DNA of 64,000 nucleotides from Methylobacterium sp. Leaf465. GTDB lineage: Bacteria > Pseudomonadota > Alphaproteobacteria > Rhizobiales > Beijerinckiaceae. The position numbers were made by a program, and so were the translations under genes. Positions within the stretch are counted from its first letter, which is position 1. The number at the start of each line of letters is the position of its first letter. This document shows, in pieces, positions 1 to 64,000 of the stretch. The notes beneath the pieces were generated by a model. That model was given only the letters and a program-made list of their open reading frames with translations. It had not been told where the DNA came from and ran no database searches. The DNA lies in NCBI RefSeq assembly GCF_001424705.1, contig NZ_LMRA01000012.1, positions 1-64,000 on the forward strand, written 5' to 3'.

Positions 1-74
1 AGGCCCTGCGCATCGCCACCCTCACGGTGGCCGACACGTCGGGCGAGCAGGAGCCGCCGAGGCTCATAACCTGA
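1..74 (+). CDS. C-terminal end of an unidentified reading frame, partial
   Basis: The frame starting at base 3 is open from the window edge and ends at the TGA at 72-74, a stop supplied by the tRNA-derived sequence itself (the CCTGA arm of the anticodon stem). The 23 visible residues ([20 protein letters not shown] followed by LIT) are too few to name. The position, reading into a tRNA 3' fragment, is where the last gene of an integrated element, often its recombinase, would sit, but nothing in the residues proves this. The other two forward frames are also open for part of the stretch, so even the coding status is uncertain. Confidence 0.3.
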
Positions 75-107
75 AGGTCACAGGTTCAAATCCTGTCCCC
101 GCAACCA
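60..107 (+). other. 3' part of initiator tRNA-fMet(CAT), attachment-site remnant
   Basis: The segment has the anticodon loop CTCATAA (63-69, anticodon CAT at 65-67), the 3' anticodon arm CCTGA (70-74), a five-base variable loop, a perfect T-arm (ACAGG 80-84 with CCTGT 92-96, loop TTCAAAT) and the 3' acceptor strand CCCCGCA plus ACCA (97-107). The A before the discriminator fits the C1:A72 mismatch of initiator tRNAs. The 5' acceptor strand and D-arm are absent, and on the 5' side of the anticodon stem only positions 60-62 pair while 58 and 59 do not. A functional tRNA is therefore impossible. Elements that integrate into tRNA genes leave exactly such a 3' copy at one end and an intact tRNA at the other. 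Confidence 0.8.
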
Positions 108-116
108 AACTCAACA

Positions 117-152
117 AAAAGCCCGCCCCGGTGAAATCCAGGGCGGGCTTTC
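117..152 (+). terminator. Rho-independent terminator behind the tRNA-fMet remnant
   Basis: AAGCCCGCCC (119-128) pairs perfectly with GGGCGGGCTT (141-150) around a 12-base loop. An A-run precedes the stem (115-120) and TTTCG follows it, so it can act in both directions. It is probably the native terminator of the tRNA gene and also serves the BKACE gene ending at 158 on the other strand. Confidence 0.8.
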
Positions 153-157
153 GACGT

Positions 158-991
158 TCACGCCTGCCCCAGGCCCAGGAAGGTGCGGGCCTCCGCCGGC
201 GTGGCAACCCGACGGCCGTGCCGCCGTACGGTCTCCGCCGCCAGGGCGACGAGTTCGGCATTTCCGCTGGCGAGGCGCTCCCGGGTGATCCGGATGTTGT
301 CCTCGAGGCCGGTCCGCACGGCATGCGCCCCGCGGGCGAGCGCCCAATCCATCACCTTCGCCTGATGCCGCCCGATCCCGGCCGCCGTCCAGGTCGCCCG
401 GGGCAGGATGCGGCGCATCTCGCCGAGCATGAGGTCGAGGAGGTGCGGGTCCGCCGGCATGGCGTTTTTCACGCCCATGACGAACTGGACGTGCGGGCGA
501 TCATCGATCAGCCCGGCCTCCACGAGACGCAGGGCGCCGTGAAGATGCGACAGGTCGAAGATCTCGATCTCGGGACGCACGCCGAACCGCTTCATCTGAC
601 CCGCGAGGTCCGTCACGAGGTTCGCGTGGTTCTCGTAGACGATGGTCGGAAAGTTCACCGACCCCGTGGAGAGGGAGGCCATGTCGGGACGATGCGACAG
701 GGACAGGCCCCGGCTCGCCGGGTCGCGCCCCCGCCCGCCCGTGGAGAACTGGACCACTATGCCCGGGCAGGCCCGGCGCAAGCCCTCCTGGACGGCGGCA
801 AAGCGGTCGGGATCCGAGGACGGCGTCTCGTCGTCGTTGCGCACATGGATATGCGCGAGGGTGGCCCCGGCGGCGTAGGCGGCCTGTGTCGAGGCGATCT
901 GCTCCGCCACCGTGACCGGCAGCGCCGGGTTGTCGGATTTGCGGGGCACCGAGCCGGTGATCGCGACGGCGATGACGACGGGCTCGTTCAT
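158..991 (-). CDS. BKACE family protein (beta-keto acid cleavage enzyme, formerly DUF849)
   Basis: The 277-residue product has the layout of 3-keto-5-aminohexanoate cleavage (Kce) homologues. These zinc enzymes condense a beta-keto acid with acetyl-CoA to give acetoacetate and a new acyl-CoA. Visible family marks are the N-terminal AVAITGS, the metal-binding HIHVR near residue 48, [10 protein letters not shown] near 105, SVNFPT near 132 and [10 protein letters not shown]. The C-terminal [10 protein letters not shown] is also typical. The substrate cannot be read from the sequence because the family is broad (carnitine, lysine and other beta-keto acids). It is monocistronic and divergent from aroQ, with a 141-base spacer. 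The terminator at 117-152 lies just past its stop. Confidence 0.9.
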
Positions 992-1132
992 GAAACGTCC
1001 TCCTGTGCGGATGCGGCGATGGGCGCCCCTCCCCGCCCGGCATGGCCCGCGCGGGCGGAGACCGCAAGCGCGCCGCGCCGGGCGCGACAGGACCCTTTCC
1101 GGGCCCGTCCACCCGCCTTAAGACTGGCGTCC

Positions 1133-1576
1133 ATGCACGACACGATCCTGATCCTGAACGGCCCGAACCTCAACCTGCTCGGCCAGCGCGAACCCCACAT
1201 CTACGGGCACGAGACGCTGGCGGATGTGGAAGCCCGGTGTCGAACCCTGGCCGCCGGCTTCGGCCTCGCGGTCGCCTGTCACCAGAGCAATGCCGAGCAC
1301 CAGCTCATCGACTGGATCCAGGCCTACCGGGTGGGCTCGGCCGGGATCGTGATCAATCCGGGTGCCTACACGCACACCTCGATCGCGATCCTCGATGCCC
1401 TGAACGCCTGCGAGGTGCCGATCATCGAGTGCCACATCTCGAACGTGCATCGGCGCGAGGCCTTCCGCCAGCACTCCTACGTCTCGCTCGCCGCGACCGC
1501 CGTGATGGCGGGCTTCGGCACCCATGGCTACGAACTCGCCGTCCGGCACATCGCCCACCTGCGCGGTGCCTCCTAG
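1133..1576 (+). CDS. aroQ: 3-dehydroquinate dehydratase, type II
   Basis: This enzyme converts 3-dehydroquinate to 3-dehydroshikimate in the shikimate pathway (or in quinate use) in the cytoplasm. The 147 residues are the normal length of the type II dodecameric family. [17 protein letters not shown] at the N-terminus carries the catalytic Arg and Tyr region, [11 protein letters not shown] supplies the Glu-His pair, NPGAYTHTS is the conserved middle motif and [11 protein letters not shown] holds the substrate-binding His. The frame stays open far upstream, but similarity begins at the ATG at 1133. The stop lies 3 bases from the end of the convergent gene. Confidence 0.97.
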
Positions 1577-1579
1577 ACC

Positions 1580-2572
1580 TCAGGCGGCCCGGGTCCGCAG
1601 CCGGGCCAGGCTGTTCCAGGCCGGTGCCAGGAGGAAGCTCGTCACCGGAATCAGGGCCGCGCCGACCACGAGACCGACGAGGCCGGAGCCCGCCGCGGTG
1701 ACGAGCCACTCGACCGTCCCGCCGAGGAGACCGGCGACGCCCGCCGCCCCGGCCGCCACGGCGTGGATGGCGTGGCCGATCTGGGGCAGGCCGTAGCCCT
1801 CGAGGCCGTGTACCAGGATGCCGCCGCCGACCCAGATCATCGCGGCGGTGCCGACGATGGCCAGGATCTTGAGAAAGCCCGGCATGCCCTTGACCAGGGC
1901 GCGGCCGAGGCCGCGCACGAGGCTGCCGAAGGCCGAGGGCGACCCATTAGCGGCCATCGCGACCCCGGCATCGTCCGCCTTCACGATCAGGGCGACGCCG
2001 CCATAGACCGCGACCGTGATCCCCACCGCCACCACGGCGAGGACCGCCGCGCGCATCCAGATCGAGCCTTCGGGCAGGGCCGCAAGGGTGATGGCCATGA
2101 TCTCGGCCGAGAGGATGAAGTCCGTCTTGATCGCACTGGAGACCTTCCGATCCTCCAGGGCCTGGGCATCGCCGGCCGCTTCGTCGCGCTTCGCCGCGTG
2201 GGCATGGGCCTTGTGCGGGAACAGCGCCTCGTAGACCTTCTCGGTGCCCTCGTAGCAGAGATAGGCCCCCCCGAGCATCAGCAGGGGCGTGATCGCCCAG
2301 GGCGCGAAGGCGCCGAGCGCCAGGGCGGCGGGCAGCAGGAACAGCAGCTTGTTGCGCAGGGAGCCCAGCGCGATGCGGCCGACGATGGGCAGTTCGCGCT
2401 CGGCGGCGAAGCCCACCACGTAGCGGGGCGTCACGGCGGCATCGTCGATGACGACGCCGGCCGCCTTCACGCCGGCGCGGCCCGCCTGGGCGGCGACATC
2501 GTCGAGGGAGGCCGCCGCCACCTTGGCGAGACCCGCGACGTCATCGAGAAGCGCGATCAGTCCGATGCTCAC
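1580..2572 (-). CDS. yedI: YedI/DUF808 family membrane protein
   Basis: The product of about 330 residues resembles the E. coli inner-membrane protein YedI over its length. Shared blocks are an N-terminal LLDDVAGLAK, a VVGF..ERELPIV segment, a GSLRNKLLFLLPAALAL helix, WAITPLLMLGGAYLC, a hydrophilic loop with AIKTDFILSAEIMAITL, and a C-terminal set of hydrophobic helices. Its function is unknown. I prefer the GTG at 2572 because AGGGG sits five bases upstream of it; an upstream GTG at 2596 would add eight residues. It is convergent with aroQ and no partner gene is evident. Confidence 0.88.
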   Translation of the reverse strand: MSIGLIALLDDVAGLAKVAAASLDDVAAQAGRAGVKAAGVVIDDAAVTPRYVVGFAAERELPIVGRIALGSLRNKLLFLLPAALALGAFAPWAITPLLMLGGAYLCYEGTEKVYEALFPHKAHAHAAKRDEAAGDAQALEDRKVSSAIKTDFILSAEIMAITLAALPEGSIWMRAAVLAVVAVGITVAVYGGVALIVKADDAGVAMAANGSPSAFGSLVRGLGRALVKGMPGFLKILAIVGTAAMIWVGGGILVHGLEGYGLPQIGHAIHAVAAGAAGVAGLLGGTVEWLVTAAGSGLVGLVVGAALIPVTSFLLAPAWNSLARLRTRAA

Positions 2573-2710
2573 GGGAACCCCTGCCTGGCCGGCCACGGTC
2601 CCCGCGCCGGTTGGCGCGGCGAGCTTGGCCTTTACAGGAGACGAACGAGGCGGCGATTTGATCCCGGAGCCGCGCCGATGACCGTCGGGACCTGGCGTCC
2701 CGCGCGATCA

Positions 2711-2752
2711 ACGACGCGGGGTCGACCCTAGACGACGCGGGGTCGACCCTAG
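2711..2752. repeat. Perfect 21-bp tandem duplication at the 3' end of ssb
   Basis: ACGACGCGGGGTCGACCCTA plus G occurs twice head to tail (2711-2731 and 2732-2752). The copy nearer the gene contains the ssb stop codon (TAG on the minus strand, 2751-2749). The duplication therefore lies in the 3' untranslated part and does not alter the protein. Confidence 0.9.
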
Positions 2753-3321
2753 AACGGAATGTCGTCGTCGAGGTCGAAGTTCGGCTTCGAGCCGCCGCCA
2801 CCGCCACCCGAGGCGGGCCGGCGCTCGCCGCCGCCCGAGGGGCGACCGCCGCCGTAATCCCCGCCGCGGTCGCCGCCGCGTCCGCCACCGCCGCCGCCGC
2901 CGCCGAAATCGCCGCCACGGCTGATCTGACCGCCGCTTTCCTCGTCCATGCCCATCTCACCGCCGCCACTGCGGCCGTCGAGAAGGGTCAGCTCGCCCCG
3001 GAAGCGCTGGAGCACCACCTCGGTGGTGTACTTCTCGACGCCGGACTGGTCCGCCCATTTGCGGGTCTGGAGCTGACCCTCGATGTAGACCTTCGAGCCC
3101 TTGCGTAGGTACTGCTCCGCCACGCGGGCGAGGTTCTCGTTGTAGATCACCACCGAGTGCCACTCGGTCTTCTCCTTGCGTTCGCCCGACATCTTGTCCT
3201 TCCAGGACTCTGATGTGGCGATGCGCAGGTTGACCACGGGATCACCGGAGGCGAGGCGCCGTGTCTCGGGGTCGCGCCCGAGATTGCCCACCAGGATCAC
3301 CTTGTTCACGCTGCCGGCCAT
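2749..3321 (-). CDS. ssb: Single-stranded DNA-binding protein
   Basis: This is the replication, repair and recombination SSB. The 190 residues show the three expected parts. An OB-fold covers about residues 1-110, starting [18 protein letters not shown] and including [13 protein letters not shown] and [20 protein letters not shown] Gly-rich low-complexity linker follows (about 120-178). The acidic tip ends DDDIPF, the docking site for partner proteins. The linker is longer and more Gly-rich than in enterobacterial SSB, which is common in alphaproteobacteria. It stands alone, with about 150 bases to the gene on its 3' side and about 200 on its 5' side. Confidence 0.98.
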
Positions 3322-3527
3322 GCCGCTCTCTCCTACCGATCGATCTCACTGCGCGCTGCGGCCCCGAACGACCGGGTCGCCGCCCTGTCATGGGCCTCTC
3401 GGGCCCCGGCGGCAATCGCGGTCGGCGGGATGTCCCCGTGACTCTCAGGGAGTCTGCCGACCCGAATGTTCTATCTTTGTTCCATTCCTGAGGCAAGGCG
3501 TCCCGAGGGAAGCGCCCTGCCCTCCGC

Positions 3528-4544
3528 TCAGCGGATCCGGACGATGAGCTTGCCGAAATTGCGGCCCTGGAGCAGGCCCGCGAAGGCTTCCGGGGCCTTC
3601 TCCAAACCGTCGACGATGTCCTCGCGATGGACCACGAGGCCGTCGCGCAGCCAGCCCCCGACCTCCTGCAGGAACGCGGATTCCTGGGCGGCGAAGTCCC
3701 AGACGATGAAGCCCTGGAGGTGCAGGCGCTTCGACAGGATCGCACGCATCAGCACCGGCACCCGGTCGGGGCCGGGCGGCAGCTCGGTGGCGTTGTAGCC
3801 GGAGACGAGGCCGCAGACCGGGATGCGGGCGAAGTTGTTCAGGAGCGGCAGCACCGCGTCGAACACAGCGCCGCCGACATTCTCGAAATAGACGTCGATG
3901 CCGTCGGGGCAGGCGGCGGCCAGCGCGTCGGGGAAGTTCTCGGCGCGGTGGTCGATGGCCGCGTCGAAGCCGAGGGTGTCGCGCAGGAAGGCGCATTTCT
4001 CGGGGCCGCCCGCGATGCCCACCGCCCGCGCGCCCCTGCGCTTGGCGATCTGCCCGACGAGGGAGCCCACCGGCCCGGTGGCCGCGGCCACCACCACGGT
4101 TTCGCCGGCCTTGGGCTTGCCGATGTTGAGGAGCCCCGTATAGGCCGTCATGCCGGGCATGCCGAGGATGCCCAGGGCGGTGGTGACGGGGGCGGCGTCC
4201 GGATCGAGGCGACGCAGGCCGCGGCCGTCGGAGACGGCGAAGTCCTGCCAGCCGCCGAAGCCCACCACCGTTTCGCCGACGCGGTAATCGGGATGCTGGG
4301 ACTCGACCACCTCCGCCACGGTGGCGCCCACCATGGTGTCGCCGATCGCCACCGGCTCGGCGTAGGATTTCGCCGCGCTCATGCGTCCGCGCATGTAGGG
4401 GTCGAGGGAAAGCCAGCGGTTGGCGAGCAGCACTTCGCCCGCCTTCGCCACCGGCATCCGCGCCTCCTCGAGCCGGAAATGCGAGGCGTTCGGCTCACCG
4501 TGCGGACGGGCGGCGAGGACGATGCGGCGATTCACGTGGGTCAT
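3528..4544 (-). CDS. curA: NADP-dependent oxidoreductase, CurA type (MDR superfamily)
   Basis: The 338-residue zinc-independent medium-chain reductase belongs to the leukotriene B4 12-hydroxydehydrogenase / curcumin reductase group, which reduces alpha,beta-unsaturated carbonyls with NADPH. Evidence is the N-terminal LSLDPYMRGRMS, GILGMPGMTAYTGLLNIG before the cofactor domain, the nucleotide-binding AAATGPVGSLVGQIAKRRG near residue 155, the YFENVGG motif and a C-terminal GKLIVRI. The ATG at 4544 is where similarity starts; the much longer open frame upstream is Arg-rich and not coding. The physiological substrate is unknown. Confidence 0.92.
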   Translation of the reverse strand: MTHVNRRIVLAARPHGEPNASHFRLEEARMPVAKAGEVLLANRWLSLDPYMRGRMSAAKSYAEPVAIGDTMVGATVAEVVESQHPDYRVGETVVGFGGWQDFAVSDGRGLRRLDPDAAPVTTALGILGMPGMTAYTGLLNIGKPKAGETVVVAAATGPVGSLVGQIAKRRGARAVGIAGGPEKCAFLRDTLGFDAAIDHRAENFPDALAAACPDGIDVYFENVGGAVFDAVLPLLNNFARIPVCGLVSGYNATELPPGPDRVPVLMRAILSKRLHLQGFIVWDFAAQESAFLQEVGGWLRDGLVVHREDIVDGLEKAPEAFAGLLQGRNFGKLIVRIR

Positions 4545-4734
4545 GGGGCGGCTCCAGGGTTTTCGCGATGGGGTTCGCGAGAGGCGACGGGCGCGCCGTG
4601 GACGCGCCCGTCGGGAGATCTCCCGACAGATGGGACGGCGGCAGCCGATGACAATTCCGTGCAGGTCGGGCGACGGGTCCGGCGGCCCCTCCGCGCGTTG
4701 TCCCGGAACGGCGACGGGCACGGGAGACATCGGG

Positions 4735-5133
4735 ATGGCGCGCGGATGGCGAACGATCGGGGCGATGCTGCTCGGCGTCACGGCGGCCCAGGCGGCGGAG
4801 AACCCGCTGGCGCGCGAGCGCTGGAGGTCCCGGGTTCTGGTGATCTCCGCGCCCGAGCCCGGCGATCCCCGGGTCACGGCCCAGCGCGCCGCGCTCGAGA
4901 CAGCCCGAGCCGGCATGACGGAGCGCAATCTCGTGATCCGCGAGGCGTTCGGCGACACGAGCGAGGCACGGCGCCTGCGGGCGGTCCTCGGGCTCCCCGC
5001 GGACGGGTTTCGCGTGGTGCTGGTGGGCAAGGACGGCGAGGCCAAGCGGACCGCGACGGCGCCGATCCCGGCGGACGCGCTGTTCGAGACCATCGACGCG
5101 ATGCCGATGCGCCGGGAGGAGAGGCGTCGCTGA
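4735..5133 (+). CDS. DUF4174 domain protein, secreted
   Basis: The 132-residue protein has a short N-terminal hydrophobic segment (GAMLLGVTAAQAAENP, probably a cleaved signal peptide). A single small domain follows, running from RVLVISAPEPGDPR through GFRVVLVGKDGEAK. This pattern fits DUF4174, a thioredoxin-fold-like periplasmic family of unknown role. The ATG at 4735 is chosen because it directly precedes the signal sequence; the open frame extends upstream without similarity. It is divergent from curA and faces a terminator shared with the next gene. Confidence 0.75.
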   Translation: MARGWRTIGAMLLGVTAAQAAENPLARERWRSRVLVISAPEPGDPRVTAQRAALETARAGMTERNLVIREAFGDTSEARRLRAVLGLPADGFRVVLVGKDGEAKRTATAPIPADALFETIDAMPMRREERRR

Positions 5134-5157
5134 GGCGCGGACCAGCGGCCAACGAAA

Positions 5158-5180
5158 AGGGGCCGCACGCGGCGGCCCCT
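5158..5180 (-). terminator. Bidirectional hairpin terminator
   Basis: AGGGGCCGC (5158-5166) pairs with GCGGCCCCT (5172-5180) around a five-base loop. GAAAA precedes the stem and CGAAAAA follows it, so a U-run appears on either transcript. It lies between two convergent genes and probably ends both. Confidence 0.75.
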
Positions 5181-5206
5181 CGAAAAACGCCGATCAGGCG
5201 ATCCGA

Positions 5207-5725
5207 TCAGTAGCAGCGCTCGACCAGCACCCGGCGGTAGCCGTAGGGGGTCCAGCGCACGCGCGGGACCGTGTAGCAGCCGCCGCCGTAGCCGTAATCG
5301 TAGGCGCCGTAGCCCACCGGGGCGTAGCCGTAGCCGTAGCCGTAGCCCGGGCCGTAGCCTCCGTAGAGACCTCCCGCCGCCAGGCCGAGGCCGACGCCGA
5401 GACCCAGGCCGCCGAGCCCGTAGCCGTAGCCGCGCCCGTAGCCGCGCCCGTAATATCCGCCGCGGTAGCCACCGAAGCCACCGCGATAGCCGCCGAAGCC
5501 GCCGCGATAGCCGAAGCCGGCATGGCGGAAGCCGCCGCCGCCGAAGCCACCCCGGAATCCACCGCCACCGAAGCCGCCCCGGAAGCCGCCGCCTCCGAAT
5601 CCGCCGCCGTGGAAGCCGCCACCGTGGAAACCGCCGCCACCGAAGCCGCCGCGCGCTTCCGCGGTGGCGGGAATCATCGCGAGCGCGCCGATCATGGCCG
5701 CCGAGGCCAGAACAACTCGTTTCAT
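5207..5725 (-). CDS. Glycine-rich exported protein
   Basis: The 172-residue product starts with a clear signal peptide (MKRVVLASAAMIGALAMIPA then TAEA). The mature part is almost entirely Gly with Phe, His, Arg and Tyr. First come repeated GGGGFRGGFGG and GGYRGG units, then alternating GYGYGYG, then a short C-terminal cap with two Cys (GGGCYTVPRVRWTPYGYRRV...ERCY). Such proteins are common as secreted or surface proteins in Rhizobiales and have no enzymatic motif. I chose the ATG at 5725 because it opens the signal peptide; an in-frame ATG at 5782 would bury it. A terminator follows the stop. Confidence 0.8.
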   Translation of the reverse strand: MKRVVLASAAMIGALAMIPATAEARGGFGGGGFHGGGFHGGGFGGGGFRGGFGGGGFRGGFGGGGFRHAGFGYRGGFGGYRGGFGGYRGGYYGRGYGRGYGYGLGGLGLGVGLGLAAGGLYGGYGPGYGYGYGYAPVGYGAYDYGYGGGCYTVPRVRWTPYGYRRVLVERCY

Positions 5726-5952
5726 CACATCGTCTCCGAAAGAAGCCGAAACGTCCCCTTGGACGCACAAACGCGGTGGCACCCGGAAGGGTTCATGCGC
5801 GTTTCGACTCTCCCGTCATCGTGAAGCGCGCCGAGCCCTGCCTGGCCCCGGTGGTCGCCCCGGACATCGGGCCGCCCTTGAAATCGCCCGGGGTTTCGGG
5901 CGAGGAAGCGGGGCCGGCCGCCACGATCCTCCGGCGGGCGCGGTCGAGGGGG

Positions 5953-6771
5953 ATGCGGGTGACCATGGTGCAGGATGTCGTGCGGGCTCGCGTTCGGATA
6001 CGCCGTTTCCCGGTCCCCGCCCTTCTGCGCGCCGCCCTCCTGAGCGCCGCCTGCCTCGCCCTCGGCAGTCCGGCCAGGGCCGCGCCGGCGGCCGCCCCTG
6101 CCCCGGCGCCCTGCCGGGCCGTCCAGGCGGAGGGCGAGGCCTACACCGTCTGCACGGTCGACCTGCGCCGCGAGCGGGTGCGGCTGTTCTGGCTCGGGGC
6201 CGATGGCCTGCCCTATTCCTCGCTCTCGACCCTGGCGGAGAAGCAGGGGGCGTCCCTGCGCTTTGCCATGAATGCCGGCATGTACGACAAGGGCCAGGCC
6301 CCGGTCGGGCTCTACATCGAGGACGGGCGCGAGCTGAAGGGCGTTTCCACCGCCAACGGGCCGGGCAACTTTCACCTGAAGCCGAACGGCATCTTCTGGG
6401 TGAAGGGCGAGCGTGCCGGCGTGATGGAGACGGGCCGCTACCTGCGCAGCGCCCCGAAGCCGGATTTCGCCACGCAGTCGGGGCCGATGCTCGTCGTGGA
6501 CGGGCATATCCACCCCAAGATCTCCGCGGACGGCCCGAGCCAGAAGATCCGCAACGGGGTCGGGGTCCGCGACGACGGCCGCACCGCCGTGTTCGCGATC
6601 TCGGAGCGGCCGGTGAGCTTCGGCGCCTTCGCGCGCCTGTACAAGGACACCCTCGGCTGCCGCAACGCGCTCTTCCTCGACGGCAGCGTGTCGAGCCTCT
6701 ACGCCCCGTCGATGAACCGCTCGGACCTCAGCCGCCCCCTCGGCCCGATGGTCGGGGCGGTGGCGCGCTGA
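5953..6771 (+). CDS. Phosphodiester glycosidase family protein (NAGPA/DUF2233)
   Basis: The 272-residue protein has an N-terminal hydrophobic signal (about residues 15-38, ending PARA) and one NAGPA-like domain. Domain marks are RFAMNAGMYDKGQAPVGLYIEDG, NFHLKPNGIF, TQSGPMLVVDG, RNGVGV and the C-terminal LFLDGSVSSLY. The family includes the eukaryotic enzyme that uncovers mannose 6-phosphate and bacterial periplasmic proteins of unknown target. A GAGGG precedes the ATG at 5953; an in-frame ATG at 5965 is an alternative start. No operon partner is evident. Confidence 0.9.
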   Translation: MRVTMVQDVVRARVRIRRFPVPALLRAALLSAACLALGSPARAAPAAAPAPAPCRAVQAEGEAYTVCTVDLRRERVRLFWLGADGLPYSSLSTLAEKQGASLRFAMNAGMYDKGQAPVGLYIEDGRELKGVSTANGPGNFHLKPNGIFWVKGERAGVMETGRYLRSAPKPDFATQSGPMLVVDGHIHPKISADGPSQKIRNGVGVRDDGRTAVFAISERPVSFGAFARLYKDTLGCRNALFLDGSVSSLYAPSMNRSDLSRPLGPMVGAVAR

Positions 6772-6783
6772 CGGCGCGGCCGC

Positions 6784-7080
6784 TCAGGCATCGTCCTCGC
6801 GGCCGAAGACCTCGCCCTCCTCCGCCAGCCGCGCATCGGCCTCGTCGCTGCGGAGGATCTGCAGGGCGCGGTACTGCTGGAGCAGGCCGCGCAGGCGGAT
6901 GTTGGCCTCGGTGCAGTCGGCGGGCTCCGGGCTGTCCGCCCCGCAGCCCGCGATGGTCTCGGCCGTCTGCCGGTCCACGGCGGCGCGGTCGGCCGCGCTC
7001 AGGGCTTCGAGGTCGCCGAGGCCGAGTTCCAGCGCGATCAGCTCGGCGATCTCGCGCCGCTTCTCCTCGATCTCGGACAT
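6784..7080 (-). CDS. Small hypothetical protein
   Basis: The 98 residues are soluble, acidic and helix-prone (SEIEEKRREIAELIALELGL), with two Cys in the middle (AGCGADSPEPADCTEANIRL) and an acidic tail. I do not recognise a family. The gene lies 12 bases from the end of the convergent glycosidase gene and is followed upstream by two more small minus-strand genes with short gaps, so the three may be co-transcribed. Confidence 0.65.
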   Translation of the reverse strand: MSEIEEKRREIAELIALELGLGDLEALSAADRAAVDRQTAETIAGCGADSPEPADCTEANIRLRGLLQQYRALQILRSDEADARLAEEGEVFGREDDA

Positions 7081-7108
7081 GTTCCCTCCGGGTCCGGTGC
7101 CGCCCCGT

Positions 7109-7276
7109 CTACAGAACGGTCAGCGCCGCCAGGTCGATCCAGGCTTGCCTCTCGTCGCCGTCGACGTCGCCGTCGACGAACCAGCGGCAGAGCGCCCGGT
7201 CCCCTTCCAGGGCCACCACCGTCATGGTGGCCTCGTTGTCCTCGGATGCGACGTAGTCGCCGACCTTGATCGCCAC
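7109..7276 (-). CDS. YodC-like small protein (DUF2158)
   Basis: The 55-residue product (IKVGDYVASEDNEATMTVVA then CRWFVDGD...LAALTVL) matches the shape of the YodC/DUF2158 family: a GD.V....G..MTV core followed by C.WF and a terminal hydrophobic strand. Its function is unknown. The GTG at 7276 starts the family core; the open frame continues 24 codons upstream with unrelated residues. Confidence 0.65.
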   Translation of the reverse strand: MAIKVGDYVASEDNEATMTVVALEGDRALCRWFVDGDVDGDERQAWIDLAALTVL

Positions 7277-7324
7277 GGACTGCCTCTTCGCCTCGCTGCT
7301 GCTGAACCTTACGCGGGCTGGCCT

Positions 7325-7374
7325 GGGTCTCAGGCGCGCTTCGCGCAAGCCCGGGTCTCAGGCGCGTTTCGCGC
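7325..7374. repeat. Imperfect 22-bp direct repeat, 28-bp period, over a stop codon
   Basis: GGGTCTCAGGCGCGCTTCGC plus GC at 7325-7346 is repeated at 7353-7374 with a single C/T change. The second copy carries the stop codon (7358-7360) of the gene that begins at 7717. Confidence 0.8.
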
Positions 7375-7717
7375 GCTTGCCGAACGCCACGGACAGGCGG
7401 GCGCGTACGCCCTCCGGGATCTCCGTGCGGGACTCGATGCGGACGGACGGCATCTCGGCCCCGATGGTGCTGCGCGGGTCGAAAGCGAACTGCAGGTGGC
7501 GCAGGCCGAGTTCGAGCCGGGTGACGCCGTCCGACTGGGTCAGGTCCTCGCCGAAGACCTCGATCAGCGGCCCGTCGGGATCGCCCTTCTCGATTTGAAT
7601 GATGAAGTAGCCCGCCGGCTCCTCCTCGTCGTCGGCCCCCGAGATCAGGGTGATGCCGTTCTCGATGTCGAGGCGGACTCGTTCCACCGCGAAGGTCGTG
7701 ACGTCGTCGTCGTCCAT
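7358..7717 (-). CDS. Hypothetical protein, acidic
   Basis: The 119-residue product opens MDDDDVTTFAVERVRLDIEN, has alternating beta-type segments (GYFIIQIEKGD, LRHLQFAFDPR) and ends in a basic stretch (FGKRAKRA). It has no signal peptide or membrane segment. The distribution of charged and hydrophobic residues and the G+C-rich third positions support real coding. I do not recognise the family. The start is the only ATG near the left end of conserved-looking sequence. Confidence 0.65.
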   Translation of the reverse strand: MDDDDVTTFAVERVRLDIENGITLISGADDEEEPAGYFIIQIEKGDPDGPLIEVFGEDLTQSDGVTRLELGLRHLQFAFDPRSTIGAEMPSVRIESRTEIPEGVRARLSVAFGKRAKRA

Positions 7718-7803
7718 GCTGCGTGATCTCTCGGGAAACGCCCGCTTCGGCGGGGTGACTGAAGGAAAGCGGTCGGGGCCTTTGAGGTTTCGCGGGGGCC
7801 CGC

Positions 7804-8922
7804 TCAGCGCTGTCCGTGCTGGGTATCGGTGAAGAGGTCCTTGAACTGGCGCGGCTGCGAACGCCAGTACTGCCGCGGCGCGCGCACCTGCGCGCCGAGT
7901 TCGGCCGCCGCGTGCCAGGGCCAGCGCGGGTTGTAGAGCAGGGCGCGCGCCAGGGAGACCGCGTCGGCCCGGCCCTCGGCCAGGATCGATTCCGCGTGGG
8001 CGGCCTCGGTGATGAGCCCAACCGCGATGGTGGTGAGGCCGGTCTCGGTCTTGATCCGCTCGGCGAACGGAACCTGGTAGCCGGCCGAGAGCGGGATCTT
8101 CTGCTGCGTGGAGAGGCCCCCGGTGGAGACGTGGATCGCGGCCGCACCCCGGCGCTTCAAGGCGTGGGCGAGTTCCACCGTCTCCTCCAGGGTCCAGCCC
8201 TCCTCGACCCAGTCGGTGGCCGAGACCCGCATCCAGACCGGCTTTCCCGCCGGCACGGCCTCGCGCACCGCCTCGAAGCATTCGAGCGGGAACCGCATCC
8301 GGTTCGCGAGGCTGCCGCCATACTGGTCGGTGCGCTGGTTGGAGAGCGGCGACAGGAACTGGTGCAGCAGGTAGCCGTGCGCGCCGTGAAGCTCGAAGCC
8401 GTCGATGCCCAGGCGCAGGGCCCGGCGCGCGGTGGCGACGAAGCCGTCGCGGATGCGCTTCAGCCCTTCCGAATCGAGGGCGTGCGGCGCCACCTCGCCT
8501 TCCCCGTGCGCCAGGGCCGAGGGGGCTTCCGTGCGCCAGCCATCCGGTGCCTCGGGGTCGATCTGCGCGCCGCCGTCCCAGGGGGCGCGGCTGGAGGCCT
8601 TGCGGCCCGCATGGTTGATCTGGATGGCGATCGGCACCGGCGCGTAGCCTCGCACCGCGTCGAGGACGCGGCCCAGCGCCCGCTCGGTCTCGTCGGAATA
8701 GAGCCCGAGGTCGGTGGGCGAGATCCGGGCCTCCGGCGAGATCGCGGTCGCCTCCAGGGTGAGGAGCCCCGCCCCTGACATCGCCATCTGAGCGAGATGC
8801 ATCAGGTGCCAGTCGCCGGCCTGGCCCGCATGGGCTGAGTACTGGCACATCGGCGCGACGATGATTCGGTTCTCGAGGGTGAGGTTGTCGAGGCGCAGGG
8901 GCTCGAACAGGCGGGCGGTCAT
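7804..8922 (-). CDS. NADH:flavin oxidoreductase, old yellow enzyme family (YqjM/XenA type)
   Basis: The 372-residue FMN-dependent TIM-barrel ene-reductase probably reduces activated C=C bonds. The start RLFEPLRLDNLTLENRIIVA, PMCQYSA (with the Cys that tunes FMN in the YqjM branch), QINHAGRK, ELHGAHGYLLHQFLSP, SNQRTDQYGGS..NR and AVGLI near the phosphate site are all present. The length is normal for the short bacterial class. It is the last of a minus-strand run; prpE lies 72 bases upstream of its start, so co-transcription is possible. Confidence 0.93.
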   Translation of the reverse strand: MTARLFEPLRLDNLTLENRIIVAPMCQYSAHAGQAGDWHLMHLAQMAMSGAGLLTLEATAISPEARISPTDLGLYSDETERALGRVLDAVRGYAPVPIAIQINHAGRKASSRAPWDGGAQIDPEAPDGWRTEAPSALAHGEGEVAPHALDSEGLKRIRDGFVATARRALRLGIDGFELHGAHGYLLHQFLSPLSNQRTDQYGGSLANRMRFPLECFEAVREAVPAGKPVWMRVSATDWVEEGWTLEETVELAHALKRRGAAAIHVSTGGLSTQQKIPLSAGYQVPFAERIKTETGLTTIAVGLITEAAHAESILAEGRADAVSLARALLYNPRWPWHAAAELGAQVRAPRQYWRSQPRQFKDLFTDTQHGQR

Positions 8923-8994
8923 GCGGGGCTCCGGCTTGGCTGCATCCCCGCATAGGTGGCGCGCCGGCGCGCGCTTGGCTACCCGCCCGCCCGA

Positions 8995-10935
8995 CTACCC
9001 GGCCCCGATCCCCCGGTCCTTCAGGCTGGCGCCGATCTCGTCGAGCACGCCGGCATCGTCGATGGTCGGCGGGGTGGTCCAGGGCTCCCCGTCGGCGATG
9101 CGCTTCATGGTCCCGCGCAGGATCTTGCCCGAGCGGGTCTTGGGCAGCCGCTGCACGGTGAGCGCCAGCTTGAAGGCCGCGACGGGGCCGATCTGCGCGC
9201 GGACCAGGGCCACGAGCTCGCCCTCGATCGCCTGGGTCGGGCGCGCGACGCCCGATTTCAGCACGACGAAGCCGCAGGGCTGCTCGCCCTTGAGGGCGTC
9301 GCGGATGCCGATCACGGCGCATTCGGCCACGTCCGGGTGGCTCGCCAGTACCGCCTCCATGCCGCCGGTGGAGAGCCGGTGCCCGGCGACGTTGATGATG
9401 TCGTCGGTGCGGCCGAGCACCGTGACGTAGCCGTCGGCATCGACGACGCCGGCATCCGAGGTGTCGTACCAGCCCGGATACGTGGCGAGGTAGCTCGACC
9501 GGAAGCGCTCCTCCGAGCCCCAGAGGGTCGGCAGGCAGCCCGGCGGCAGGGGCAGCCGCAGGACGATGGTGCCCATCGTGCCCGCGGGCACCGGCTTGCC
9601 GGCCTCGTCCAGCACCGCGAGGTCGTAGCCCGGCATCGGCACGCCGGCGCTGCCGTGCTTGACCGGCAGCCGGCCAAGGCCGACGGGATTGCCCGCGATG
9701 GCCCAGCCGGTCTCGGTCTGCCACCAGTGGTCGATCACCGGGCGGCCGAGGGCCCGCTCGGCCCAGGCCACGGAATCGGGGTCGGCCCGCTCGCCGGCTA
9801 GGAACAGGGAGCGGAAGCCCGAGAGGTCGTAGGCGCCCACCCGCTCGGCGCGCGGGTCCTCCTTCTTGATGGCGCGGAGCGCCGTCGGGGCCGTGAACAG
9901 GCAAGCGGCGCCGGACTCCGAAACCACCCGCCAGAGGGCTCCGGCATCGGGCGTGCCCACCGGCTTGCCCTCGTACAGCACCGTGGTGCAGCCGTGCAGG
10001 AGGGGCGCGTAGACGATGTAGGAATGGCCCACCACCCAGCCGATGTCAGAGGCGCAGAAGTAGGTCTCGCCCGGCGCCACGGCGTAGAGGTTGGGCATCG
10101 ACCAGGCCAGCGCCACGCAGTACCCGCCGGTGTCCCGCACCACGCCCTTGGGTTTTCCCGTCGTGCCGGAGGTGTAGAGGATGTAGAGCGGGTCGGTGGC
10201 CGCCACGTCCACGCAGGCCGCCCGCCGACCGTCGGTCTCCGCCCGTGCCACCGTATCGGCCCAGTCGTGGTCGCGCCCCGGCACGAGGTCGGCCGCCGCC
10301 TGCGGGCGCTGCAGGATCAGGCAGGCCGCCGGCTTGTGCGCCGAGGCGGCCAGGGCGGCGTCGAGGAGCGGCTTGTAGGCGACGACGCGGCTCGGCTCGA
10401 TGCCGCAGGAGGCGGCCAGCACCACCTTCGGTGCGGCGTCCTCGATGCGGATCGCCAGTTCGTTGGCGGCGAAGCCGCCGAAGACCACGGAATGGACGGC
10501 GCCGAGGCGGGCGCAGGCGAGCATGCCGAACAGGGCCTCGGGCACCATCGGCATGTAGATCACGACGCGGTCGCCCCGGCCGACCCCGAGGTCGCGGAGC
10601 ACCCCGGCGAGCACGGTCACCGCATCGCGCAGGTCCGCGTAGGTGATTCGGCGCTGGGTGCCGGTGACGGGCGAATCGTACAGGATCGCGGCCTGGTCGC
10701 CACGCCCGGCCGTGACGTGCCGGTCCACGGCGTTGTGGCAGGCGTTCAGGGTCGCGTCGGGAAACCAGCCGCCATAGGCGCCGAGCGTCGCGTCGAAGGC
10801 CCGGGTCGGCGGGCTCGCCCAGTCGATCGCCCGGGCCGCCTCGAGCCAGAAGGCCTCGGGGTCGGCCAGCGAGGCGGCGTGGGTCTCGGCATAGCGGCCG
10901 GGCCGCGGATTCGGGGCGTGGGGCGTGGCGTCCAT
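8995..10935 (-). CDS. prpE: Propionate--CoA ligase (acyl-CoA synthetase)
   Basis: The ANL-superfamily enzyme adenylates a short-chain acid and transfers it to CoA. Across 646 residues it shows the A3 loop YTSGTTGKPKGVVRD near 255, the A5 motif WWQTETGW near 400, the hinge region YPGWYDTSDAG..DADGYVTVLGRTDDIINVAGHR and the A10 lysine in PKTRSGKILRG near 612. The insertion pattern and VVFGGFAANEL region fit PrpE rather than Acs, though acetate use is not excluded. The 45-bp repeat array lies directly upstream of its start. Confidence 0.9.
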   Translation of the reverse strand: MDATPHAPNPRPGRYAETHAASLADPEAFWLEAARAIDWASPPTRAFDATLGAYGGWFPDATLNACHNAVDRHVTAGRGDQAAILYDSPVTGTQRRITYADLRDAVTVLAGVLRDLGVGRGDRVVIYMPMVPEALFGMLACARLGAVHSVVFGGFAANELAIRIEDAAPKVVLAASCGIEPSRVVAYKPLLDAALAASAHKPAACLILQRPQAAADLVPGRDHDWADTVARAETDGRRAACVDVAATDPLYILYTSGTTGKPKGVVRDTGGYCVALAWSMPNLYAVAPGETYFCASDIGWVVGHSYIVYAPLLHGCTTVLYEGKPVGTPDAGALWRVVSESGAACLFTAPTALRAIKKEDPRAERVGAYDLSGFRSLFLAGERADPDSVAWAERALGRPVIDHWWQTETGWAIAGNPVGLGRLPVKHGSAGVPMPGYDLAVLDEAGKPVPAGTMGTIVLRLPLPPGCLPTLWGSEERFRSSYLATYPGWYDTSDAGVVDADGYVTVLGRTDDIINVAGHRLSTGGMEAVLASHPDVAECAVIGIRDALKGEQPCGFVVLKSGVARPTQAIEGELVALVRAQIGPVAAFKLALTVQRLPKTRSGKILRGTMKRIADGEPWTTPPTIDDAGVLDEIGASLKDRGIGAG

Positions 10936-11065
10936 GGCGTGTCCTCGCGGAACCGGTCGTGCTGCCGGTTTCTCGGCACTCTACCGGAATTTACGCCGCC
11001 GGACTGCTGCGCCATCCTGCCGAACGGATCGAGGCGCAGGCTTTTGCTTCCGCGCTTCGCGAGAC

Positions 11066-11290
11066 GAAGCCGGCGGACTTGAAAACCGCCGCCCCGGGGA
11101 CCGGCGGCGCGAAGACACCGGACACGAAAACCGCCGCCCTGGGGACCAGCGGCGCGAAGCCGGCGGACACGAAAACCGCCGCCCTGGGGACCAGCGGCGC
11201 GAAGCCGGCGGACACGAAAACCGCCGCCCTGGGGACCAGCGGCGCGAAGACACCGGACACGAAAACCGCCGCCCTGGGGACCAGCGGCGG
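11066..11290. repeat. 45-bp minisatellite, five units
   Basis: Five contiguous 45-bp units start at 11066, 11111, 11156, 11201 and 11246. Each contains GAAAACCGCCGCC, then C(T/C)GGGGACC and (A/G)GCGGCGC. The units differ only in a short variable part (GAAGCCGGCGG or GAAGACACCGG) and in a few bases of the first unit, so two unit types alternate. Each unit can form a GCCGC/GCGGC stem. Frames through it are open on both strands because 45 is divisible by three, but no gene signal supports translation. The rest of 10936-11333, between prpE and the DUF465 gene, shows nothing else I can name. Confidence 0.9.
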
Positions 11291-11333
11291 CGGCGAACGC
11301 TCGAGAGATGAGGCGGTGGGGGTGAGACGGCCG

Positions 11334-11516
11334 CTAATGCAGCTGGTCGGTTTCGCTTCGCAGGCGGTTCATCTCGTCCTTGAGGTGGAGCTTGCGTCTC
11401 TTGAGCTCTGCGATGCGCAGGTCGTTCGCCGAGGGTCGGATGGTGGCGTCGTGGATCTCCCGCTCGAGGGCTTCGTGCTTGCGGGCGAGCTGGGTCAGGT
11501 GCGTCTGCAGTGACAT
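11334..11516 (-). CDS. YdcH family protein (DUF465)
   Basis: The 60-residue helical protein (MSLQTHLTQLARKHEALERE, then LRIAELKRRKLHLKDEMNRL) has the coiled-coil layout of the DUF465 family: a KH..LE..I segment followed by LKKRKL.LKDE. Its role is unknown. It is divergent from a second DUF465 gene 195 bases away. The ATG at 11516 gives the standard family length. Confidence 0.88.
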   Translation of the reverse strand: MSLQTHLTQLARKHEALEREIHDATIRPSANDLRIAELKRRKLHLKDEMNRLRSETDQLH

Positions 11517-11710
11517 GAGCTGTGTCTCCTGTCTCGTTTCGACGGGGCCAGACTGGCATATGATCAGCCGGCTGTCGAAGCCTATCGACGGCTCGGCTTG
11601 ACGGATGTTTGTGCAGGCGGATGGTTGTGCAGGAGGCGCGGCGGGTTCTTGCCCAGGCCGAGCGGCTGTCGCATGGTCTGCGGCGAAAGCGTCCCGGGGC
11701 ATCAGGTGCG

Positions 11711-11929
11711 ATGGCGGTCCAGTTCGATAACGATGCGTCGGTGGAACCTGCCGACGAGTTGGCGCGGCTGAAGCAGGAACACCGCGACCTCGACGGCGCG
11801 ATCGATGCCCTCGAGGTCGGGGTGGTGGCCGACCAGCTGCAGATCCAGCGCCTGAAGAAGCGCAAGCTCTTCCTGCGCGACCGGATCTCGTATCTCGAGG
11901 ACCAGATCACCCCCGACATCATCGCCTGA
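11711..11929 (+). CDS. YdcH family protein (DUF465), second copy
   Basis: The 72-residue product carries the same coiled-coil signature as its divergent neighbour (ELARLKQEHRDLDGAIDALE, then IQRLKKRKLFLRDRISYLED). Its N-terminal extension is about ten residues longer and it ends ITPDIIA. The pair probably arose by an old duplication, as they now share only the family pattern. It precedes purE by 137 bases. Confidence 0.88.
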   Translation: MAVQFDNDASVEPADELARLKQEHRDLDGAIDALEVGVVADQLQIQRLKKRKLFLRDRISYLEDQITPDIIA

Positions 11930-12066
11930 CCGGGCCCCCGGCGGGCGGGTGTCCGGGCGGGTGCCGCCTTGCGGGCACGCCACCGCTTTTGTATTCGGCG
12001 TTCCCAAGGGCCGCGTCGCGTCGCACGGCCCGTCTTACCACCTGATCGCGAAGGGATCTGACGACC

Positions 12067-12564
12067 ATGGCGGGAGCCTCCCCGGTCGCGATCATCATGG
12101 GCAGCCAGTCGGACTGGGCGACCATGCGGCATGCCGCCGAGACGCTGGATGCGCTCGGCGTCCCCCATGACGACCGAATCGTCTCGGCCCATCGCACGCC
12201 CGACCGCCTCGTCGCCTTCGCCAAGGGCGCCAAGGCCGAAGGATTCCAGGTGGTGATCGCGGGCGCCGGCGGCGCGGCCCACCTGCCGGGCATGACCGCG
12301 GCGATGACGCCCCTCCCCGTCCTCGGCGTGCCGGTGGAATCGAAGGCCTTGTCGGGACAGGACAGCCTGCTCTCCATCGTGCAGATGCCCGCCGGCATCC
12401 CGGTGGGCACCCTGGCGATCGGCCGGGCGGGCGCCGTCAACGCGGCGCTGCTCGCCGCCGCCATCCTCGCCCTCACCGATGCGGGCCTCGCCGCGCGTCT
12501 CGAAGCCTGGCGCGCCGCGCAGACCGCGAGCGTCGCCGAGACCCCGCAGAGCGACCAGCCGTAA
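12067..12564 (+). CDS. purE: N5-carboxyaminoimidazole ribonucleotide mutase
   Basis: PurE moves the carboxyl group of N5-CAIR to give CAIR in purine synthesis. The 165 residues have IIMGSQSDW at the N-terminus, the SAHRTPDRL substrate loop near 40, [11 protein letters not shown] near 70 and [12 protein letters not shown] near 104, all class I PurE marks. It is followed by purK after 47 bases, the usual operon. Confidence 0.98.
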
Positions 12565-12611
12565 ACTCCCATCTGCCGTGAACCGGAACCTGCCTTGAAA
12601 AGCGAATCGCC

Positions 12612-13721
12612 GTGACCGCCCTCCCCGACATCCGCCCCGGCGCGACCCTCGGCATCGTGGGCGGCGGCCAGCTCGGCCGCATGATCGCCCTCGCGGCGGC
12701 CGGTTACGGCCTGCGGGTCCACGTCTTCGCGCCCGATGCCGACAGCCCGGCCTTCGACGTCTCGGCCGAGGCCACCATCGCGGCCTACGACGACGTCGCG
12801 GCCCTGGCGCGCTTCGCAGCGAGCGTCGACGTGGTCACCTACGAGTTCGAGAACATCCCGGCGCAGGCCGCCGAGGCCCTGGCCGCGAAGGCGCCGTTGC
12901 ACCCGAACGCCGCAGCACTCGCCACGACCCAGGACCGGCTGACCGAGAAGCGCTTCATCAACGACCTCGGCATCGAGACCGCGCCGTTCCAGGCCGTCGA
13001 CACGGTCGAGGACCTGACCCGGGCGCTCGAAGAGATCGGCCGCCCGGCGGTGCTGAAGACCCGCCGCTTCGGCTATGACGGCAAGGGCCAGCGCATGATC
13101 CGGGCCGAGGGGCCGGTCGACGCCGCCGCCATCCTGGCCGAGTTCAACGGCGCGCCCTGCATCCTGGAAGGCTTCGTGCCGTTCGAGGCGGAGGTGTCGG
13201 TGGTGGCCGCCCGCGGCGCCGACGGGGCCTTCGCGGCCTACGACCCCTGCGCCAACGAGCACCGCGACCACATCCTCGCCGTCACCCGCGTGCCCGCCCC
13301 CGGCATCGCGCCGCAGACCGAGGCCGCCGCCATCGGCATCGCCCGCCGCATCGCCGAGGCGCTGGACTATGTCGGCGTGCTCGCCGTCGAGATGTTCCTG
13401 GTGCCCCAGGCGGACGGCCCGGCCCGGGTCGTGGTCAACGAGATCGCCCCGCGGGTCCACAATTCCGGCCACTGGACCATCGAAGGCGCGACTACCTCAC
13501 AGTTCGCCCAGCACGTCCGGGCGGTCTGCGGCTGGCCGCTCGGCGATTCGGCCCGGGTCGGCGGCATGGCGGTGGAGATGCACAACCTGATCGGCGGCGA
13601 CGTGGACGACTGGGCCGCGATCCTCGCCCGGCCGGGGAGCCAGCTCCACCTCTACGGCAAGGGCGAGGCCCGGCCGGGCCGCAAGATGGGCCACGTCACC
13701 CAGTTGCTGCCGAAACCCTGA
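12612..13721 (+). CDS. purK: 5-(carboxyamino)imidazole ribonucleotide synthase
   Basis: This ATP-grasp enzyme forms N5-CAIR from AIR, bicarbonate and ATP, feeding PurE. Over 369 residues it has GIVGGGQLGRMIALAA at the N-terminus, TYEFENIP near 77, KTRRFGYDGKGQ in the ATP-grasp region, EGFVPFEAEVSVV, and AVEMFLVP...VNEIAPRVHNSGHWTIE with the metal ligands. Translation starts at a GTG (12612). It is the second gene of purEK. Confidence 0.97.
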   Translation: MTALPDIRPGATLGIVGGGQLGRMIALAAAGYGLRVHVFAPDADSPAFDVSAEATIAAYDDVAALARFAASVDVVTYEFENIPAQAAEALAAKAPLHPNAAALATTQDRLTEKRFINDLGIETAPFQAVDTVEDLTRALEEIGRPAVLKTRRFGYDGKGQRMIRAEGPVDAAAILAEFNGAPCILEGFVPFEAEVSVVAARGADGAFAAYDPCANEHRDHILAVTRVPAPGIAPQTEAAAIGIARRIAEALDYVGVLAVEMFLVPQADGPARVVVNEIAPRVHNSGHWTIEGATTSQFAQHVRAVCGWPLGDSARVGGMAVEMHNLIGGDVDDWAAILARPGSQLHLYGKGEARPGRKMGHVTQLLPKP

Positions 13722-13992
13722 GACGCCGCCCGAACCGCGGCCCGATTGCGACACCCACCCGGCAACCGACGGTCCCGCCGGCCGTTTGGAGCCGTTTTGT
13801 GCAGGCGCGCGCGGCAAGCCATACCTTCGCCACATCCGACCGCTTGAGCGGAACCCGTCGCCGACCTTAAGCGCGCATTCACCGCGATGCGGGAGGGTGC
13901 GGGCGCAACCGGCCCCGTCCATGCGGGGCTCGGCACGGGACGCAATCGAATCGGGGGCGGCGTCGCGCGCGACGCCGGGGGGAGCGAGGACC

Positions 13993-14868
13993 ATGACGGT
14001 TTTGAAGCTGCGGGCATCGAAGGCGGGGCTGATCGGGGCCACGGCGCTCGCGGCGGCCGCGCTGGCCGGTTGCGAGACCTATGGCGGCGGCGCCACCGCG
14101 ACGCGCCAGTTCGCCGTGCTCGAATCCGACCAGACGGGCGCCACCACGGTCAACATCACCTCGCTCACCGACGTGATCCAGCGCAATCCCAACGACGCGG
14201 CGGCCTACGTCACCCGCGGCGCGGCCTATGCCCGAGCCGGCCAGTTCAACGACGCCATCGGGGACTTCACCAAGGCGGTGCAGATCGACCCGAATTCGGC
14301 CTCGGCCTACAACAACCGCGCGCTCGCCAACCGCCAGATCGGCCGCAACGACGCCGCGCTGCAGGACTTCTCGAAGTCGATCTCGGCCGATCCGAACTAC
14401 GCCCCGGCCTATATCGGCCGCGCCAACGTGCTGCGCGCCCAGGGCGACCTCGAGGGCGCCACCGCCGACCTCAACCAGGCGATCCGCCTCGCGCCGGAAT
14501 CGGCCGAGGCCTACCACGCGCGCGGCCTCGTCCGGCAGAAGCAGGGGCAGAACACCCAGGCCATCGCGGATTTCGACGCCGCCATCGACCGCAATCCCTT
14601 CGTGGCGGCGCCCTATGCGGCGCGCGGCCAGAGCCTGATCGCCACCAACCAGTACGACAAGGCGATCGAGGACTACAACGCGGCGCTCAACGTCAACAAC
14701 AAGGACGCCACCTCCTGGGCCTATCGCGGCCTCGCCTACGAGAAGTCCAACCGCAGGAAGGAGGCGGTGGAGAGCTACCAGCGCGCCGCGCAGATCGAGC
14801 CCGGCAACCCGGTGGCCAAGCAGGGTCTCGGCCGCGTCCAGGGCGGCGTCGGCTCGCTGTTCAACTGA
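13993..14868 (+). CDS. TPR-repeat lipoprotein
   Basis: The 291-residue product has a lipoprotein signal with lipobox LAGC (Cys27). After a short linker come about six tetratricopeptide repeats (NPNDAAAYVTRGAAYARAGQ, DPNSASAYNNRALANRQIGR and so on), ending GGVGSLFN. Such TPR lipoproteins (NlpI- or BamD-like in layout) act as envelope scaffolds, but the specific partner cannot be deduced. The ATG at 13993 directly precedes the signal. It is convergent with the SGNH hydrolase gene; a C/G-rich palindrome around 14872-14885 between them may be a weak terminator. Confidence 0.85.
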   Translation: MTVLKLRASKAGLIGATALAAAALAGCETYGGGATATRQFAVLESDQTGATTVNITSLTDVIQRNPNDAAAYVTRGAAYARAGQFNDAIGDFTKAVQIDPNSASAYNNRALANRQIGRNDAALQDFSKSISADPNYAPAYIGRANVLRAQGDLEGATADLNQAIRLAPESAEAYHARGLVRQKQGQNTQAIADFDAAIDRNPFVAAPYAARGQSLIATNQYDKAIEDYNAALNVNNKDATSWAYRGLAYEKSNRRKEAVESYQRAAQIEPGNPVAKQGLGRVQGGVGSLFN

Positions 14869-14926
14869 CGGACCCCGCGCGGGGGTTCGTCCGCGCCTCC
14901 GCAGGCTTCGCGACCCCGCCGGCCGC

Positions 14927-15700
14927 TCAGTCCGGCGGCGATCCGTCCCGCAGCGCGCGCAGGTGCGTCTCCAGCCCGGCCGCCAGGGCGTCGTAGTCGC
15001 GCAGGTGCACGCCGTCCGGCGGCACCGCCCGGGTGGTCAGGCCCGGTGGACCGTCGCGCAGGTCCGCGAAGGGGTCGAAGACCCGGCAGCCCTGCCGCGC
15101 GCACAGATCACGCAGGAGCGCCGTGTAGCCGGCCACCGCCGCCGGATCGCGCTCCGCCCCGGCCTCCGGGCCGATCGGCGGCACGGCCGCCACCAGCACC
15201 CGATCCGCATTCGCCGCCAGCCACGTCACGATGCGGCCCGTCGCCGCCGCGAACCCGCCCGCCATGCGCGCCGACAGGGGGTCGGCCCGCCGCAGGATGT
15301 CGTTCGTGCCGACGAACAGCACCGCGACTCCGGCCCGGACGGGGAAGGCCAGTCCGTCGATCGCGCCGGCATAGCGGCGGGCCGAGGTGCCGCCGATCCC
15401 GCCATTCACCACGTCCGGCCGCCGCACCATGGCGGCTCCGAGAAGCTCGGCCTGCGAGTTGCCCGCCAGGAACACGAAGCCCGGCCGCGCCGCCGCCAGC
15501 GCCGCCCGGATCGCTGGCAGACGCGCGGCGAGGTGGGCCTCGGCGATCTGGCGATCGTGCCGAACCGCGTCCGGCGGCGCGAGGATCCCGCCGGCCCCCA
15601 GCCCCACGGTTCCGAGCGCCGCCGCTCCGACGCCCCCGGCGAGCAGGCCGCGCCGGGTCCACGGCCCGGATCGCGGGCGGTCGTCGTCGGAGCCGCTCAT
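14927..15700 (-). CDS. SGNH/GDSL-type hydrolase, probably exported
   Basis: The 257-residue protein has an N-terminal twin-Arg-like signal (TRRGLLAGGVGAAALGT) followed by a GDSL-fold domain with all four blocks. These are FLAGNSQAE with the likely Ser nucleophile region, GIGGTSARRY, VLFVGTNDI, and PPDGVHLRDYDALA with the Asp-His pair. Block I reads GNSQ instead of GDS, as in other SGNH branches. It is probably an esterase acting on a lipid or acylated sugar in the periplasm; the substrate is unknown. The next gene upstream on the same strand (the chemoreceptor) is 76 bases away. Confidence 0.85.
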   Translation of the reverse strand: MSGSDDDRPRSGPWTRRGLLAGGVGAAALGTVGLGAGGILAPPDAVRHDRQIAEAHLAARLPAIRAALAAARPGFVFLAGNSQAELLGAAMVRRPDVVNGGIGGTSARRYAGAIDGLAFPVRAGVAVLFVGTNDILRRADPLSARMAGGFAAATGRIVTWLAANADRVLVAAVPPIGPEAGAERDPAAVAGYTALLRDLCARQGCRVFDPFADLRDGPPGLTTRAVPPDGVHLRDYDALAAGLETHLRALRDGSPPD

Positions 15701-15776
15701 CCGTTCCCCCGATGCCGGCCCCGGCGCCCGGGGCGTCCGGCATCAGCCCCGAAAGCCGGCCGTCGGGCAAGCCCGC

Positions 15777-17444
15777 TCAGGCGGCCTGGACGGTGGCGAG
15801 GAAGCCCGAGACCTCGGCGCTCAGCTGTTCGGACTGGCGCGCGAGTTCGGAGGCGGCGGCCAGGACCTGGGACGAGGCCGCCCCGGTCTCGCCGGCGGCC
15901 TGGGTCACGCTGCCGATGCTGACGGTCACCGACTGCGTGCCCTGGGCGGCCTGGGTCACGTTGCGGACGATCTCCTGGGTGGCCGCTCCCTGCTCCTCCA
16001 TGGCCGCCGCGACGCCGACCGCGATGCTGCGCAGCTCGGCGATGGTCGCGCCGATGGTCCGGATCGACGTGACCGCCTGGCGGGTCTCGCTCTGGATCGT
16101 GGTGATCTGGTCCGAGATGGTCGCCGTGGCGCGCGCGGTCTGGGAGGCCAGCTCCTTGACCTCGCCCGCGACCACCGCGAACCCCCGGCCCGCCTCGCCG
16201 GCGCGGGCCGCCTCGATGGTGGCGTTGAGCGCCAGCAGGTTGGTCTGGGCCGCGATCCCCGAGATCAGGCCCACCACCGTGCCGATCCGCTCGGCCCCCT
16301 CGGCGAGGCCGAGGATGATCGTGTCCGTGGCCGCCGCGTTCTCGGAGGCCCGCTCGGCCATCGCCGCCGAGCGGGCGACCTGGGCGGCGATCTCGCCGAT
16401 GGAGGCGGCCATCTCCTCGCTCGCGGCCGCCACGGTCTGGACATTGGCCGAGGTCTGCTCGGCGGCCGAGGCGACGCTCAGGGATTGCCCGGCCGTCTGG
16501 TCGGCGGTGCGGCTCATCGCCCGCGCCGTGGCCTCCATCTCGGTGGCGGCGGAGGACAGGCCGTAGGTCAGGCGTGCGACCTGCGCCTGGAACCCCCGCG
16601 TGGCGGTATCCAAGATCTCGGCCCGGCGCATCTTCGCGGCGCTCTCGATCGCGGCGGCGGCGTCGGCGTCGCGCTTGGCGATCATGGCGTCCTTGAAGAC
16701 CTGGACGGCCCGGGCCATCGCGCCGATCTCGTCCCGGCGGTGCGCGCCCGCCACCTCGGTCGTGACGTCGCCGCCGGCGAGCTTGGCCATGGTGCCGGTC
16801 ATGCCGCCGAGCGGGCGCACGACCAGGGCCAGCACGGTGTAGAGCCCGAAGCCGATGGCGGCGGCGGCCAGGGCGACCAGGGCCAGGAGCGCCAGGCGCG
16901 ACCAGCCCGAATGGGTCTCGGCCCGGTCGAACTCGGCCTGCGCCTCCCGGACCTGCAGGGCGGTGAGCTGGCTCAGGACGACGTTGGCCTCCTCCATGCC
17001 CTTCACCAGAGCCGCGTGGGTCGCGTCGAAGTCGGGGGTGCCGCCGGCGGCGAGGCGACGGAGGATGTCGGCCGCGACCGCGGCGTTGTGGTCGATGCGC
17101 CGCTGCATCTCGGCGGCGATCTCCTTCTCCTCCGGGGTCAGGTAGGTCGCCAGGTAGGCCGACCACTGGGTCTGGATGTTGCCCAGATCCGCCTCGATCT
17201 TCGCGGTCGCCCGGCCGGCTTCCCCTTGCCGGTTCCGAAGCGCGCGCGACGTCGCCAGCAGGTCGTCGTAGGCATCACGGATCAGGCTGAACTGCCGCAG
17301 CGGGACGATGCGGTCACCGAAGACGGAATTGAAGCTCCGATGGTTTTCCGACAGGGCGAAGGTGCCGATCCCCGTGGAGAGGAGCAGGAGAAAGCCCATC
17401 ACGCCGAGCAGCGTGACCAGGCGGCCTTTGATGGTGGTGCGCAT
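15777..17444 (-). CDS. Methyl-accepting chemotaxis protein
   Basis: The 555-residue transmembrane chemoreceptor has TM1 at about residues 8-30 ([20 protein letters not shown]) and a four-helix-bundle-type periplasmic sensor (about 31-185). TM2 covers about 187-212 and a HAMP domain follows ([20 protein letters not shown]). The long cytoplasmic signalling domain includes the conserved hairpin tip [21 protein letters not shown] (about 410-430) and [20 protein letters not shown]. The sensor's ligand cannot be predicted. No che genes adjoin it, so it is an orphan receptor feeding a chemosensory array encoded elsewhere. The start at 17444 places TM1 correctly. Confidence 0.95.
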
Positions 17445-18021
17445 GCGAAGATCTGCCGGATGGGAGAGTCGGGTGTCCGATCTCCCTTGGGTTCGGCGGG
17501 AGGCTCGGGATTCCTGCACCAAGCTTCTCCGGCGAAGTGGTGAAAGGTCGCTTTATTTCCAATCCGAATGCTTTGGCGTGTCCGTAAAAATCTTCGTGAA
17601 GCTCTTGCGAGACAACCACAGCATTTTCAGGTTTACTCTCTTTGGTTCCATCACGGTTTCGAGAGAGCCTATAGTCGTCGGCGCAGACGATGCGGGTCGG
17701 TCGTGGGCGGGCGCGACCGATCCGTCCATTCGTCCAGCGTAGACTTGGAGATTCCCGGCGCAGGACAGCGGCATCCCGGATGCACACCGACCGGTCCCGA
17801 AAGCGGTGGTTTCCGATCGCGGAGATGCCAGCGGATGCGGATGCCGGGTCCACCAGAACGGCATCGATCCTCCGCCGAACGGGTTCGCCCGGTAATGGCC
17901 GAAGCGAAGATCGCTCGCACGCGATGGGACGGAGTCGTCGCGGCTCCGCGCGATCCTGCGGCGATCTGCAGGGCTGCGCTCGAAGAGCGTCCCCGCCGAT
18001 CCGACCCCGGACGTGTCCCGT
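17445..18021. other. Intergenic region upstream of the chemoreceptor gene
   Basis: These 577 bases have no ORF with convincing codon use. About 17540-17680 is clearly less G+C-rich than the surroundings and probably holds the promoter and leader of the chemoreceptor gene. The rest, towards the glpX 3' end, shows several overlapping open frames on both strands that are Arg- and Ser-rich and look like shadows. Confidence 0.5.
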
Positions 18022-19008
18022 TCAGGCGTCGCCCAGCAGGCGGTGCTCACAGAGCATGCGCCGGACGGTGCCGCTGGCCGAGCGGTAGACCACGGTCTCG
18101 GTCTCGATCAGGCCGGGCCGGAAGCGGACGCCCCGCAGCAGGGCGCCGTCGGTGACGCCGGTGGCGGCGACGATGACGTCGCCCCGGGCCATGTCGTGCA
18201 GCTCGTACTTCCGGTTCGGGTCGCTGATGCCCATCCGGGCGGCGCGCTCGCGCTTGTCGTAGCTGTCGAGGATCAGGCGGCCCTGCATGTGCCCGCCGAT
18301 GCAGCGGAGCACGCCGGCCGCGATCACGCCCTCGGGAGCCGCGCCGATGCCGAGATAGATGTCCGCTCCGGTCGCCTCGGCATTGGCGGTGTGGATGATG
18401 CCTGCGATGTCGCCGTCCGAGATCAGGCGGATGCCCGCCCCCGTCGCCCGCACGGCGGCGACGAGCTGCATGTGGCGGGGTCGGTCGAGGATGATGGCGG
18501 TGATCTGGGCCGGGTCGACGCCCTTGTGACGGGCGAGCGCAGCGATGTTGTCGGCCGGGCTGGCATCGAGATCGACGAGGCCGGCCGGGTAGCCGGGCCC
18601 GATGGCGATCTTCTGCATGTAGACGTCGGGGGCGGCGAGCAGGGAGCCGGCTTCCGCCAGGGCCGTCACCGCGATAGCGCCGGGCATGTCCTTGGCGCAG
18701 AGGGTGGTGCCCTCGAGGGGATCGACGGCGATGTCGACCTTCGGGCCGTCGCCGGTGCCCAGGCGCTCGCCGATGTAGAGCATCGGGGCGTTGTCGCGCT
18801 CGCCCTCCCCGATCACCACGGTGCCGTCGATGGGCAGCAGGTTGAGCTCCAGGCGCATCGCGTCGACGGCGGCCTGGTCGGCCTCCTTCTCGCGGCCCTG
18901 TCCGCGCAGGCGGGCCGCGGCGATGGCGGCCCGCTCCGTGACCCGCGCCAGCTCCAGCGTCAGGGACCGGGCCACCGGCGCGCGCGATTCCAAATTGCCA
19001 CCAGCCAT
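18022..19008 (-). CDS. glpX: Fructose-1,6-bisphosphatase class II
   Basis: This gluconeogenic or Calvin-type phosphatase removes the 1-phosphate from fructose-1,6-bisphosphate. In some bacteria it also acts on sedoheptulose bisphosphate. The 328 residues include IDGTVVIGEGERDNAPMLYI with the metal Glu/Asp cluster, VDPLEGTTLCA, ADIYLGIGAAPEGVIAA and the C-terminal LLRGVRFRPG. It lies 123 bases behind hom on the same strand, an arrangement common in Rhizobiales, so the pair may be co-transcribed. Confidence 0.96.
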   Translation of the reverse strand: MAGGNLESRAPVARSLTLELARVTERAAIAAARLRGQGREKEADQAAVDAMRLELNLLPIDGTVVIGEGERDNAPMLYIGERLGTGDGPKVDIAVDPLEGTTLCAKDMPGAIAVTALAEAGSLLAAPDVYMQKIAIGPGYPAGLVDLDASPADNIAALARHKGVDPAQITAIILDRPRHMQLVAAVRATGAGIRLISDGDIAGIIHTANAEATGADIYLGIGAAPEGVIAAGVLRCIGGHMQGRLILDSYDKRERAARMGISDPNRKYELHDMARGDVIVAATGVTDGALLRGVRFRPGLIETETVVYRSASGTVRRMLCEHRLLGDA

Positions 19009-19131
19009 GTGAGCCTCGCGCCCCTGCGCCTCTCTCGGGCGCTCCTTATGAACTAAAATGCGCGTTTGGCATGAAGTTTCGCGCCGCGCGCGCAGTTTTC
19101 TTCGTTCATCCCCAGATCGTGCGCACGGCCC

Positions 19132-20454
19132 CTATTCGCGCTCGATCCGGATCAGCTGGGGGGCCTCGGCGAGCAGGCCGTCGGTCGCGATCGCGTCGAG
19201 GGCGTCCCGGATCGTGCCCTCGGTGGCGGCGTAGGTGATCAGCACCAGGGGGACCGGCTGGCCCGAGCGGCCATGCGGGTCCTTCGAGGCCGCACTCTCG
19301 GAGCGGCGCTGCAGGATGCTCTCGATGGAGATGTCGCGCTCGGCCATGCGGGTGGCGACGCCCGCGGCGACCCCGGGGCGGTCGTGCACGGTGAGGCGGA
19401 TGTAGTAGCCGCCCTCGTGCCGCTGCACGGCGACGCGCTGGGACGGGCTCAGGGCGGCGGCGGGGCGTCCGAAGGTCGGGCGGCGGGTGCCGGCGGCGAT
19501 GTCGGTGATGTCGGAGACCACGGCCGAGGCGGTGGCCTCGCCGCCGGCACCGGGACCGATCAGGGTGAGCTCGCCCACCGCATCGGCATCGATGGTGACC
19601 GCGTTGGTCACGCCCATCACCTGGGCGATGGCGGAGGATTTCGGCACCATGGTCGGATGGACCCGCTGCTCGATGCCCCCGGCCGCCGCCTGTGCGACGC
19701 CGAGGAGCTTGATCCGGTAGCCGAGTTCCTCGGCCATGGTCAGGTCGAGGGGCTGGATCGCCGAGATGCCCTCGACCGAAACGCCCTCGGCGTCGACCTC
19801 GGTGCCGAAGGCGAGGCTCGTCAGGATCGCGAGTTTGTGGGCGGTGTCGAAGCCCTCGACGTCGAAGGTCGGGTCGGCCTCGGCATAGCCGAGGGCCTGG
19901 GCGTCCTTGAGGCAGGCCTCGAAGGTCAGGCCCTCGCGCTCCATCCGGGTCAGGATGTAGTTGCAGGTGCCGTTCATGATTCCGTAGACGCGCGACACGG
20001 CGTTGCCGGTCAGGCCCTCCCGCAGGGCCTTGATCACCGGGATGCCGCCGGCGACCGAGGCCTCGTAGGCGAGCGCCACGCCCGCCGCCTCGGCCTGCCG
20101 GGCGAGGGCCGCGCCGTGCTTGGCCAGCAGCGCCTTGTTGGCGGTGACCACGTGCTTGCCGGCGGCCAGGGCCGCCTCCACCGTCTGCCGGGCCGGCCCC
20201 TCTGCGCCCCCGATGAGCTCGACCACGCAATCGACCTCCCCGGAGGTCGCCAGGGCGACGGGATCGTCGAACCAGGTCACGCCGGCGAGGTCGAGGCCGC
20301 GGTCGCGGCTCCGGTCACGCGAGGAGACGGCGGTGACGCGAATCGCCTGCCCGCTGGTCTGGCCGAGGGCCTCGGCCCGGCGGGCGACCATCCGGACGAC
20401 GGCGGCGCCGACGGTGCCGAGGCCGGCAACGCCGAGGCGAAGGCTCTGTGTCAT
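19132..20454 (-). CDS. hom: Homoserine dehydrogenase
   Basis: This enzyme reduces aspartate semialdehyde to homoserine for threonine and methionine synthesis. The 440 residues form an N-terminal NAD(P)-binding domain (GVAGLGTVGAAVV), a catalytic domain with VTANKALLAKHG, SVAGGIPVIKALREGL, GIMNGTCNYIL and the EADPTFDVEGFDTAHKLAIL block with the catalytic Lys and Asp, and a C-terminal ACT domain (from about 350, YYIRLTVHDRPGV) for feedback control. The length and domain order are normal. Confidence 0.97.
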   Translation of the reverse strand: MTQSLRLGVAGLGTVGAAVVRMVARRAEALGQTSGQAIRVTAVSSRDRSRDRGLDLAGVTWFDDPVALATSGEVDCVVELIGGAEGPARQTVEAALAAGKHVVTANKALLAKHGAALARQAEAAGVALAYEASVAGGIPVIKALREGLTGNAVSRVYGIMNGTCNYILTRMEREGLTFEACLKDAQALGYAEADPTFDVEGFDTAHKLAILTSLAFGTEVDAEGVSVEGISAIQPLDLTMAEELGYRIKLLGVAQAAAGGIEQRVHPTMVPKSSAIAQVMGVTNAVTIDADAVGELTLIGPGAGGEATASAVVSDITDIAAGTRRPTFGRPAAALSPSQRVAVQRHEGGYYIRLTVHDRPGVAAGVATRMAERDISIESILQRRSESAASKDPHGRSGQPVPLVLITYAATEGTIRDALDAIATDGLLAEAPQLIRIERE

Positions 20455-20636
20455 GGGTGTGTTCCGTCACTCTGTCGCGCCGTGGACCTGCCGGGTCCGG
20501 GACCTGCCGCGTCCGGCGGCGGTGCGGGCCCGGCGTCGATCGGCGGAGGCGAATGCCGCGCTCGGCGCGGCCCGATCTTCTGCAACGATTTGCCGGGGGG
20601 CGCAACAAAACGGCCGGCCGTCGGGGTGACGCGGCG

Positions 20637-21377
20637 TTACGATCGGCGCCGACGGTAGCGGACCGCGATGGCGATGAGCGCGCAGAGCACCCCGGCATTG
20701 AGGATGTGCCAGAGGGCGTGGGTGCCCAGGGGCCAGACCGGGCACACCGCCCGGTCGAGGGTGCGGAAGGCGAGCGAGACGGCGAACAGGGCGGCGACTC
20801 CCAAGAGGCCCAGCCCGGCCTCGCGCCGGGCGGGATCATGGCGGCCGAGCCCGGCCTCGCGCCGGGCGGGATCCGGGGGACCGCCCCGCGGCGCCAGCAG
20901 GCCGGCGGCGACGCCCGCCAGCGCCAGGATCGCGGGGGCGTAGGCGATCGAGCCGTTGGTGAGCGCGTCCGTCGACCGGCCGGTGAGCCCGTCGAGGGCG
21001 GGCTCCAGGCCGAGATTGACGGCCGCGAAGGCCAGGGTGGCGGCCAGCGCCGCCCCGGTCCCGAGGCCGAAGTAGCGCCGCATCGCCAGGAGGAAGTAGG
21101 CGTAGATGAAGAGCGCGATCGGGATGACGTCGGCCAGCAGCGCCCAGCGCACCGCCAGGGTGTGGAACAGGAACGAGCCGACGCCCACCACCGCCACCAG
21201 GGCGCTGAGCAGGAGGGCCGGCCTGTCGCCCGTGCGAGCGCGGCGCACGCGCGCCGCCGCCAGGGCGGCGGCGATCAGGAAGGCGCCGTTCGACAGGGCG
21301 TTGACCGGCTCCGCCCAGAAGCCGGGATCGCTGCGCTCGCAATAGGCGCAGATCGGCGTCAGCCAGTCCCCGTCCAT
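20637..21377 (-). CDS. Ceramidase-domain membrane protein
   Basis: The 246-residue polytopic membrane protein carries the alkaline ceramidase signature. ICAYCERSDPGFWAEPVNAL with SNGAF opens the sequence, GSFLFHTLAVRWALLADVIP carries one metal His, and LGTHALWHILNAG carries the C-terminal His pair; about seven hydrophobic segments connect them. Bacterial members probably hydrolyse amide-linked lipids, but the substrate is unproven. The ATG at 21377 is placed just before the conserved block; the frame is open for 37 more codons. Between two helices (about residues 180-205) the loop contains the 10-residue segment DPARREAGLG twice, encoded by a 36-bp-period DNA duplication. Confidence 0.85.
   Translation of the reverse strand: MDGDWLTPICAYCERSDPGFWAEPVNALSNGAFLIAAALAAARVRRARTGDRPALLLSALVAVVGVGSFLFHTLAVRWALLADVIPIALFIYAYFLLAMRRYFGLGTGAALAATLAFAAVNLGLEPALDGLTGRSTDALTNGSIAYAPAILALAGVAAGLLAPRGGPPDPARREAGLGRHDPARREAGLGLLGVAALFAVSLAFRTLDRAVCPVWPLGTHALWHILNAGVLCALIAIAVRYRRRRS
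20813..20873. repeat. 36-bp-period duplication inside the ceramidase-like gene
   Basis: GCCCGGCCTCGCGCCGGGCG plus GGATC occurs at about 20813 and again at about 20849. Each copy is itself a strong hairpin (GCCCGG...CCGGGC). The duplication keeps the frame and doubles DPARREAGLG in a cytoplasmic or periplasmic loop. Confidence 0.8.
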
Positions 21378-21517
21378 CCGGACCTCCCCGTCATCGCCCG
21401 TCGCGCCTGCGGAGCGCAACGCCTCGATCCGAGCCTCGCCGTCGAAGCCTTGCCAGCCCGCGGCGAAGGCCCGATGACGGGCATCCACGCGCCCCAGCTC
21501 CCAGAGACTCCCTGCCC

Positions 21518-22312
21518 ATGCGGATCGCCACCTGGAACGTCAATTCGATCAAGCAGCGCGTCGGTCACCTCGTCGGCTTCCTCGACGAGGCCAAGCCCGA
21601 CGTGGTCTGCCTGCAGGAGCTGAAATGCCAGGACGAGGGCTTTCCCCGGGCGGAGATCGAGGCGGCGGGCTACGCCGTCGAGACCCTCGGGCAGAAGGCC
21701 TATAACGGCGTCGCCCTGCTGGTGCGCGCGCCCCTGGCGATGTCCGAAATCCGCCGCGGCCTGCCCGGCGACGACACCGACGAGCAGGCCCGCTACATCG
21801 AGGCGCTGATCTCCGGCGAGGGCGTGCGGCCGGTCCGCGTCGCCTCGATCTACCTGCCCAACGGCAACCCGGTCGACAGCCCGAAATACCCCTACAAGCT
21901 CGGCTTCCTGGAGCGGCTGCGGCGCCATGCGCAGGGCCTGCGCGAGGCCGAGGAGGCGGTGGTGCTGGCTGGCGACTACAACGTGATTCCCGAGCCGGAG
22001 GATGCGGCCGACCCCGAGGCCTGGCGCGGGGACGCGCTGTTCCTGCCCCGGAGCCGGGCGGCGTTCCGGGCGCTCCTCGCCGAGGGCTACACCGATGCCC
22101 TGCGCGCCTGCGATCCGCGGGCCGGCCTCTACACCTTCTGGGACTATCAGGCGGGGGCCTGGAACCGGAACGCCGGCATCCGGATCGACCACCTCCTGCT
22201 CTCGCCGCAGGCCGCCGACCGGCTGACCTCGGCCTCGGTGCAGAAGCACCTGCGCGGCCTGGAAAAACCCTCCGACCACGTGCCCGTGACGGCGGATCTC
22301 ACGGACGCGTGA
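21518..22312 (+). CDS. xth: Exodeoxyribonuclease III
   Basis: This AP endonuclease and 3'-5' exonuclease acts in base excision repair. The 264 residues show ATWNVNSIKQR at the start, CLQELKCQDEGFP with the metal Glu, ASIYLPNGNP, VLAGDYNVIPEPEDA with the catalytic Asp-Asn pair, WNRNAGIRIDHLLLS and the C-terminal SDHVPV. It is divergent from the ceramidase-like gene and is followed at 79 bases by gst. Confidence 0.97.
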   Translation: MRIATWNVNSIKQRVGHLVGFLDEAKPDVVCLQELKCQDEGFPRAEIEAAGYAVETLGQKAYNGVALLVRAPLAMSEIRRGLPGDDTDEQARYIEALISGEGVRPVRVASIYLPNGNPVDSPKYPYKLGFLERLRRHAQGLREAEEAVVLAGDYNVIPEPEDAADPEAWRGDALFLPRSRAAFRALLAEGYTDALRACDPRAGLYTFWDYQAGAWNRNAGIRIDHLLLSPQAADRLTSASVQKHLRGLEKPSDHVPVTADLTDA

Positions 22313-22390
22313 GCGAACGATCCGCGCGCCCGGGGGTTGGGCTCCGGCAATCCCCCACCAGAATCCCCCCAACACGGAGTAACCCCCCGC

Positions 22391-23020
22391 GTGAAACTCT
22401 ACGGCACCAGCTACTCGCCCTACGTCCGCAAGGTGCTCGTCGCCCTGGCCGAGAAGGGCCAGGAGGCGGAGCACATCCCGCTGTTCTTCCACGACAAGGA
22501 CCCGGCCTTCCAGGCGGCGAGCCCGCTGGGCAAGATCCCGGCCTTCGACGATGACGGCTTCCTGCTGGCCGATTCCTCCGCGATCCTGACCTACCTGGAG
22601 GCGAAGTTCCCGAGCCCGGCATTGTACCCGTCCGAGGCCAAGGCCCGCGGCCGCGCGATCTGGTTCGACAAGTACGGCGACACCGAGATGTTCGACGTCA
22701 TCATCGCCCCCTTCGCCAACCGGGTGGTGAAGCCGAAGATGCTCGGGCAGCCCGGCGACGAGGGCGCCGTCGCCAAGGCCCTCAACGAGGACCTGCCGAA
22801 GATCTACGATTACCTCGAGGGGCAGATCGACGGGCCCTACCTCGTCGGCGACGCCTTCAGCGTCGCGGACATCTCGGTGGCCACGGGCTTCCACAACCTG
22901 CACTTGGCTGGCGAATCCGTCGATGCCGGGCGCTGGCCCAAGCTCGCCGGCTACGTCGACGCCACCCTGGCGCGCCCGTCCTTCGTCACGGCGCTGGCGG
23001 CCCGGACGTCTCCGAACTGA
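22391..23020 (+). CDS. Glutathione S-transferase family protein
   Basis: The 209-residue protein has an N-terminal thioredoxin-fold domain (KLYGTSYSPYVRKVLVALAE; SPLGKIPAFDDDG with the cis-Pro; ADSSAILTYLE that binds the glutathione gamma-glutamyl group) and an all-helical C-terminal domain (DAFSVADISVATGF). The first active-site position has Ser/Tyr (TSYSPY), consistent with a transferase rather than a reductase. Translation starts at the GTG at 22391. The substrate is unknown. Confidence 0.93.
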   Translation: MKLYGTSYSPYVRKVLVALAEKGQEAEHIPLFFHDKDPAFQAASPLGKIPAFDDDGFLLADSSAILTYLEAKFPSPALYPSEAKARGRAIWFDKYGDTEMFDVIIAPFANRVVKPKMLGQPGDEGAVAKALNEDLPKIYDYLEGQIDGPYLVGDAFSVADISVATGFHNLHLAGESVDAGRWPKLAGYVDATLARPSFVTALAARTSPN

Positions 23021-23061
23021 TCGCCCGAATTGGTCACCCGAAGCGGTGCGACCGTCGGCGT

Positions 23062-23989
23062 TCAGCGCCGGCGGCGCGCTGATCCGGTGACCTGGGCGGT
23101 GGTCTGGGAGGCCTGCGCCATCGCGGCGGCGCGGTCCTCCTCGCTGGCCGAGGCCCAGGCCTTCTCGTAGAGGGCGACGATCCAGTCGTCCTTGCGCCCC
23201 TGGGCGGCTTCCCGGGCCATCGAGAGCCACATCAGCCCGCGGGCGCGCTGGGCCGGCACGCCCTGGCCGTTGACGAGGAGCTGGCCGAGCAGGGCCTGGG
23301 CGGGGGCATGGCCCTTCTCGGCGGCGAGGTTGAACCAGCGCGCGGCCTGGCGCGCGTCGGTGTCGACGCCGGTGCCGTCGAGGTAGAGCCGGCCGAGATT
23401 GTACTGCGCGTTCGGGTCGCCGAAATACGAGGCGGCGTAGTTGAACATGTCGTAGGCGCGCTCGGGGTTCGGGCGCACGTAGGTGCCCTTGATCCCGTCG
23501 AGGAAGTAGGCGCCCAGGGCCGTGAAGGCGCTCGCGACCACGCCCGAGTTCTGGGCGTCCGGCCCCTCGTCGGTGGTGTCGTCGGCGATGCGCGAGAAGA
23601 ACTCGAAGGCCTTGAGGTCGTCGTGGGGCACGCCGTCGCCCTCGGCGTACATGCGGCCGAGCTTCCACAGCGCCAGGGCATGGCCCTGCTCGGCGGCGTA
23701 TTCCAGGGCGCGGGCGGCCCCTTCCTTGTCGCCGGCATTGTAGTCGCGCACGCCCATGCGCAGGGCCTCGCGGGCGCTGCGGTAATTGCCGCTGGGCACC
23801 GGTGTCCGGGCGGTGGCGTCGAGGGCCGCCGCCGGCAGGGCGCCGAGAGCCCCCGGCAGGGCGCCGAGGGCCGCCGGCAGGGCGCCGAGGAGCACGAGCC
23901 CGACCGCCGCGGCGAGCCGCCGGCCCATCGGGGCGAGCGGCCGATCCCGGGCGGCCCGGACCGGCCGCGGGGCGCGGCCGAGGGCTGTC

Positions 23990-24003
<14 letters not shown>
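23062..24003 (-). CDS. exoR: ExoR-like Sel1-repeat periplasmic protein
   Basis: The 313-residue product has an Arg-rich N-terminus, a hydrophobic signal segment (about 29-60) and four or so Sel1-type repeats ([60 protein letters not shown]). Layout, length and repeat order match Rhizobiales ExoR, the periplasmic inhibitor of the ChvG (ExoS) sensor that represses exopolysaccharide genes. The ATG at 24003 has GAGGAG ten bases upstream and overlaps the end of ilvD by 14 bases; an internal ATG at 23928 would give a more normal signal peptide. The signal itself is built from three copies of (G/A)LGALP. A link with the polysaccharide genes at 56-64 kb is plausible. Confidence 0.75.
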
Positions 24004-25720
<1,717 letters not shown>

Positions 25721-26086
25721 CGTGTGTCTCACCGCCCCGGCCTGATACGCATGTGTGGGTTCGGCGCGACCGCGAACAGATGGGTGCGTTCCGTGGGGAC
25801 CCACGGCGCGCGGCCCACCGGACCGTTTCTCGGAAAGCGTCTGAACTCCGCGGTAAAGCGTTGGGGGAACTATCGTTTACCGCGCTTGCTGAGGTGGTCC
25901 CGGTTTATGGCGGGATCGCGGCGGCGAGAGGGGTCTCCCAAGGCAAAGTCGGGATGCTTTCGGGGTGTTGCGACCTCGCCACAGCCACGCTTTGGGGTGG
26001 GATTTCTTTCGGACAACCTGAGGCGACGGCGGGGTTCGTCCCGGGTCCCCGCGCGAAGGCTTTGCCAACCTCAGGCCGGCTCGGAC
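25721..26086. other. Intergenic region between ilvD and eutC
   Basis: There is no convincing gene in these 366 bases. The part next to ilvD (about 25780-25900) is richer in A+T and probably includes its promoter. The only clear structure is the 16-bp tandem repeat at the far end (26071-26102), which enters eutC. Confidence 0.5.
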
Positions 26087-26102
26087 TCAGGCCGGCTCGG
26101 AC
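26071..26102. repeat. 16-bp tandem duplication over the eutC stop codon
   Basis: TCAGGCCGGCTCGGAC occurs twice in a row (26071-26086 and 26087-26102). The copy inside the gene begins with the eutC stop codon (TGA on the minus strand, 26089-26087), so the last few codons and the stop are duplicated downstream. Confidence 0.85.
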
Positions 26103-26878
26103 CCGTCGCCCAGCAGGGTCGGGCCCGGGGCGGCCGCGAGGGCGGGCCCGCTGTCGTCCTTGAGGGTCACGCCGGAGAGCCCCAGCGCGAAGGCCTGGGT
26201 CAGGAGCCAGTCGAGCTTGAACGCGGCCAACGCGTGCGAGAGCCCGGCCGGGCGCACGTTCGAGAGGCAGTTGCGCTCGGCATCCGAGCGCCCCACCCGC
26301 GGGGCGAAGGTGAGGTAGAGCCCGAGGCTGTCCGGCGAGGACAGGCCGGGCCGCTCGCCGATGATCACCACCACGGCGCGGGCCTGGAGCGCCGCGCCGA
26401 TGCCGTCGCCGAGGGCCACCCGCGCCTGCGTCGCCACCACGATGGGTGCGAGTCGCCAGCCGGCCCGCGCGATGTGGGGCTGGAAGGCGGCGAGGAGGCC
26501 CGCCGCCCCCTCGTGCACGGCCCGGGCCGAGAGGCCGTCGGCGACCACCAGGGCGAGGTCCACCGGGCCGTCGCTGCGGGCGGCGAGCGCCGCGGCGCCC
26601 TCCTCCGTCAGGGCGCGGCCGAGATCCGGCCGCCGCAGGTAGGTCGCCCGGTCCGGCGCGGCGGAGGCCACGCGGAGCGTCTCGAACCCGAGGGCCGCGA
26701 GGCCCGCGCTCACCGCCTCGGCGTCGAGGGGCGTGTGCACGGCGTCCCGGGCCTGGGCGTGGGCGAGGCCGAAGCGCAGGACCTCCCGGGTCGGCAGGCC
26801 GGAGCCGGCCCGGCCGAGGCCGATGCGGGCGGGGGTGAGCCGGGCGAGGCGGGCCCAGGGGTCGGCCTCGGTGCTCAT
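26087..26878 (-). CDS. eutC: Ethanolamine ammonia-lyase small subunit
   Basis: This subunit partners EutB in the adenosylcobalamin-dependent conversion of ethanolamine to acetaldehyde and ammonia. The 263 residues include LTPARIGLGRAGSGLPTREV, DLALVVADGLSARAVHEGA (the family's central block), VIIGERPGLSSPDSLGLYL and RNCLSNVRPAGLSH. It overlaps eutB by four bases (ATGA), the usual order. Confidence 0.96.
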   Translation of the reverse strand: MSTEADPWARLARLTPARIGLGRAGSGLPTREVLRFGLAHAQARDAVHTPLDAEAVSAGLAALGFETLRVASAAPDRATYLRRPDLGRALTEEGAAALAARSDGPVDLALVVADGLSARAVHEGAAGLLAAFQPHIARAGWRLAPIVVATQARVALGDGIGAALQARAVVVIIGERPGLSSPDSLGLYLTFAPRVGRSDAERNCLSNVRPAGLSHALAAFKLDWLLTQAFALGLSGVTLKDDSGPALAAAPGPTLLGDGSEPA

Positions 26879-28272
26879 GCGGCCAGCCCGGGATCGGCGA
26901 GCCCCGGCGCGGCGGCGATCAGGCGGGCGCTCGGCCCCTCCGGCAGCAGGGCGCCCTCCGCGTCGGTGAGCCCGATCCGCTCCAGCCAGGCCTCGAATTC
27001 CGGGGCGCGCTTCAGGCCGAGCACCTCGCGCAGGTAGAGGGAATCGTGGAACGAGGTGGACTGGTAATTCAGCATCACGTCGTCGGCGCCGGGGATGCCC
27101 ATGATGAAGGTGCAGCCGGCCGCCCCCAGCAGGGTCATCAGGGTGTCCATGTCGTTCTGGTCGGCCTCGGCGTGGTTGGTGTAGCAGACGTCCACGCCCA
27201 GCGGCACGCCCATGAGCTTGCCGCAGAAGTGGTCCTCCAGCCCGGCCCGGATGATCTCCTTGCCGTCGTACAGGTATTCCGGCCCGATGAAGCCCACCAC
27301 GGTGTTGACGAGGAGGGGCCGGAACGGCCGGGCCACCGCGTAGGCCCGGGCCTCCAGGGTCTGCTGGTCGATGCCGTGGTGCTGGCCCGCCGAGAGGGCC
27401 GAGCCCTGCCCGGTCTCGAAGTACATGCAGTTGTCGCCGACCGTGCCGCGCTTGAGGGCCAGCGCCGCCTCGTGCGCCTCCCGGAGGATCGGCAGGGTGA
27501 CGCCGAAGCTGGCATTGGCCCCTTGCGTGCCCGCGATCGACTGGAACACGAGGTCGACCGGCAGGCCCCGGTTCATGGCCTCGATCGTGGTGGTCACGTG
27601 GGTGAGGATGCACCCTTGCGTCGGGATCTCCAGGCGCCGGATCAGGTCGTCGAAGAGGTGGAGCAGGCCGCTCAGGGTCGAGACGGAATCGGAGGCCGGG
27701 TTGAGGCCGATCACCGCGTCGCCGCAGCCGTAGGACAGGCCGTCGAGGATCGAGGCGGTGATGCCGGCGGCATCGTCGGTGGGGTGGTTGGGCTGCAGCC
27801 GCACGGCGAGGCGCCCCGGCAGCCCGATGGTGTTGCGAAAGCGCGTGACCACCCGGCACTTGCGCGCCACCAGGATCAGGTCCTGGTTGCGCATGATCTT
27901 GGAGACCGCCGCGGCGATCTCCGGCGTGATGCCGGGGGCGATCCGCGCCAGGGTCCCGGACGAGGCCGTCAGCAGGAACTCGCGAAAGTCGCCGACGGTG
28001 AGGTGGGCGATCTCGGCGAAGGCCCCCGCGTCGTGGGTGTCGAGGATGAGGCGCGTGACGTCGTCGGCTTCGTACGGAATCAGGGGCCGGGCCAGGATCT
28101 CGCGCAAGGGGACCTCGGCGAGGCACCAGCGGGCCGCCACCGCCTCCTCGGCGGATTCCGCCGCCACGCCGGCGAGCCGGTCGCCCGAGCGCACCGGCGT
28201 CGCCTTGGCCATCAGGGCCGCGAGATCGGCGAAGACGTGGGTGCGGGGGCCGACGGTGTGACGATAGGCCAT
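26875..28272 (-). CDS. eutB: Ethanolamine ammonia-lyase large subunit
   Basis: This catalytic TIM-barrel subunit binds ethanolamine and adenosylcobalamin. The 465 residues carry the conserved NTIGLPGRLAVRLQPNHPTD, DAVIGLNPASDSV, FQSIAGTQGANASFGV, YFETGQGSALSAGQHHGIDQ and EADQNDMDTLM..LGAAGCTFIMGIPGADDVMLNYQS blocks. No reactivase (eutA), permease, aldehyde dehydrogenase or microcompartment shell genes adjoin it within the window. Confidence 0.97.
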   Translation of the reverse strand: MAYRHTVGPRTHVFADLAALMAKATPVRSGDRLAGVAAESAEEAVAARWCLAEVPLREILARPLIPYEADDVTRLILDTHDAGAFAEIAHLTVGDFREFLLTASSGTLARIAPGITPEIAAAVSKIMRNQDLILVARKCRVVTRFRNTIGLPGRLAVRLQPNHPTDDAAGITASILDGLSYGCGDAVIGLNPASDSVSTLSGLLHLFDDLIRRLEIPTQGCILTHVTTTIEAMNRGLPVDLVFQSIAGTQGANASFGVTLPILREAHEAALALKRGTVGDNCMYFETGQGSALSAGQHHGIDQQTLEARAYAVARPFRPLLVNTVVGFIGPEYLYDGKEIIRAGLEDHFCGKLMGVPLGVDVCYTNHAEADQNDMDTLMTLLGAAGCTFIMGIPGADDVMLNYQSTSFHDSLYLREVLGLKRAPEFEAWLERIGLTDAEGALLPEGPSARLIAAAPGLADPGLAA

Positions 28273-28378
28273 GGCGCGATGCCCTCCGTGAACCGTTCAC
28301 ATCGCACGCCTGCCCGGTTCGGCAAGGGCGCGGCGATCGCGGCGCGCTAGGATGATCGGGGCGCGCTCGCCCCGGGTC

Positions 28379-29242
28379 TCAGGCCGCGCCCGCGTGCGGG
28401 GCCGGCTCCTCGGTGGAGATCGCGTCGACGGTGCGCTGGGGCGGGCTGCCCTGCCCGTCCGCGCGCACGATGCGGATCTGCTGGTTGACCGGCTGCATGT
28501 TGCCCCAGGGCGTCGAGAAGGCGATCTCGGCGGCGTCGCGCCCGACGCCGATGCGCACCAGGCCGTCGAGGTCGGCCTGGCGGGTCGCATCGAACAGCCA
28601 CCAGCGCCCGTCGAGATAGGCCTCGAACACCGCGTGGAAGTCGCTCGGCACGAGGCCGTGGGCGTAGCAGCTGACGAAGCGGGCGGGGATGCCGAGCGCC
28701 CGGCAGAAGGCGGTGCCGATATGGGCGAAGTCGCGGCAGACCCCGGCCCGCTTGAGCAGGCTCTCGTCGGCGGTGGTCTCGCCGTCGCTGGTGCCGGGCT
28801 GGTAGGTCAGGTGGTCGTGGATCCAGTTGCAGATCGCGTTGACCCGCTGGTGGCCCTTCGGCAGGGCGCCGAACTCGGCCAGCGCGAAGGGCGTCAGCCG
28901 GTCGGACGAGACGAAGCGGCTCGGCAGCAGGAACGGCAGGATGTCGAGGGGCAGCTGGGAGATCGGCGTCTCGTCGACCGTCGCCGGGTCGGCCCGGTGC
29001 ACGGTGAGCTCGACCTCGGCGCTGTATTCCAGGGCGAACTGCCCCACCGGCACGTTGACGCCGAGGTAGCGGTTCTGGAGGTCGGGCGTGATGTAGATGT
29101 CGCGCTTCAGGTTCGGCGACAGGATCAGGCTCTCGCTGAGGATCTCGACGCTACGCAGGCGCGCGACCTCGAGGTTGAAGATGAAGGTCGTGTCCGAGAG
29201 GATGTTGTAGGATAAGTTGCAGCCCAGTTGATAGCGCACCAT
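28379..29242 (-). CDS. Transglutaminase-like protease family protein
   Basis: The 287-residue soluble protein has a bacterial transglutaminase N-terminal beta domain (about 1-120) followed by the papain-like core. The triad is visible: Cys in LKRAGVCRDFAHIG, His in SDFHAVFEAYL and Asp in WWLFDATRQAD. Members act as cysteine proteases or amidases, often linked to peptide modification, and the target here is unknown. The ATG at 29242 is preferred because it precedes the conserved RYQLGCNLSYN start. It is divergent from the unknown gene at 29551. Confidence 0.9.
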   Translation of the reverse strand: MVRYQLGCNLSYNILSDTTFIFNLEVARLRSVEILSESLILSPNLKRDIYITPDLQNRYLGVNVPVGQFALEYSAEVELTVHRADPATVDETPISQLPLDILPFLLPSRFVSSDRLTPFALAEFGALPKGHQRVNAICNWIHDHLTYQPGTSDGETTADESLLKRAGVCRDFAHIGTAFCRALGIPARFVSCYAHGLVPSDFHAVFEAYLDGRWWLFDATRQADLDGLVRIGVGRDAAEIAFSTPWGNMQPVNQQIRIVRADGQGSPPQRTVDAISTEEPAPHAGAA

Positions 29243-29550
29243 CCGCTCCTTGCCGGCAGGTCTCGGCGGCCAGCATAGCAAGGATCGCGCCTGTGGCAGC
29301 AGAGATCGTGCCCGCCGAACCTGGGGATGGTTCGCGAGACTGCGGACGACTCGCGGACGAGACCATCGCCATGCGCCTCACGTTTTCGAGAGTTGAAAAT
29401 CTCAGGTTGCAAAACTACGGCAGCTGAGACAACTTGAGATATCTTCAGTGGAGTCGATGAAGACAATCTTCGGGACGAAGTCCTGAGAGATCACGCCACG
29501 CTGCAACGGCTGCGGTTTGGCGCTGCGCACCCATGCCGGGAGGGAAAGCC
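29243..29550. other. Divergent intergenic region
   Basis: The 308 bases separate two divergent genes. The half near 29380-29480 is distinctly A+T-richer (runs such as GAAAATCTCAGGTTGCAAAA and GATATCTTCAG) and should hold the promoters. AGGGA at 29541-29545 is the ribosome-binding site of the rightward gene. I see no palindrome strong enough to call an operator. Confidence 0.5.
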
Positions 29551-30027
29551 ATGGCGGTTGATTTCAGTGTGGTCGGCGTCTTCTACAAAACGCGCGTCGA
29601 TCTCGGCCAGGTGAAGGGCAATACGGTCGGCGATATTATGCAGTACCTCTATCGCACGGATCCGAACTTCTATTATACGTCGATCGTCTTCGATCAGAAC
29701 ACGATTGTGAACTCGATCGGGATCAACCACCCGACGCCGTTCCAGGGACGCACCGGGATCACCTATCCGGCCGGGTTCTATCGGTTGGCCCAGAGCTTCA
29801 CCGACCCGACTCCGAACCCCTACTCCGTCTGGCAATACTACCTCGCCGATCAGAACGGCATCCGCCGCGAAAGCGTCGGGGATCGCTCGTTCACCCAGGC
29901 GCCGGTGCAGGATGGCTGGTCCATCGTCTGGCGTCTCGTGACCATCTGCAACGCGCCGACCAGCCTCGCGAGGCGGATGCGCAAGCTCGTCACGCCGGAC
30001 GTGCAGGCCTCGTTGGGGATGACCTGA
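29551..30027 (+). CDS. Hypothetical protein, Tyr/Phe-rich
   Basis: The 158-residue soluble product begins MAVDFSVVGVFYKTRVDLGQ and is rich in aromatic residues (PNFYYTSIVF, PAGFYRLAQSF, YSVWQYYLADQ, DGWSIVWRLVTI). It has no signal peptide or membrane helix and reads as mainly beta. I recognise no family. AGGGA seven bases ahead supports the ATG at 29551 over an upstream ATG at 29533. Its codon use is less G+C-biased than its neighbours (GAT, ATT and TAT codons are frequent), which hints at acquisition by transfer. It ends five bases from lutC (convergent). Confidence 0.7.
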   Translation: MAVDFSVVGVFYKTRVDLGQVKGNTVGDIMQYLYRTDPNFYYTSIVFDQNTIVNSIGINHPTPFQGRTGITYPAGFYRLAQSFTDPTPNPYSVWQYYLADQNGIRRESVGDRSFTQAPVQDGWSIVWRLVTICNAPTSLARRMRKLVTPDVQASLGMT

Positions 30028-30031
30028 CCCC

Positions 30032-30625
30032 TCAGCCTCGCGGCACCAGGATCACCGTGAGCGAGCGCACGCCCTGCGCGCCGTGGATCAGCACGCCCTC
30101 GATGTCGGCGGTGGCCGAGGGGCCGGTGTGGAGCACGGCGTAATCGGCGTGGGCGAAGTCCGGGCGGCGGTAGGCCGCCTGGATGTTCACCAGGATGTCG
30201 GCCGGGTCGAGGAGCACCACCAGGTGCTGGGCGAGGTAGGCGACGGCGTTCACCTGCAGTTCGGCCTGCGTGAACAGCACCGAGCCGGTCTCGGCGACCC
30301 CGAACACCGCCCGCACGACGGCGACGTCGACGTCGGCGAGGTCCTGCGGCCGGGCCACGGCGCCAAGATCGCGGTTGCCCGCGATCTCCGTCACGGCCGA
30401 GGCGATGACCGACGCGCCGGCCAGGCGCTCGGGCACGCTGGCGAAGGGGTCGCCGCCGGGGTCGGCCTCGGCGAGCCGGCCGCCCATGCGCTTCAGGCGC
30501 TCGCCGAACTCGGCCACGTGGTCGTCGCCGACCAGTGGCGCGAAGAGCGGCACCTCCGGCAGGGGGTAATCGCCCGCCGGGCGGTTCTGGCGGATGCGCG
30601 CCAGGGTGGTTTCGCGGACGCTCAT
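30032..30625 (-). CDS. lutC: Lactate utilization protein C (LUD domain)
   Basis: The 197-residue LUD-fold protein is the third member of the LutABC iron-sulfur L-lactate oxidation complex. It carries the typical AVFGVAETGSVLFTQAE, VLLDPADILVNI, TGPSATADIEGVLIHGAQG and C-terminal VILVP. LutC has no cluster of its own and is needed for the complex's function. It overlaps lutB by four bases, so the three are translationally coupled. Confidence 0.92.
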   Translation of the reverse strand: MSVRETTLARIRQNRPAGDYPLPEVPLFAPLVGDDHVAEFGERLKRMGGRLAEADPGGDPFASVPERLAGASVIASAVTEIAGNRDLGAVARPQDLADVDVAVVRAVFGVAETGSVLFTQAELQVNAVAYLAQHLVVLLDPADILVNIQAAYRRPDFAHADYAVLHTGPSATADIEGVLIHGAQGVRSLTVILVPRG

Positions 30626-32361
30626 GTCGCACTCTTCGTCGTGTCGCCGGTCTTCGTCGTGTCGCCGGTCTTCGTGGTGCCGTCGGTCTTGGTCGTGTCG
30701 CGGGTCTTCGTCGTGTCGCCGGTCTTGGTCGTGTCGAGGGTCTTCCTGCCCCCCGCCTGGCCCATGCGGTTCTGCTTGTACCAGGCGTGGAAGGTCTGGC
30801 GCGGGGCCTCGGGCATCTCGCGGCCCTTCCCCCAGGTGTTGAGCGGGTTGTAGACGGCGAAGCGCGGCAGCACCTTGAGGGCGGAATCGGCGGCGCCGAT
30901 GGCCGCCCGGTAGGTGGCCGGGCGGCTCAGGACCTGGCCCGCCGCCTTCATCATGCCCTGCTTCAGGAGCGGGATCTGGTGCTCCTCGGCCAAGACCTTC
31001 CGCCACGCGAAGATCTGCTCGTGGATGTTGATCTTCACCGGGCAGACATTGGTGCAGGAGCCGTTCATCGTCGAGGAGAACGGCAGGGTCGAGTATTTCC
31101 GCTTGTTGAAGGTCGGGTCGATGATCAGCCCGATCGGGCCCGAATAGGTGGCGCCGTAGGACAGGCCCCCCGAGCGCCGGTAGACCGGGCAGGTGTTCAT
31201 GCAGGCGCCGCAGCGGATGCATTTCAGGGACGTCCAGAACTCCTCCATGCCGAGGCGCTCGGAGCGGCCGTTGTCGACCAGCACCATGTGCATCTCGGTG
31301 CCCGCGCGGGGCGCGCGGAAGTGCGAGGTGTACTGGGTGATCGGCGAGCCCAGCGCCGAGCGCGAGAGCAGGCGCAGGAACACGCCGAGATGCTCGATGC
31401 GCGGGATCAGCTTCTCGATGCCGATGGAGTGGATCTGGAGCTTCGGCACGTTGCCCGAGAGATCGGCATTGCCCTCGTTGGTACAGGTCACCACCGTGCC
31501 GGTCTCGGCGATGGCGAAGTTGCAGCCGGTGAGCCCCGCATCCGCCTCCAGGATCAGCGGGCGCGTGTGCATGCGCTGGCTCTCGGCGAGGTAGTGGGCG
31601 TCGTCGTTCTCGGGGTCGGTTCCCATGGTGCGGGAGAAGACCTCGGCCACGTCGAAGCGGGTCTTGTGCACGGCCGGCACCACCACGTGGCTCGGCTCCT
31701 CGTTGTCGAGCTGCTGGATGCGCTCGCCGAGATCGGTCTCGATCACCTCGATGCCGGTGCCGGCCATGTAGTGCCGGAAGCCGCATTCCTCGGTGAGCAT
31801 CGACTTCGACTTGATCAGCGACTTGGCGCCGTGATCCTTGAGGATGCCGTGCACGATGCGGTTGTGCTCGGCCCCGTCGGCGGCCCAGTGCACGTGCACG
31901 CCGTTGGCCTTCGCCTGGGCCTCGAACTGCTCGAGGTAGCGGTCGAGGTTCGCCAGGGTGTGCGTCTTGATCTGGGAGGCGAGCTCGCGCAGCTCCTCCC
32001 ATTCGGGGATGCCGAAGGCGGCGGTGTCGCGCTTGGAGCGCAGGTCCCAGAGCCGGGCGTCGTGCGCCTTCTGGTGCAGCGGCGCGGCGAGGAAGCGCTC
32101 GGCGGCCTCGGCCTGGTCGATGGGCCGGTCGCCGCGGATCTTGGCGCCGCGCGGCTGCGGCTCGCGGGGCGCCTTCGGGGAGATGGCCTCGGCCGAGATC
32201 GGCCTCGAGGCGCCCTCCGCGTGCTGCAGGCGCCGGCCGTCCTGGCCCCGCTCGCTCTCGTCGTTCGCGGCCAGCACCTCGGGATGGATCACGCCGTCGC
32301 GGCGGGCATCGTCGCGGGGTCGAAGGTCCTCTCGGGGACGGAGTTCATCGGAGGCGCTCAT
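30622..32361 (-). CDS. lutB: Lactate utilization iron-sulfur protein B, with repeat tail
   Basis: The 579-residue LldF/LutB protein has an N-terminal variable region (to about 75), a LUD-like core with GCNFAIAETGTVVTCTNEGN, and two ferredoxin-like cluster motifs: CIRCGACMNTCPVYRRSGG and CTNVCPVKI. The C-terminal LutB tail ends near MGQAGGRKT. Beyond that the protein carries about 36 residues of (G/R)DTTKT hexapeptide repeats that I do not associate with this family. The N-terminus is also extended compared with typical LutB. The start at 32361 overlaps lutA by four bases. Confidence 0.93.
   Translation of the reverse strand: MSASDELRPREDLRPRDDARRDGVIHPEVLAANDESERGQDGRRLQHAEGASRPISAEAISPKAPREPQPRGAKIRGDRPIDQAEAAERFLAAPLHQKAHDARLWDLRSKRDTAAFGIPEWEELRELASQIKTHTLANLDRYLEQFEAQAKANGVHVHWAADGAEHNRIVHGILKDHGAKSLIKSKSMLTEECGFRHYMAGTGIEVIETDLGERIQQLDNEEPSHVVVPAVHKTRFDVAEVFSRTMGTDPENDDAHYLAESQRMHTRPLILEADAGLTGCNFAIAETGTVVTCTNEGNADLSGNVPKLQIHSIGIEKLIPRIEHLGVFLRLLSRSALGSPITQYTSHFRAPRAGTEMHMVLVDNGRSERLGMEEFWTSLKCIRCGACMNTCPVYRRSGGLSYGATYSGPIGLIIDPTFNKRKYSTLPFSSTMNGSCTNVCPVKINIHEQIFAWRKVLAEEHQIPLLKQGMMKAAGQVLSRPATYRAAIGAADSALKVLPRFAVYNPLNTWGKGREMPEAPRQTFHAWYKQNRMGQAGGRKTLDTTKTGDTTKTRDTTKTDGTTKTGDTTKTGDTTKSAT
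30634..30741. repeat. 18-bp tandem repeat, about six units, inside lutB
   Basis: Units of the form GTCTT(C/G)GTCGTGTCGCCG repeat with small changes. In frame they encode DTTKTG/R hexapeptides at the LutB C-terminus. Because 18 is a multiple of three, copy-number change keeps the frame and leaves the lutC start intact. Confidence 0.9.
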
Positions 32362-33101
32362 GCGGTCGCTCCATTCAGGATGCGGGCGATGTGGATGTAC
32401 TTGAGCGGCACGCCGAGCCGCTCGGCGCAGCCCTTCTGGTGCATCAGGCAGGAGGAATCGGCCGAGACGACGTAGGCGGCCCCGGCCTGGGCGTGGTCCG
32501 CGACCTTGTCGTAGCCCATCTTGGCCGAGACGGCGGGCTCGAACACCGAGAAGGTGCCGCCGAAGCCGCAGCACTCGTCGGGCCGGGCGGGGGCCACGAT
32601 CTCGATGCCCTTGACCTTCTTCAGGAGATCCAGGGGCTTGGAGAAGAACGGCGCGTTCAGCTCGGACGGGCGGGCGTGGTGGATGCCCCGGAGCGCGTTG
32701 CAGTTGCCGTGGTAGCCGACCTTGTGGGGGAACTCGGCCCAGGGGAATTCATCGACCTTGAGGATGTCGTGCAGGAACTCGACCAGCTCGAAGGTCTTGG
32801 CCCGCACCGCCTTGACCTCCTCGGTCTGCGGGATCGCCGTGAGGTGCTCGCGCACCTGGTGCACGCAGGAGCCGGATGGGGCCACCACGTAGTCGAACGG
32901 GGCGAAGTTCTTCACGAACAGGGCCTCGGTGGCGGCGGCCTCGGCGTGGCAGCCGGTGTTGGTCATCGGCTGGCCGCAGCAGGTCTGGTCGAAGGGGTAG
33001 TCCACGTCGAGCCCGAAGCGCTCCAGCAGCTCCAGGGTGGCCACCCCCACCTCCGGCTCGAAGGCGTCGACGTAGCACGGCACGAACAGTCCGATGCGCA
33101 T
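32358..33101 (-). CDS. lutA: Lactate utilization protein A (CCG-domain protein)
   Basis: The 247-residue protein has the two CCG modules of the heterodisulfide reductase D/LldE type: FDQTCCGQPMTNTGC near residue 40 and PDECCGFGGTFSVFEP near 180. Further Cys/His motifs (GSCVHQ, YHGNCNALR, DSSCLMHQKG) complete the ligands for non-cubane clusters. It is the first gene of lutABC on the minus strand and begins with FVPCYVDAFEPEV, the family start. Confidence 0.95.
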   Translation of the reverse strand: MRIGLFVPCYVDAFEPEVGVATLELLERFGLDVDYPFDQTCCGQPMTNTGCHAEAAATEALFVKNFAPFDYVVAPSGSCVHQVREHLTAIPQTEEVKAVRAKTFELVEFLHDILKVDEFPWAEFPHKVGYHGNCNALRGIHHARPSELNAPFFSKPLDLLKKVKGIEIVAPARPDECCGFGGTFSVFEPAVSAKMGYDKVADHAQAGAAYVVSADSSCLMHQKGCAERLGVPLKYIHIARILNGATA

Positions 33102-33489
33102 GGCGTTCCCTGGTCCCGCGCCCGCCGGGACACCCCGCCGGCCGCCTTTGGAAATGTTCTACTCTGGGGCCGGGTTTAGAGCATCGGACCAAAAAGGGGA
33201 AACCGGTTTCTCGGGCGCGGGGGCCGTGGGCCGGCGCCCCGGCACGCATCCCGGCGGGTGGCGCACGCATCGGTCTCGGCGGGTTCACGTCTCGCGCCTT
33301 CGCGGAGCCTTTTCGCGCCCGCGCGGACGATGGCGTGCCGTCCGACCCGACCCCGACCCGTACCACGCGCCCGCGGACCGGGACGACCTCGCCGGCATCC
33401 GGCAGGGCGAGGGGTCGGGCGCTGCGCGGACGGTTCGTCCCTCGGGCGAGTCCGGGGGGGGCTCCGGGTCTCGCGCGGGGCTTGGGATC
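33102..33489. other. Intergenic region upstream of lutA
   Basis: These 388 bases carry the lutABC leader and an interspersed-repeat fragment at about 33176-33215. The rest is extremely G+C-rich with overlapping open frames on every strand and no coding signal. I see no regulator gene for the lut operon here. Confidence 0.5.
33176..33215. repeat. Fragment of an interspersed Rhizobiales palindromic repeat
   Basis: TTTAGAGCATCGGACCAAAA followed by AGGGGAAACCGGTTTCTCGG resembles the common intergenic element of this order (GAGCATC..CC.AAAAG.GG.AACCGGTTT). Here only one arm is well kept, so it is a decayed or partial copy. The identification is from memory of the element, not a search. Confidence 0.5.
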
Positions 33490-34818
33490 TCACGCGCGCG
33501 GCGCGGACTCCCGGTGCCCCAGGCCGCCCGGCCGCGGGGCCGTCGACGGACCGGGGCGCATCGGGGCCCCGCCGGGGTGGAGCACCCGGAGGGCGACGCA
33601 GGCGAGCACGGCCAGGGCCAGCCCGAGCCCGAGGGGCACCCCCGTCAGGTCGGCGACGAGGCGCGGCAGGGCGAACAGGGGCGTCGCGCACAGGAGGGCC
33701 CGCTCCGGCCAGCGCAGGCCGCCGGCGTCCCGGGCCGCCAGGACGAGGAACAGGGTCGCGGGCACCAGGGGCGCGAGGTCGTAGACCGGCAGGTAGGGCG
33801 AGAGCAGCGGCACCGCGGCGAGCAGGGCGGCGGCGCGCAGGGGCGCGGGCGTCGGCCCGCGCCAGCTGCGCAGCGCCAGCGCCAGCGCCGCCAGGGCGAC
33901 GAGGCCCTGGAAGGCCCAGGCGGCGGCCATCGTGCCGCCCGCGAGCCGCACTGCGCCGAAGGCGCTGGCGTTGACGTCGAGGCCCGCCCCGGCGTCCCGG
34001 AGGATGATCTGGTTGGTGGTGCCGAGGGTCCGGAGGAAGCCGATCCAGGGCGCCGGGCCGAACGCCGCCAGGGCGGCGGCGGCGAGGGCGAGCATGGTGG
34101 CGAGGCAGGCGCCCAGGCAGGCCCGGCGGCCGGTGGCCAGGAGCAGGAGCGGCGCCAGCACCGCGAAGTGCGGCTTGTAGCAGAGCAGCCCGAAGCACAG
34201 CCCCGCGAGCCAGGGGCGCCGGTCCACCAGGGTCGCGCCCAGGGTCAGGAGCGCGGCGGTGAACAGGGCGTTCTGGCCGTAGACGAGCGTGCAGAAGACG
34301 AGCGGATGCGCGAGCGCGATCCCGGCCCCGTCGCGGCACCCGGCCGCGAGTCCCATCGCGAAGGCGAACAGGCCGACGGACAGCGCGGTCCAGAGCCAGA
34401 AGGCGGCCTGCGGCTCCCACACCGCCAGGGCGGCGGCCGGCAGCAGGAACACCGGCGGGTAGTGCCAGGCGAAGCGGCAATCCGGCCCGAACGCGGCCTT
34501 CAGGTTCGCGAGGTGCACCGGCAGGTCGTAGGGCTCGCCGGCGCGGCCCTCCAGCGCGGCCCGGCCCGCGACCCAGATCTGGCTGAAATCCACGCCGAGC
34601 ACGTCGCCCCGCCAGTTCCGCCGCGGCTCGGGGCCGGTGCCGTACAGCACCGCCACCACCCCGAGGGTCAGGGGCACGAGGATCCAGGCGGCGCGCCGGG
34701 CAAAGGCCAGGAGGCGCGCATCGGAGCCCACCAGGTCCGCGAACGCGGCGCGCCAGGCGCCGCGCGGCGCAGGCGCGGTTGCGTGCCGTCCCGTCATGGC
34801 CATTCCGATCACACGCAC
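33490..34818 (-). CDS. GT87/DUF2029-type polytopic mannosyltransferase-like protein
   Basis: The 442-residue membrane protein has about nine to ten hydrophobic helices. It carries the GT-C-like first-loop motif GVDFSQIWVAGRAALEGRAG, followed by the WHYPPVFLL motif near 120 that marks the DUF2029 family of polyprenyl-phosphate-sugar-dependent transferases. YKPHF near 215 and SPYLPVYDL near 360 also fit. Translation probably starts at the GTG at 34818 (GGAG eight bases ahead), with ATGs at 34803 and 34797 as alternatives. The acceptor is unknown, and no glycan cluster lies next to it. Confidence 0.85.
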   Translation of the reverse strand: MRVIGMAMTGRHATAPAPRGAWRAAFADLVGSDARLLAFARRAAWILVPLTLGVVAVLYGTGPEPRRNWRGDVLGVDFSQIWVAGRAALEGRAGEPYDLPVHLANLKAAFGPDCRFAWHYPPVFLLPAAALAVWEPQAAFWLWTALSVGLFAFAMGLAAGCRDGAGIALAHPLVFCTLVYGQNALFTAALLTLGATLVDRRPWLAGLCFGLLCYKPHFAVLAPLLLLATGRRACLGACLATMLALAAAALAAFGPAPWIGFLRTLGTTNQIILRDAGAGLDVNASAFGAVRLAGGTMAAAWAFQGLVALAALALALRSWRGPTPAPLRAAALLAAVPLLSPYLPVYDLAPLVPATLFLVLAARDAGGLRWPERALLCATPLFALPRLVADLTGVPLGLGLALAVLACVALRVLHPGGAPMRPGPSTAPRPGGLGHRESAPRA

Positions 34819-35676
34819 CAGGAACGCTCCGGGGCACGGGCGGCCGCGACGACGGTCCCGACCCGGGCGGCCGGAGGCTGTGTCCGCCCGGCTTCAGTAA
34901 GGCCGAAAGCGCTTAACAAACCGCGCCCGGCCCGGGTGGATGCGGTCCGGCCGGCGCCCCAGCGGGCCGCCAGGGTTCCGTCGGTCAGGTGGACCGTTGC
35001 GACGCCGAGCCCGGTGGCGAGGCCGGTGGGCAGGGCGCCCGCGAGGGTGCGCCGGATGCAGAGAAGGCTCGTCGGGCCGATGGGCGCGGCGATGGACAGA
35101 CCCCGGCTCGCGCCGGCCGGCAGGGCCGTGGCGATGACGCTCACGGCGCCCGCCACGGGCGCCTCGTCGACCTCCGTGTGGTCGTGGGCGACGAATCCCG
35201 CCCGTGGCGCGACCGTCGCGAGGGTCGCCTCCGGGGAGCCGATCGGCCCGCGCTTCAGGGCCGAGGAAGCCCGGGCTCAGGCGAGATCGGGCCCGTCGTT
35301 CCGTTCGTCGGCCCGCGTCGCGGTGCAGGACAGGACGACGACGGCGCTGGCGCAGAAGGTCCTGATGGCGGGATCCTCCGAAACGCGGACAGTCTCGGCA
35401 GGTCCGGAAGGCACGGCCGCGGCCGTTCCGGTCGCTGCCGGCTCCGGCCGGTGCCCCGACCCCATCGAAAAAGCACCGTCTCGCCAGGGGTTTGCCGCGT
35501 ACCGCGCGACCGGCCGGGGACCGCCCGCCGCACCGTGCTCCGCGGGCGGAGGGACCTGCCGCCGGCCCCGCGCCCGGCTCGGGCCGGCGACATCCCCCAT
35601 TCGGAGGATACCGCCGCCGGTTTTGGACTGATATTGGTCTTATCAAGATCAGACACATCATCAGTGGGGCGGGCCG
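34819..35676. other. 858-base spacer with a gene remnant
   Basis: The spacer separates the divergent GT87-type and LuxR-type genes. It contains a truncated LysE-like fragment (separate entry) and otherwise only low-quality, Arg/Pro-rich open frames on both strands. Near 35620-35660 the sequence turns A+T-richer (TATTGGTCTTATCAAGATCA), probably the promoter of the LuxR-type gene. Confidence 0.5.
35000..35156 (-). pseudogene. Truncated LysE-family transporter remnant
   Basis: On the minus strand, GLSIAAPIGPTSLLCIRRTL followed by AGALPTGLATGLGVATVHL is the N-terminal signature of LysE/RhtB-type amino-acid exporters, including the APIGP motif. The similarity stops after about 50 residues, where the frame turns into unrelated Arg/Ala-rich sequence. 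The remaining helices, about 150 residues, are missing. I read it as the 5' end of a decayed exporter gene. Confidence 0.6.
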
Positions 35677-36756
35677 ATGCGGGAAACTCTGATCGACCGG
35701 ATCTATGAAGCGGCCGGCACGCCCGAATTCTGGCCGGACGTCCTCCAATGCTTCGGAGAGACGGCGCATTCGGATGGCGGCGTGCTCATGGTCCTGCCGC
35801 CCACGGGCACGCCGCGCTGGATCGCCTCCCCGTCCCTCGAGCGCCGCCTGCGGCATCACACCGACGCCGCGTCCTGGCGGGGCAGCGGGCGCACGGCGCA
35901 GTGGCGCGCCCTCGCCCAGGGGAGCTTCGTCCGCGACGTCGACCTGCTGCCGGGTTCCTATGACGGCCGGTCCTCCCGGGTCGACGAACCGTTCTGGCAG
36001 GTGGGGACGACGATCCCCCTCCCCACCGGCGACGTGGCGATCGTCACGGCCGAGCGCCGGGCCGAGGCCGGTCCGCACGAGGCCGGCCTCCTGCCGCGCC
36101 TCGATGCCCTGCGGCCGCATCTCGTCCGCGCCTGCCGGCTCGGGGCGCGATTCGGCTCCGGGCGCGCCCGCACCACCACCACGGCGCTCAACCGGATCGG
36201 GCTGCCGGCCGCGGTCCTGTCGGCCTCGGGGCGGGTCCTGGCCATGAATGCCCGCCTGGAGGAGCAGGACGAGATCCTGCCCTCGGGCCAGCATGGCGGC
36301 CTCCTGTTCAAGAGCCTGGTCAACAGCAAGCTCCTGCAGGACGCGATCGCCGACGTGGTCGCCGGCCGGCGCGCGGCCCAGACCATGCCGGTGCGCGGCT
36401 ACGCCGACCGCCGCGCCCACATCGCCCACATCCTGCGCTTCGACCGACACCCCGGCGACGTCTTCGACGCCTCGGCGGTGCTCCTCATCCTGGTGCAGGT
36501 CGGCGCCCGGGCGGCGCCGGATGACGGCCTCCTCCACCTGCTGTTCGACCTGACCCCGGCGGAGGCGCGCCTGCTCCAGGCCCTGGCCGGGGGCCTGCGC
36601 CTGCAGAGCTATGCCGAGAGCGTCGGCGTCCAGACCAGCACGGTGCGGACCCAGCTCACCTCGATCTTCAACAAAACGGGCACCAAGCGGCAGGCGGAAC
36701 TCCTGAGCATCGTGGCCTCGCTCTCGATGTTCAGCGGGCCGTCGGCCCCGTGCTGA
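35677..36756 (+). CDS. LuxR-type transcriptional regulator
   Basis: The 359-residue protein has a long N-terminal part (about 1-285, with a PAS-like segment TTALNRIGLPAAVLSASGRVLAMN near 170) and a C-terminal LuxR/GerE helix-turn-helix domain. The domain runs from DLTPAEARLLQALAGGLRLQ through SVGVQTSTVRTQLTSIFNKT to GTKRQAELLSIV. The signal is unknown, with no receiver domain. Its 3' end overlaps the convergent kinase gene by 26 bases. Confidence 0.88.
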   Translation: MRETLIDRIYEAAGTPEFWPDVLQCFGETAHSDGGVLMVLPPTGTPRWIASPSLERRLRHHTDAASWRGSGRTAQWRALAQGSFVRDVDLLPGSYDGRSSRVDEPFWQVGTTIPLPTGDVAIVTAERRAEAGPHEAGLLPRLDALRPHLVRACRLGARFGSGRARTTTTALNRIGLPAAVLSASGRVLAMNARLEEQDEILPSGQHGGLLFKSLVNSKLLQDAIADVVAGRRAAQTMPVRGYADRRAHIAHILRFDRHPGDVFDASAVLLILVQVGARAAPDDGLLHLLFDLTPAEARLLQALAGGLRLQSYAESVGVQTSTVRTQLTSIFNKTGTKRQAELLSIVASLSMFSGPSAPC

Positions 36757-37708
36757 GGCCCGCGTCGCCGGAGGCGGCGTCCGGCCCGGCCCCGTCCAGG
36801 AAGGCCTCCAGCGCGGCGGCGGTGGGGAAGGCGTCGAAGGCGCCGAACTGCGCGGTGGCCAGCGCCCCGCAGGCCGCCGCCCGCCGCAGGGCCGCGCCGA
36901 GGGGCGCCTTCGCCAGCAGGGCCGCCATCAGGCCGGCCGCGAAGGCATCGCCCGCCCCGACCGTATCGACGGCCGCCACCGGGAAGGCCGGCTGGCGCAG
37001 GGGCGGCAGGCCGGGGCGGAACGCGACCGCGCCGCGCTCCCCCAGGGTGACCACGAGGTGGTCGAGGCCCCCGTCGAGGAGGGCGGCGATGGCGGGCGTC
37101 GGGCGCCGCGCCTCGGCCAGGGCCTCGGCCGGGCCGAGGCCGAGCGCGGCCGCCTCGATCCCGTTGACGACGAGGAGCGTGGTGTCGGCCAGGATCTCGG
37201 GGTCGAGGGGGCGCATCGGCGACGGGTTGAGCAGGGTGGGCAGGCCCCGCGCCCGGGCCAGGGCGAAGGCCTCGCGGATGGGGGCATCCGGGGATTCGAA
37301 GGTCGCCGCCACGAGGTCGGCGGCCGCGACGCGGTCGGCCGCCGCCCGGACATCCGCCGCCGTCAGGGCGAGGTTGGCCCCGAGGCAGACCGCGAGGCAG
37401 TTCTCGCCCGCCGGATCGACGAAGGCGACGCCGGCGCCGGTCGAGCCCGCATGCGGCACCAGCATGGTCTCGGGAAAGCCCACCTGCGCGAAGGTCGAGC
37501 GGACCACCGGGGAGAACACGTCCGCGCCGACGGCGAAGAGCCCGTCCACCCCGACGCCGAGCCGGTGCGCGGCCAGCGCGAGGTTGAAGCCCTTGCCGCC
37601 TGGCTCCGCGCGGAAGGCCGAGCCCCCAAGGGATTCGCCCGCCTGCGGCAGCCGCGGGACCTTGACCGAGCAGGCGATCACGAAGCTGCCGATGACGAAG
37701 ACCCGCAT
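36731..37708 (-). CDS. PfkB family carbohydrate kinase (ribokinase-like)
   Basis: The 325-residue kinase has the N-terminal PfkB signature GGSAFRAEPGGKGFNLALAA near 28 and the C-terminal signature DTVGAGDAFAAGLMAALL near 250 with the catalytic Asp and anion hole. NPSPMRPLDPEIL and VTLGERGAVAF lie between them. The sugar is not determinable; ribokinase, fructokinase or a nucleoside kinase are options. It is divergent from a GntR regulator 53 bases away, which probably controls it. An operator would lie in 37709-37761. Confidence 0.88.
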   Translation of the reverse strand: MRVFVIGSFVIACSVKVPRLPQAGESLGGSAFRAEPGGKGFNLALAAHRLGVGVDGLFAVGADVFSPVVRSTFAQVGFPETMLVPHAGSTGAGVAFVDPAGENCLAVCLGANLALTAADVRAAADRVAAADLVAATFESPDAPIREAFALARARGLPTLLNPSPMRPLDPEILADTTLLVVNGIEAAALGLGPAEALAEARRPTPAIAALLDGGLDHLVVTLGERGAVAFRPGLPPLRQPAFPVAAVDTVGAGDAFAAGLMAALLAKAPLGAALRRAAACGALATAQFGAFDAFPTAAALEAFLDGAGPDAASGDAGLSTGPTAR

Positions 37709-37761
37709 GGAGCACCCCGGCCCGATCCGATATAAGGATTCGTACCGGAGGTCGGACGGAC

Positions 37762-38571
37762 GTGCGCCCCAGAAATCGGACGATACACGGCGATGTCGCG
37801 CCGGATCCGGCGGCCGGTGATCGCCCCTCGGTGCTGTCCCTCCTGCGGCTGCGCGCGGACACCGCCATGCCGCTCTACCGGCAGATCGAGGGCCAGCTGC
37901 GCGAGCTGATCCTGTCGGGCTCGCTGCCGCCGGGCGTCATCCTGCCGGCCGAGCGTCAGCTGGCCGACAGCCTCGGCGTCAGCCGCGTCACGGTCCAGCG
38001 CGCCTATGCCGAGCTCAGCGACGAGGAGCTCCTCGTTCCCCGCGGACGCTCCGGCTTCCTCGTGCGCCACCGCCCCGAGCCGGTGCGCCCGGGCATGGAC
38101 CGCCTCAAGGGCTTCACCGAGGAGATGCGGGAACTGGGCAAGATCCCCTCCTCCCGCATCCTGGAGCGGGTGGTCGCCGAGGACCGCTCGATCGCCTCGA
38201 TCTTCGGCCTGCCCTCCACGGCCCCGTTCCTGCGGCTGACCCGCGTGCGCTCCGGCGACGGCGTGCCGATGTCCCGGGAGGTGGCCTGGTACAACATCCG
38301 GGCCGTGCCCAGCCTGGAGACCGGCGACCTCTCCGGCTCGGTCTACGCCTTCCTGGCCGAGCACCCGGGCGGCCGCCTCGTGCGTTGCGAGCAGACCGTG
38401 GAGGCGACGATGCCGAATGCGGCCGAATGCGAGATCTTCGCCTTCGCCCAGCCCCTCCCCTGCCTGCTGATCAAGCGCCACAGCTACAACCGCGACGCCG
38501 TCATGATCGAGTATGTCGAGGGCCTGTTCCGCGGCGACGCCTACCGCTACCGCCTGAACCTGAGCACCTGA
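37762..38571 (+). CDS. GntR/HutC-type transcriptional regulator
   Basis: The 269-residue protein has an N-terminal winged helix of the GntR type (MPLYRQIEGQLRELILSGSL, then PPGVILPAERQLADSLGVSR) and a C-terminal UTRA ligand domain. The UTRA block includes FLRLTRVRSGDGVPMSREV and RYRLNL at the end. Family members sense small sugars or amino-sugar phosphates. Its divergent position relative to the PfkB kinase suggests it governs that gene. It starts at a GTG (37762); no other close gene would share the regulon. Confidence 0.9.
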   Translation: MRPRNRTIHGDVAPDPAAGDRPSVLSLLRLRADTAMPLYRQIEGQLRELILSGSLPPGVILPAERQLADSLGVSRVTVQRAYAELSDEELLVPRGRSGFLVRHRPEPVRPGMDRLKGFTEEMRELGKIPSSRILERVVAEDRSIASIFGLPSTAPFLRLTRVRSGDGVPMSREVAWYNIRAVPSLETGDLSGSVYAFLAEHPGGRLVRCEQTVEATMPNAAECEIFAFAQPLPCLLIKRHSYNRDAVMIEYVEGLFRGDAYRYRLNLST

Positions 38572-39101
38572 TCCGGGCTCCGCTCGATCGAGGCGGTGCC
38601 CGGATCGGCAAGCCTGCGCGGCCCCTGAGCGAAGCCCAGATCCGGTCTCCCGAAGGGATCGAACGGGTGGGCCGGGTCCCCCCTCCGGTTGGTTCCTGCG
38701 GCGCCCCTCACCCCAACCCTCCCGCACACGGGAGGGGGGCCGTTCCGCACGTGCCAACCGAAGCGATCAACCGGACGCGGTCGGCGGCGCGGCCGAAGGG
38801 CCGTGCGCCGCGTCCGCAGCCTCGGACGCCTGTCCGCCAGAATTCGCGCGAAGCATCTAATCATTTTTCGTTATTCAAAGAACCAAAGGTTTGATTTTAC
38901 TCGTTGTCCCGCTGCGGTACGTAAAATTGAACGAAAAAACGGCAGCGTTATCGTCTAGTGGCGAACGGTTGTTCTGGCGTCCTGATCTTTACTGGCGCTC
39001 GTCTGGCTTCTCCGGAGCGCGCATCGGACCCTGTCCGCGTCGATAGATAAGCTGTGGTCGTCGTTGTTCGTATTTTTCTGTCGTAGGGAGACAGGGACGC
39101 C
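38572..39101. other. Intergenic region upstream of the large repeat protein
   Basis: Two parts are visible. 38572-38850 is G+C-rich and holds a hairpin repeat. 38860-38960 is strikingly A+T-rich for this genome (ATTTTTCGTTATTCAAAG, TAAAATTGAACGAAAAAACG). It contains TTGAAC (38926-38931) and, 16 bases on, TATCGT (38948-38953), a plausible sigma-70 promoter. GGGAGA precedes the ATG at 39102. Confidence 0.5.
38717..38736. repeat. CCCTCCC/GGGAGGG hairpin element
   Basis: CCCTCCC (38717-38723) pairs with GGGAGGG (38730-38736). It is preceded by CCCCTCACCCCAA, the layout of a widespread intergenic hairpin in Rhizobiales. It follows the GntR gene and could reduce read-through, but it lacks a T-run. 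Confidence 0.5.
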
Positions 39102-42100
39102 ATGTATACGATTGACGGTAATCTCGGGGAATGGGCGCCTTCCGACCGTCTGAATCCCATCGACGGCGGGCCGATGGATTACGGCCTCTACGGGCACATC
39201 GAGAGCGGCGTGGCGACCTTCGCCATCACGGCACCCGCCGGGACCGCCATCGGAACCTTCACCACGATCTGGCTCGACACCGATGCCAACACGGCGACCG
39301 GATACCAGATCTTTGACCTCTACGGCGGCTACGACTTCAACATCAACATCGCGCCGGACGGGCAACCGTATCTCTATACGGGCGTCGACGGGGGGACACT
39401 CGTCTCGGTCACGCCCCTCACCCACGCCTACAACGCGGATCGCTCGGTGCTGGAACTCAGCCTCCCGACGGCCCAGATCGGCGGGCCGACCAGCCTGAAC
39501 GTTTTCGCGGACGTCAACAACGCGGTCTTCATTCCGGGCGATTACGCGGCCGGCCCCTACACGATCGCTGAGACCAATCAGCCCGGAGACCTGACGCTGT
39601 CCGGGCTGACCGACGGCAATGCGTCCGAAGGCACGCCCATCGTGGCGACCCTCACCGATGCCGATGGCCTCGTGCCCGGTGGGCCGGCGCTCTACACCTT
39701 CCTGGATATCGTCGCGAATCAGGTGCTGCAGGCCACCGATTCCAACAGCTACACGCCGACCTACGGCGACAGCGGCAAGATCATCGCCGTCACGGTCACC
39801 TACACCGACGCCCTGGGGCACGCCGACTCGGCCTCGGCCTCGGCCGGCAGCGTCACGGACGTGGACCGCGCCGGCAGCGTCCTCCTGTCGGGCTCGGTGG
39901 CGGAAGGCCAGACCATCAGCGCCAGCCTGTCGGACCCCGACGGGCTCCCGGCACCGGGGGGCGTGACTTACGCCTTCCAACTCGACGGCGGCACGGTCGA
40001 GACCAACAGTTCCGGCCAGTACACCCTGGGCTATGGCGATGCCGGCAAGGGGCTCTCGGTGGTCGCCACCTACACCGATGGGCAGGGACATGCCGGCATC
40101 GCCTCGGCTGTCGGCGGCACCGTCACGGACGTGGACCGCGCCGGCAGCGTCCTCCTGTCGGGCGCGGTGACGGAAGGCCAGACGATCAGTGCCAGCCTGT
40201 CGGATCCCGACGGGCTCCCGGCACCGGGCGGCGTGACTTACGCCTTCCAGCTCGACGGCAGCACGGTGGAGACCAACACCTCCGGCGCGTACACGCTCGG
40301 CTACGCCGATGCCGGCAAGGTGCTTTCGGTGGTCGCGAGCTACACGGATGCGCAAGGGCACGCCGGCATCGCCTCCGCCGTGGGCGGCAGCGTGGCGGAC
40401 GTGGATCGCGCCGGTAGCGTCCTCCTGTCGGGCTCGGTGACGGAAGGCCAGACCGTCAGCGCCAGCCTGTCGGATCCCGACGGGGTCCCGGCACCGGGCG
40501 GCGTGACTTATGCCTTCCAGCTCGACGGCAGCACGGTCGAGACCAACACGTCCGGCACCGGGCGGCGTGACTTATGCCTTCCAGCTCGACGGCAGCACGG
40601 TCGAGACCAACACGTCCGGCGCGTACACGCTCGGCTACGCCGATGCCGGCAAGGTCCTCGCGGTGGTCGCGAGCTACACCGATGGCCAGGGACACGCGGA
40701 CATCGCCTCGGCGGTGGGCGGGAGCGTCACGGACGTGGACCGCGCCGGCAGCGTCCTCCTGTCGGGCTCGGTGGCGGAGGGCCAGACCGTCAGCGCCAGC
40801 CTGTCGGACCCGGATGGGGTCCCGGCGCCGGGCGGCGTGACTTACGCCTTCCAGCTCGACGGCAGCACGGTCGAGACCAACACCTCCGGCCAGTACACCC
40901 TGGGCTATGGCGATGCGGGCAAGGTCCTCTCGGTGGTCGCCACCTACACCGATGGCCAGGGCCACGCCGACATCGCCTCGGTCGCCGGCGGCAGCGTGGC
41001 GGACGCGAACCAGGCCGGCAGCGTCCTGCTGTCGGGCTCGGTGACGGAAGGCGAGACCGTCAGCGCCAGCCTGTCGGATCCCGACGGGGTCCCGGCACCG
41101 GGGGGCGTGACTTACGCCTTCCAGCTCGACGGCAGCACGGTCGAGACCAACACGTCCGGCCAGTACACCCTCGGCTACGCCGATGCCGGCAAGGTGCTCT
41201 CGGTGGTCGCGAGCTACACCGATGGCCAGGGCCACGCCGGCATCGTCTCGGCTGTCGGCGGCACCGTCACGGACGTGGACCGCGCCGGCAGCGTAATCCT
41301 GTCGGGCGCGGTGACGGAAGGCCAGACGATCAGCGCCAGCCTGTCGGACCCCGACGGGCTCCCGGCACCGGACGGCGTGACTTACGCCTTCCAACTCGAC
41401 GGCAGCACGGTGGAGACCAACACGTCCGGCCAGTACACCCTTGGCTACGCCGATGCCGGCAAGGTCCTCGCGGTGGTCGCGAGCTACACGGATGCGCAAG
41501 GACACGCGGACATCGTCTCGGCGGTGGGTGGCACCGTCACGGACGTGGATCGCGCCGGCAGCGTCCTCCTGTCGGGCTCGGTGGCGGAGGGCGAGACCGT
41601 CAGCGCCAGCCTGTCGGACCCCGATGGCGTGCCGGCAGCCGGCGGCGTGACTTATGCCTTACAACTCGACGGCAGCACGGTGGAGACCAACACCTCCGGC
41701 CAGTTCACGCTCGGCTACGCCGATGCGGGCAAGGTGCTCTCGGTGGTCGCGAGCTACACCGATGCGCAGGGCCATGACAGTGTGGTGGCGGCTGCGGGCG
41801 GCACCATCACGGACGTGAATCGCGCCGGCAGCGTCCTCCTGTCCGGCTCGGTGGCGGAGGGCCAGACCGTCAGCGCCAGCCTGTCGGACCCGGATGGGGG
41901 CCCGGCGGCCGGCGGGGTGACTTACGCCTTCCAGCTCGACGGCAGCACGGTGGAGACCAACACCTCCGGCCAGTACACCCTCGGCTACGCCGAGGCCGGC
42001 AAGGTCCTCGCGGTGGTTGCGAGCTACACCGATGCGCAGGGCCACGCGGACATCGCCTCGGCGGTGGGTGGCACCGTCACGGACGTGGATCGCGCCGGCA

Positions 42101-43887
42101 GCCTGCTCCTGTCGGGCTCGGTGACGGAGGGCCAGACCGTCAGCGCCAGCCTGTCGGATCCCGACGGGGTCCCGGCACCGGGCGGCGTGACTTATGCCTT
42201 CCAGCTCGACGGCAGCACGGTCGAGACCGGGGTCCCGGCACCGGGCGGCGTGACTTATGCCTTCCAGCTCGACGGCAGCACGGTCGAGACCAACACGTCC
42301 GGCGCGTACACGCTCGGCTACGCCGATGCCGGCAAGGTGCTCTCGGTGATCGCGAGCTACACCGATGGCCAGGGCCACGCGGACATCGCTTCGGCCGTGG
42401 GCGGGAGCGTCACGGACGTGGACCGCGCCGGCAGCGTCCTCCTGTCGGGCTCGGTGGCGGAAGGCCAGACCGTCAGCGCCAGCCTGTCGGACCCGGACGG
42501 GCTCCCGGCGCCGGGGGGCGTGAGCTACGCCTTCCAGCTCGACGGCAGCACGGTGGAGACCAACAGCTCCGGCCAGTACACCCTCGGCTACGCCGAGGCC
42601 GGCAAGGTGCTTTCGGTGGTCGCGAGCTACACCGATGCGCAGGGCCACGCGGACGTCGCCTCGGCCGTGGGCGGCAGCGTGGCGGACGGGGACCGGGCCG
42701 GCAGCCTGCTCCTGGCCGGCCTCAGCGATGGCCGGGCCGTCGAGGGACAGAGGCTGACCGCCCGGGTGACGGATGCGGATGGCGACCCGGCGGCCGGCAG
42801 CGTCGCCTACGACTTCAAGCTCGACGGGATCGTCGTCGAGACGAACAACACCGGCGTCTATACGCCCGGCTATCAGGATGGCGGCAAGGCGCTCGCCATC
42901 GACGCGACCTACACCGATGGTGCGAACCATCCGGGACTCGCGTCCCAGACGCTCGGGGCGATCGTGGACCTGGGATCGCGCGACGCCGTCACGTTCGCGT
43001 TCGCCTTCGACGCCTCGCAGGTCCGGATCGAGCAGGGGCGATCGTTCGTCATCGATCCGAGCGGACTGTCACACGACGTCACCGGGATCTCCGAAATCAA
43101 GTTCACCGATGGGACCATCGTCGAGAACGATGCCAGCCCGCTGGTCGACGACCTGTTCTACTATGGCAGCAACAAGGACGTCTGGCGGGACGGCATGGAT
43201 GCCGACACGCACTACGCCCAGTTCGGCTGGCTGGAGGGCCGCGATCCGAACGCGGAATTCTCGACGACGGGCTACCTGGCGGCCAATCCGGACGTCGCGG
43301 CCGCGAAGGTGAATCCCCTGACGCATTACGAGACCAACGGCTGGAACGAGGGCCGCGATCCGTCGCTCGGCTTCGACAACGAGCTGTACCTCGCCCGGAA
43401 TCCGGACGTGAAGGCGGCGGGCATGAATCCCCTGGTCCATTACCTCGCTTTCGGCCAGGCCGAGGGGCGCGAGACCTATGCCGCCGTGGGCCGCGCGCTC
43501 GACCTGAACACGCATCCGGGCTTCGACGCGGAATACTACCTGCTGTCCAACCTCGACGTCGCCCAGGCGGCGCTCAAGGCCGGCGGGGACAGCTTCGCCT
43601 TCGCCTACCAGCACTACGAGACCAACGGCTGGCACGAGGGCCGCGATCCGAACGCGATCTTCGACACCCAGGGGTATCTGGCGGCCTACCAGGACGTCGC
43701 CGCCGCCAACATGGATCCCCTGGCGCACTATCACGACTTCGGCTGGAAGGAAGGGCGGGATCCGTCCGCCGGCTTCCACACGAACGCCTACGAGGCGGCC
43801 AACCCGGACGTCCGGGCCGAGCAGATCGACCCGATGCTGCACTACCTGCAGTTCGGCGCGCTCGAGGGCCGATCCCCCCTGGGCTGA
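39102..43887 (+). CDS. Large secreted repeat protein, frame-broken near 40,554
   Basis: If the break is ignored the product is about 1,590 residues. Residues 1-155 form a CBM9/DOMON-like beta domain (IDGNLGEWAPSDRL, FTTIWLDTDANTATGYQI). About twelve 90-residue beta repeats follow, ten nearly identical (AGSVLLSGSV.EGQTVSASLS, GGVTYAFQLDGSTVETN, YTLGYADAGKVL). The C-terminal about 290 residues hold a VFAFAFDASQVRIEQG-like segment and six copies of a NPDV..A..NPL.HY...GW.EGRDP motif. There is no Sec signal, so type I or another export route is likely. A 64-bp tandem duplication (40490-40617) shifts the frame: the 5' frame (from 39102) runs on as Arg-rich sequence to a stop at 41777, while the true 3' frame continues from about 40556 to 43887. 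Real phase variation, decay or assembly error are all possible. Confidence 0.8.
40490..40617 (+). repeat. 64-bp tandem duplication causing a frameshift
   Basis: The segment starting GGCACCGGGCGGCGTGACTT is present at 40490 and again at 40554, a period of 64 bp (one more than a multiple of three). Downstream the repeat reads correctly only in the +1 frame. Confidence 0.9.
42166..42291 (+). repeat. 63-bp in-frame tandem duplication
   Basis: The segment starting GGGGTCCCGGCACCGGGCGG is present at 42166 and 42229, a period of 63 bp, adding 21 residues (GVPAPGGVTYAFQLDGSTVE plus T) without changing the frame. It covers nearly the same part of the unit as the 64-bp event at 40.5 kb. Confidence 0.9.
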
Positions 43888-43966
43888 CGGCCTCGGGCGG
43901 CTGGGAGACCCCGGCCGCCCGGGCGGCGCTTGCGGTGAGGATGGGCCGCCCGAGCGACCCCGGGCG

Positions 43967-45727
43967 TCAGCGCAGGAGGTTCGTCTTCGCCAGGTCGAGG
44001 ACCGAATCCCCGCGCCCGCTCATCACCGCCCGCAGGACGTAGAGGCTGAAGCCCTTCACCTGCTTGCCGTCGATCTTCGGGGGCATCGAGAGTTCCTGGC
44101 GGGCCACCACGCAGTCGAGGAGAGCCGGGCCCGGATGGGCCATCACCGCGCGCACGGCGTCCTCGAGTTCGGCCGGGTCCTCGACCCGGACGGCATGGAT
44201 GCCGGCGCCGCGGGCCATGGCGGCGAAGTCCGGGTTGTCGAGGGACACGCCCGTCTCGATGTAGCCGGCGGCCTTCATCTCCAGCTCGACGAAGCCGAGG
44301 GTGCCGTTGTTGTAGACCACGATCTTCAGGGGCAGCTTCTGCTGGCGCAGGGTGAGGAGGTCGCCCATCAGCATGGTGAAGCCGCCGTCGCCCGAGAGCG
44401 ACACCACCTGCCGGTCGGGATAGGCCGATTGCGCGCCGATGCCCTGCGCCATGGCGTTGGCCATCGAGCCGTGGACCCAGGAGCCGATCAGCCGGCGCCG
44501 GCCGTTCATCTTCAGGTAGCGCGCCGCCCAGATCGTCGGGGTGCCGACATCGGCCGTGAACACCGCATCGTCGTCGGCCGCCTCGCTCACCAGCTTCGTC
44601 AGGTATTGCGGGTGGATCGGCGGCTTTGCCGATTTCAGGCCGAACCAGCCCTTGGCGGGCGCGCCGGTGGCGAGGTCGTCGAGGTCCTCGCGCGCCTTGG
44701 CGTAGTGCTTCAGGGCGGCGTCGAGATGCTTGCGCTCGGTCTTGACGGTGAGCTTCGGCAGGAGGGCCCGGAGGGTGTCGTCCACGTGGCCGACGAGGCC
44801 GAGGTCGAGCTTGCACCGGCGCCCGAGCTGGCCGGGGCGGATGTCGACCTGCGCGATCGTCGCGTCCTGCGGGTAGAACTGCCGGTAGGGGAAGTCGGTG
44901 CCGAGCATCAGCAGGGTGTCGCAGGACATCATCGCGGCATAGCCCGACGAGAAGCCGATCAGCCCGGTCATGCCGACGTCGTAGGGGTTGTCGTACTCGA
45001 CCACGTCCTTGCCGCCGAGGGCATGCACGATCGGACTCTTCAGGGCCTCGGCCAGTTGGAGCAGCTCGGCATGGGCCCCGGCGCAGCCGCGTCCGCACAG
45101 CAGGGTGATCCGCTCCGAGCCGTTCAGCAGCGCCGCGAGCGCGTCGAGCTCGGGCTCGGCCGGGCGCACCACGGGCCTGGGCGGAATCAGCCCCGCATTG
45201 GGGGCGACGCCGCGGGTGGGCGCGTCCATCAGGGCGACGTCGCCGGGGATGATGACCACGGCGACGCCGGAGAGGCCGATCGCCGCCCGCATGGCGTTCT
45301 CCAGCACCTGCGGCAGCTGGGAGGCGTCGCCCACCATCTCGCAGTAGTGGCTGCACTCGCGGAACAGCTCGCCCGGATGCGTCTCCTGGAAGTAGCCCGA
45401 GCCGATCTCGGACGATGGGATATGGGCCGCGATGGCCAGCACCGGGGTGCGGGTGCGGTGGCAATCGTAGAGGCCGTTGATCAGGTGGACATGGCCCGGC
45501 CCGCAGGAACCGGCGCAGACCGCGAGCTTGCCCGAGAGCTGGCTGTCGGCCCCCGCCGCGAAGGCTGCCACCTCTTCGTGGCGGACATGGACCCAGTCGA
45601 TGGTGCCCCGGGCCCGCAGCGACTCGGTCAGCGCGTTCAGGCTGTCCCCGACGATGCCGTAGATCCGCTGGACGCCCGCCTGGTCCAGGGTGTCGACGAT
45701 GAGGTCCGCGACGGTGACGATCTTCAT
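43967..45727 (-). CDS. poxB: TPP-dependent pyruvate dehydrogenase (quinone)-like protein
   Basis: The 586-residue enzyme of the pyruvate oxidase/acetolactate synthase superfamily has the order PYR domain ([16 protein letters not shown], then [10 protein letters not shown] with the catalytic Glu), a central FAD-type domain and a TPP domain ([20 protein letters not shown] with the GDG...NN metal motif ending [10 protein letters not shown]). Length and sequence fit PoxB, which decarboxylates pyruvate to acetate and passes electrons to quinone at the membrane. Other carboligase or decarboxylase activities cannot be excluded. The ATG at 45727 is the family start. Confidence 0.87.
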
Positions 45728-45985
45728 GGCGCTCGGCTCCGGTTGTCCCCTGCCGAACCGGATGCCGCACCCGGCGGTTCCAGCCGAGGGTTGTGTCCCA
45801 CGCGCAGCTGTCATCCGGGGGCGTTGGCGCGGGGCGCGACCTCGTCGCGACCCTTGGCGTATACGCTGCGCGGTTTCCGGCTCCGACTTTTCTCGGGAAT
45901 GCGGGCAATTTGAGCGACCCGGTTAGGCCGTCCTTGGCGCGGGCCGCCGAATCTGGGCTGTCCGATCTGTCTCGAGATCCGTCCC

Positions 45986-46228
45986 ATGCAAGACCGCCGC
46001 GCCGAACCCCGGATCCTGTCCGATGAGACCGGCAGCATCACTCTCGACGAACACACCGAGATCGCCTGCCTGGTCCATGATGTCTCCCTGGGCGGGGTCA
46101 GGATCACCCTTCCGGATGCCGCCCGGGTGCCGAGTCCCTTCCTCCTGACGGCGCCACCGCTGGACGGGATCAAGCTCTGCCACGTCGTCTGGCGCACCGA
46201 CGAAATGATCGGTGTGCAATTCCGCTGA
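45986..46228 (+). CDS. Single-domain PilZ protein
   Basis: The 80-residue protein is one PilZ domain, with the RxxxR element in DRRAEPR at the N-terminus and D.SLGGVRI near residue 32 (the D/NxSxxG element), then a short beta barrel ending GVQF. It probably binds cyclic di-GMP and acts on partners. It is followed by a second PilZ gene after 72 bases. Confidence 0.85.
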   Translation: MQDRRAEPRILSDETGSITLDEHTEIACLVHDVSLGGVRITLPDAARVPSPFLLTAPPLDGIKLCHVVWRTDEMIGVQFR

Positions 46229-46300
46229 CGATCCGCCCGGCGGATCGTGGATACCGAGTCGTAACCACTGGGACTCTACCTTCGCCTCGACCACAACCAC

Positions 46301-46570
46301 ATGGCACCCCCGATGGAAGAGAGACGATCCGAGCCCCGCTCCCGCACGTTGCTGACAGGCAAGATCGCGTTGCAGGGTGGCGGCGTGATCGACTGCACGC
46401 TGCGCAACCGCTCCGCGTCCGGCGCCCGTCTCCGGGTCGCCAGCGTGGTCGGCATTCCCGACCGCTTCACGCTGCTGCTGGAGCTGCAGGGCGAGCGCCG
46501 CCCGGCCCGGGTCGCGTGGCGCAAGCCGGGTGAGATCGGCGTCCAGTTCCTCGACGAACCGGCCCTCTAG
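46301..46570 (+). CDS. Single-domain PilZ protein, second copy
   Basis: The 89-residue protein has ERRSEPR and the RNRSASGARLRV block (NxSxxG), then ARVAWRKPGEIGVQFLDEP. It is similar in layout to the preceding gene but diverged. The stop is ten bases from the end of the convergent glycosidase operon. Cyclic di-GMP control of the neighbouring polysaccharide genes is a reasonable but untested idea. Confidence 0.87.
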   Translation: MAPPMEERRSEPRSRTLLTGKIALQGGGVIDCTLRNRSASGARLRVASVVGIPDRFTLLLELQGERRPARVAWRKPGEIGVQFLDEPAL

Positions 46571-46580
46571 GACCGGCGGG

Positions 46581-47864
46581 CTACCAGATCTCGAGGACGG
46601 CGAGGCGGTCGGTGGCCGCCACCGTGGGGACCTGCATCGGTGCCAGTCCCGTGACGCTGACGACGCCGTCGTCGCCGAAGCGGTGCAGGCGCAACCGCCG
46701 GGGCGGGCTCGAAAGATGGAGCGCCACGGGGCGCGGCGCGCTGTCCGGGCGCGGCGCCCGGGCGTTCCGGTCCCAGCCGTCGAGCCCGAGCCAGACCGGC
46801 ACCAGCAGGGCGCCGTCCGACCGCTGGAAACTCGTTGCCACCAGATCGGGCACATCGACCGGCAGCACGACCCCGATGCGGTCTCGGGACGCCGTCGCGT
46901 CCTCCGCGCGACCGCCGAACAGGCGGATCAGGCTCCGAACGGCGGCGAAGGACGCGCTCGGTGTGCCGTCATGGGCGATCAGTCCGAACCGGCTCTCCGG
47001 GTCGGCATCGCCCCCATCGAACGCGGAGATCAGCTCGTAGAGATAGGTCCGGCGTACGCCCTGCAGGTAGCTCCACAGGAGGAGGCGCGGCAGGTAGCGG
47101 GCGCGGAGAGCTTCCGAGACCGGCAGGTGGGCGCTCCGGGTGGCCAGCGCCGTGTGATAGCCGGTCTCCGTGACGATGACCGGCGCGGTGCCGAAGACCG
47201 GCCGAACGGCCGCGAGGAAACCGCCGAGACTGCCCGCCCCTCGGGTTTCTGGATGCTCCAGCCCCGGATAGGCGTGGACGTTGGCGAGATCGACCGAGGC
47301 GGACAGGTTCTCCGCGGCGGCGATGTTGGCCTGGATGTAGCTCGGCCCGGCCACCCGGACGGTTCGGTGCCGCGGGGCGTCCCGCACCGCGCGGAACAGC
47401 GCCGCCTGATGCTCCGCGGACAGGCGGGCAAGGCCCGGACGCGCGGCCACCGGCGGCTCGTTGCCGCCCTCCACGACGACGAGCCCGTCCTCGGCCCAGT
47501 CGGCGATCTCGGCGAAGCGCTCCGGCGGCACGCGCGGACCGGGGGTCAGGCCGTCGTAGAAGACCAGGCTGAAGCGGTAGCCCCGGCGGGCGAGCCCCGC
47601 GATCCGCTCGAACTGCCCGGCCGGCTCCGTGCCGACGAGGACGATGTCGTCGCGCAGGTGGCGCACGCCGAGGTCGTCGAGGGCGGCGGCACAGTCGGAA
47701 AAGCGCGCGACGTAGGGCGAGCCGCCATGGCCGAGATGCACGTTGATGCCGATGGCGTCGATCAGGTCCTCGCAGCGGTGCGCCGGCGCGGGTGCGGCCT
47801 CGATCCGCGATGCGAAGGCCCCCGCCCCCAGGGCCAGGGTCGCCCGGCGGGTGAGCCCGCTCAC
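46581..47864 (-). CDS. Exported clan GH-A-type glycoside hydrolase
   Basis: The 427-residue protein has a twin-Arg-like signal (SGLTRRATLALGAGAFASR) and a TIM-barrel domain beginning IDAIGINVHLGHGGSPY. The acid/base Glu lies in VVEGGNEPPV (Glu136) and the nucleophile Glu in VIVTETGYHT (Glu233), about 97 residues apart as in clan GH-A. A small beta domain ends the protein. The family within the clan (GH5, GH39 or other) is not clear. It is the last gene of the operon, overlapping the hydrolase gene by four bases with a GTG start (47864). It would act in the periplasm or outside, on a sugar polymer or glycoconjugate. Confidence 0.8.
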   Translation of the reverse strand: MSGLTRRATLALGAGAFASRIEAAPAPAHRCEDLIDAIGINVHLGHGGSPYVARFSDCAAALDDLGVRHLRDDIVLVGTEPAGQFERIAGLARRGYRFSLVFYDGLTPGPRVPPERFAEIADWAEDGLVVVEGGNEPPVAARPGLARLSAEHQAALFRAVRDAPRHRTVRVAGPSYIQANIAAAENLSASVDLANVHAYPGLEHPETRGAGSLGGFLAAVRPVFGTAPVIVTETGYHTALATRSAHLPVSEALRARYLPRLLLWSYLQGVRRTYLYELISAFDGGDADPESRFGLIAHDGTPSASFAAVRSLIRLFGGRAEDATASRDRIGVVLPVDVPDLVATSFQRSDGALLVPVWLGLDGWDRNARAPRPDSAPRPVALHLSSPPRRLRLHRFGDDGVVSVTGLAPMQVPTVAATDRLAVLEIW

Positions 47865-49657
47865 GCCAGGCTCGCCAGAACGGTGGCCCGGGAATCGGTC
47901 TCGACGGGTTTGTGCGCTTCCGTGCGGGTCGCCCGGGCCTCCTGAACCGCCGTCAGGAGGTCGCGCAGGTGATGCCCGAGCACGGCCTGCGCCGTGGCCG
48001 AGCTGAAGTTGTGGTCGACCTCGGGCACGATCGCCACCGGCGCGCCGAGGCGCCGGTCGGCCCGACCGGGCGAGCGGCCGAGATAGCGGTGGAGGGCGGC
48101 GAGCCCGGGGTCGCCGGCGCTGTAGACCAGGCGGATCTCGGCGCCCCGTCGCCGCAGCCGCGCCACCCGTCGGGCGACGGAGCCGCCGGGGGAGATCGGG
48201 TTCACGAGGCGCCGCAGCCGCCGGACGGCCGCATCGAGGCCGCGCCTGGCCAGGGTCGCGCCGATCGCCCGTACGTGGATCTCGCCGCGCAGGAGCCGCC
48301 GCCAGGTCGCGCCCCGCTTGAGCAGCGCCGCATAGGTGCCGGTGCTGCCGAACGTCTGGCGGATCACGGCGTCGACGTCCTGATCCGGGTCCCAGTCGAA
48401 GCAGTAGGGGTTGATCAGGAGCGCCCCATCGACCCGGGCGTCGCGGCAGAGGGCCTGGAACGCCGCATGGGCGCCGCTGCAATTGCCCATGAGGACGATG
48501 GGGCCTCGGACCTCGGCGAGGTGATCGAGGGCACGGCCCACATCCGCGAACCCGTCGGGGGCGTAGGGCGGCCTGCGACCGTCCGACCGGCCGCCGCTGT
48601 CGCCGATGCCCGCGAGGTCGAAGCGGAAGGACGGAATGCCGTCCACCGCGAGCCTGCGGGCGAGCGTGGTGGTCTGCCGGCCCCACCCCGAATGCACGGT
48701 CATGCCGGTGGAGACGAACACCACCGTCGGCGCGCCCGGATCCTGCCGCCGGGGCATACAGCTGATGCCGAACAGGTCCGGCTGGAACCGGGCGGGCGCC
48801 TCGGACCAGCCGGGGCCGACGAGGTGCGCCGGGCTGAGATCCAGGGGAATGGCCGGACCGGCGATTGTGACGCCGTCCGTTGCGAAGGCGGTGATCCGAT
48901 TGAAATCCGCCTCCGGGACCTCGGCGAAGATCGGGTCGCCGACGAGAAGCGGAAGGCCCGGCAGCGGCCCCGTCTCGACGGCGCTGCCGAGCGCCGTCAG
49001 CCGTCCCGCCAGCGTCCGGGTCTCCGGTGCGAGAAGCAGGGTTCGCGGGGCCGGCGCGCGGGTGATCGCGCCGGCGTCGAGGGCGCCGACATCGGTCAGG
49101 AAGGCTGCAACCATGCGAAAGCCCCCGACCGACAGGCCGTCCGGATCCGCCTTCGGGACCGCGCCCTCCGCGACGCCGCCCACCGTCCGGGCGCGAAGCC
49201 GCATCTCGCGGAGATAGGTGCGTCCAGTCGCAGCCGGTGCGAGCAGGACCAGGCGGTCGACGCTCTCCTCCTGGGCCGCCAGCAGGGCCAGGTTGGCACC
49301 GAGGCGCAGGCCGACGAGGACGATCTCCGTGACGCCGGTCGTCTCGCGCAGGAAGCGCATCGCCCGGCGGATCGCCGCGACGTTGGCCGAAACCCGCACT
49401 TCGCCGGGATCGCCGGAGTTGCCCTCCCCCGGATAGTCGAACCGCAGGGTCGGGCAACCGGCCGCGGCGAGTCGATCCGCCAGGGCGCGCCAGGGGCGAT
49501 GGGCGGCCATCTGCTCGAACCCACAGGCGCCGCACAGGAGCACGCCGCGCCGGCCCGCGGCCGGGTGGACCCATCCGAACAGGTCGTCGAAGGTCACGGG
49601 CATGGCGGCGTCGGGCGCCGCGTGCGTCTCGTGCTCGGGGCGGACCTCACGCGTCAT
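47861..49657 (-). CDS. Two-domain alpha/beta hydrolase
   Basis: The 598-residue cytoplasmic protein contains two alpha/beta-hydrolase folds in tandem. The first (about 30-240) has FDYPGEGNSGDP but its nucleophile elbow reads LVGLRLGANLA (116-120), with Arg in place of Ser. The second (about 310-560) has FRFDLAGIGDSGGRSD and an intact elbow MGNCSGAHAAF (Ser near 394), with a late Asp in VYSAGDPG and a His in PEVDHNFSS. The layout recalls exosortase A system-associated hydrolases. It could transfer or hydrolyse an acyl or aminoacyl ester from the carrier protein of this operon. It overlaps the GH2 gene by 11 bases. Confidence 0.85.
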   Translation of the reverse strand: MTREVRPEHETHAAPDAAMPVTFDDLFGWVHPAAGRRGVLLCGACGFEQMAAHRPWRALADRLAAAGCPTLRFDYPGEGNSGDPGEVRVSANVAAIRRAMRFLRETTGVTEIVLVGLRLGANLALLAAQEESVDRLVLLAPAATGRTYLREMRLRARTVGGVAEGAVPKADPDGLSVGGFRMVAAFLTDVGALDAGAITRAPAPRTLLLAPETRTLAGRLTALGSAVETGPLPGLPLLVGDPIFAEVPEADFNRITAFATDGVTIAGPAIPLDLSPAHLVGPGWSEAPARFQPDLFGISCMPRRQDPGAPTVVFVSTGMTVHSGWGRQTTTLARRLAVDGIPSFRFDLAGIGDSGGRSDGRRPPYAPDGFADVGRALDHLAEVRGPIVLMGNCSGAHAAFQALCRDARVDGALLINPYCFDWDPDQDVDAVIRQTFGSTGTYAALLKRGATWRRLLRGEIHVRAIGATLARRGLDAAVRRLRRLVNPISPGGSVARRVARLRRRGAEIRLVYSAGDPGLAALHRYLGRSPGRADRRLGAPVAIVPEVDHNFSSATAQAVLGHHLRDLLTAVQEARATRTEAHKPVETDSRATVLASLA

Positions 49658-52082
49658 GACCGAACCTCACGCTTTCGCTGCTGTTGAGGGCCGCGACCGC
49701 GCCCTGCGGGAGCCGATGGCACCCGGGGAAGCGAACCAGCCGCTCTGTCCCCGGTGCCAGGTGGAAGCCGCTGTCGCAGGGCCGCGCCGCGGAGCTCCGC
49801 ACGCTCACCCCGAGGGCGAGATGACTGGTTCCGATGCGCAGGGTCGGTACGGATGCACCGGCCACGGGTTCGACCCGCAGGCCGATCGCCTCGGGAGTGA
49901 CTGGCCGGGGTCCCGGAAAGTGGAAGCTTTCGGCGACGACCGCGCCGTCCGCATCGGTGAGACGGGCATGCGCGAGGTCGTGGATGCGGGGGCCGAAGCG
50001 GTAGCTGTCGGTGGCATCGAAGAAGCGGCCGAGCATCTCGGCGGAGGAGAGGGTCAGCGAGGCGCGCGGGTCGACCGTGATCCCGCGTTCGGCCCGGGCC
50101 GCGACTTTGCCGGTGCGATCCGCGAAGATCAACCCCAAGCGCAGGTCGACCGGCCGGGCGGTCTCGTTGTGGACATGGAGGTGGAGACCGCTCAGGCCCT
50201 CGTCCGACAGGGTGACCTGCACCGGGCGGAAGGCGCGCTTCAAGGCGTACCAGCCGGATTTCGGGGTTTGGGTCCAGTCGATCACGCCCCAGCCGGTGCC
50301 CGGCCCGAGGTCACGCAGGAACCAGACGAGGCCGCCGGCAGTCGGCGAGCGCGCCCGGCGCCACTCGGCGAAGGTCGCCTCCATCACCTCGGCCACGGCG
50401 GCGCGGCCGAGTTCGAGGTAGCGCTCGGGATCGGCGGCGCGCAGGGCGGCGGGATCGACCCCGTAGAGCAGGGCGACATAGTGGTCGCGCACCTGCTCGA
50501 AATCCCAGTCGGCGCCCCGGTCGCGGGGGATGCCGCGAGCCCAGAGCGGATCGGCGGGCCCCATCTGCCCGAGCGTCGCCGGTTCAGGCGGGTTGGCGAA
50601 AGCGAGGCATTCGCTGGCGAATCCCACCTCGGCCCGGCGCGCATCCTCCTGAGGGCGGCGATAGGCACCGACGCCGTAATAGTGGGTACAGCCCGCGCTC
50701 GGCGAGAACGGCAGGTCGCCGCCCGAGGGCGAGTTCGGTACCACCACGAGGTCGGGACGGGTGCCGGTGACGAGTCCCGGCAGCGTCTCGGTGCAGAAGG
50801 CGTCGGCCCAAACCGTCCGCGGCGCCCCGAGCATGGCCGCCTGCTGCCAGACTTCGCTGCCGCCGCAGATCACGGCGAGGCAGGGTGCGAGCTGAGTCCG
50901 CTCGAGGATCCCCGACACTTCCCGGTCGAGGCTGGCGGCAAAGCCGGCGGCGTCGTGCGGATAATCGAAATTCGCCAGCATCAGGTCCTGCCAGACGAGG
51001 ATGCCGGCGGCGTCGCAAAGGTCGTAGAACTCGGGCGAGGGATAGAGGGTGGCGCCGGAGACGCGCAGCATGTTCATGCCGGCCTCGCGCGCAAGGTCGA
51101 CGAGGATGGCGCCATCCTCGGTGCCGAGGCCGACGAGGTCCGGGGGGGTCCAGTTGGCACCCCGACAGAACACCGGCACGCCGTTGACGGCGAGCGCCAG
51201 GCCCTCCGCGAAGGGTCGTGCCAGCGACAGGCTGCGAAAGCCCGTCCGGCCGAGATCGACCGTGGTGCCGTCGATTTCCACGCGCACGGGATGGAGGTGG
51301 GGCGTGCCGTGGGTATGGGGCCACCAGGGCGCCACGCCGGGCAGCGCCAGGGTTCCGGTGAACAGATCGGTCTCGGATTCCGTCAGGGTGACCGCGCGCC
51401 CGGCGCAATGCAGTGTGACCGATGCGGGATGGCCGTTGATCCGCAGGCGCGCGGCCAGCCGGCCCACGTCGCCGTCATAGGTGGCCCGCAGGTCGGCTTC
51501 CACCAAGCCGCGGCGCAAGGGCTCCACCGTGATCGGGCGGTAGGGACCCACGAGGTCGATGTCCGGGCACCAGCCCGGCATGAAGCCGAGGAGGCTCGTT
51601 CGGACGTGGCGCAGGGAGCCCGGCGTGATCATGCGGGGGCGCCAGCGCCCGCGTTTGCCCGGGCGGTCGAGCTCCGCCTTGAGCGACCGGAAGCAGAGGC
51701 GGAGCTCGGCCCCCGGCCGGAGATCGGCCTCGACGGCGTAGGCCTCGAACATCGAGCGGGAGACCAGCACGGGCATGCCGTCGAGCCACACCTCGGCGAG
51801 GGTCGCCAAGCCCTCGAAGCGCAGGCGCACGGGACCGCTTTGGGTCAGCCGGGTCCGGTACCAGACGTCCTGGTCATGGATCGGCGTCGGTGCCGACTCC
51901 GACCAGGCTCCGGCGTCCCGCAGGGCCGCGGCGACGGTGCCGGGCACCGGGGCGGGGATCCAGTCCGCCGCCTCCGACAGGTCGCCCGGGCCGGCCCAGG
52001 CGCCGGGCGGCGTCAGGGCGAGCCGCCAGGGGCCGTCCACGGCCTGCGGTCCCACACCGTCGATGGACCGGATCTTGGCCAC
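49647..52082 (-). CDS. Glycoside hydrolase family 2, beta-mannosidase type
   Basis: The 811-residue cytoplasmic protein (no signal) follows the beta-mannosidase layout: a sugar-binding domain (about 20-180), two Ig-like domains and the TIM barrel. VFCRGANWTPPD (305-314), GMNMLRVSGATLYPSPEFYD, LVWQDLMLANFDYP and the acid/base Glu410 in VICGGSE are visible, as is a likely nucleophile Glu491 in FASECLAF. The acid/base motif reads CGGSE instead of the usual CGNNE, and the nucleophile motif SEC instead of SEF/YG, so specificity may differ. It starts at a GTG (52082), nine bases behind the DUF1839 gene. Confidence 0.87.
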   Translation of the reverse strand: MAKIRSIDGVGPQAVDGPWRLALTPPGAWAGPGDLSEAADWIPAPVPGTVAAALRDAGAWSESAPTPIHDQDVWYRTRLTQSGPVRLRFEGLATLAEVWLDGMPVLVSRSMFEAYAVEADLRPGAELRLCFRSLKAELDRPGKRGRWRPRMITPGSLRHVRTSLLGFMPGWCPDIDLVGPYRPITVEPLRRGLVEADLRATYDGDVGRLAARLRINGHPASVTLHCAGRAVTLTESETDLFTGTLALPGVAPWWPHTHGTPHLHPVRVEIDGTTVDLGRTGFRSLSLARPFAEGLALAVNGVPVFCRGANWTPPDLVGLGTEDGAILVDLAREAGMNMLRVSGATLYPSPEFYDLCDAAGILVWQDLMLANFDYPHDAAGFAASLDREVSGILERTQLAPCLAVICGGSEVWQQAAMLGAPRTVWADAFCTETLPGLVTGTRPDLVVVPNSPSGGDLPFSPSAGCTHYYGVGAYRRPQEDARRAEVGFASECLAFANPPEPATLGQMGPADPLWARGIPRDRGADWDFEQVRDHYVALLYGVDPAALRAADPERYLELGRAAVAEVMEATFAEWRRARSPTAGGLVWFLRDLGPGTGWGVIDWTQTPKSGWYALKRAFRPVQVTLSDEGLSGLHLHVHNETARPVDLRLGLIFADRTGKVAARAERGITVDPRASLTLSSAEMLGRFFDATDSYRFGPRIHDLAHARLTDADGAVVAESFHFPGPRPVTPEAIGLRVEPVAGASVPTLRIGTSHLALGVSVRSSAARPCDSGFHLAPGTERLVRFPGCHRLPQGAVAALNSSESVRFGHDA

Positions 52083-52091
52083 GCTCCGCCC

Positions 52092-53066
52092 CTACCGATC
52101 GAGCGCGCGGTCGAGGGCTGCGAACACGTCCGCGTAGGTGGCCGCGAGCCGGTCGAGACGCGGCGCGAGACCGTCGGCACTGCGGCGGTGGAAGGCCCGT
52201 GCAAGCTGGAACTGGAAGGCCTTGGCCTCGACGGCGAGGCGCGCGGCCGCGTCCGAGGCTGGAGCGAAAGGCCCCGCAGCTGCCGCTTCGAGCCAGGTGA
52301 GATGGCTCGCGAGCATCTCGAAATTCGCTCCGAGCTGGCGCGTGGTGTTGAAGGCGTAGGCGTGAAAGACCCCGAGGGGGCGCTGGACCAGGGCAGGCGC
52401 CGTCCGCGCGAGGGCGTCGCGGAACGCCAGGACCGGATTGTGCGCCGGCGCCCGCGTACGGTGGCGCCGTAGCAGGTCGAGGGCGGCGCCCGGCAGGTCG
52501 GCCGGGCTCATGGGGGACGCGACCGCCTTCACGAACTCCGCGTAGGGCGGCAGCACGGCAGGTCCGAAGATGCCGTGGTAATTGTCGCCGGAGAGCCGGA
52601 AGCGACCGGCATTGTGAAGGTAGTCGAGCTCCCGGGTTTCGGGGTCGAGGGCCAGGATACCGATCGTGGTCTTGCCGTGATCCCGGCCGTAGGTGGTGCC
52701 GGAAGTATCGGGCAGGTGGATCGCGTCCACCTCCACCAGCACCGGGCGGCCCTGTTGGACCTGGATCAGGGCCTGCGCTTCGAGGGTGTCGTAGACCGCG
52801 AGCTCCAGCACCTCGATCCCGTATAGCCGCTCGAGATCGGCCGCCGGCGGCTTGAAGAACGTGAACTGGTCGCCCTCGAAATCCTGCCGCAGGGTGAAGC
52901 CCAGCATCGCCTCCGGCACGAGGCCGCGCCCGTGCAGGAGTTCGATCCAGAGATCGACGTAGCAGTTCGTTTCCGGCCAGTTGCGGTCGGCCGCATGGAG
53001 CAGGTGCGGCACGTAGGGCGTCTCGGGGGCGAGCCCCTGCGCCGACCGGAGGCGTGCGGCGGTCAC
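52092..53066 (-). CDS. DUF1839 family protein
   Basis: The product of about 324 residues has the DUF1839 pattern: NWPETNCYVDLWIELLHGRG, DFEGDQFTFFKPPAADLERL, VLVEVDAIHLPDTSGTTYGR (then DHGKT) and a helical C-terminus (FNTTRQLGANFEMLASHL). The central part resembles the BtrH/papain-like N-terminal fold seen in carrier-protein-dependent aminoacyl transfer, which is inference. I recall DUF1839 genes lying beside amino acid:carrier protein ligase genes in Bradyrhizobium. The GTG at 53066, five bases behind the ligase stop, is preferred; an ATG at 53099 would overlap it. Confidence 0.85.
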   Translation of the reverse strand: MTAARLRSAQGLAPETPYVPHLLHAADRNWPETNCYVDLWIELLHGRGLVPEAMLGFTLRQDFEGDQFTFFKPPAADLERLYGIEVLELAVYDTLEAQALIQVQQGRPVLVEVDAIHLPDTSGTTYGRDHGKTTIGILALDPETRELDYLHNAGRFRLSGDNYHGIFGPAVLPPYAEFVKAVASPMSPADLPGAALDLLRRHRTRAPAHNPVLAFRDALARTAPALVQRPLGVFHAYAFNTTRQLGANFEMLASHLTWLEAAAAGPFAPASDAAARLAVEAKAFQFQLARAFHRRSADGLAPRLDRLAATYADVFAALDRALDR

Positions 53067-53070
53067 CGGA

Positions 53071-54039
53071 TCAGCCCCACAGAGTGGTGCGCACGGCATC
53101 CGGCCAGGCTGCGAGGTCCAGGCCGTGATGGCGCAGGAGCGCCAGGGTGATCCGTTCCAGGCCGAAGCCGACGCAGGCAGTGTGCGCGACGCTGCCGTCG
53201 GCTTGGCGCAGGTTCCAGGTCGTTCCGAAATGGTCCTGGTGGTAGTTGAAGCTGAGGCAGGCGGTCGGCTTCTCGACGCTGTTCACCGGCACGTTCAGCT
53301 CGAACTTCAGGTTCTGCTGGCGCTGGTTGTTGGCGAGCATCCGCCCGGCCCGGCCGAAGAACGGGTCGTTGGCGACGTCGATCGCCAGCGGCAGCAGGAG
53401 GCTGCGGATCATCTCGGTGCCGCGGGCGAGCCAGGATTCACGGAAGGCCAGCACCTGCTCGGGGCTGCCCATGCGCACGTATTCGCGCATCCGGAAGAGC
53501 TGCATCCGGGTCGGTTCCAGGCTGGGTTCGCGCCGGAAACAGTACGATTGCAGGTCGAACAGGCCGCCCTCTTCGGGCAGGCGGCCGCGCGCTGCGGCGG
53601 CCGGGTAGAGAGGGTAGCAGGCCGCGGGGGTGAGCACGATGTCCGTCGCCTGCTGGTGACCGGTCCAGTCGCTCCGGGCTTCGACGCAGGCGAGAAGCTC
53701 GGCATGCTCCGCCTCGTTGCCGCAGAAGCTGTGAATGGTGCCGGCGAGGTTCGGAAAACCCTTGAGGTAGCCGCTGCGCTCGAAGGCTGGCCGGCTCATG
53801 CCGGGGGGAAAGCGCATCACCTCCGCCCCGTCCGCCGCGCCGAGGCGGCTGATCAGGCGCTCGAGGGCATCGACGACGCTTTCGAAGGCGCCGCTGCGGC
53901 CGTAGAGGCCGTCGACGCCGGTGCGTACCAGGAGGCCCTGGTCGAACAGGCGGTCGAGGAAGCTCGGGACGCCATCCGGGGCCTCGTCGAAGATTTCGGC
54001 GGCGCGGGAATCTGCCCGGGGAGAGAAGGTCGAGTCCAT
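53071..54039 (-). CDS. Amino acid--[acyl-carrier-protein] ligase (SerRS-like)
   Basis: The 322-residue class II aaRS-like enzyme lacks the tRNA-binding arm of seryl-tRNA synthetase. Bradyrhizobium homologues adenylate Gly or Ala and load it on the phosphopantetheine of a small carrier protein. As I recall, the zinc ligands there are Cys131, Glu176 and Cys279; here Cys141 ([10 protein letters not shown]), Glu186 (RMREYV) and Cys289 ([11 protein letters not shown]) keep exactly the same spacing. Motif 2 is [11 protein letters not shown] and motif 3 is [11 protein letters not shown]. The gene lies one base from the dehydrogenase stop (TGATG) and directly precedes DUF1839. The amino acid used is not predictable. 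Confidence 0.9.
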
Positions 54040-55202
54040 CACGCGCTCATGAGCTGGCCGCCGCCCTTCTGCACGAGCAGAAGCTTGGCGGTGTTGGCGA
54101 GGATGCGGTCGTTTCCGATCATCAGCGGCGCCGACAGGACGTCGCGCAGTGGCCGGCCGAGGCTGAAGGGCGTGCCGTTCTTGTAGCCGGCGAGGCCGAC
54201 GATCGAGAGGGCGCGCTGCACGATGTCGACGGCCATCTCGGAGGCGGTCGTCTTCAAGTTGTTCATTATGACGGAGAAGCCGATCGACCCGATGGTGTCG
54301 ACGTCTCCTTGCGCGTCCTCGTAGCGGCGGAGCGCCGACACGATGGCGGCCCGCATCGCCTGGAGGGCGTTGGAGACCTCGGCAAGGCGCAGGGCCGTCG
54401 GCGGCACCTGCCCCGGCTGGCGCCGGGCCTCGGCCTGCACGAAGGTGCGGGCGCGGTCGACAGCGGAATTGGCGATGCCGAACCAGACGCTGCTCCACAG
54501 GAGGTGCGAGGAGGCCAGCATCGACTGGGCCGCGATCTCCGCGAAGGGCTTGGGCAGGATCTGCTCGACGGGAATGTCCCGGGCCTCCAGGCGGAAGCCG
54601 TCGCTGCAGGTGCCGCGCATGCCGAGAGTGTCCCACACGCTCTTGCGCTCCAGGGAGACCTGGTCGGCGAACAGGGCCACCAGCACTTGGTCGGAGCCCG
54701 CGGCCTCCGGGTGGCGCCGGGCAGTGGCGAGGATCAGGTCGGCTTGCGTCCCGTAGGAGATCACGGAGGCGTCTTTGCCGAGGGCGAAGACGCCTCCGGT
54801 GGTCTCGACGGCGCAGAAGCTGGTGCGCAGGTCGCCGCCGATCCCGGCCTCCGTGGTCGAGGAGGCTACGAGGAGCTGCTCCTGGGCGATCCGCTCCATC
54901 AGGTGACAATGCCACGCGCTGTCCAGGCCGTGGGCCACGAGGCTCGCGACCTTGATGTGGTGCATCGCGAACACCATCGCGGCACTGCTGCACGCTTGCC
55001 CAAGCGTGCAGCACAGGTCCGCGATCTCTCTCAGCCCGGCCCCTTCGCCGCCGAGCTGGCTCGGGATCTGCAGGCCCAACAGGCGCTCCGCCTTGAGGGC
55101 CGTGACCGCTTCCAGGGGGAAGCGGCCGTCTCGGTCGACGGCGTCGGCATGGAGCGCCGCGATCGTCGCTGCCCGCTGCGCGCGCTGGGCCAGGGTGCTC
55201 AT
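54039..55202 (-). CDS. Acyl-CoA dehydrogenase-like protein
   Basis: The 387-residue FAD enzyme fold has an N-terminal helical domain ([20 protein letters not shown]), a beta domain ([33 protein letters not shown]) and a C-terminal four-helix domain ([20 protein letters not shown]). In this context it may oxidise an acyl or aminoacyl group on the carrier protein rather than a CoA ester. I do not see an unambiguous catalytic Glu at the usual place. It overlaps the carrier-protein gene by four bases. Confidence 0.87.
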
Positions 55203-55453
55203 GCGGCCTGCGGATGGAGGACGGTGGCCACGGTCTCGCGGATCGCAGCGATCGACGCGAAGGACTTGCGGGTCAGGAACTCGTCCGGGAACTCGATGCC
55301 GAACCGCTCCTCGAGGGCCAGCATCAGCTGGACCGAACCGAACGAGTCGAGGCCCCGATCGAACAGGCTGTCGTCGTCGCCGATCTGTTCGGCGACCGGC
55401 GCGAGCACCTCATTGGTCGCGAGGATCTCGCGGATGTCCTGAGAGGTGACCAA
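55199..55453 (-). CDS. Stand-alone acyl/aminoacyl carrier protein
   Basis: The 84-residue acidic, helical protein has the phosphopantetheine site in [15 protein letters not shown] (Ser37), then [25 protein letters not shown] followed by CCGTACC places the start at the TTG at 55453. It heads the seven-gene operon and is the natural acceptor of the ligase encoded two genes downstream. Confidence 0.9.
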
Positions 55454-55481
55454 GGTACGGCTCCTTTCTAAGCAATAGCAC

Positions 55482-55510
55482 ATGTATTGGCTGGCGATTT
55501 GAATTGTCAA
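55482..55510 (-). promoter_or_regulatory. Candidate sigma-70 promoter of the carrier-protein operon
   Basis: On the minus strand TTGACA (55510-55505) is followed, after 17 bases, by ATACAT (55487-55482); a spacing of 18 gives TACATG. The -35 is perfect and the -10 weak. Transcription would start about 20-25 bases ahead of the TTG start codon. Confidence 0.4.
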
Positions 55511-55745
55511 ACAATAAGGGCCACGATGGTAAATACCGGGCTCTGTTGTGTGCGATCGGGTTTGTCGACGGCCGACGCTCCGATGCTCACCCAGCGCGCC
55601 GGTCTTCTGATCGATCTTCGTGCCAATCCTAGAGGAAGGCAACTTTACAGGCGCTTCCCCCAAGATCCTCCGGCTCGGAAATTCACCGGCATTCGCAGCG
55701 TCAGCGACAACACCTGATAGCGTGGTAAACAAAGTCTCGCAATAA

Positions 55746-55775
55746 TTGACAAAAGGCGGAACGATTCAGGATAAT
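55746..55775 (+). promoter_or_regulatory. Candidate sigma-70 promoter of the acyltransferase gene
   Basis: TTGACA (55746-55751), an 18-base spacer and GATAAT (55770-55775) form a strong match to the sigma-70 consensus. It lies about 105 bases ahead of the start at 55883. Confidence 0.6.
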
Positions 55776-55882
55776 GCCTGGAATGACGTGACTTTGCGGG
55801 CCGGCGCGCGCTCAGGTTCGACGATCAGGCGTTGACCGGGCCCGCTCCCGTTCGGCGGACGCACACGATCCTTCGGCGAGAG

Positions 55883-56971
55883 ATGATCTACAACCTGCAG
55901 ATCCTGCGCGCCCTGGCGGCCTATTCGGTCTTCCTGACGCATTTCGGACTGTACGCGGGCCCCATCCTGCCGAGGCCCGACGCGATGGCGTTCGGAGCGG
56001 CGGGCGTGGACGTGTTCTTCGTCCTGTCCGGCTTCATCATGTTCGTGAGCACGGCCGGGCGAAGCGAGACCCCCGGTTCGTTCCTGCTCCGTCGGGCGAT
56101 TCGCGTGGTACCCCTCTACTGGCTCGTCACCCTCGGGCTGGCGCTGATCGCGCTTGCCGGACTGAAACCCATCGGCATCGTCGAGCTGCGGCCGGATTAC
56201 GTGGTGCAGTCACTGCTGTTCCTGCCGTTCTCGCGGGGCGGCTACGTCGAGCCCCTCAATTCGGTGGGCTGGACGCTCAACTACGAGATGTTCTTCTATG
56301 CCGGCTTCGCCGCCTTGCTGCTCGTGTCGGACTTGCGCGCGCGGTTGATCGGCCTGGCCGCCGCCTTCGGTGCGCTGGTCCTGCTCGGCCTGGCGCCGGT
56401 ACCGGGCCTCTACTGGGCCTATTATACGAAGCCGATCGTGCTCGAATTCGTGGCCGGTGCGGCTCTGGGCTACGCCTATCTCCGCTGCGGGGCGCCCTTG
56501 CCCGGCTTCCCGGTCCGGCGGGCGGCCGTCGGCGCGCTCGCGGTCGCGGGCGCCCTCATCCTCGGTGGGCAGGCGGTGGCGGGCGCCCTCGGCGCCGATT
56601 TGGAGATGACGGGGTTCCTGCGCCCTCTCGTCTGGGGGAGCGCCGCGGCGCTCGCCGTCGGCGCGCTGCTTCTGCTGGAGCGGGGCGGCATCGTCCTGCG
56701 CTCGAGGTGGCTGTTCTCCCAGGGGAACGCCAGCTACGCGTTCTACCTGATCCACAATCTGATGTTGCATGCCGGCGCCAAGGTGGCGGCCGTTCTGGTG
56801 GTTCCCGGTCCCCTGCGCGTCGTCCTGGTCTTCGTCCTGGCCTTCAGCGCTTCCATGCTCCTCGGGGAATGGCTGTTCCGCTGCGTGGAAAGGCCCATCG
56901 GGGCCGCCCTGCGGCGGTTGTGCGACCGGAGCCCGGGCCCTGGGCCGCTGCCCGGCGCGGTTCCTTCCTGA
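55883..56971 (+). CDS. Acyltransferase 3 family membrane protein
   Basis: The 362-residue protein has about ten hydrophobic helices. The family start QILRALAAYSVFLTHFGLYA carries the catalytic His (LTHFG), GVDVFFVLSGFIM and RRAIRVVPLYWLV follow, and ASYAFYLIHNLMLH lies near the C-terminus. Such proteins transfer acetyl or other acyl groups to sugars during exopolysaccharide or O-antigen synthesis at the inner membrane. I chose the ATG at 55883; the frame also opens at a TTG at 55832. It is the first rightward gene of the cluster and faces the carrier-protein operon. Confidence 0.9.
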   Translation: MIYNLQILRALAAYSVFLTHFGLYAGPILPRPDAMAFGAAGVDVFFVLSGFIMFVSTAGRSETPGSFLLRRAIRVVPLYWLVTLGLALIALAGLKPIGIVELRPDYVVQSLLFLPFSRGGYVEPLNSVGWTLNYEMFFYAGFAALLLVSDLRARLIGLAAAFGALVLLGLAPVPGLYWAYYTKPIVLEFVAGAALGYAYLRCGAPLPGFPVRRAAVGALAVAGALILGGQAVAGALGADLEMTGFLRPLVWGSAAALAVGALLLLERGGIVLRSRWLFSQGNASYAFYLIHNLMLHAGAKVAAVLVVPGPLRVVLVFVLAFSASMLLGEWLFRCVERPIGAALRRLCDRSPGPGPLPGAVPS

Positions 56972-57224
56972 ACGAACGGACGCCGCGATGCGAAACCACC
57001 GTCTGTCTTGATCCTTCCTGAAAACCTAATACGGGCAGGCTGATTTTCAATAAAAGCGTCCGTAGACTGTTATCTCTAAGTACTGATCGTGCGTAAGATG
57101 ACTTCAGCACGTGGGTTTATCATAGTAGTTTAGTTCGAAGAGAGAATGCTCTCAGGGGTCGGTGTCATGCCGTCCGTCTGCGGAGGTTCTCTCGGTGTCC
57201 GGCAGGCCGGCGAGGATGTTTCGG

Positions 57225-58412
57225 ATGCGTATAGCGATCGTTCACGACTGGTTATACGTGGTCGGAGGCGCCGAGCAGGTGCTGCGCCAGCTGCTGAAGA
57301 TTTATCCGCAGGCCCATGTCTATACCCTGTTTGACTTCCTGCCCGAGTCCGCGCGGACCTATCTCGGCTACACGCAGGCGCGCACGAGCTTCATCCAGCG
57401 CCTTCCCCTCGCGCGCACGCGGCACCGGCACTACCTGCCGCTGATGCCGCTCGCCATCGAGCAGTTCGACCTGTCGAGCTACGACCTCGTCATCTCGAGC
57501 AGTTACGCCGTGGCCAAGGGCGTACTCACCGGACCGGACCAGCTTCACGTGTCCTACGTCCACTCCCCCATGCGCTACGCCTGGGATCTGCAGCACACCT
57601 ATCTGCGGGAGAGCGGCTGCGCGAGCGGCCTCAAGGGCCTGCTCGCTCGGCTCATCCTCCACCGGATGCGCCTGTGGGACTACCGCACCGCCCCCGGGCC
57701 GAACGCGATCATCGCCAATTCCGGTTTCGTGGCGCGGCGGATCCATAAGGTCTACGGTCGCGGCGCCGAGGTGATCCCTCCGCCCGTCACCTTGTCCAGC
57801 CAGCGCTACGACGGACCGCGCGGGAACCACTTCCTGGTGGCGAGCCGCCTCGTGCCCTACAAGAACGTCGAAGCCGTGGTGCGTGCCTTCGCGCAGCTGC
57901 CCGGCCTCGACCTCGTGGTCGCCGGCACCGGTCCGGAGGCCGAGCGGCTGAGGGCGATCGCGACCCCGAACGTCACCTTCGCGGGGTTCGTATCCGACGA
58001 GGAGCTGCGCCGTCTCATGGCCACGGCCCGCGCCTTCGTCTTCGCGGCGGAGGAGGATTTCGGGATCATCGTTGTGGAGGCCCAATCGGAGGGCACGCCC
58101 GTCCTCGCCCTCGGGCGCGGCGGCGCTCGCGAGACCGTGCAGGTCCGTGGGCCGAACCGCACGGGCCTGTTCTTCGACACGCCCGAGCCCGATGCCATCG
58201 CGTCCTGCGTCTGCGACTTCATCCGCCAGGAGGACAGCTTCACCCGCGAGGCCTGCCGGAACCAGGCGGAGCCGTTCTCCGCCGATCTGTTCCGCATCCG
58301 ATTCTCGCGCTTCGTCGACGAACAGCTCACGATGCATCGCGCCGCCTGCGAGCCACGCCTGCGCACCCTCTCCCGGCTCGAGGCCGTTCCCCGCTTCGAA
58401 GCCGTGTCCTGA
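57225..58412 (+). CDS. Glycosyltransferase family 4 protein
   Basis: The 395-residue GT-B retaining glycosyltransferase starts with RIAIVHDWLYVVGGAEQVL (the Gly-rich acceptor loop) and has VSYVHSPMRYAWDLQHTYL and NHFLVASRLVPYKNVEAVVR. The C-terminal AAEEDFGIIVVEAQSEGTPV carries the EX7E motif for the nucleotide sugar. The ATG at 57225 opens the fold; an ATG nine bases earlier is possible. The 253 bases upstream are A+T-rich with one small hairpin (GAGAG/CTCTC, 57140-57153). It is followed by the Wzc-like gene after 12 bases. Confidence 0.93.
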   Translation: MRIAIVHDWLYVVGGAEQVLRQLLKIYPQAHVYTLFDFLPESARTYLGYTQARTSFIQRLPLARTRHRHYLPLMPLAIEQFDLSSYDLVISSSYAVAKGVLTGPDQLHVSYVHSPMRYAWDLQHTYLRESGCASGLKGLLARLILHRMRLWDYRTAPGPNAIIANSGFVARRIHKVYGRGAEVIPPPVTLSSQRYDGPRGNHFLVASRLVPYKNVEAVVRAFAQLPGLDLVVAGTGPEAERLRAIATPNVTFAGFVSDEELRRLMATARAFVFAAEEDFGIIVVEAQSEGTPVLALGRGGARETVQVRGPNRTGLFFDTPEPDAIASCVCDFIRQEDSFTREACRNQAEPFSADLFRIRFSRFVDEQLTMHRAACEPRLRTLSRLEAVPRFEAVS

Positions 58413-58424
58413 GGAGCGGCGCGC

Positions 58425-60623
58425 ATGTCCCTCCTCACCCTCGACATGTCCGACCGCGCGCCGGCCGCCGGGTGCGTACCCGAGCAGGACCGCGAGCGCG
58501 GCGGCGCGCTCATGGCGCCCCTCCTCAAGATCTGGCGCCGCCGCGTCCTGTTCGCGACCGTCTTCGTCGCCGTCCTCGGGCTCGCGGTGGCCATCCTGTT
58601 ACGCACGCCCGCCCAGTACGTGGCGACCGGGTCCGTCATCGTGGCCGAGCCGGAGCCGGGCGCCAGCAACGCCTCGATGGCCTGGATTCAGAAGCTCGGC
58701 GATCCGGCCGATCTGGAGAGCCAAATCCTGGTGATCCGCTCGCCCCGCCTCATGCGTCTCGCCGCCGAGAGCGGCCTCGCCGAGGCGGTGATGTCCGAAT
58801 GCCGTGAGACCGTCACCCGTGGGCATCCCGACCGGATCACGGAAAAGAAGGATGCCGTCTGCGCCAAGCTCGGCGCGGACCGCGACGCGCTCGTGGAGTA
58901 TCTGCAGAAGCGCTACATGGTCGGCAGCGCCGGCCGCTCACGCGTCATCGCCATCGGCTACAAGTCGCCGCTGCCCGAGGTGGCGCAGACGATGACCAAC
59001 GCGCTCATCAACGCCTTTCTGGATGACCAGCGCAACGCGCAGGCCTCGAGCCGCAAGGCGGCCACCGACTGGCTGTTCACCGAGATCAAGCAGCTCGACG
59101 CCTCGATCCGCGACGACGAGGCGCGCATCCAGGCCTTCCGCCGCCGCAAAGGCCTCGTGAAGGGTGCGACCGGTCCGATCAGCGCCGAGCGCCTCACCGG
59201 GATCAGCCAGCAGCTCGCGGCCGCCGAGGCCGCCAAGGCGGATGCCGCCGCACGCCTGAAGGAGATCGAGGCCGACCGTCGACGCGGCTCCGACAGCGCC
59301 CCGGCGGTGCTCGCCAGCCGCGCCGTAGGCGACCTCAAGCAGCAGATCAGCGGCGTCAGTGCGCAGCTCGCCAACCAGAGCACTCTGCTCGGCCCGAACC
59401 ACCCGACCGTTCGCGCCCTGCAGACCGAGCAGGCCAGCCTGCGCGCCCGGATCGACCGGGAACTCGCCAACGTCGCCGACGGCCTGCGCAAGACCTACGA
59501 GGCCTCGAACAGCCTGGCCCGCTCCCTCCGCGCCCAGATGGACGCCGCCAAGTCCGAGGCGGCCGCTGCCATGGACGACGAGGCCTCGATCGAGGGCATG
59601 GTCCGCAATGCGGAGATCAAGCGCGCCCGCTATGCCGACCTCGTGAAGCGGGCGAGCGAGCTGGAGACCGAGCGCCGCATCCTCACCGGCAGCACCCGCT
59701 TGGTCAGCGTCGCCGAAGTGCCCCAGGAGGCGTTCTCGCCCAAGCCCGTCCCGTTCCTGGTCGGGGCCGTCGTACTGGCGACCGTGCTCGCCGCCGGCGC
59801 CGCCCTCCTGCGCGATCTCGCCGACCGCCGGGTCCGCACGCCCGCCCAGCTGGTGGCCGGCACCGGCGCCCCGGTCTTCGCCCAGCTGCCCTGCCTGGCT
59901 GCCGGCGGCCTGATGGGCCGCCTTTCCGACCGGCGCCGCGAACTGCCGCTGGCCGAGGCCCTGCAGCGGGCGCAGGCGGATCCTGGCATGCGGAACGTGC
60001 TGCGGACCCTCCACGCCCACCTGTTCCTGGCGGGCGGCGACGGCTCGCGCACGGTGCTGGTGACCTCGGGCAAGCCGCGCGAGGGCAAGTCCTTCACGAC
60101 CTTCGCCATTGCCGGCCTCAGTGCCGCGAGCGGTCGCCGTGTCCTGGTGATCGAGTGCGACCTGCGCCGGCCCAACTTCGAGGCCTCCCTCGGTCTGGGC
60201 CGCAGTCCCGGCCTCGCCGGCATCCTGCGCGGCGAGATCGACGCGGCGGCGGCCGTCATCGCCAAGGACGGATTCGACGTCATCCCGGCCGGCGTTCCGA
60301 CGCCGGACTCGACCGAGCTTCTGATGAACCACCGCATGGCGAACCTCCTGCGTTGGAGCCGGCGCTACGACCTCGTGCTCCTCGACAGTCCGCCGACCAG
60401 CCTGCTGATGGATGCTTGCATGCTCGCCCGCCACGTGGACGGCGTGCTCTGCTGCACCCGTGCGGGCCGCTCGCAGCTGTCCGATACGATCGAGACCGTG
60501 ACGAGCCTGCGTCAGGCCGGCGGCGCCGTCCTCGGCATCGCCATGACGATGGTCAAGCCCGGCGGCCAGCCGGCCTACGAGGCCATGCCCCTGTCCTTGC
60601 CGCATCGTACGGGAGCCGCCTGA
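58425..60623 (+). CDS. Wzc-like polysaccharide chain-length/BY-kinase protein
   Basis: The 732-residue inner-membrane protein has TM1 at about residues 38-60 (RRVLFATVFVAVLGLAVAIL), a Wzz periplasmic domain with a long coiled coil (about 190-420), TM2 (VPFLVGAVVLATVLAAGAAL) and a cytoplasmic ATPase. The ATPase has Walker A GKPREGKSF, Walker A' VLVIECDLRRP and Walker B DLVLLDSPP. It controls export and length of an exopolysaccharide. The C-terminal tail lacks a Tyr cluster (a single Tyr in QPAYEAM), so autophosphorylation in the usual way is doubtful. It overlaps the next gene by one base (TGATG). Confidence 0.92.
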   Translation: MSLLTLDMSDRAPAAGCVPEQDRERGGALMAPLLKIWRRRVLFATVFVAVLGLAVAILLRTPAQYVATGSVIVAEPEPGASNASMAWIQKLGDPADLESQILVIRSPRLMRLAAESGLAEAVMSECRETVTRGHPDRITEKKDAVCAKLGADRDALVEYLQKRYMVGSAGRSRVIAIGYKSPLPEVAQTMTNALINAFLDDQRNAQASSRKAATDWLFTEIKQLDASIRDDEARIQAFRRRKGLVKGATGPISAERLTGISQQLAAAEAAKADAAARLKEIEADRRRGSDSAPAVLASRAVGDLKQQISGVSAQLANQSTLLGPNHPTVRALQTEQASLRARIDRELANVADGLRKTYEASNSLARSLRAQMDAAKSEAAAAMDDEASIEGMVRNAEIKRARYADLVKRASELETERRILTGSTRLVSVAEVPQEAFSPKPVPFLVGAVVLATVLAAGAALLRDLADRRVRTPAQLVAGTGAPVFAQLPCLAAGGLMGRLSDRRRELPLAEALQRAQADPGMRNVLRTLHAHLFLAGGDGSRTVLVTSGKPREGKSFTTFAIAGLSAASGRRVLVIECDLRRPNFEASLGLGRSPGLAGILRGEIDAAAAVIAKDGFDVIPAGVPTPDSTELLMNHRMANLLRWSRRYDLVLLDSPPTSLLMDACMLARHVDGVLCCTRAGRSQLSDTIETVTSLRQAGGAVLGIAMTMVKPGGQPAYEAMPLSLPHRTGAA

Positions 60624-61840
60624 TGGCCGGGACGCTCTCGACCGCGACCGGTTCCGAGCGGGCGCGCACCGCGCATCCGGTGGAGGCGCGGGCGGCCCAG
60701 CCCCGGGTGCTGTTCGTCAGCCACACCGGCACCATGTCCGGCGCCGAGCTCGTTCTGCGGGACGTCGTGCGGGCCTGGCCCGGCTCCCAGGCCTTCCTGT
60801 TCGAGGGCGGCCCCCTCGCCGACGCCCTGCGGAAGGCCGGCCTGACGATCCGGCTCGCAGCGCCGGGCGCCGACCTCTCCGGCCTGCGCCGGGACGTCTC
60901 CCCCTGGCGCGCCCTTCCGGTGCTCGGCAGCCTCGCCCGTTTGGCGCGGGACCTCGCCCGGGCCGCGCGCGGCTGCGACGTGGTCTATGCCAATTCGCAG
61001 AAGGCCTTCCTGCTCGCGGCCCTGCCGGCCCGTCTCGTCGGCCGCCCTCTGGTCTGGCACCTGCACGACATCCTCGACGGCGCCCATTTCGGCCCGGCGC
61101 AGCGGATCGTGCAGGCCCGGCTCGCCAATGCCTGCGCGGCGTGCGTCATCGTCCCCTCGCGGGCCGCGGCCGAGGCGTTCGTGCAGGCGGGCGGACGCCG
61201 GGACCGGGTGACGGTGGTGCCGAACGGCCTCGATCTGATCCTCGACCCGCGCCCCGTGGCCGAACTGCGCACGGAACTCGGCCTGCCCGCCGGACCTCTC
61301 GTCGGTGTGTTCAGCCGTCTCGCGCCCTGGAAAGGGCAGGACGTCGTGATCGAGGCGCTGGCCGAGGTGCCGGGCCTGCGCTGCGTCGTGGTGGGCTCGG
61401 CCCTGTTCGGGGAGGATGCCTACGCGGCGGGCCTGCGCGACCTCGCGGCGGCCCGCGGCGTCGCCGACCGGGTCCTGTTCCTGGGCCAGCGCAGCGACGT
61501 GCCTCGCCTGATGCAGGCCGTCGATGCGGTCGTTCATCCCTCCGTGGACCCCGAGCCGTTCGGCCGGACCCTCGTCGAGGCGATGCTGGCCGGCGTGCCA
61601 GTGGTCGCCACCGATGCCGGCGCTTCCAGCGAGATCCTCGACGGCGGCGCCCTCGGCACCCTCGTACCGCCCCGTCGCCCCGACCGCATCGCCGCCGCCC
61701 TCGCCGAGATCCTGGATCGCCCGGAGGCCTTCGCGGAGCGCACTCGCCTGGCTCGCGAGCGGGCCCTCGCCCGCTACGGCGCCACCCGGATGCAGGACGA
61801 CCTCGCCGACCTGATCCGCCAGGCCGCCGCTCGCCCGTGA
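60623..61840 (+). CDS. Glycosyltransferase family 4 protein
   Basis: The 405-residue GT-B enzyme begins its fold at RVLFVSHTGTMSGAELVLRD after about 27 polar residues. VWHLHDILDGAHFGPAQRIV, VVPNGLDLILDPRP, GVFSRLAPWKGQDVVIEAL and HPSVDPEPFGRTLVEAMLAG (EX7E) follow. Its start overlaps the Wzc-like gene's stop, so the two are translationally coupled. Donor and acceptor sugars are unknown. Confidence 0.93.
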   Translation: MAGTLSTATGSERARTAHPVEARAAQPRVLFVSHTGTMSGAELVLRDVVRAWPGSQAFLFEGGPLADALRKAGLTIRLAAPGADLSGLRRDVSPWRALPVLGSLARLARDLARAARGCDVVYANSQKAFLLAALPARLVGRPLVWHLHDILDGAHFGPAQRIVQARLANACAACVIVPSRAAAEAFVQAGGRRDRVTVVPNGLDLILDPRPVAELRTELGLPAGPLVGVFSRLAPWKGQDVVIEALAEVPGLRCVVVGSALFGEDAYAAGLRDLAAARGVADRVLFLGQRSDVPRLMQAVDAVVHPSVDPEPFGRTLVEAMLAGVPVVATDAGASSEILDGGALGTLVPPRRPDRIAAALAEILDRPEAFAERTRLARERALARYGATRMQDDLADLIRQAAARP

Positions 61841-61881
61841 CGCTGACGGACAATCCCCCCATCCGGAGCCGCCGAGCCACG

Positions 61882-63027
61882 ATGACCCGCGTCCTCGTCA
61901 ACATGCCGAGCCAGCATGGCGGCCGCCCGTCCGGCGTGGCGTTGGTCGCCTTCCGGGTGATCGCCGGGCTGCTCGACCGGGGCACCGTCACCGTCGTCCT
62001 GCGCTCGCCCTGGACCCGCGCGCAGCTGCCCGAGGCGATTCGCGACCGGGTCGCGGTCGTGACCGTGCCGCGCCCGCGCCTGATGATCCTCGACGTCCTG
62101 CGCCAGGCCGTCACCGTCCCGGCCCTGTGCCGGGCGGAAGGGATCGACCTGGTCTTGAACGCCGATCCCTACGGTGCGGCCTTCGGCGGCCTGGCCCGCG
62201 TCACCGTCGTGCACGACCTCTACTTCCGAACCATCCCGGACTGCACCGGGTGGCGCGAGGCGCTCACGACGGACCTGATCTTCCGGCTGGTCCTCGGCAA
62301 CAGCGCCCGGGTGATCGCGGTCTCGGACACCACCCGGGACAGCCTCGGGCAGTTCTACCCCTCCCTGCGCGAGCGCGTCCGGAGCGTGCCCTCGGCGGCC
62401 ATGCTCGATGCGTCGGCGACGGGCGGCATCGCGCCCGAAACCACGCGGGGCGCCTACGTTCTGGCGGTGGGCAACGCCACCCACAACAAGAACTTCGCCG
62501 CCCTGGCGCATGCGGCCGCGGCGCTCTCCCAAACCCATCCCGACCTTGCCATCGTCCATGTCGGCGAGGACGCGCAAGAGACCATCGCGGCGGCCCTGGC
62601 GGGGGCGCCGGTGCGGCTGACGCGCCTGTCGCGCATCGGCGAGGATCGCCTCGCCGCTCTCTACCGGGACGCCCTGTGCCTGTGCGTACCCTCCTTTGCC
62701 GAAGGATTCTGCCTGCCGGTGCTGGAGGCGCAGACCCTGGGCTGCCCGGTGCTGTGCTCGGACCGCTCGGCGACGCCCGAGATCGCCGGGAATGGTGCGC
62801 TCACCTTCGATCCCGCCGATCCCGCTGCGCTCGCCGCGGCCCTGCGCCGCCTCCTGCACGAGCCCGACCTGCGCGCCGACCTGATCGCGCGGGGCCACGC
62901 CAATGCCCGACGCTACGACTGGGCCGAGACCGCCCGGCGCTACGAGAGCGTGCTGCTCGAGGCCTTGCGGGACGCCGCCCGCCCAATGCCCGCCGGGGAG
63001 GCCTCGGATGCGCATCCTGCACCTTAG
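61882..63027 (+). CDS. Glycosyltransferase family 4 protein
   Basis: The 381-residue GT-B enzyme begins RVLVNMPSQHGGRPSGVALV and shows VTVVHDLYFRTIPDC, VIAVSDTTRDSLGQFYP, YVLAVGNATHNKNFAALAHA and PSFAEGFCLPVLEAQTLGCP (EX7E). The ATG at 61882 opens the fold. A GTG at 61837 overlapping the previous stop by four bases would add 15 residues and cannot be excluded. It lies third in the tight rightward run. Confidence 0.92.
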   Translation: MTRVLVNMPSQHGGRPSGVALVAFRVIAGLLDRGTVTVVLRSPWTRAQLPEAIRDRVAVVTVPRPRLMILDVLRQAVTVPALCRAEGIDLVLNADPYGAAFGGLARVTVVHDLYFRTIPDCTGWREALTTDLIFRLVLGNSARVIAVSDTTRDSLGQFYPSLRERVRSVPSAAMLDASATGGIAPETTRGAYVLAVGNATHNKNFAALAHAAAALSQTHPDLAIVHVGEDAQETIAAALAGAPVRLTRLSRIGEDRLAALYRDALCLCVPSFAEGFCLPVLEAQTLGCPVLCSDRSATPEIAGNGALTFDPADPAALAAALRRLLHEPDLRADLIARGHANARRYDWAETARRYESVLLEALRDAARPMPAGEASDAHPAP

Positions 63028-64000
63028 CTCCCTCTACGCCCCCGAGCAGGTCGGCGGCGCCGAACTGATGGTGGACACCCTGGCCCGGACCCAGGCCGGC
63101 CTCGGCCATGCCGTGGCGGTGGCCTGCGCCTCGCGCCGGGTGGAGGCGCCGACCCTCCAGGACGGGGTCACCGTCTACCGGACCGGCCATGGCACGCCCT
63201 TCCACAGCCTCGACTGGCCGCAGCACGGACGCCTCGACCGCCTCCGCTACAAGCTCGCCACGCAGTGGAACCGGAAGACGGTGATCCGGATGGAGGCGGC
63301 GGTCCGCGCCTTCGCCCCCGATGTCGTCAACACCCACTCGATCTCGGAGATCACCCCGGCCGTCTGGCCGATGCTCCGGCGCCTCGATATTCCGGTTGTC
63401 CACACGCTTCACGACTTCACCAGCCTGTGCACCAACGGTGCGATGGCGAAGCACGGACGCGCCTGCGCCGGCCAGCACCTGAAGTGTCGGCTCTACGCCG
63501 AGCCGCACCGCCGCTGCCAGCGCGCGGTCTCCGCCGTCGCGGCGGTCGGCACCGACATCCTGGACCGGCACCTGGCGGCCGGGTTCTTCGCGAAGATTCC
63601 CGACTCGCTGCGCCGAGTGATCTGGAACCCGATCGCCTCCGGTGGCCCCGCCGCTCGTCCGCCGCGCAGGCCCGGCGATCCGGTCGTCTTCGGCTCCCTC
63701 GGCCGCATCGAGGCGTCGAAGGGCACCGACGTGTTGCTGGCGGCCTGCCGCCACCTGCCGCCCGAGGGGTGGCGCCTCGTCGTCGCCGGCCGGGCTGCAG
63801 ATGGGCTCGCGCGATACCGCGCCCTGGCCGAGGGGTTGCCGGTAACGTTTGTCGGGTATGCCGAGAAGGATGCCTTCCTCGACGCCATCGACTGTCTCGT
63901 CGTCCCGCCGGTCTGGCCGGAGGCGTTCGGCCGGACGGTGGCGGAAGCCTATGGTCGCGCCGTGCCGGTGATCGGAACCGCCGTGGGCGGGATCGGCGAG
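63008..64000 (+). CDS. Glycosyltransferase family 4 protein, partial at the window edge
   Basis: The frame opens at the ATG at 63008, overlapping the preceding gene by 20 bases, and is still open at the end of the window (331 residues). It starts RILHLSSLYAPEQVGGAELM and continues with NTHSISEITPAVWPMLRRLD, VVHTLHDFTSLCTNGAM with a small Cys cluster (RACAGQHLKCRL), VVFGSLGRIEASKGTDVLLA and PPVWPEAFGRTVAEAYGRAV (EX7E). Only the last C-terminal helices are missing. The cluster clearly continues to the right. Confidence 0.92.
   Translation, partial: MRILHLSSLYAPEQVGGAELMVDTLARTQAGLGHAVAVACASRRVEAPTLQDGVTVYRTGHGTPFHSLDWPQHGRLDRLRYKLATQWNRKTVIRMEAAVRAFAPDVVNTHSISEITPAVWPMLRRLDIPVVHTLHDFTSLCTNGAMAKHGRACAGQHLKCRLYAEPHRRCQRAVSAVAAVGTDILDRHLAAGFFAKIPDSLRRVIWNPIASGGPAARPPRRPGDPVVFGSLGRIEASKGTDVLLAACRHLPPEGWRLVVAGRAADGLARYRALAEGLPVTFVGYAEKDAFLDAIDCLVVPPVWPEAFGRTVAEAYGRAVPVIGTAVGGIGE

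Follow-up and report, generated by a model that had tools for sequence, protein, structure and literature searches.

A cassette of five genes, encoding a small carrier protein (CP), a flavoprotein of the acyl-CoA dehydrogenase (ACAD) fold, a SerRS-like amino acid:CP ligase, a DUF1839 protein and a GH2 enzyme, probably provides, on our present weighing of the evidence, a CP-based route by which a sugar of a surface polysaccharide, or of the precursor of one, becomes N-aminoacylated. Since the five genes recur with order and strand kept in 119 of 124 loci having the same ligase type (type A; 110 of 115 after merging identical ligases), their arrangement is far beyond chance. Amino acid:CP ligases were described in 2010, and a 2022 review (PMC9437257) still gave their biological role as unknown. 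We consider this role now approachable through the cassette itself, a candidate for the transferase, CcbD as structural precedent and a flippase fusion. If the proposal is true, a relative of aminoacyl-tRNA synthetases would supply a polysaccharide decoration in plant-associated bacteria, and surface charge could change.

The analysis started from a window of 64,000 nucleotides, the whole stretch of a Methylobacterium sp. Leaf465 contig that was considered, in which seven minus-strand genes lie head to tail at 46581-55450. Features are reported in Table 1. A preliminary description had announced seven same-strand genes overlapping or at most 10 bases apart, and all seven were indeed present, with gaps ranging from -11 to +9 bases (-4, -4, +4, +9, -11 and -4, in operon order from the CP to the GH-A gene). 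No terminator was found by a simple scan of 45850-46700. A simple scan of 55400-55900, with other promoter types outside its scope, found no promoter for the operon; the single promoter-like site is on the plus strand and would serve the divergent locus.

Table 1. Genes of the operon and of the adjoining polysaccharide locus (positions in the window)
Feature	Position	Strand	Basis
CP, 83 aa, relative of Atu2571	55199..55450	-	PF00550, NF005480, PDB matches
ACAD-fold flavoprotein, canonical catalytic Glu absent	54039..55202	-	PF00441, alignment
SerRS-like amino acid:[carrier protein] ligase, type A	53071..54042	-	NF005479, PDB matches
DUF1839, proposed aminoacyl-CP:amino sugar transferase	52092..53066 (GTG) or 53099 (ATG start)	-	PF08893, model
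GH2 enzyme, beta-mannosidase type, fifth core gene	49647..52082	-	PF22666, PDB match
Tandem alpha/beta hydrolase	47861..49657	-	PF12146/PF12697
Exported GH-A-like protein	46581..47864	-	motifs; weak PF00150
Acyltransferase-3 membrane protein, divergent, first gene of adjoining polysaccharide locus	55832..56971	+	PF01757 E 4.4e-23
GT4 glycosyltransferase	57162..58412	+	PF00534 E 9e-23
Wzz/BY-kinase-like chain-length protein	58425..60623	+	PF13807 E 2e-6, above cut-off; PF02706 Wzz E 5.8e-4, below
Three more GT4 genes	open frames 60155-61840, 61141-63027, 62903 onward	+	Pfam on window and L180 frames

The CP matched PF00550 (E 6.6e-11) and NF005480 (89.5 bits, cut-off 72), as well as 4h2w_C and 2jq4 (Atu2571) in the PDB (E 4-5e-18), and Ser36, the phosphopantetheine attachment site, was found in 129 of 129 aligned rows (row counts for the CP, ACAD, DUF1839, GH2 and hydrolase alignments take in some genomes twice; figures out of 115 are distinct loci). 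The ligase reached 513.9 bits with NF005479 (cut-off 357) and matched 4h2w at E 6.3e-100 and 3mey (Bll0957) at E 9.4e-97. It is a stand-alone catalytic core of 323 aa, whose residues 7-320 align with 15-329 of 4h2w (346 aa). Residues C142, E187 and C290, candidates for the zinc ligands Cys, Glu and Cys of Bll0957, were invariant in 16 sequences. The ligase would adenylate a small amino acid and load it on the CP phosphopantetheine, as reported for its relatives.

Both families are common to the Methylobacterium operon, to Atu2571-Atu2574 of Agrobacterium (Atu2573 is named in PMC11941606) and to Bll0957 of Bradyrhizobium; in the Methylobacterium operon, the tandem hydrolase and the exported GH-A gene are added in line. 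A ligase neighbourhood of like kind, including a glycosidase, was discussed in 2010 in PMC2922099, which predicts sugar aminoacylation; in the literature we found no experimental test of this prediction. The route therefore cannot be presented as one not known to be described, as had been done previously: its core idea dates from that paper, and CP-dependent glycan aminoacylation is known from DltABCD (D-alanylation of teichoic acid) and AlmEFG (glycine on Vibrio LPS), where an amino acid on a small CP is passed to a surface glycan (PMC3783018). Those systems use a DltA-type ligase, whereas a SerRS relative is used here, with a flavoprotein and a glycosidase in addition. Among the seven operon proteins, Pfam detected no AMP-binding (DltA-type), MBOAT or LPLAT domain.

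Locus counts were obtained by HMM searches of stop-to-stop frames, because gene calling in high-GC loci was imperfect (antisense frames were present in several). Of 584 confirmed relatives, the best 80 make up the named loci, so that distant ligases are under-sampled. Contig ends account for 3 of the 5 incomplete distinct type-A loci; L085 contains the CP and ligase only, and L177 a cassette devoid of GH2. The full core cassette also exists outside the class (L160, L161, L163 and L164), and GH2 identity to the window copy was 43-49% in the named loci from outside Methylobacterium. DUF1839 follows the type-A ligase closely: it was present in 122 of 124 type-A loci, and among 99 relatives the 28 that have a type-A ligase are also those that have DUF1839, while none of the 13 relatives having only a type-B ligase had DUF1839. 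This second ligase type, with the flavoprotein kept and DUF1839 and GH2 absent, is new here: DUF1839 or GH2 was found in 0 of 15 type-B loci, and an ACAD gene beside the ligase in 14. Bll0957, judged by eye on the alignments, looks nearer to type B.

The preliminary description held that the glycan link would fail if most lineages had the ligase-ACAD-DUF1839-CP block without its two glycosidases. GH2 did accompany the block, all five core genes being present in 110 of 115 distinct loci; the exported GH-A gene did not, and its membership of the conserved system is given up. The loci that have it number 13 out of 124 (10 out of the 115 distinct ones), all from the genus of the window, and L035, L140, L142 and L144 share the arrangement of the window without it. 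Its assignment is also the weakest of the seven, with PF00150 at E 0.11, a PDB sequence search that was empty up to E 1, and a pLDDT of 51 for an AF2 model based on six close sequences. The GGNEP and TE motifs, conserved in six sequences, are the basis of the GH-A call, and the N-terminus is presumably Tat-like. More speculatively, the protein may trim the finished polymer in Methylobacterium.

The candidate transferase is the DUF1839 protein (PF08893, E 3.9e-113). Its sequence had no match in the PDB up to E 10. With its AF2 model (pLDDT 90.1, pTM 0.90), Foldseek gave matches over nearly the whole length to the AziU2-U3 complex (E 1e-5), CtaG (E 2e-5) and CcbD (E 2e-4), with a papain-like fold and a helical C-terminal part as in CcbD/CtaG-like amide synthases (a fold common also to LmbD). 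In the best 50 of 256 hits, all 17 at E <= 0.001 (1.1e-5 to 4.7e-4) were AziU2-U3, CtaG or CcbD, the next fold came at E 0.06, and no BtrH structure was among these 50. This match, made with a predicted structure, is new here; with TM (query) values of 0.53-0.61 and 11-15% identity over 318-364 alignment columns, it argues for fold kinship, not for a common substrate. Residue conservation was high: Cys35 was found in 130 of 131 rows, missing only from a degenerate copy in L161 (that of L160 lies outside the alignment), Thr134 in 129 and His151 in all 131, and His130 was replaced by Ala in 10. The residue order C(T/S)H is reported for DUF1839 in PMC10318531.

CcbD offers a precedent. In celesticetin synthesis this enzyme works by a ping-pong mechanism with a catalytic Cys: its donor is proline bound to a CP, and its acceptor is an amino sugar. 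Its triad is given as Cys-His-Glu, whereas Cys-Thr/Ser-His is predicted for DUF1839, and the DUF1839 cassette, unlike CcbD/LmbD, CtaG and AziU2-U3, is not in a natural-product cluster of their kind. Judging from fold, residues and context, Cys35 would accept the aminoacyl group from the CP and transfer it to a sugar amine, as CcbD does. A helix of DUF1839 also carries the conserved residues K282, Q285, R290 and R294, which may bind the CP; in CcbD, arginines serve for CP docking.

The tandem hydrolase, present in 82 of 124 type-A loci, matched PF12146 (E 6.6e-18) and also PF12697. The best family matches of its two halves are the exosortase A-associated hydrolases 1 and 2 (TIGR03100 and TIGR03101), but scores were below both curated cut-offs (121.8 versus 168.45 and 64.9 versus 202.75 bits), and here both halves are in one chain. 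The C-terminal half carries Cys393, Asp516 and His549, with G-x-C-S-G in 83 of 83 rows, Asp516 in 82 and His549 in 83; in the N-terminal half, Ser occupies the nucleophile position in only 5 of 83 rows. In 20 loci the hydrolase is fused in one frame with a Polysacc_synt_3-type (Wzx-type) flippase, which it adjoins in 13 further loci (12 distinct). The fusion and the predicted cysteine nucleophile are new here, and the enzyme may work on the substituent or the lipid-linked unit near the flippase.

Such a conserved nucleophile could also mean that the cysteine-type half of the hydrolase is the acyltransferase, with DUF1839 as a thioesterase or partner protein, all the more as two genomes outside the class have an in-operon DUF1839 devoid of Cys35 and Thr133/Thr134. 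We regard this as improbable, given that the hydrolase is so much less widespread in type-A loci than DUF1839, and that both genomes with a degenerate DUF1839 have a second copy in which the residues are kept.

The GH2 protein matched PF22666 in its N-terminal domain (E 1.8e-11) and beta-mannosidase 5n6u in the PDB (E 4.3e-42), with two further domains below cut-off (PF17786, 22.6 versus 23.4 bits; PF00703, 19.7 versus 23). E410 and E491, presumably the two catalytic Glu, were kept in 116 of 116 rows and aligned with Glu of beta-mannosidase 7op6; in 5n6u, the residue at the first of these positions is not Glu. The enzyme would cut or edit the acceptor glycoside inside the cell. The near-universal presence of GH2 in the cassette, with both Glu retained, weighs against synthesis of a nonribosomal peptide or related metabolite in which no sugar takes part, and so does the lack of any condensation domain match among the seven proteins in Pfam. 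CtaG forms amides on non-sugar amines, and the ACAD-like protein bears a distant resemblance to L-prolyl-PCP dehydrogenase (43.2 bits against a cut-off of 650), which are points for this peptide route; we nevertheless hold it to be very improbable. A nonribosomal-peptide role was proposed at the first description of these ligases, as reported in PMC2922099.

We next consider the genomic context. In its own genome the operon is head to head with a Wzx/Wzy-type locus comprising the acyltransferase-3 gene, four GT4 genes, Wzz, a flippase and a Wzy_C protein, the last two following the GT4 genes on the contig (L180, starting at window position 60001). Of the 124 loci, 61 gave a Wzx or Wzz profile match near the cassette (57 of the 115 distinct ones). 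Neither was obtained in 58 of the 115 distinct loci within the stretch examined, the profiles being narrow and some stretches short; these 58 loci also fit a small glycoconjugate. No amino-sugar genes were detected among the cassette neighbours scanned with Pfam. Upstream of the cassette, 33-39 of 80 loci have genes for EF-P, EpmA-like and EpmB-like proteins (Pfam on L103 only). A tie of the cassette to EF-P modification was set aside, other loci being without EF-P-type genes (for instance L038, L043, L045, L046, L080, L094 and L111).

The product could instead be a small conjugate of a sugar and an amino acid, either diffusible or intracellular and resembling lincosamides or mycothiol, in which case GH2 would serve for deprotection, removing a precursor sugar, and the proximity of polysaccharide genes would be secondary. 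The nearest folds of DUF1839, namely AziU2-U3, CtaG and CcbD, all serve natural products, and besides the loci without Wzx or Wzz match, many loci of the Rhizobium group have EF-P genes upstream, not glycan genes. This remains a serious, if unlikely, alternative, to which are opposed the hydrolase-flippase fusion, the divergent Wzx/Wzy-type locus, the presence in L070 of GumK-like and GT4 genes next to the cassette, and the Agrobacterium glycan cluster named in PMC9790009. The earlier interpretation of this operon holds in part: its proposed transfer of the aminoacyl group from CP to sugar finds support in the core gene counts with their conserved GH2, the DUF1839 fold match, the fusion (20 loci) and the adjoining polysaccharide locus.

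The flavoprotein matched PF00441 (E 9.8e-12), and in 136 of 136 rows Ile or Val stands at the position aligned with the C-terminal Glu of 3pfd, which we take to be the catalytic base of acyl-CoA dehydrogenase; the second known catalytic Glu site is likewise non-Glu, as placed in the alignment. With the Glu base missing, a normal acyl-CoA desaturase is unlikely. When a single sequence was ranked against the PDB, the FAD-dependent oxidoreductase 3m9v/4kcf (presumably KijD3) and DnmZ (4zxv) came first. With a family profile, 7p98 and 3pfd were ahead of these, and ordinary acyl-CoA dehydrogenases were level with or above nitrososynthases, so that a nitrososynthase is only suggested, the first ranking speaking for it and the second against. 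Since the ACAD gene stands beside the ligase in nearly all type-B loci, where DUF1839 and GH2 are lacking, the flavoprotein probably acts on the aminoacyl-CP common to types A and B; it would alter the bound aminoacyl group, oxygenation being likelier than ordinary desaturation. More tentatively, and we would call this rather unlikely as a whole, it might N-oxygenate CP-bound glycyl or alanyl, so that in these plant-associated bacteria an amino sugar of the surface polysaccharide would bear an aminoacyl amide in oxidised form, N-hydroxylated for example. Such a reading, if true, would make of the cassette a modular system, derived from an aminoacyl-tRNA synthetase, that supplies glycan decoration with a non-standard aminoacyl donor. 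In type-B loci the same activated group would be given to a different acceptor.

Seven genes stand in a row on the minus strand of the window, which is the first 64 kb of its contig, and successive genes are spaced by -4, -4, +4, +9, -11 and -4 bases. The preliminary description of this operon was correct, all seven genes being found at the places assigned to them. For the last one, sequence searches and a structure model did not settle the assignment; GGNEP and TE motifs, conserved in six sequences, hint at a GH-A-like exported protein.

Positions of the operon, its neighbours and features of the compared loci
Feature	Sequence	Position	Strand
Operon: carrier protein (CP), ACAD-like flavoprotein, SerRS-like ligase, DUF1839 protein, GH2 enzyme, tandem alpha/beta hydrolase, exported GH-A-like protein (putative)	window	55450-46581	minus
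Quinone-dependent pyruvate dehydrogenase	window	43967-45814	minus
Repeat protein	window	40000-43887	plus
CP and ligase without the other core genes	L085	9559-10924	
EF-P, class II synthetase and radical-SAM genes	L103	5467-8295	
Flippase-hydrolase frame	L103	15801-19112	
GH2 gene set apart from the cassette	L111	12066-14116	
Type-B locus	L112	7622-18685	
DUF1839 copies, two genomes outside the class	L160	7446 and 12277	
	L161	9474	
	L162	127	

Loci around the best 80 of 584 confirmed ligase relatives (the named loci), together with further regions from other genomes, were searched with a profile of each operon gene, and the ligases split into two types, A and B. Within the 80, the closest named genome was Methylobacterium sp. 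Leaf104 (97% ligase identity). The order CP-ACAD-ligase-DUF1839-GH2, on one strand, was found at 119 of 124 type-A loci. Once identical ligases were merged, all five core genes lay within 6 kb of the ligase at 110 of 115 loci, so that the GH2 gene, described earlier as part of the system, does belong to a conserved block. Three of the five incomplete loci (L037, L106, L179) are cut by contig ends and two are genuine: L177 has a cassette without GH2, and L085 a type-A ligase with CP alone beside it, no ACAD, DUF1839 or GH2 match being found within 20.9 kb of sequence. At L111 two genes, one of them with a 2-thiouracil desulfurase domain, stand between the GH2 gene and the rest of the cassette. 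The tandem hydrolase accompanies 82 of the 124 loci (75 of the 115 distinct ones). The GH-A gene, also placed in the system at first, failed the same comparison, with 13 loci (10 distinct), all from the window's genus.

At the 15 type-B or weak loci, ACAD was beside the ligase in 14, the sole exception being the weak match L126, whereas DUF1839 and GH2 were found at none. Type-A ligase and DUF1839 occurred in the same 28 of 99 relatives' genomes, and DUF1839 was absent from the 13 type-B-only and 3 weak-match-only genomes among these 99. In broader samples, 4 of 241 genomes from across the class had a DUF1839 match; so had 20 of 397 from across the phylum, and a single family outside the class supplied four of those 20.

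The DUF1839 protein had no match in a sequence search of the PDB. Its structure model is confident (pLDDT 90.1, pTM 0.90, 37 sequences), and a structure search with it gave 17 matches up to E 0.001, nearly full length, all of them to the AziU2-U3 complex, CtaG or CcbD; the next fold, phytochelatin synthase, came at E 0.06. According to PMC12945683, CcbD forms an amide between carrier-bound proline and an amino sugar by means of a cysteine. Cys35 (130/131 rows), Thr134 (129/131) and His151 (131/131) are conserved in DUF1839, in keeping with PMC10318531 (2023), which proposes the unusual order Cys-Thr/Ser-His for this family and, from context, a part in glycan processing. Two genomes outside the class have two DUF1839 copies each. 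In both, the in-cassette copy lacks Cys35 and Thr133/Thr134 and the second retains them, an indication that these residues are important jointly. The second copy lies about 5 kb off on the opposite strand in G577 and on another contig in G517, with a hydrolase and a Wzz-type gene some kilobases away in each case.

In a PDB sequence search, CP and ligase matched the solved proteins Atu2571 and Bll0957. In the ACAD-like family, Ile or Val takes the place of the glutamate found in a normal acyl-CoA dehydrogenase, 3pfd. Its best single-sequence PDB matches were 3m9v/4kcf (KijD3) and DnmZ, which we take to be amino-sugar N-oxygenases; with the family profile, two entries annotated as acyl-CoA dehydrogenases, 7p98 and 3pfd, ranked above them. 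Two glutamates of GH2, aligned to glutamates of beta-mannosidases, are present in 116 of 116 rows, and since no signal peptide was seen at its start, GH2 probably works in the cytoplasm. The N-half of the tandem hydrolase has the usual serine in only 5 of 83 rows; the C-half, in which G-x-C-S-G is invariant, His is present in all 83 rows and Asp is missing from only one (82 rows), is predicted to hold a cysteine-type active site.

Hydrolase and flippase share one open frame at 20 loci, 17 of them, among the named loci, from Rhizobium, Mycoplana or Rhizobiales; at L103 Pfam confirms both domains, Polysacc_synt_3 flippase and tandem hydrolase, in a frame of 1103 residues. A separate flippase gene sits next to the hydrolase at a further 13 loci (12 distinct). 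In Agrobacterium vitis (L070) the hydrolase is followed by a flippase (by clustering), a GumK-like gene and a GT4 gene, and in one genome outside the class (L183) ManC and Wzc adjoin it. In the window's genome the operon and a second gene set lie head to head; this set has an acyltransferase, four GT4 genes and Wzz, and further along the contig come a flippase and Wzy_C; AT3, GT4 and Wzz matches occur together at 18 of 124 loci, all of this genus. PMC9790009 assigns Agrobacterium Atu2577 and Atu2582 onward to an uncharacterised glycan cluster; by locus number these would adjoin Atu2571-2574, Atu2574 being, by its position, the likely DUF1839 gene. Counting against a polysaccharide link, about half of the distinct loci (58 of 115) gave neither Wzx nor Wzz match in the stretches examined, with narrow profiles.

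Type-B locus L112, too, lies in a polysaccharide setting: downstream it has Wzy_C and Wzz, along with an Abhydrolase_3 esterase, an AMP-binding ligase, an SDR enzyme and another small CP-like ORF, which has no Pfam match.

The central idea, sugar aminoacylation, is a prediction published for such neighbourhoods (PMC2922099, 2010); searches of one open-access library on DUF1839, the Atu257x/258x genes and the amino acid:CP ligases turned up no experimental test of it. To it we add the structural match of DUF1839 to CcbD and CtaG, the flippase-hydrolase fusion, the predicted cysteine nucleophile of the hydrolase, the strict DUF1839-GH2 pairing and the type-A/type-B split. The ligase would load a small amino acid on CP, as reported for relatives. 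From fold, residues and context we infer the later steps: the flavoprotein, common to both ligase types, would act on aminoacyl-CP, DUF1839 would transfer the resulting group to the amine of a sugar, its companion GH2 would act on the acceptor glycoside, and the hydrolase would act close to the flippase.

Directly upstream of CP, L103 has genes for EF-P, a class II synthetase (presumably EpmA-like) and a radical-SAM protein (presumably EpmB-like), so that two tRNA-synthetase relatives stand side by side; 33-39 of the 80 loci, many of the Rhizobium group, are similar. The repeat protein of the window is built of 270-base tandem units (VTYAFQLDGSTVETNTSG type), with NPDVxAA-like repeats in its C-terminal region, and matches Pfam Ig-like domain and Secretin_N, no single stretch passing alone. 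Just below the operon lies a quinone-dependent pyruvate dehydrogenase gene (NF006591, 1003.7 bits), which the same search found at only one of the 80 named loci, L032.
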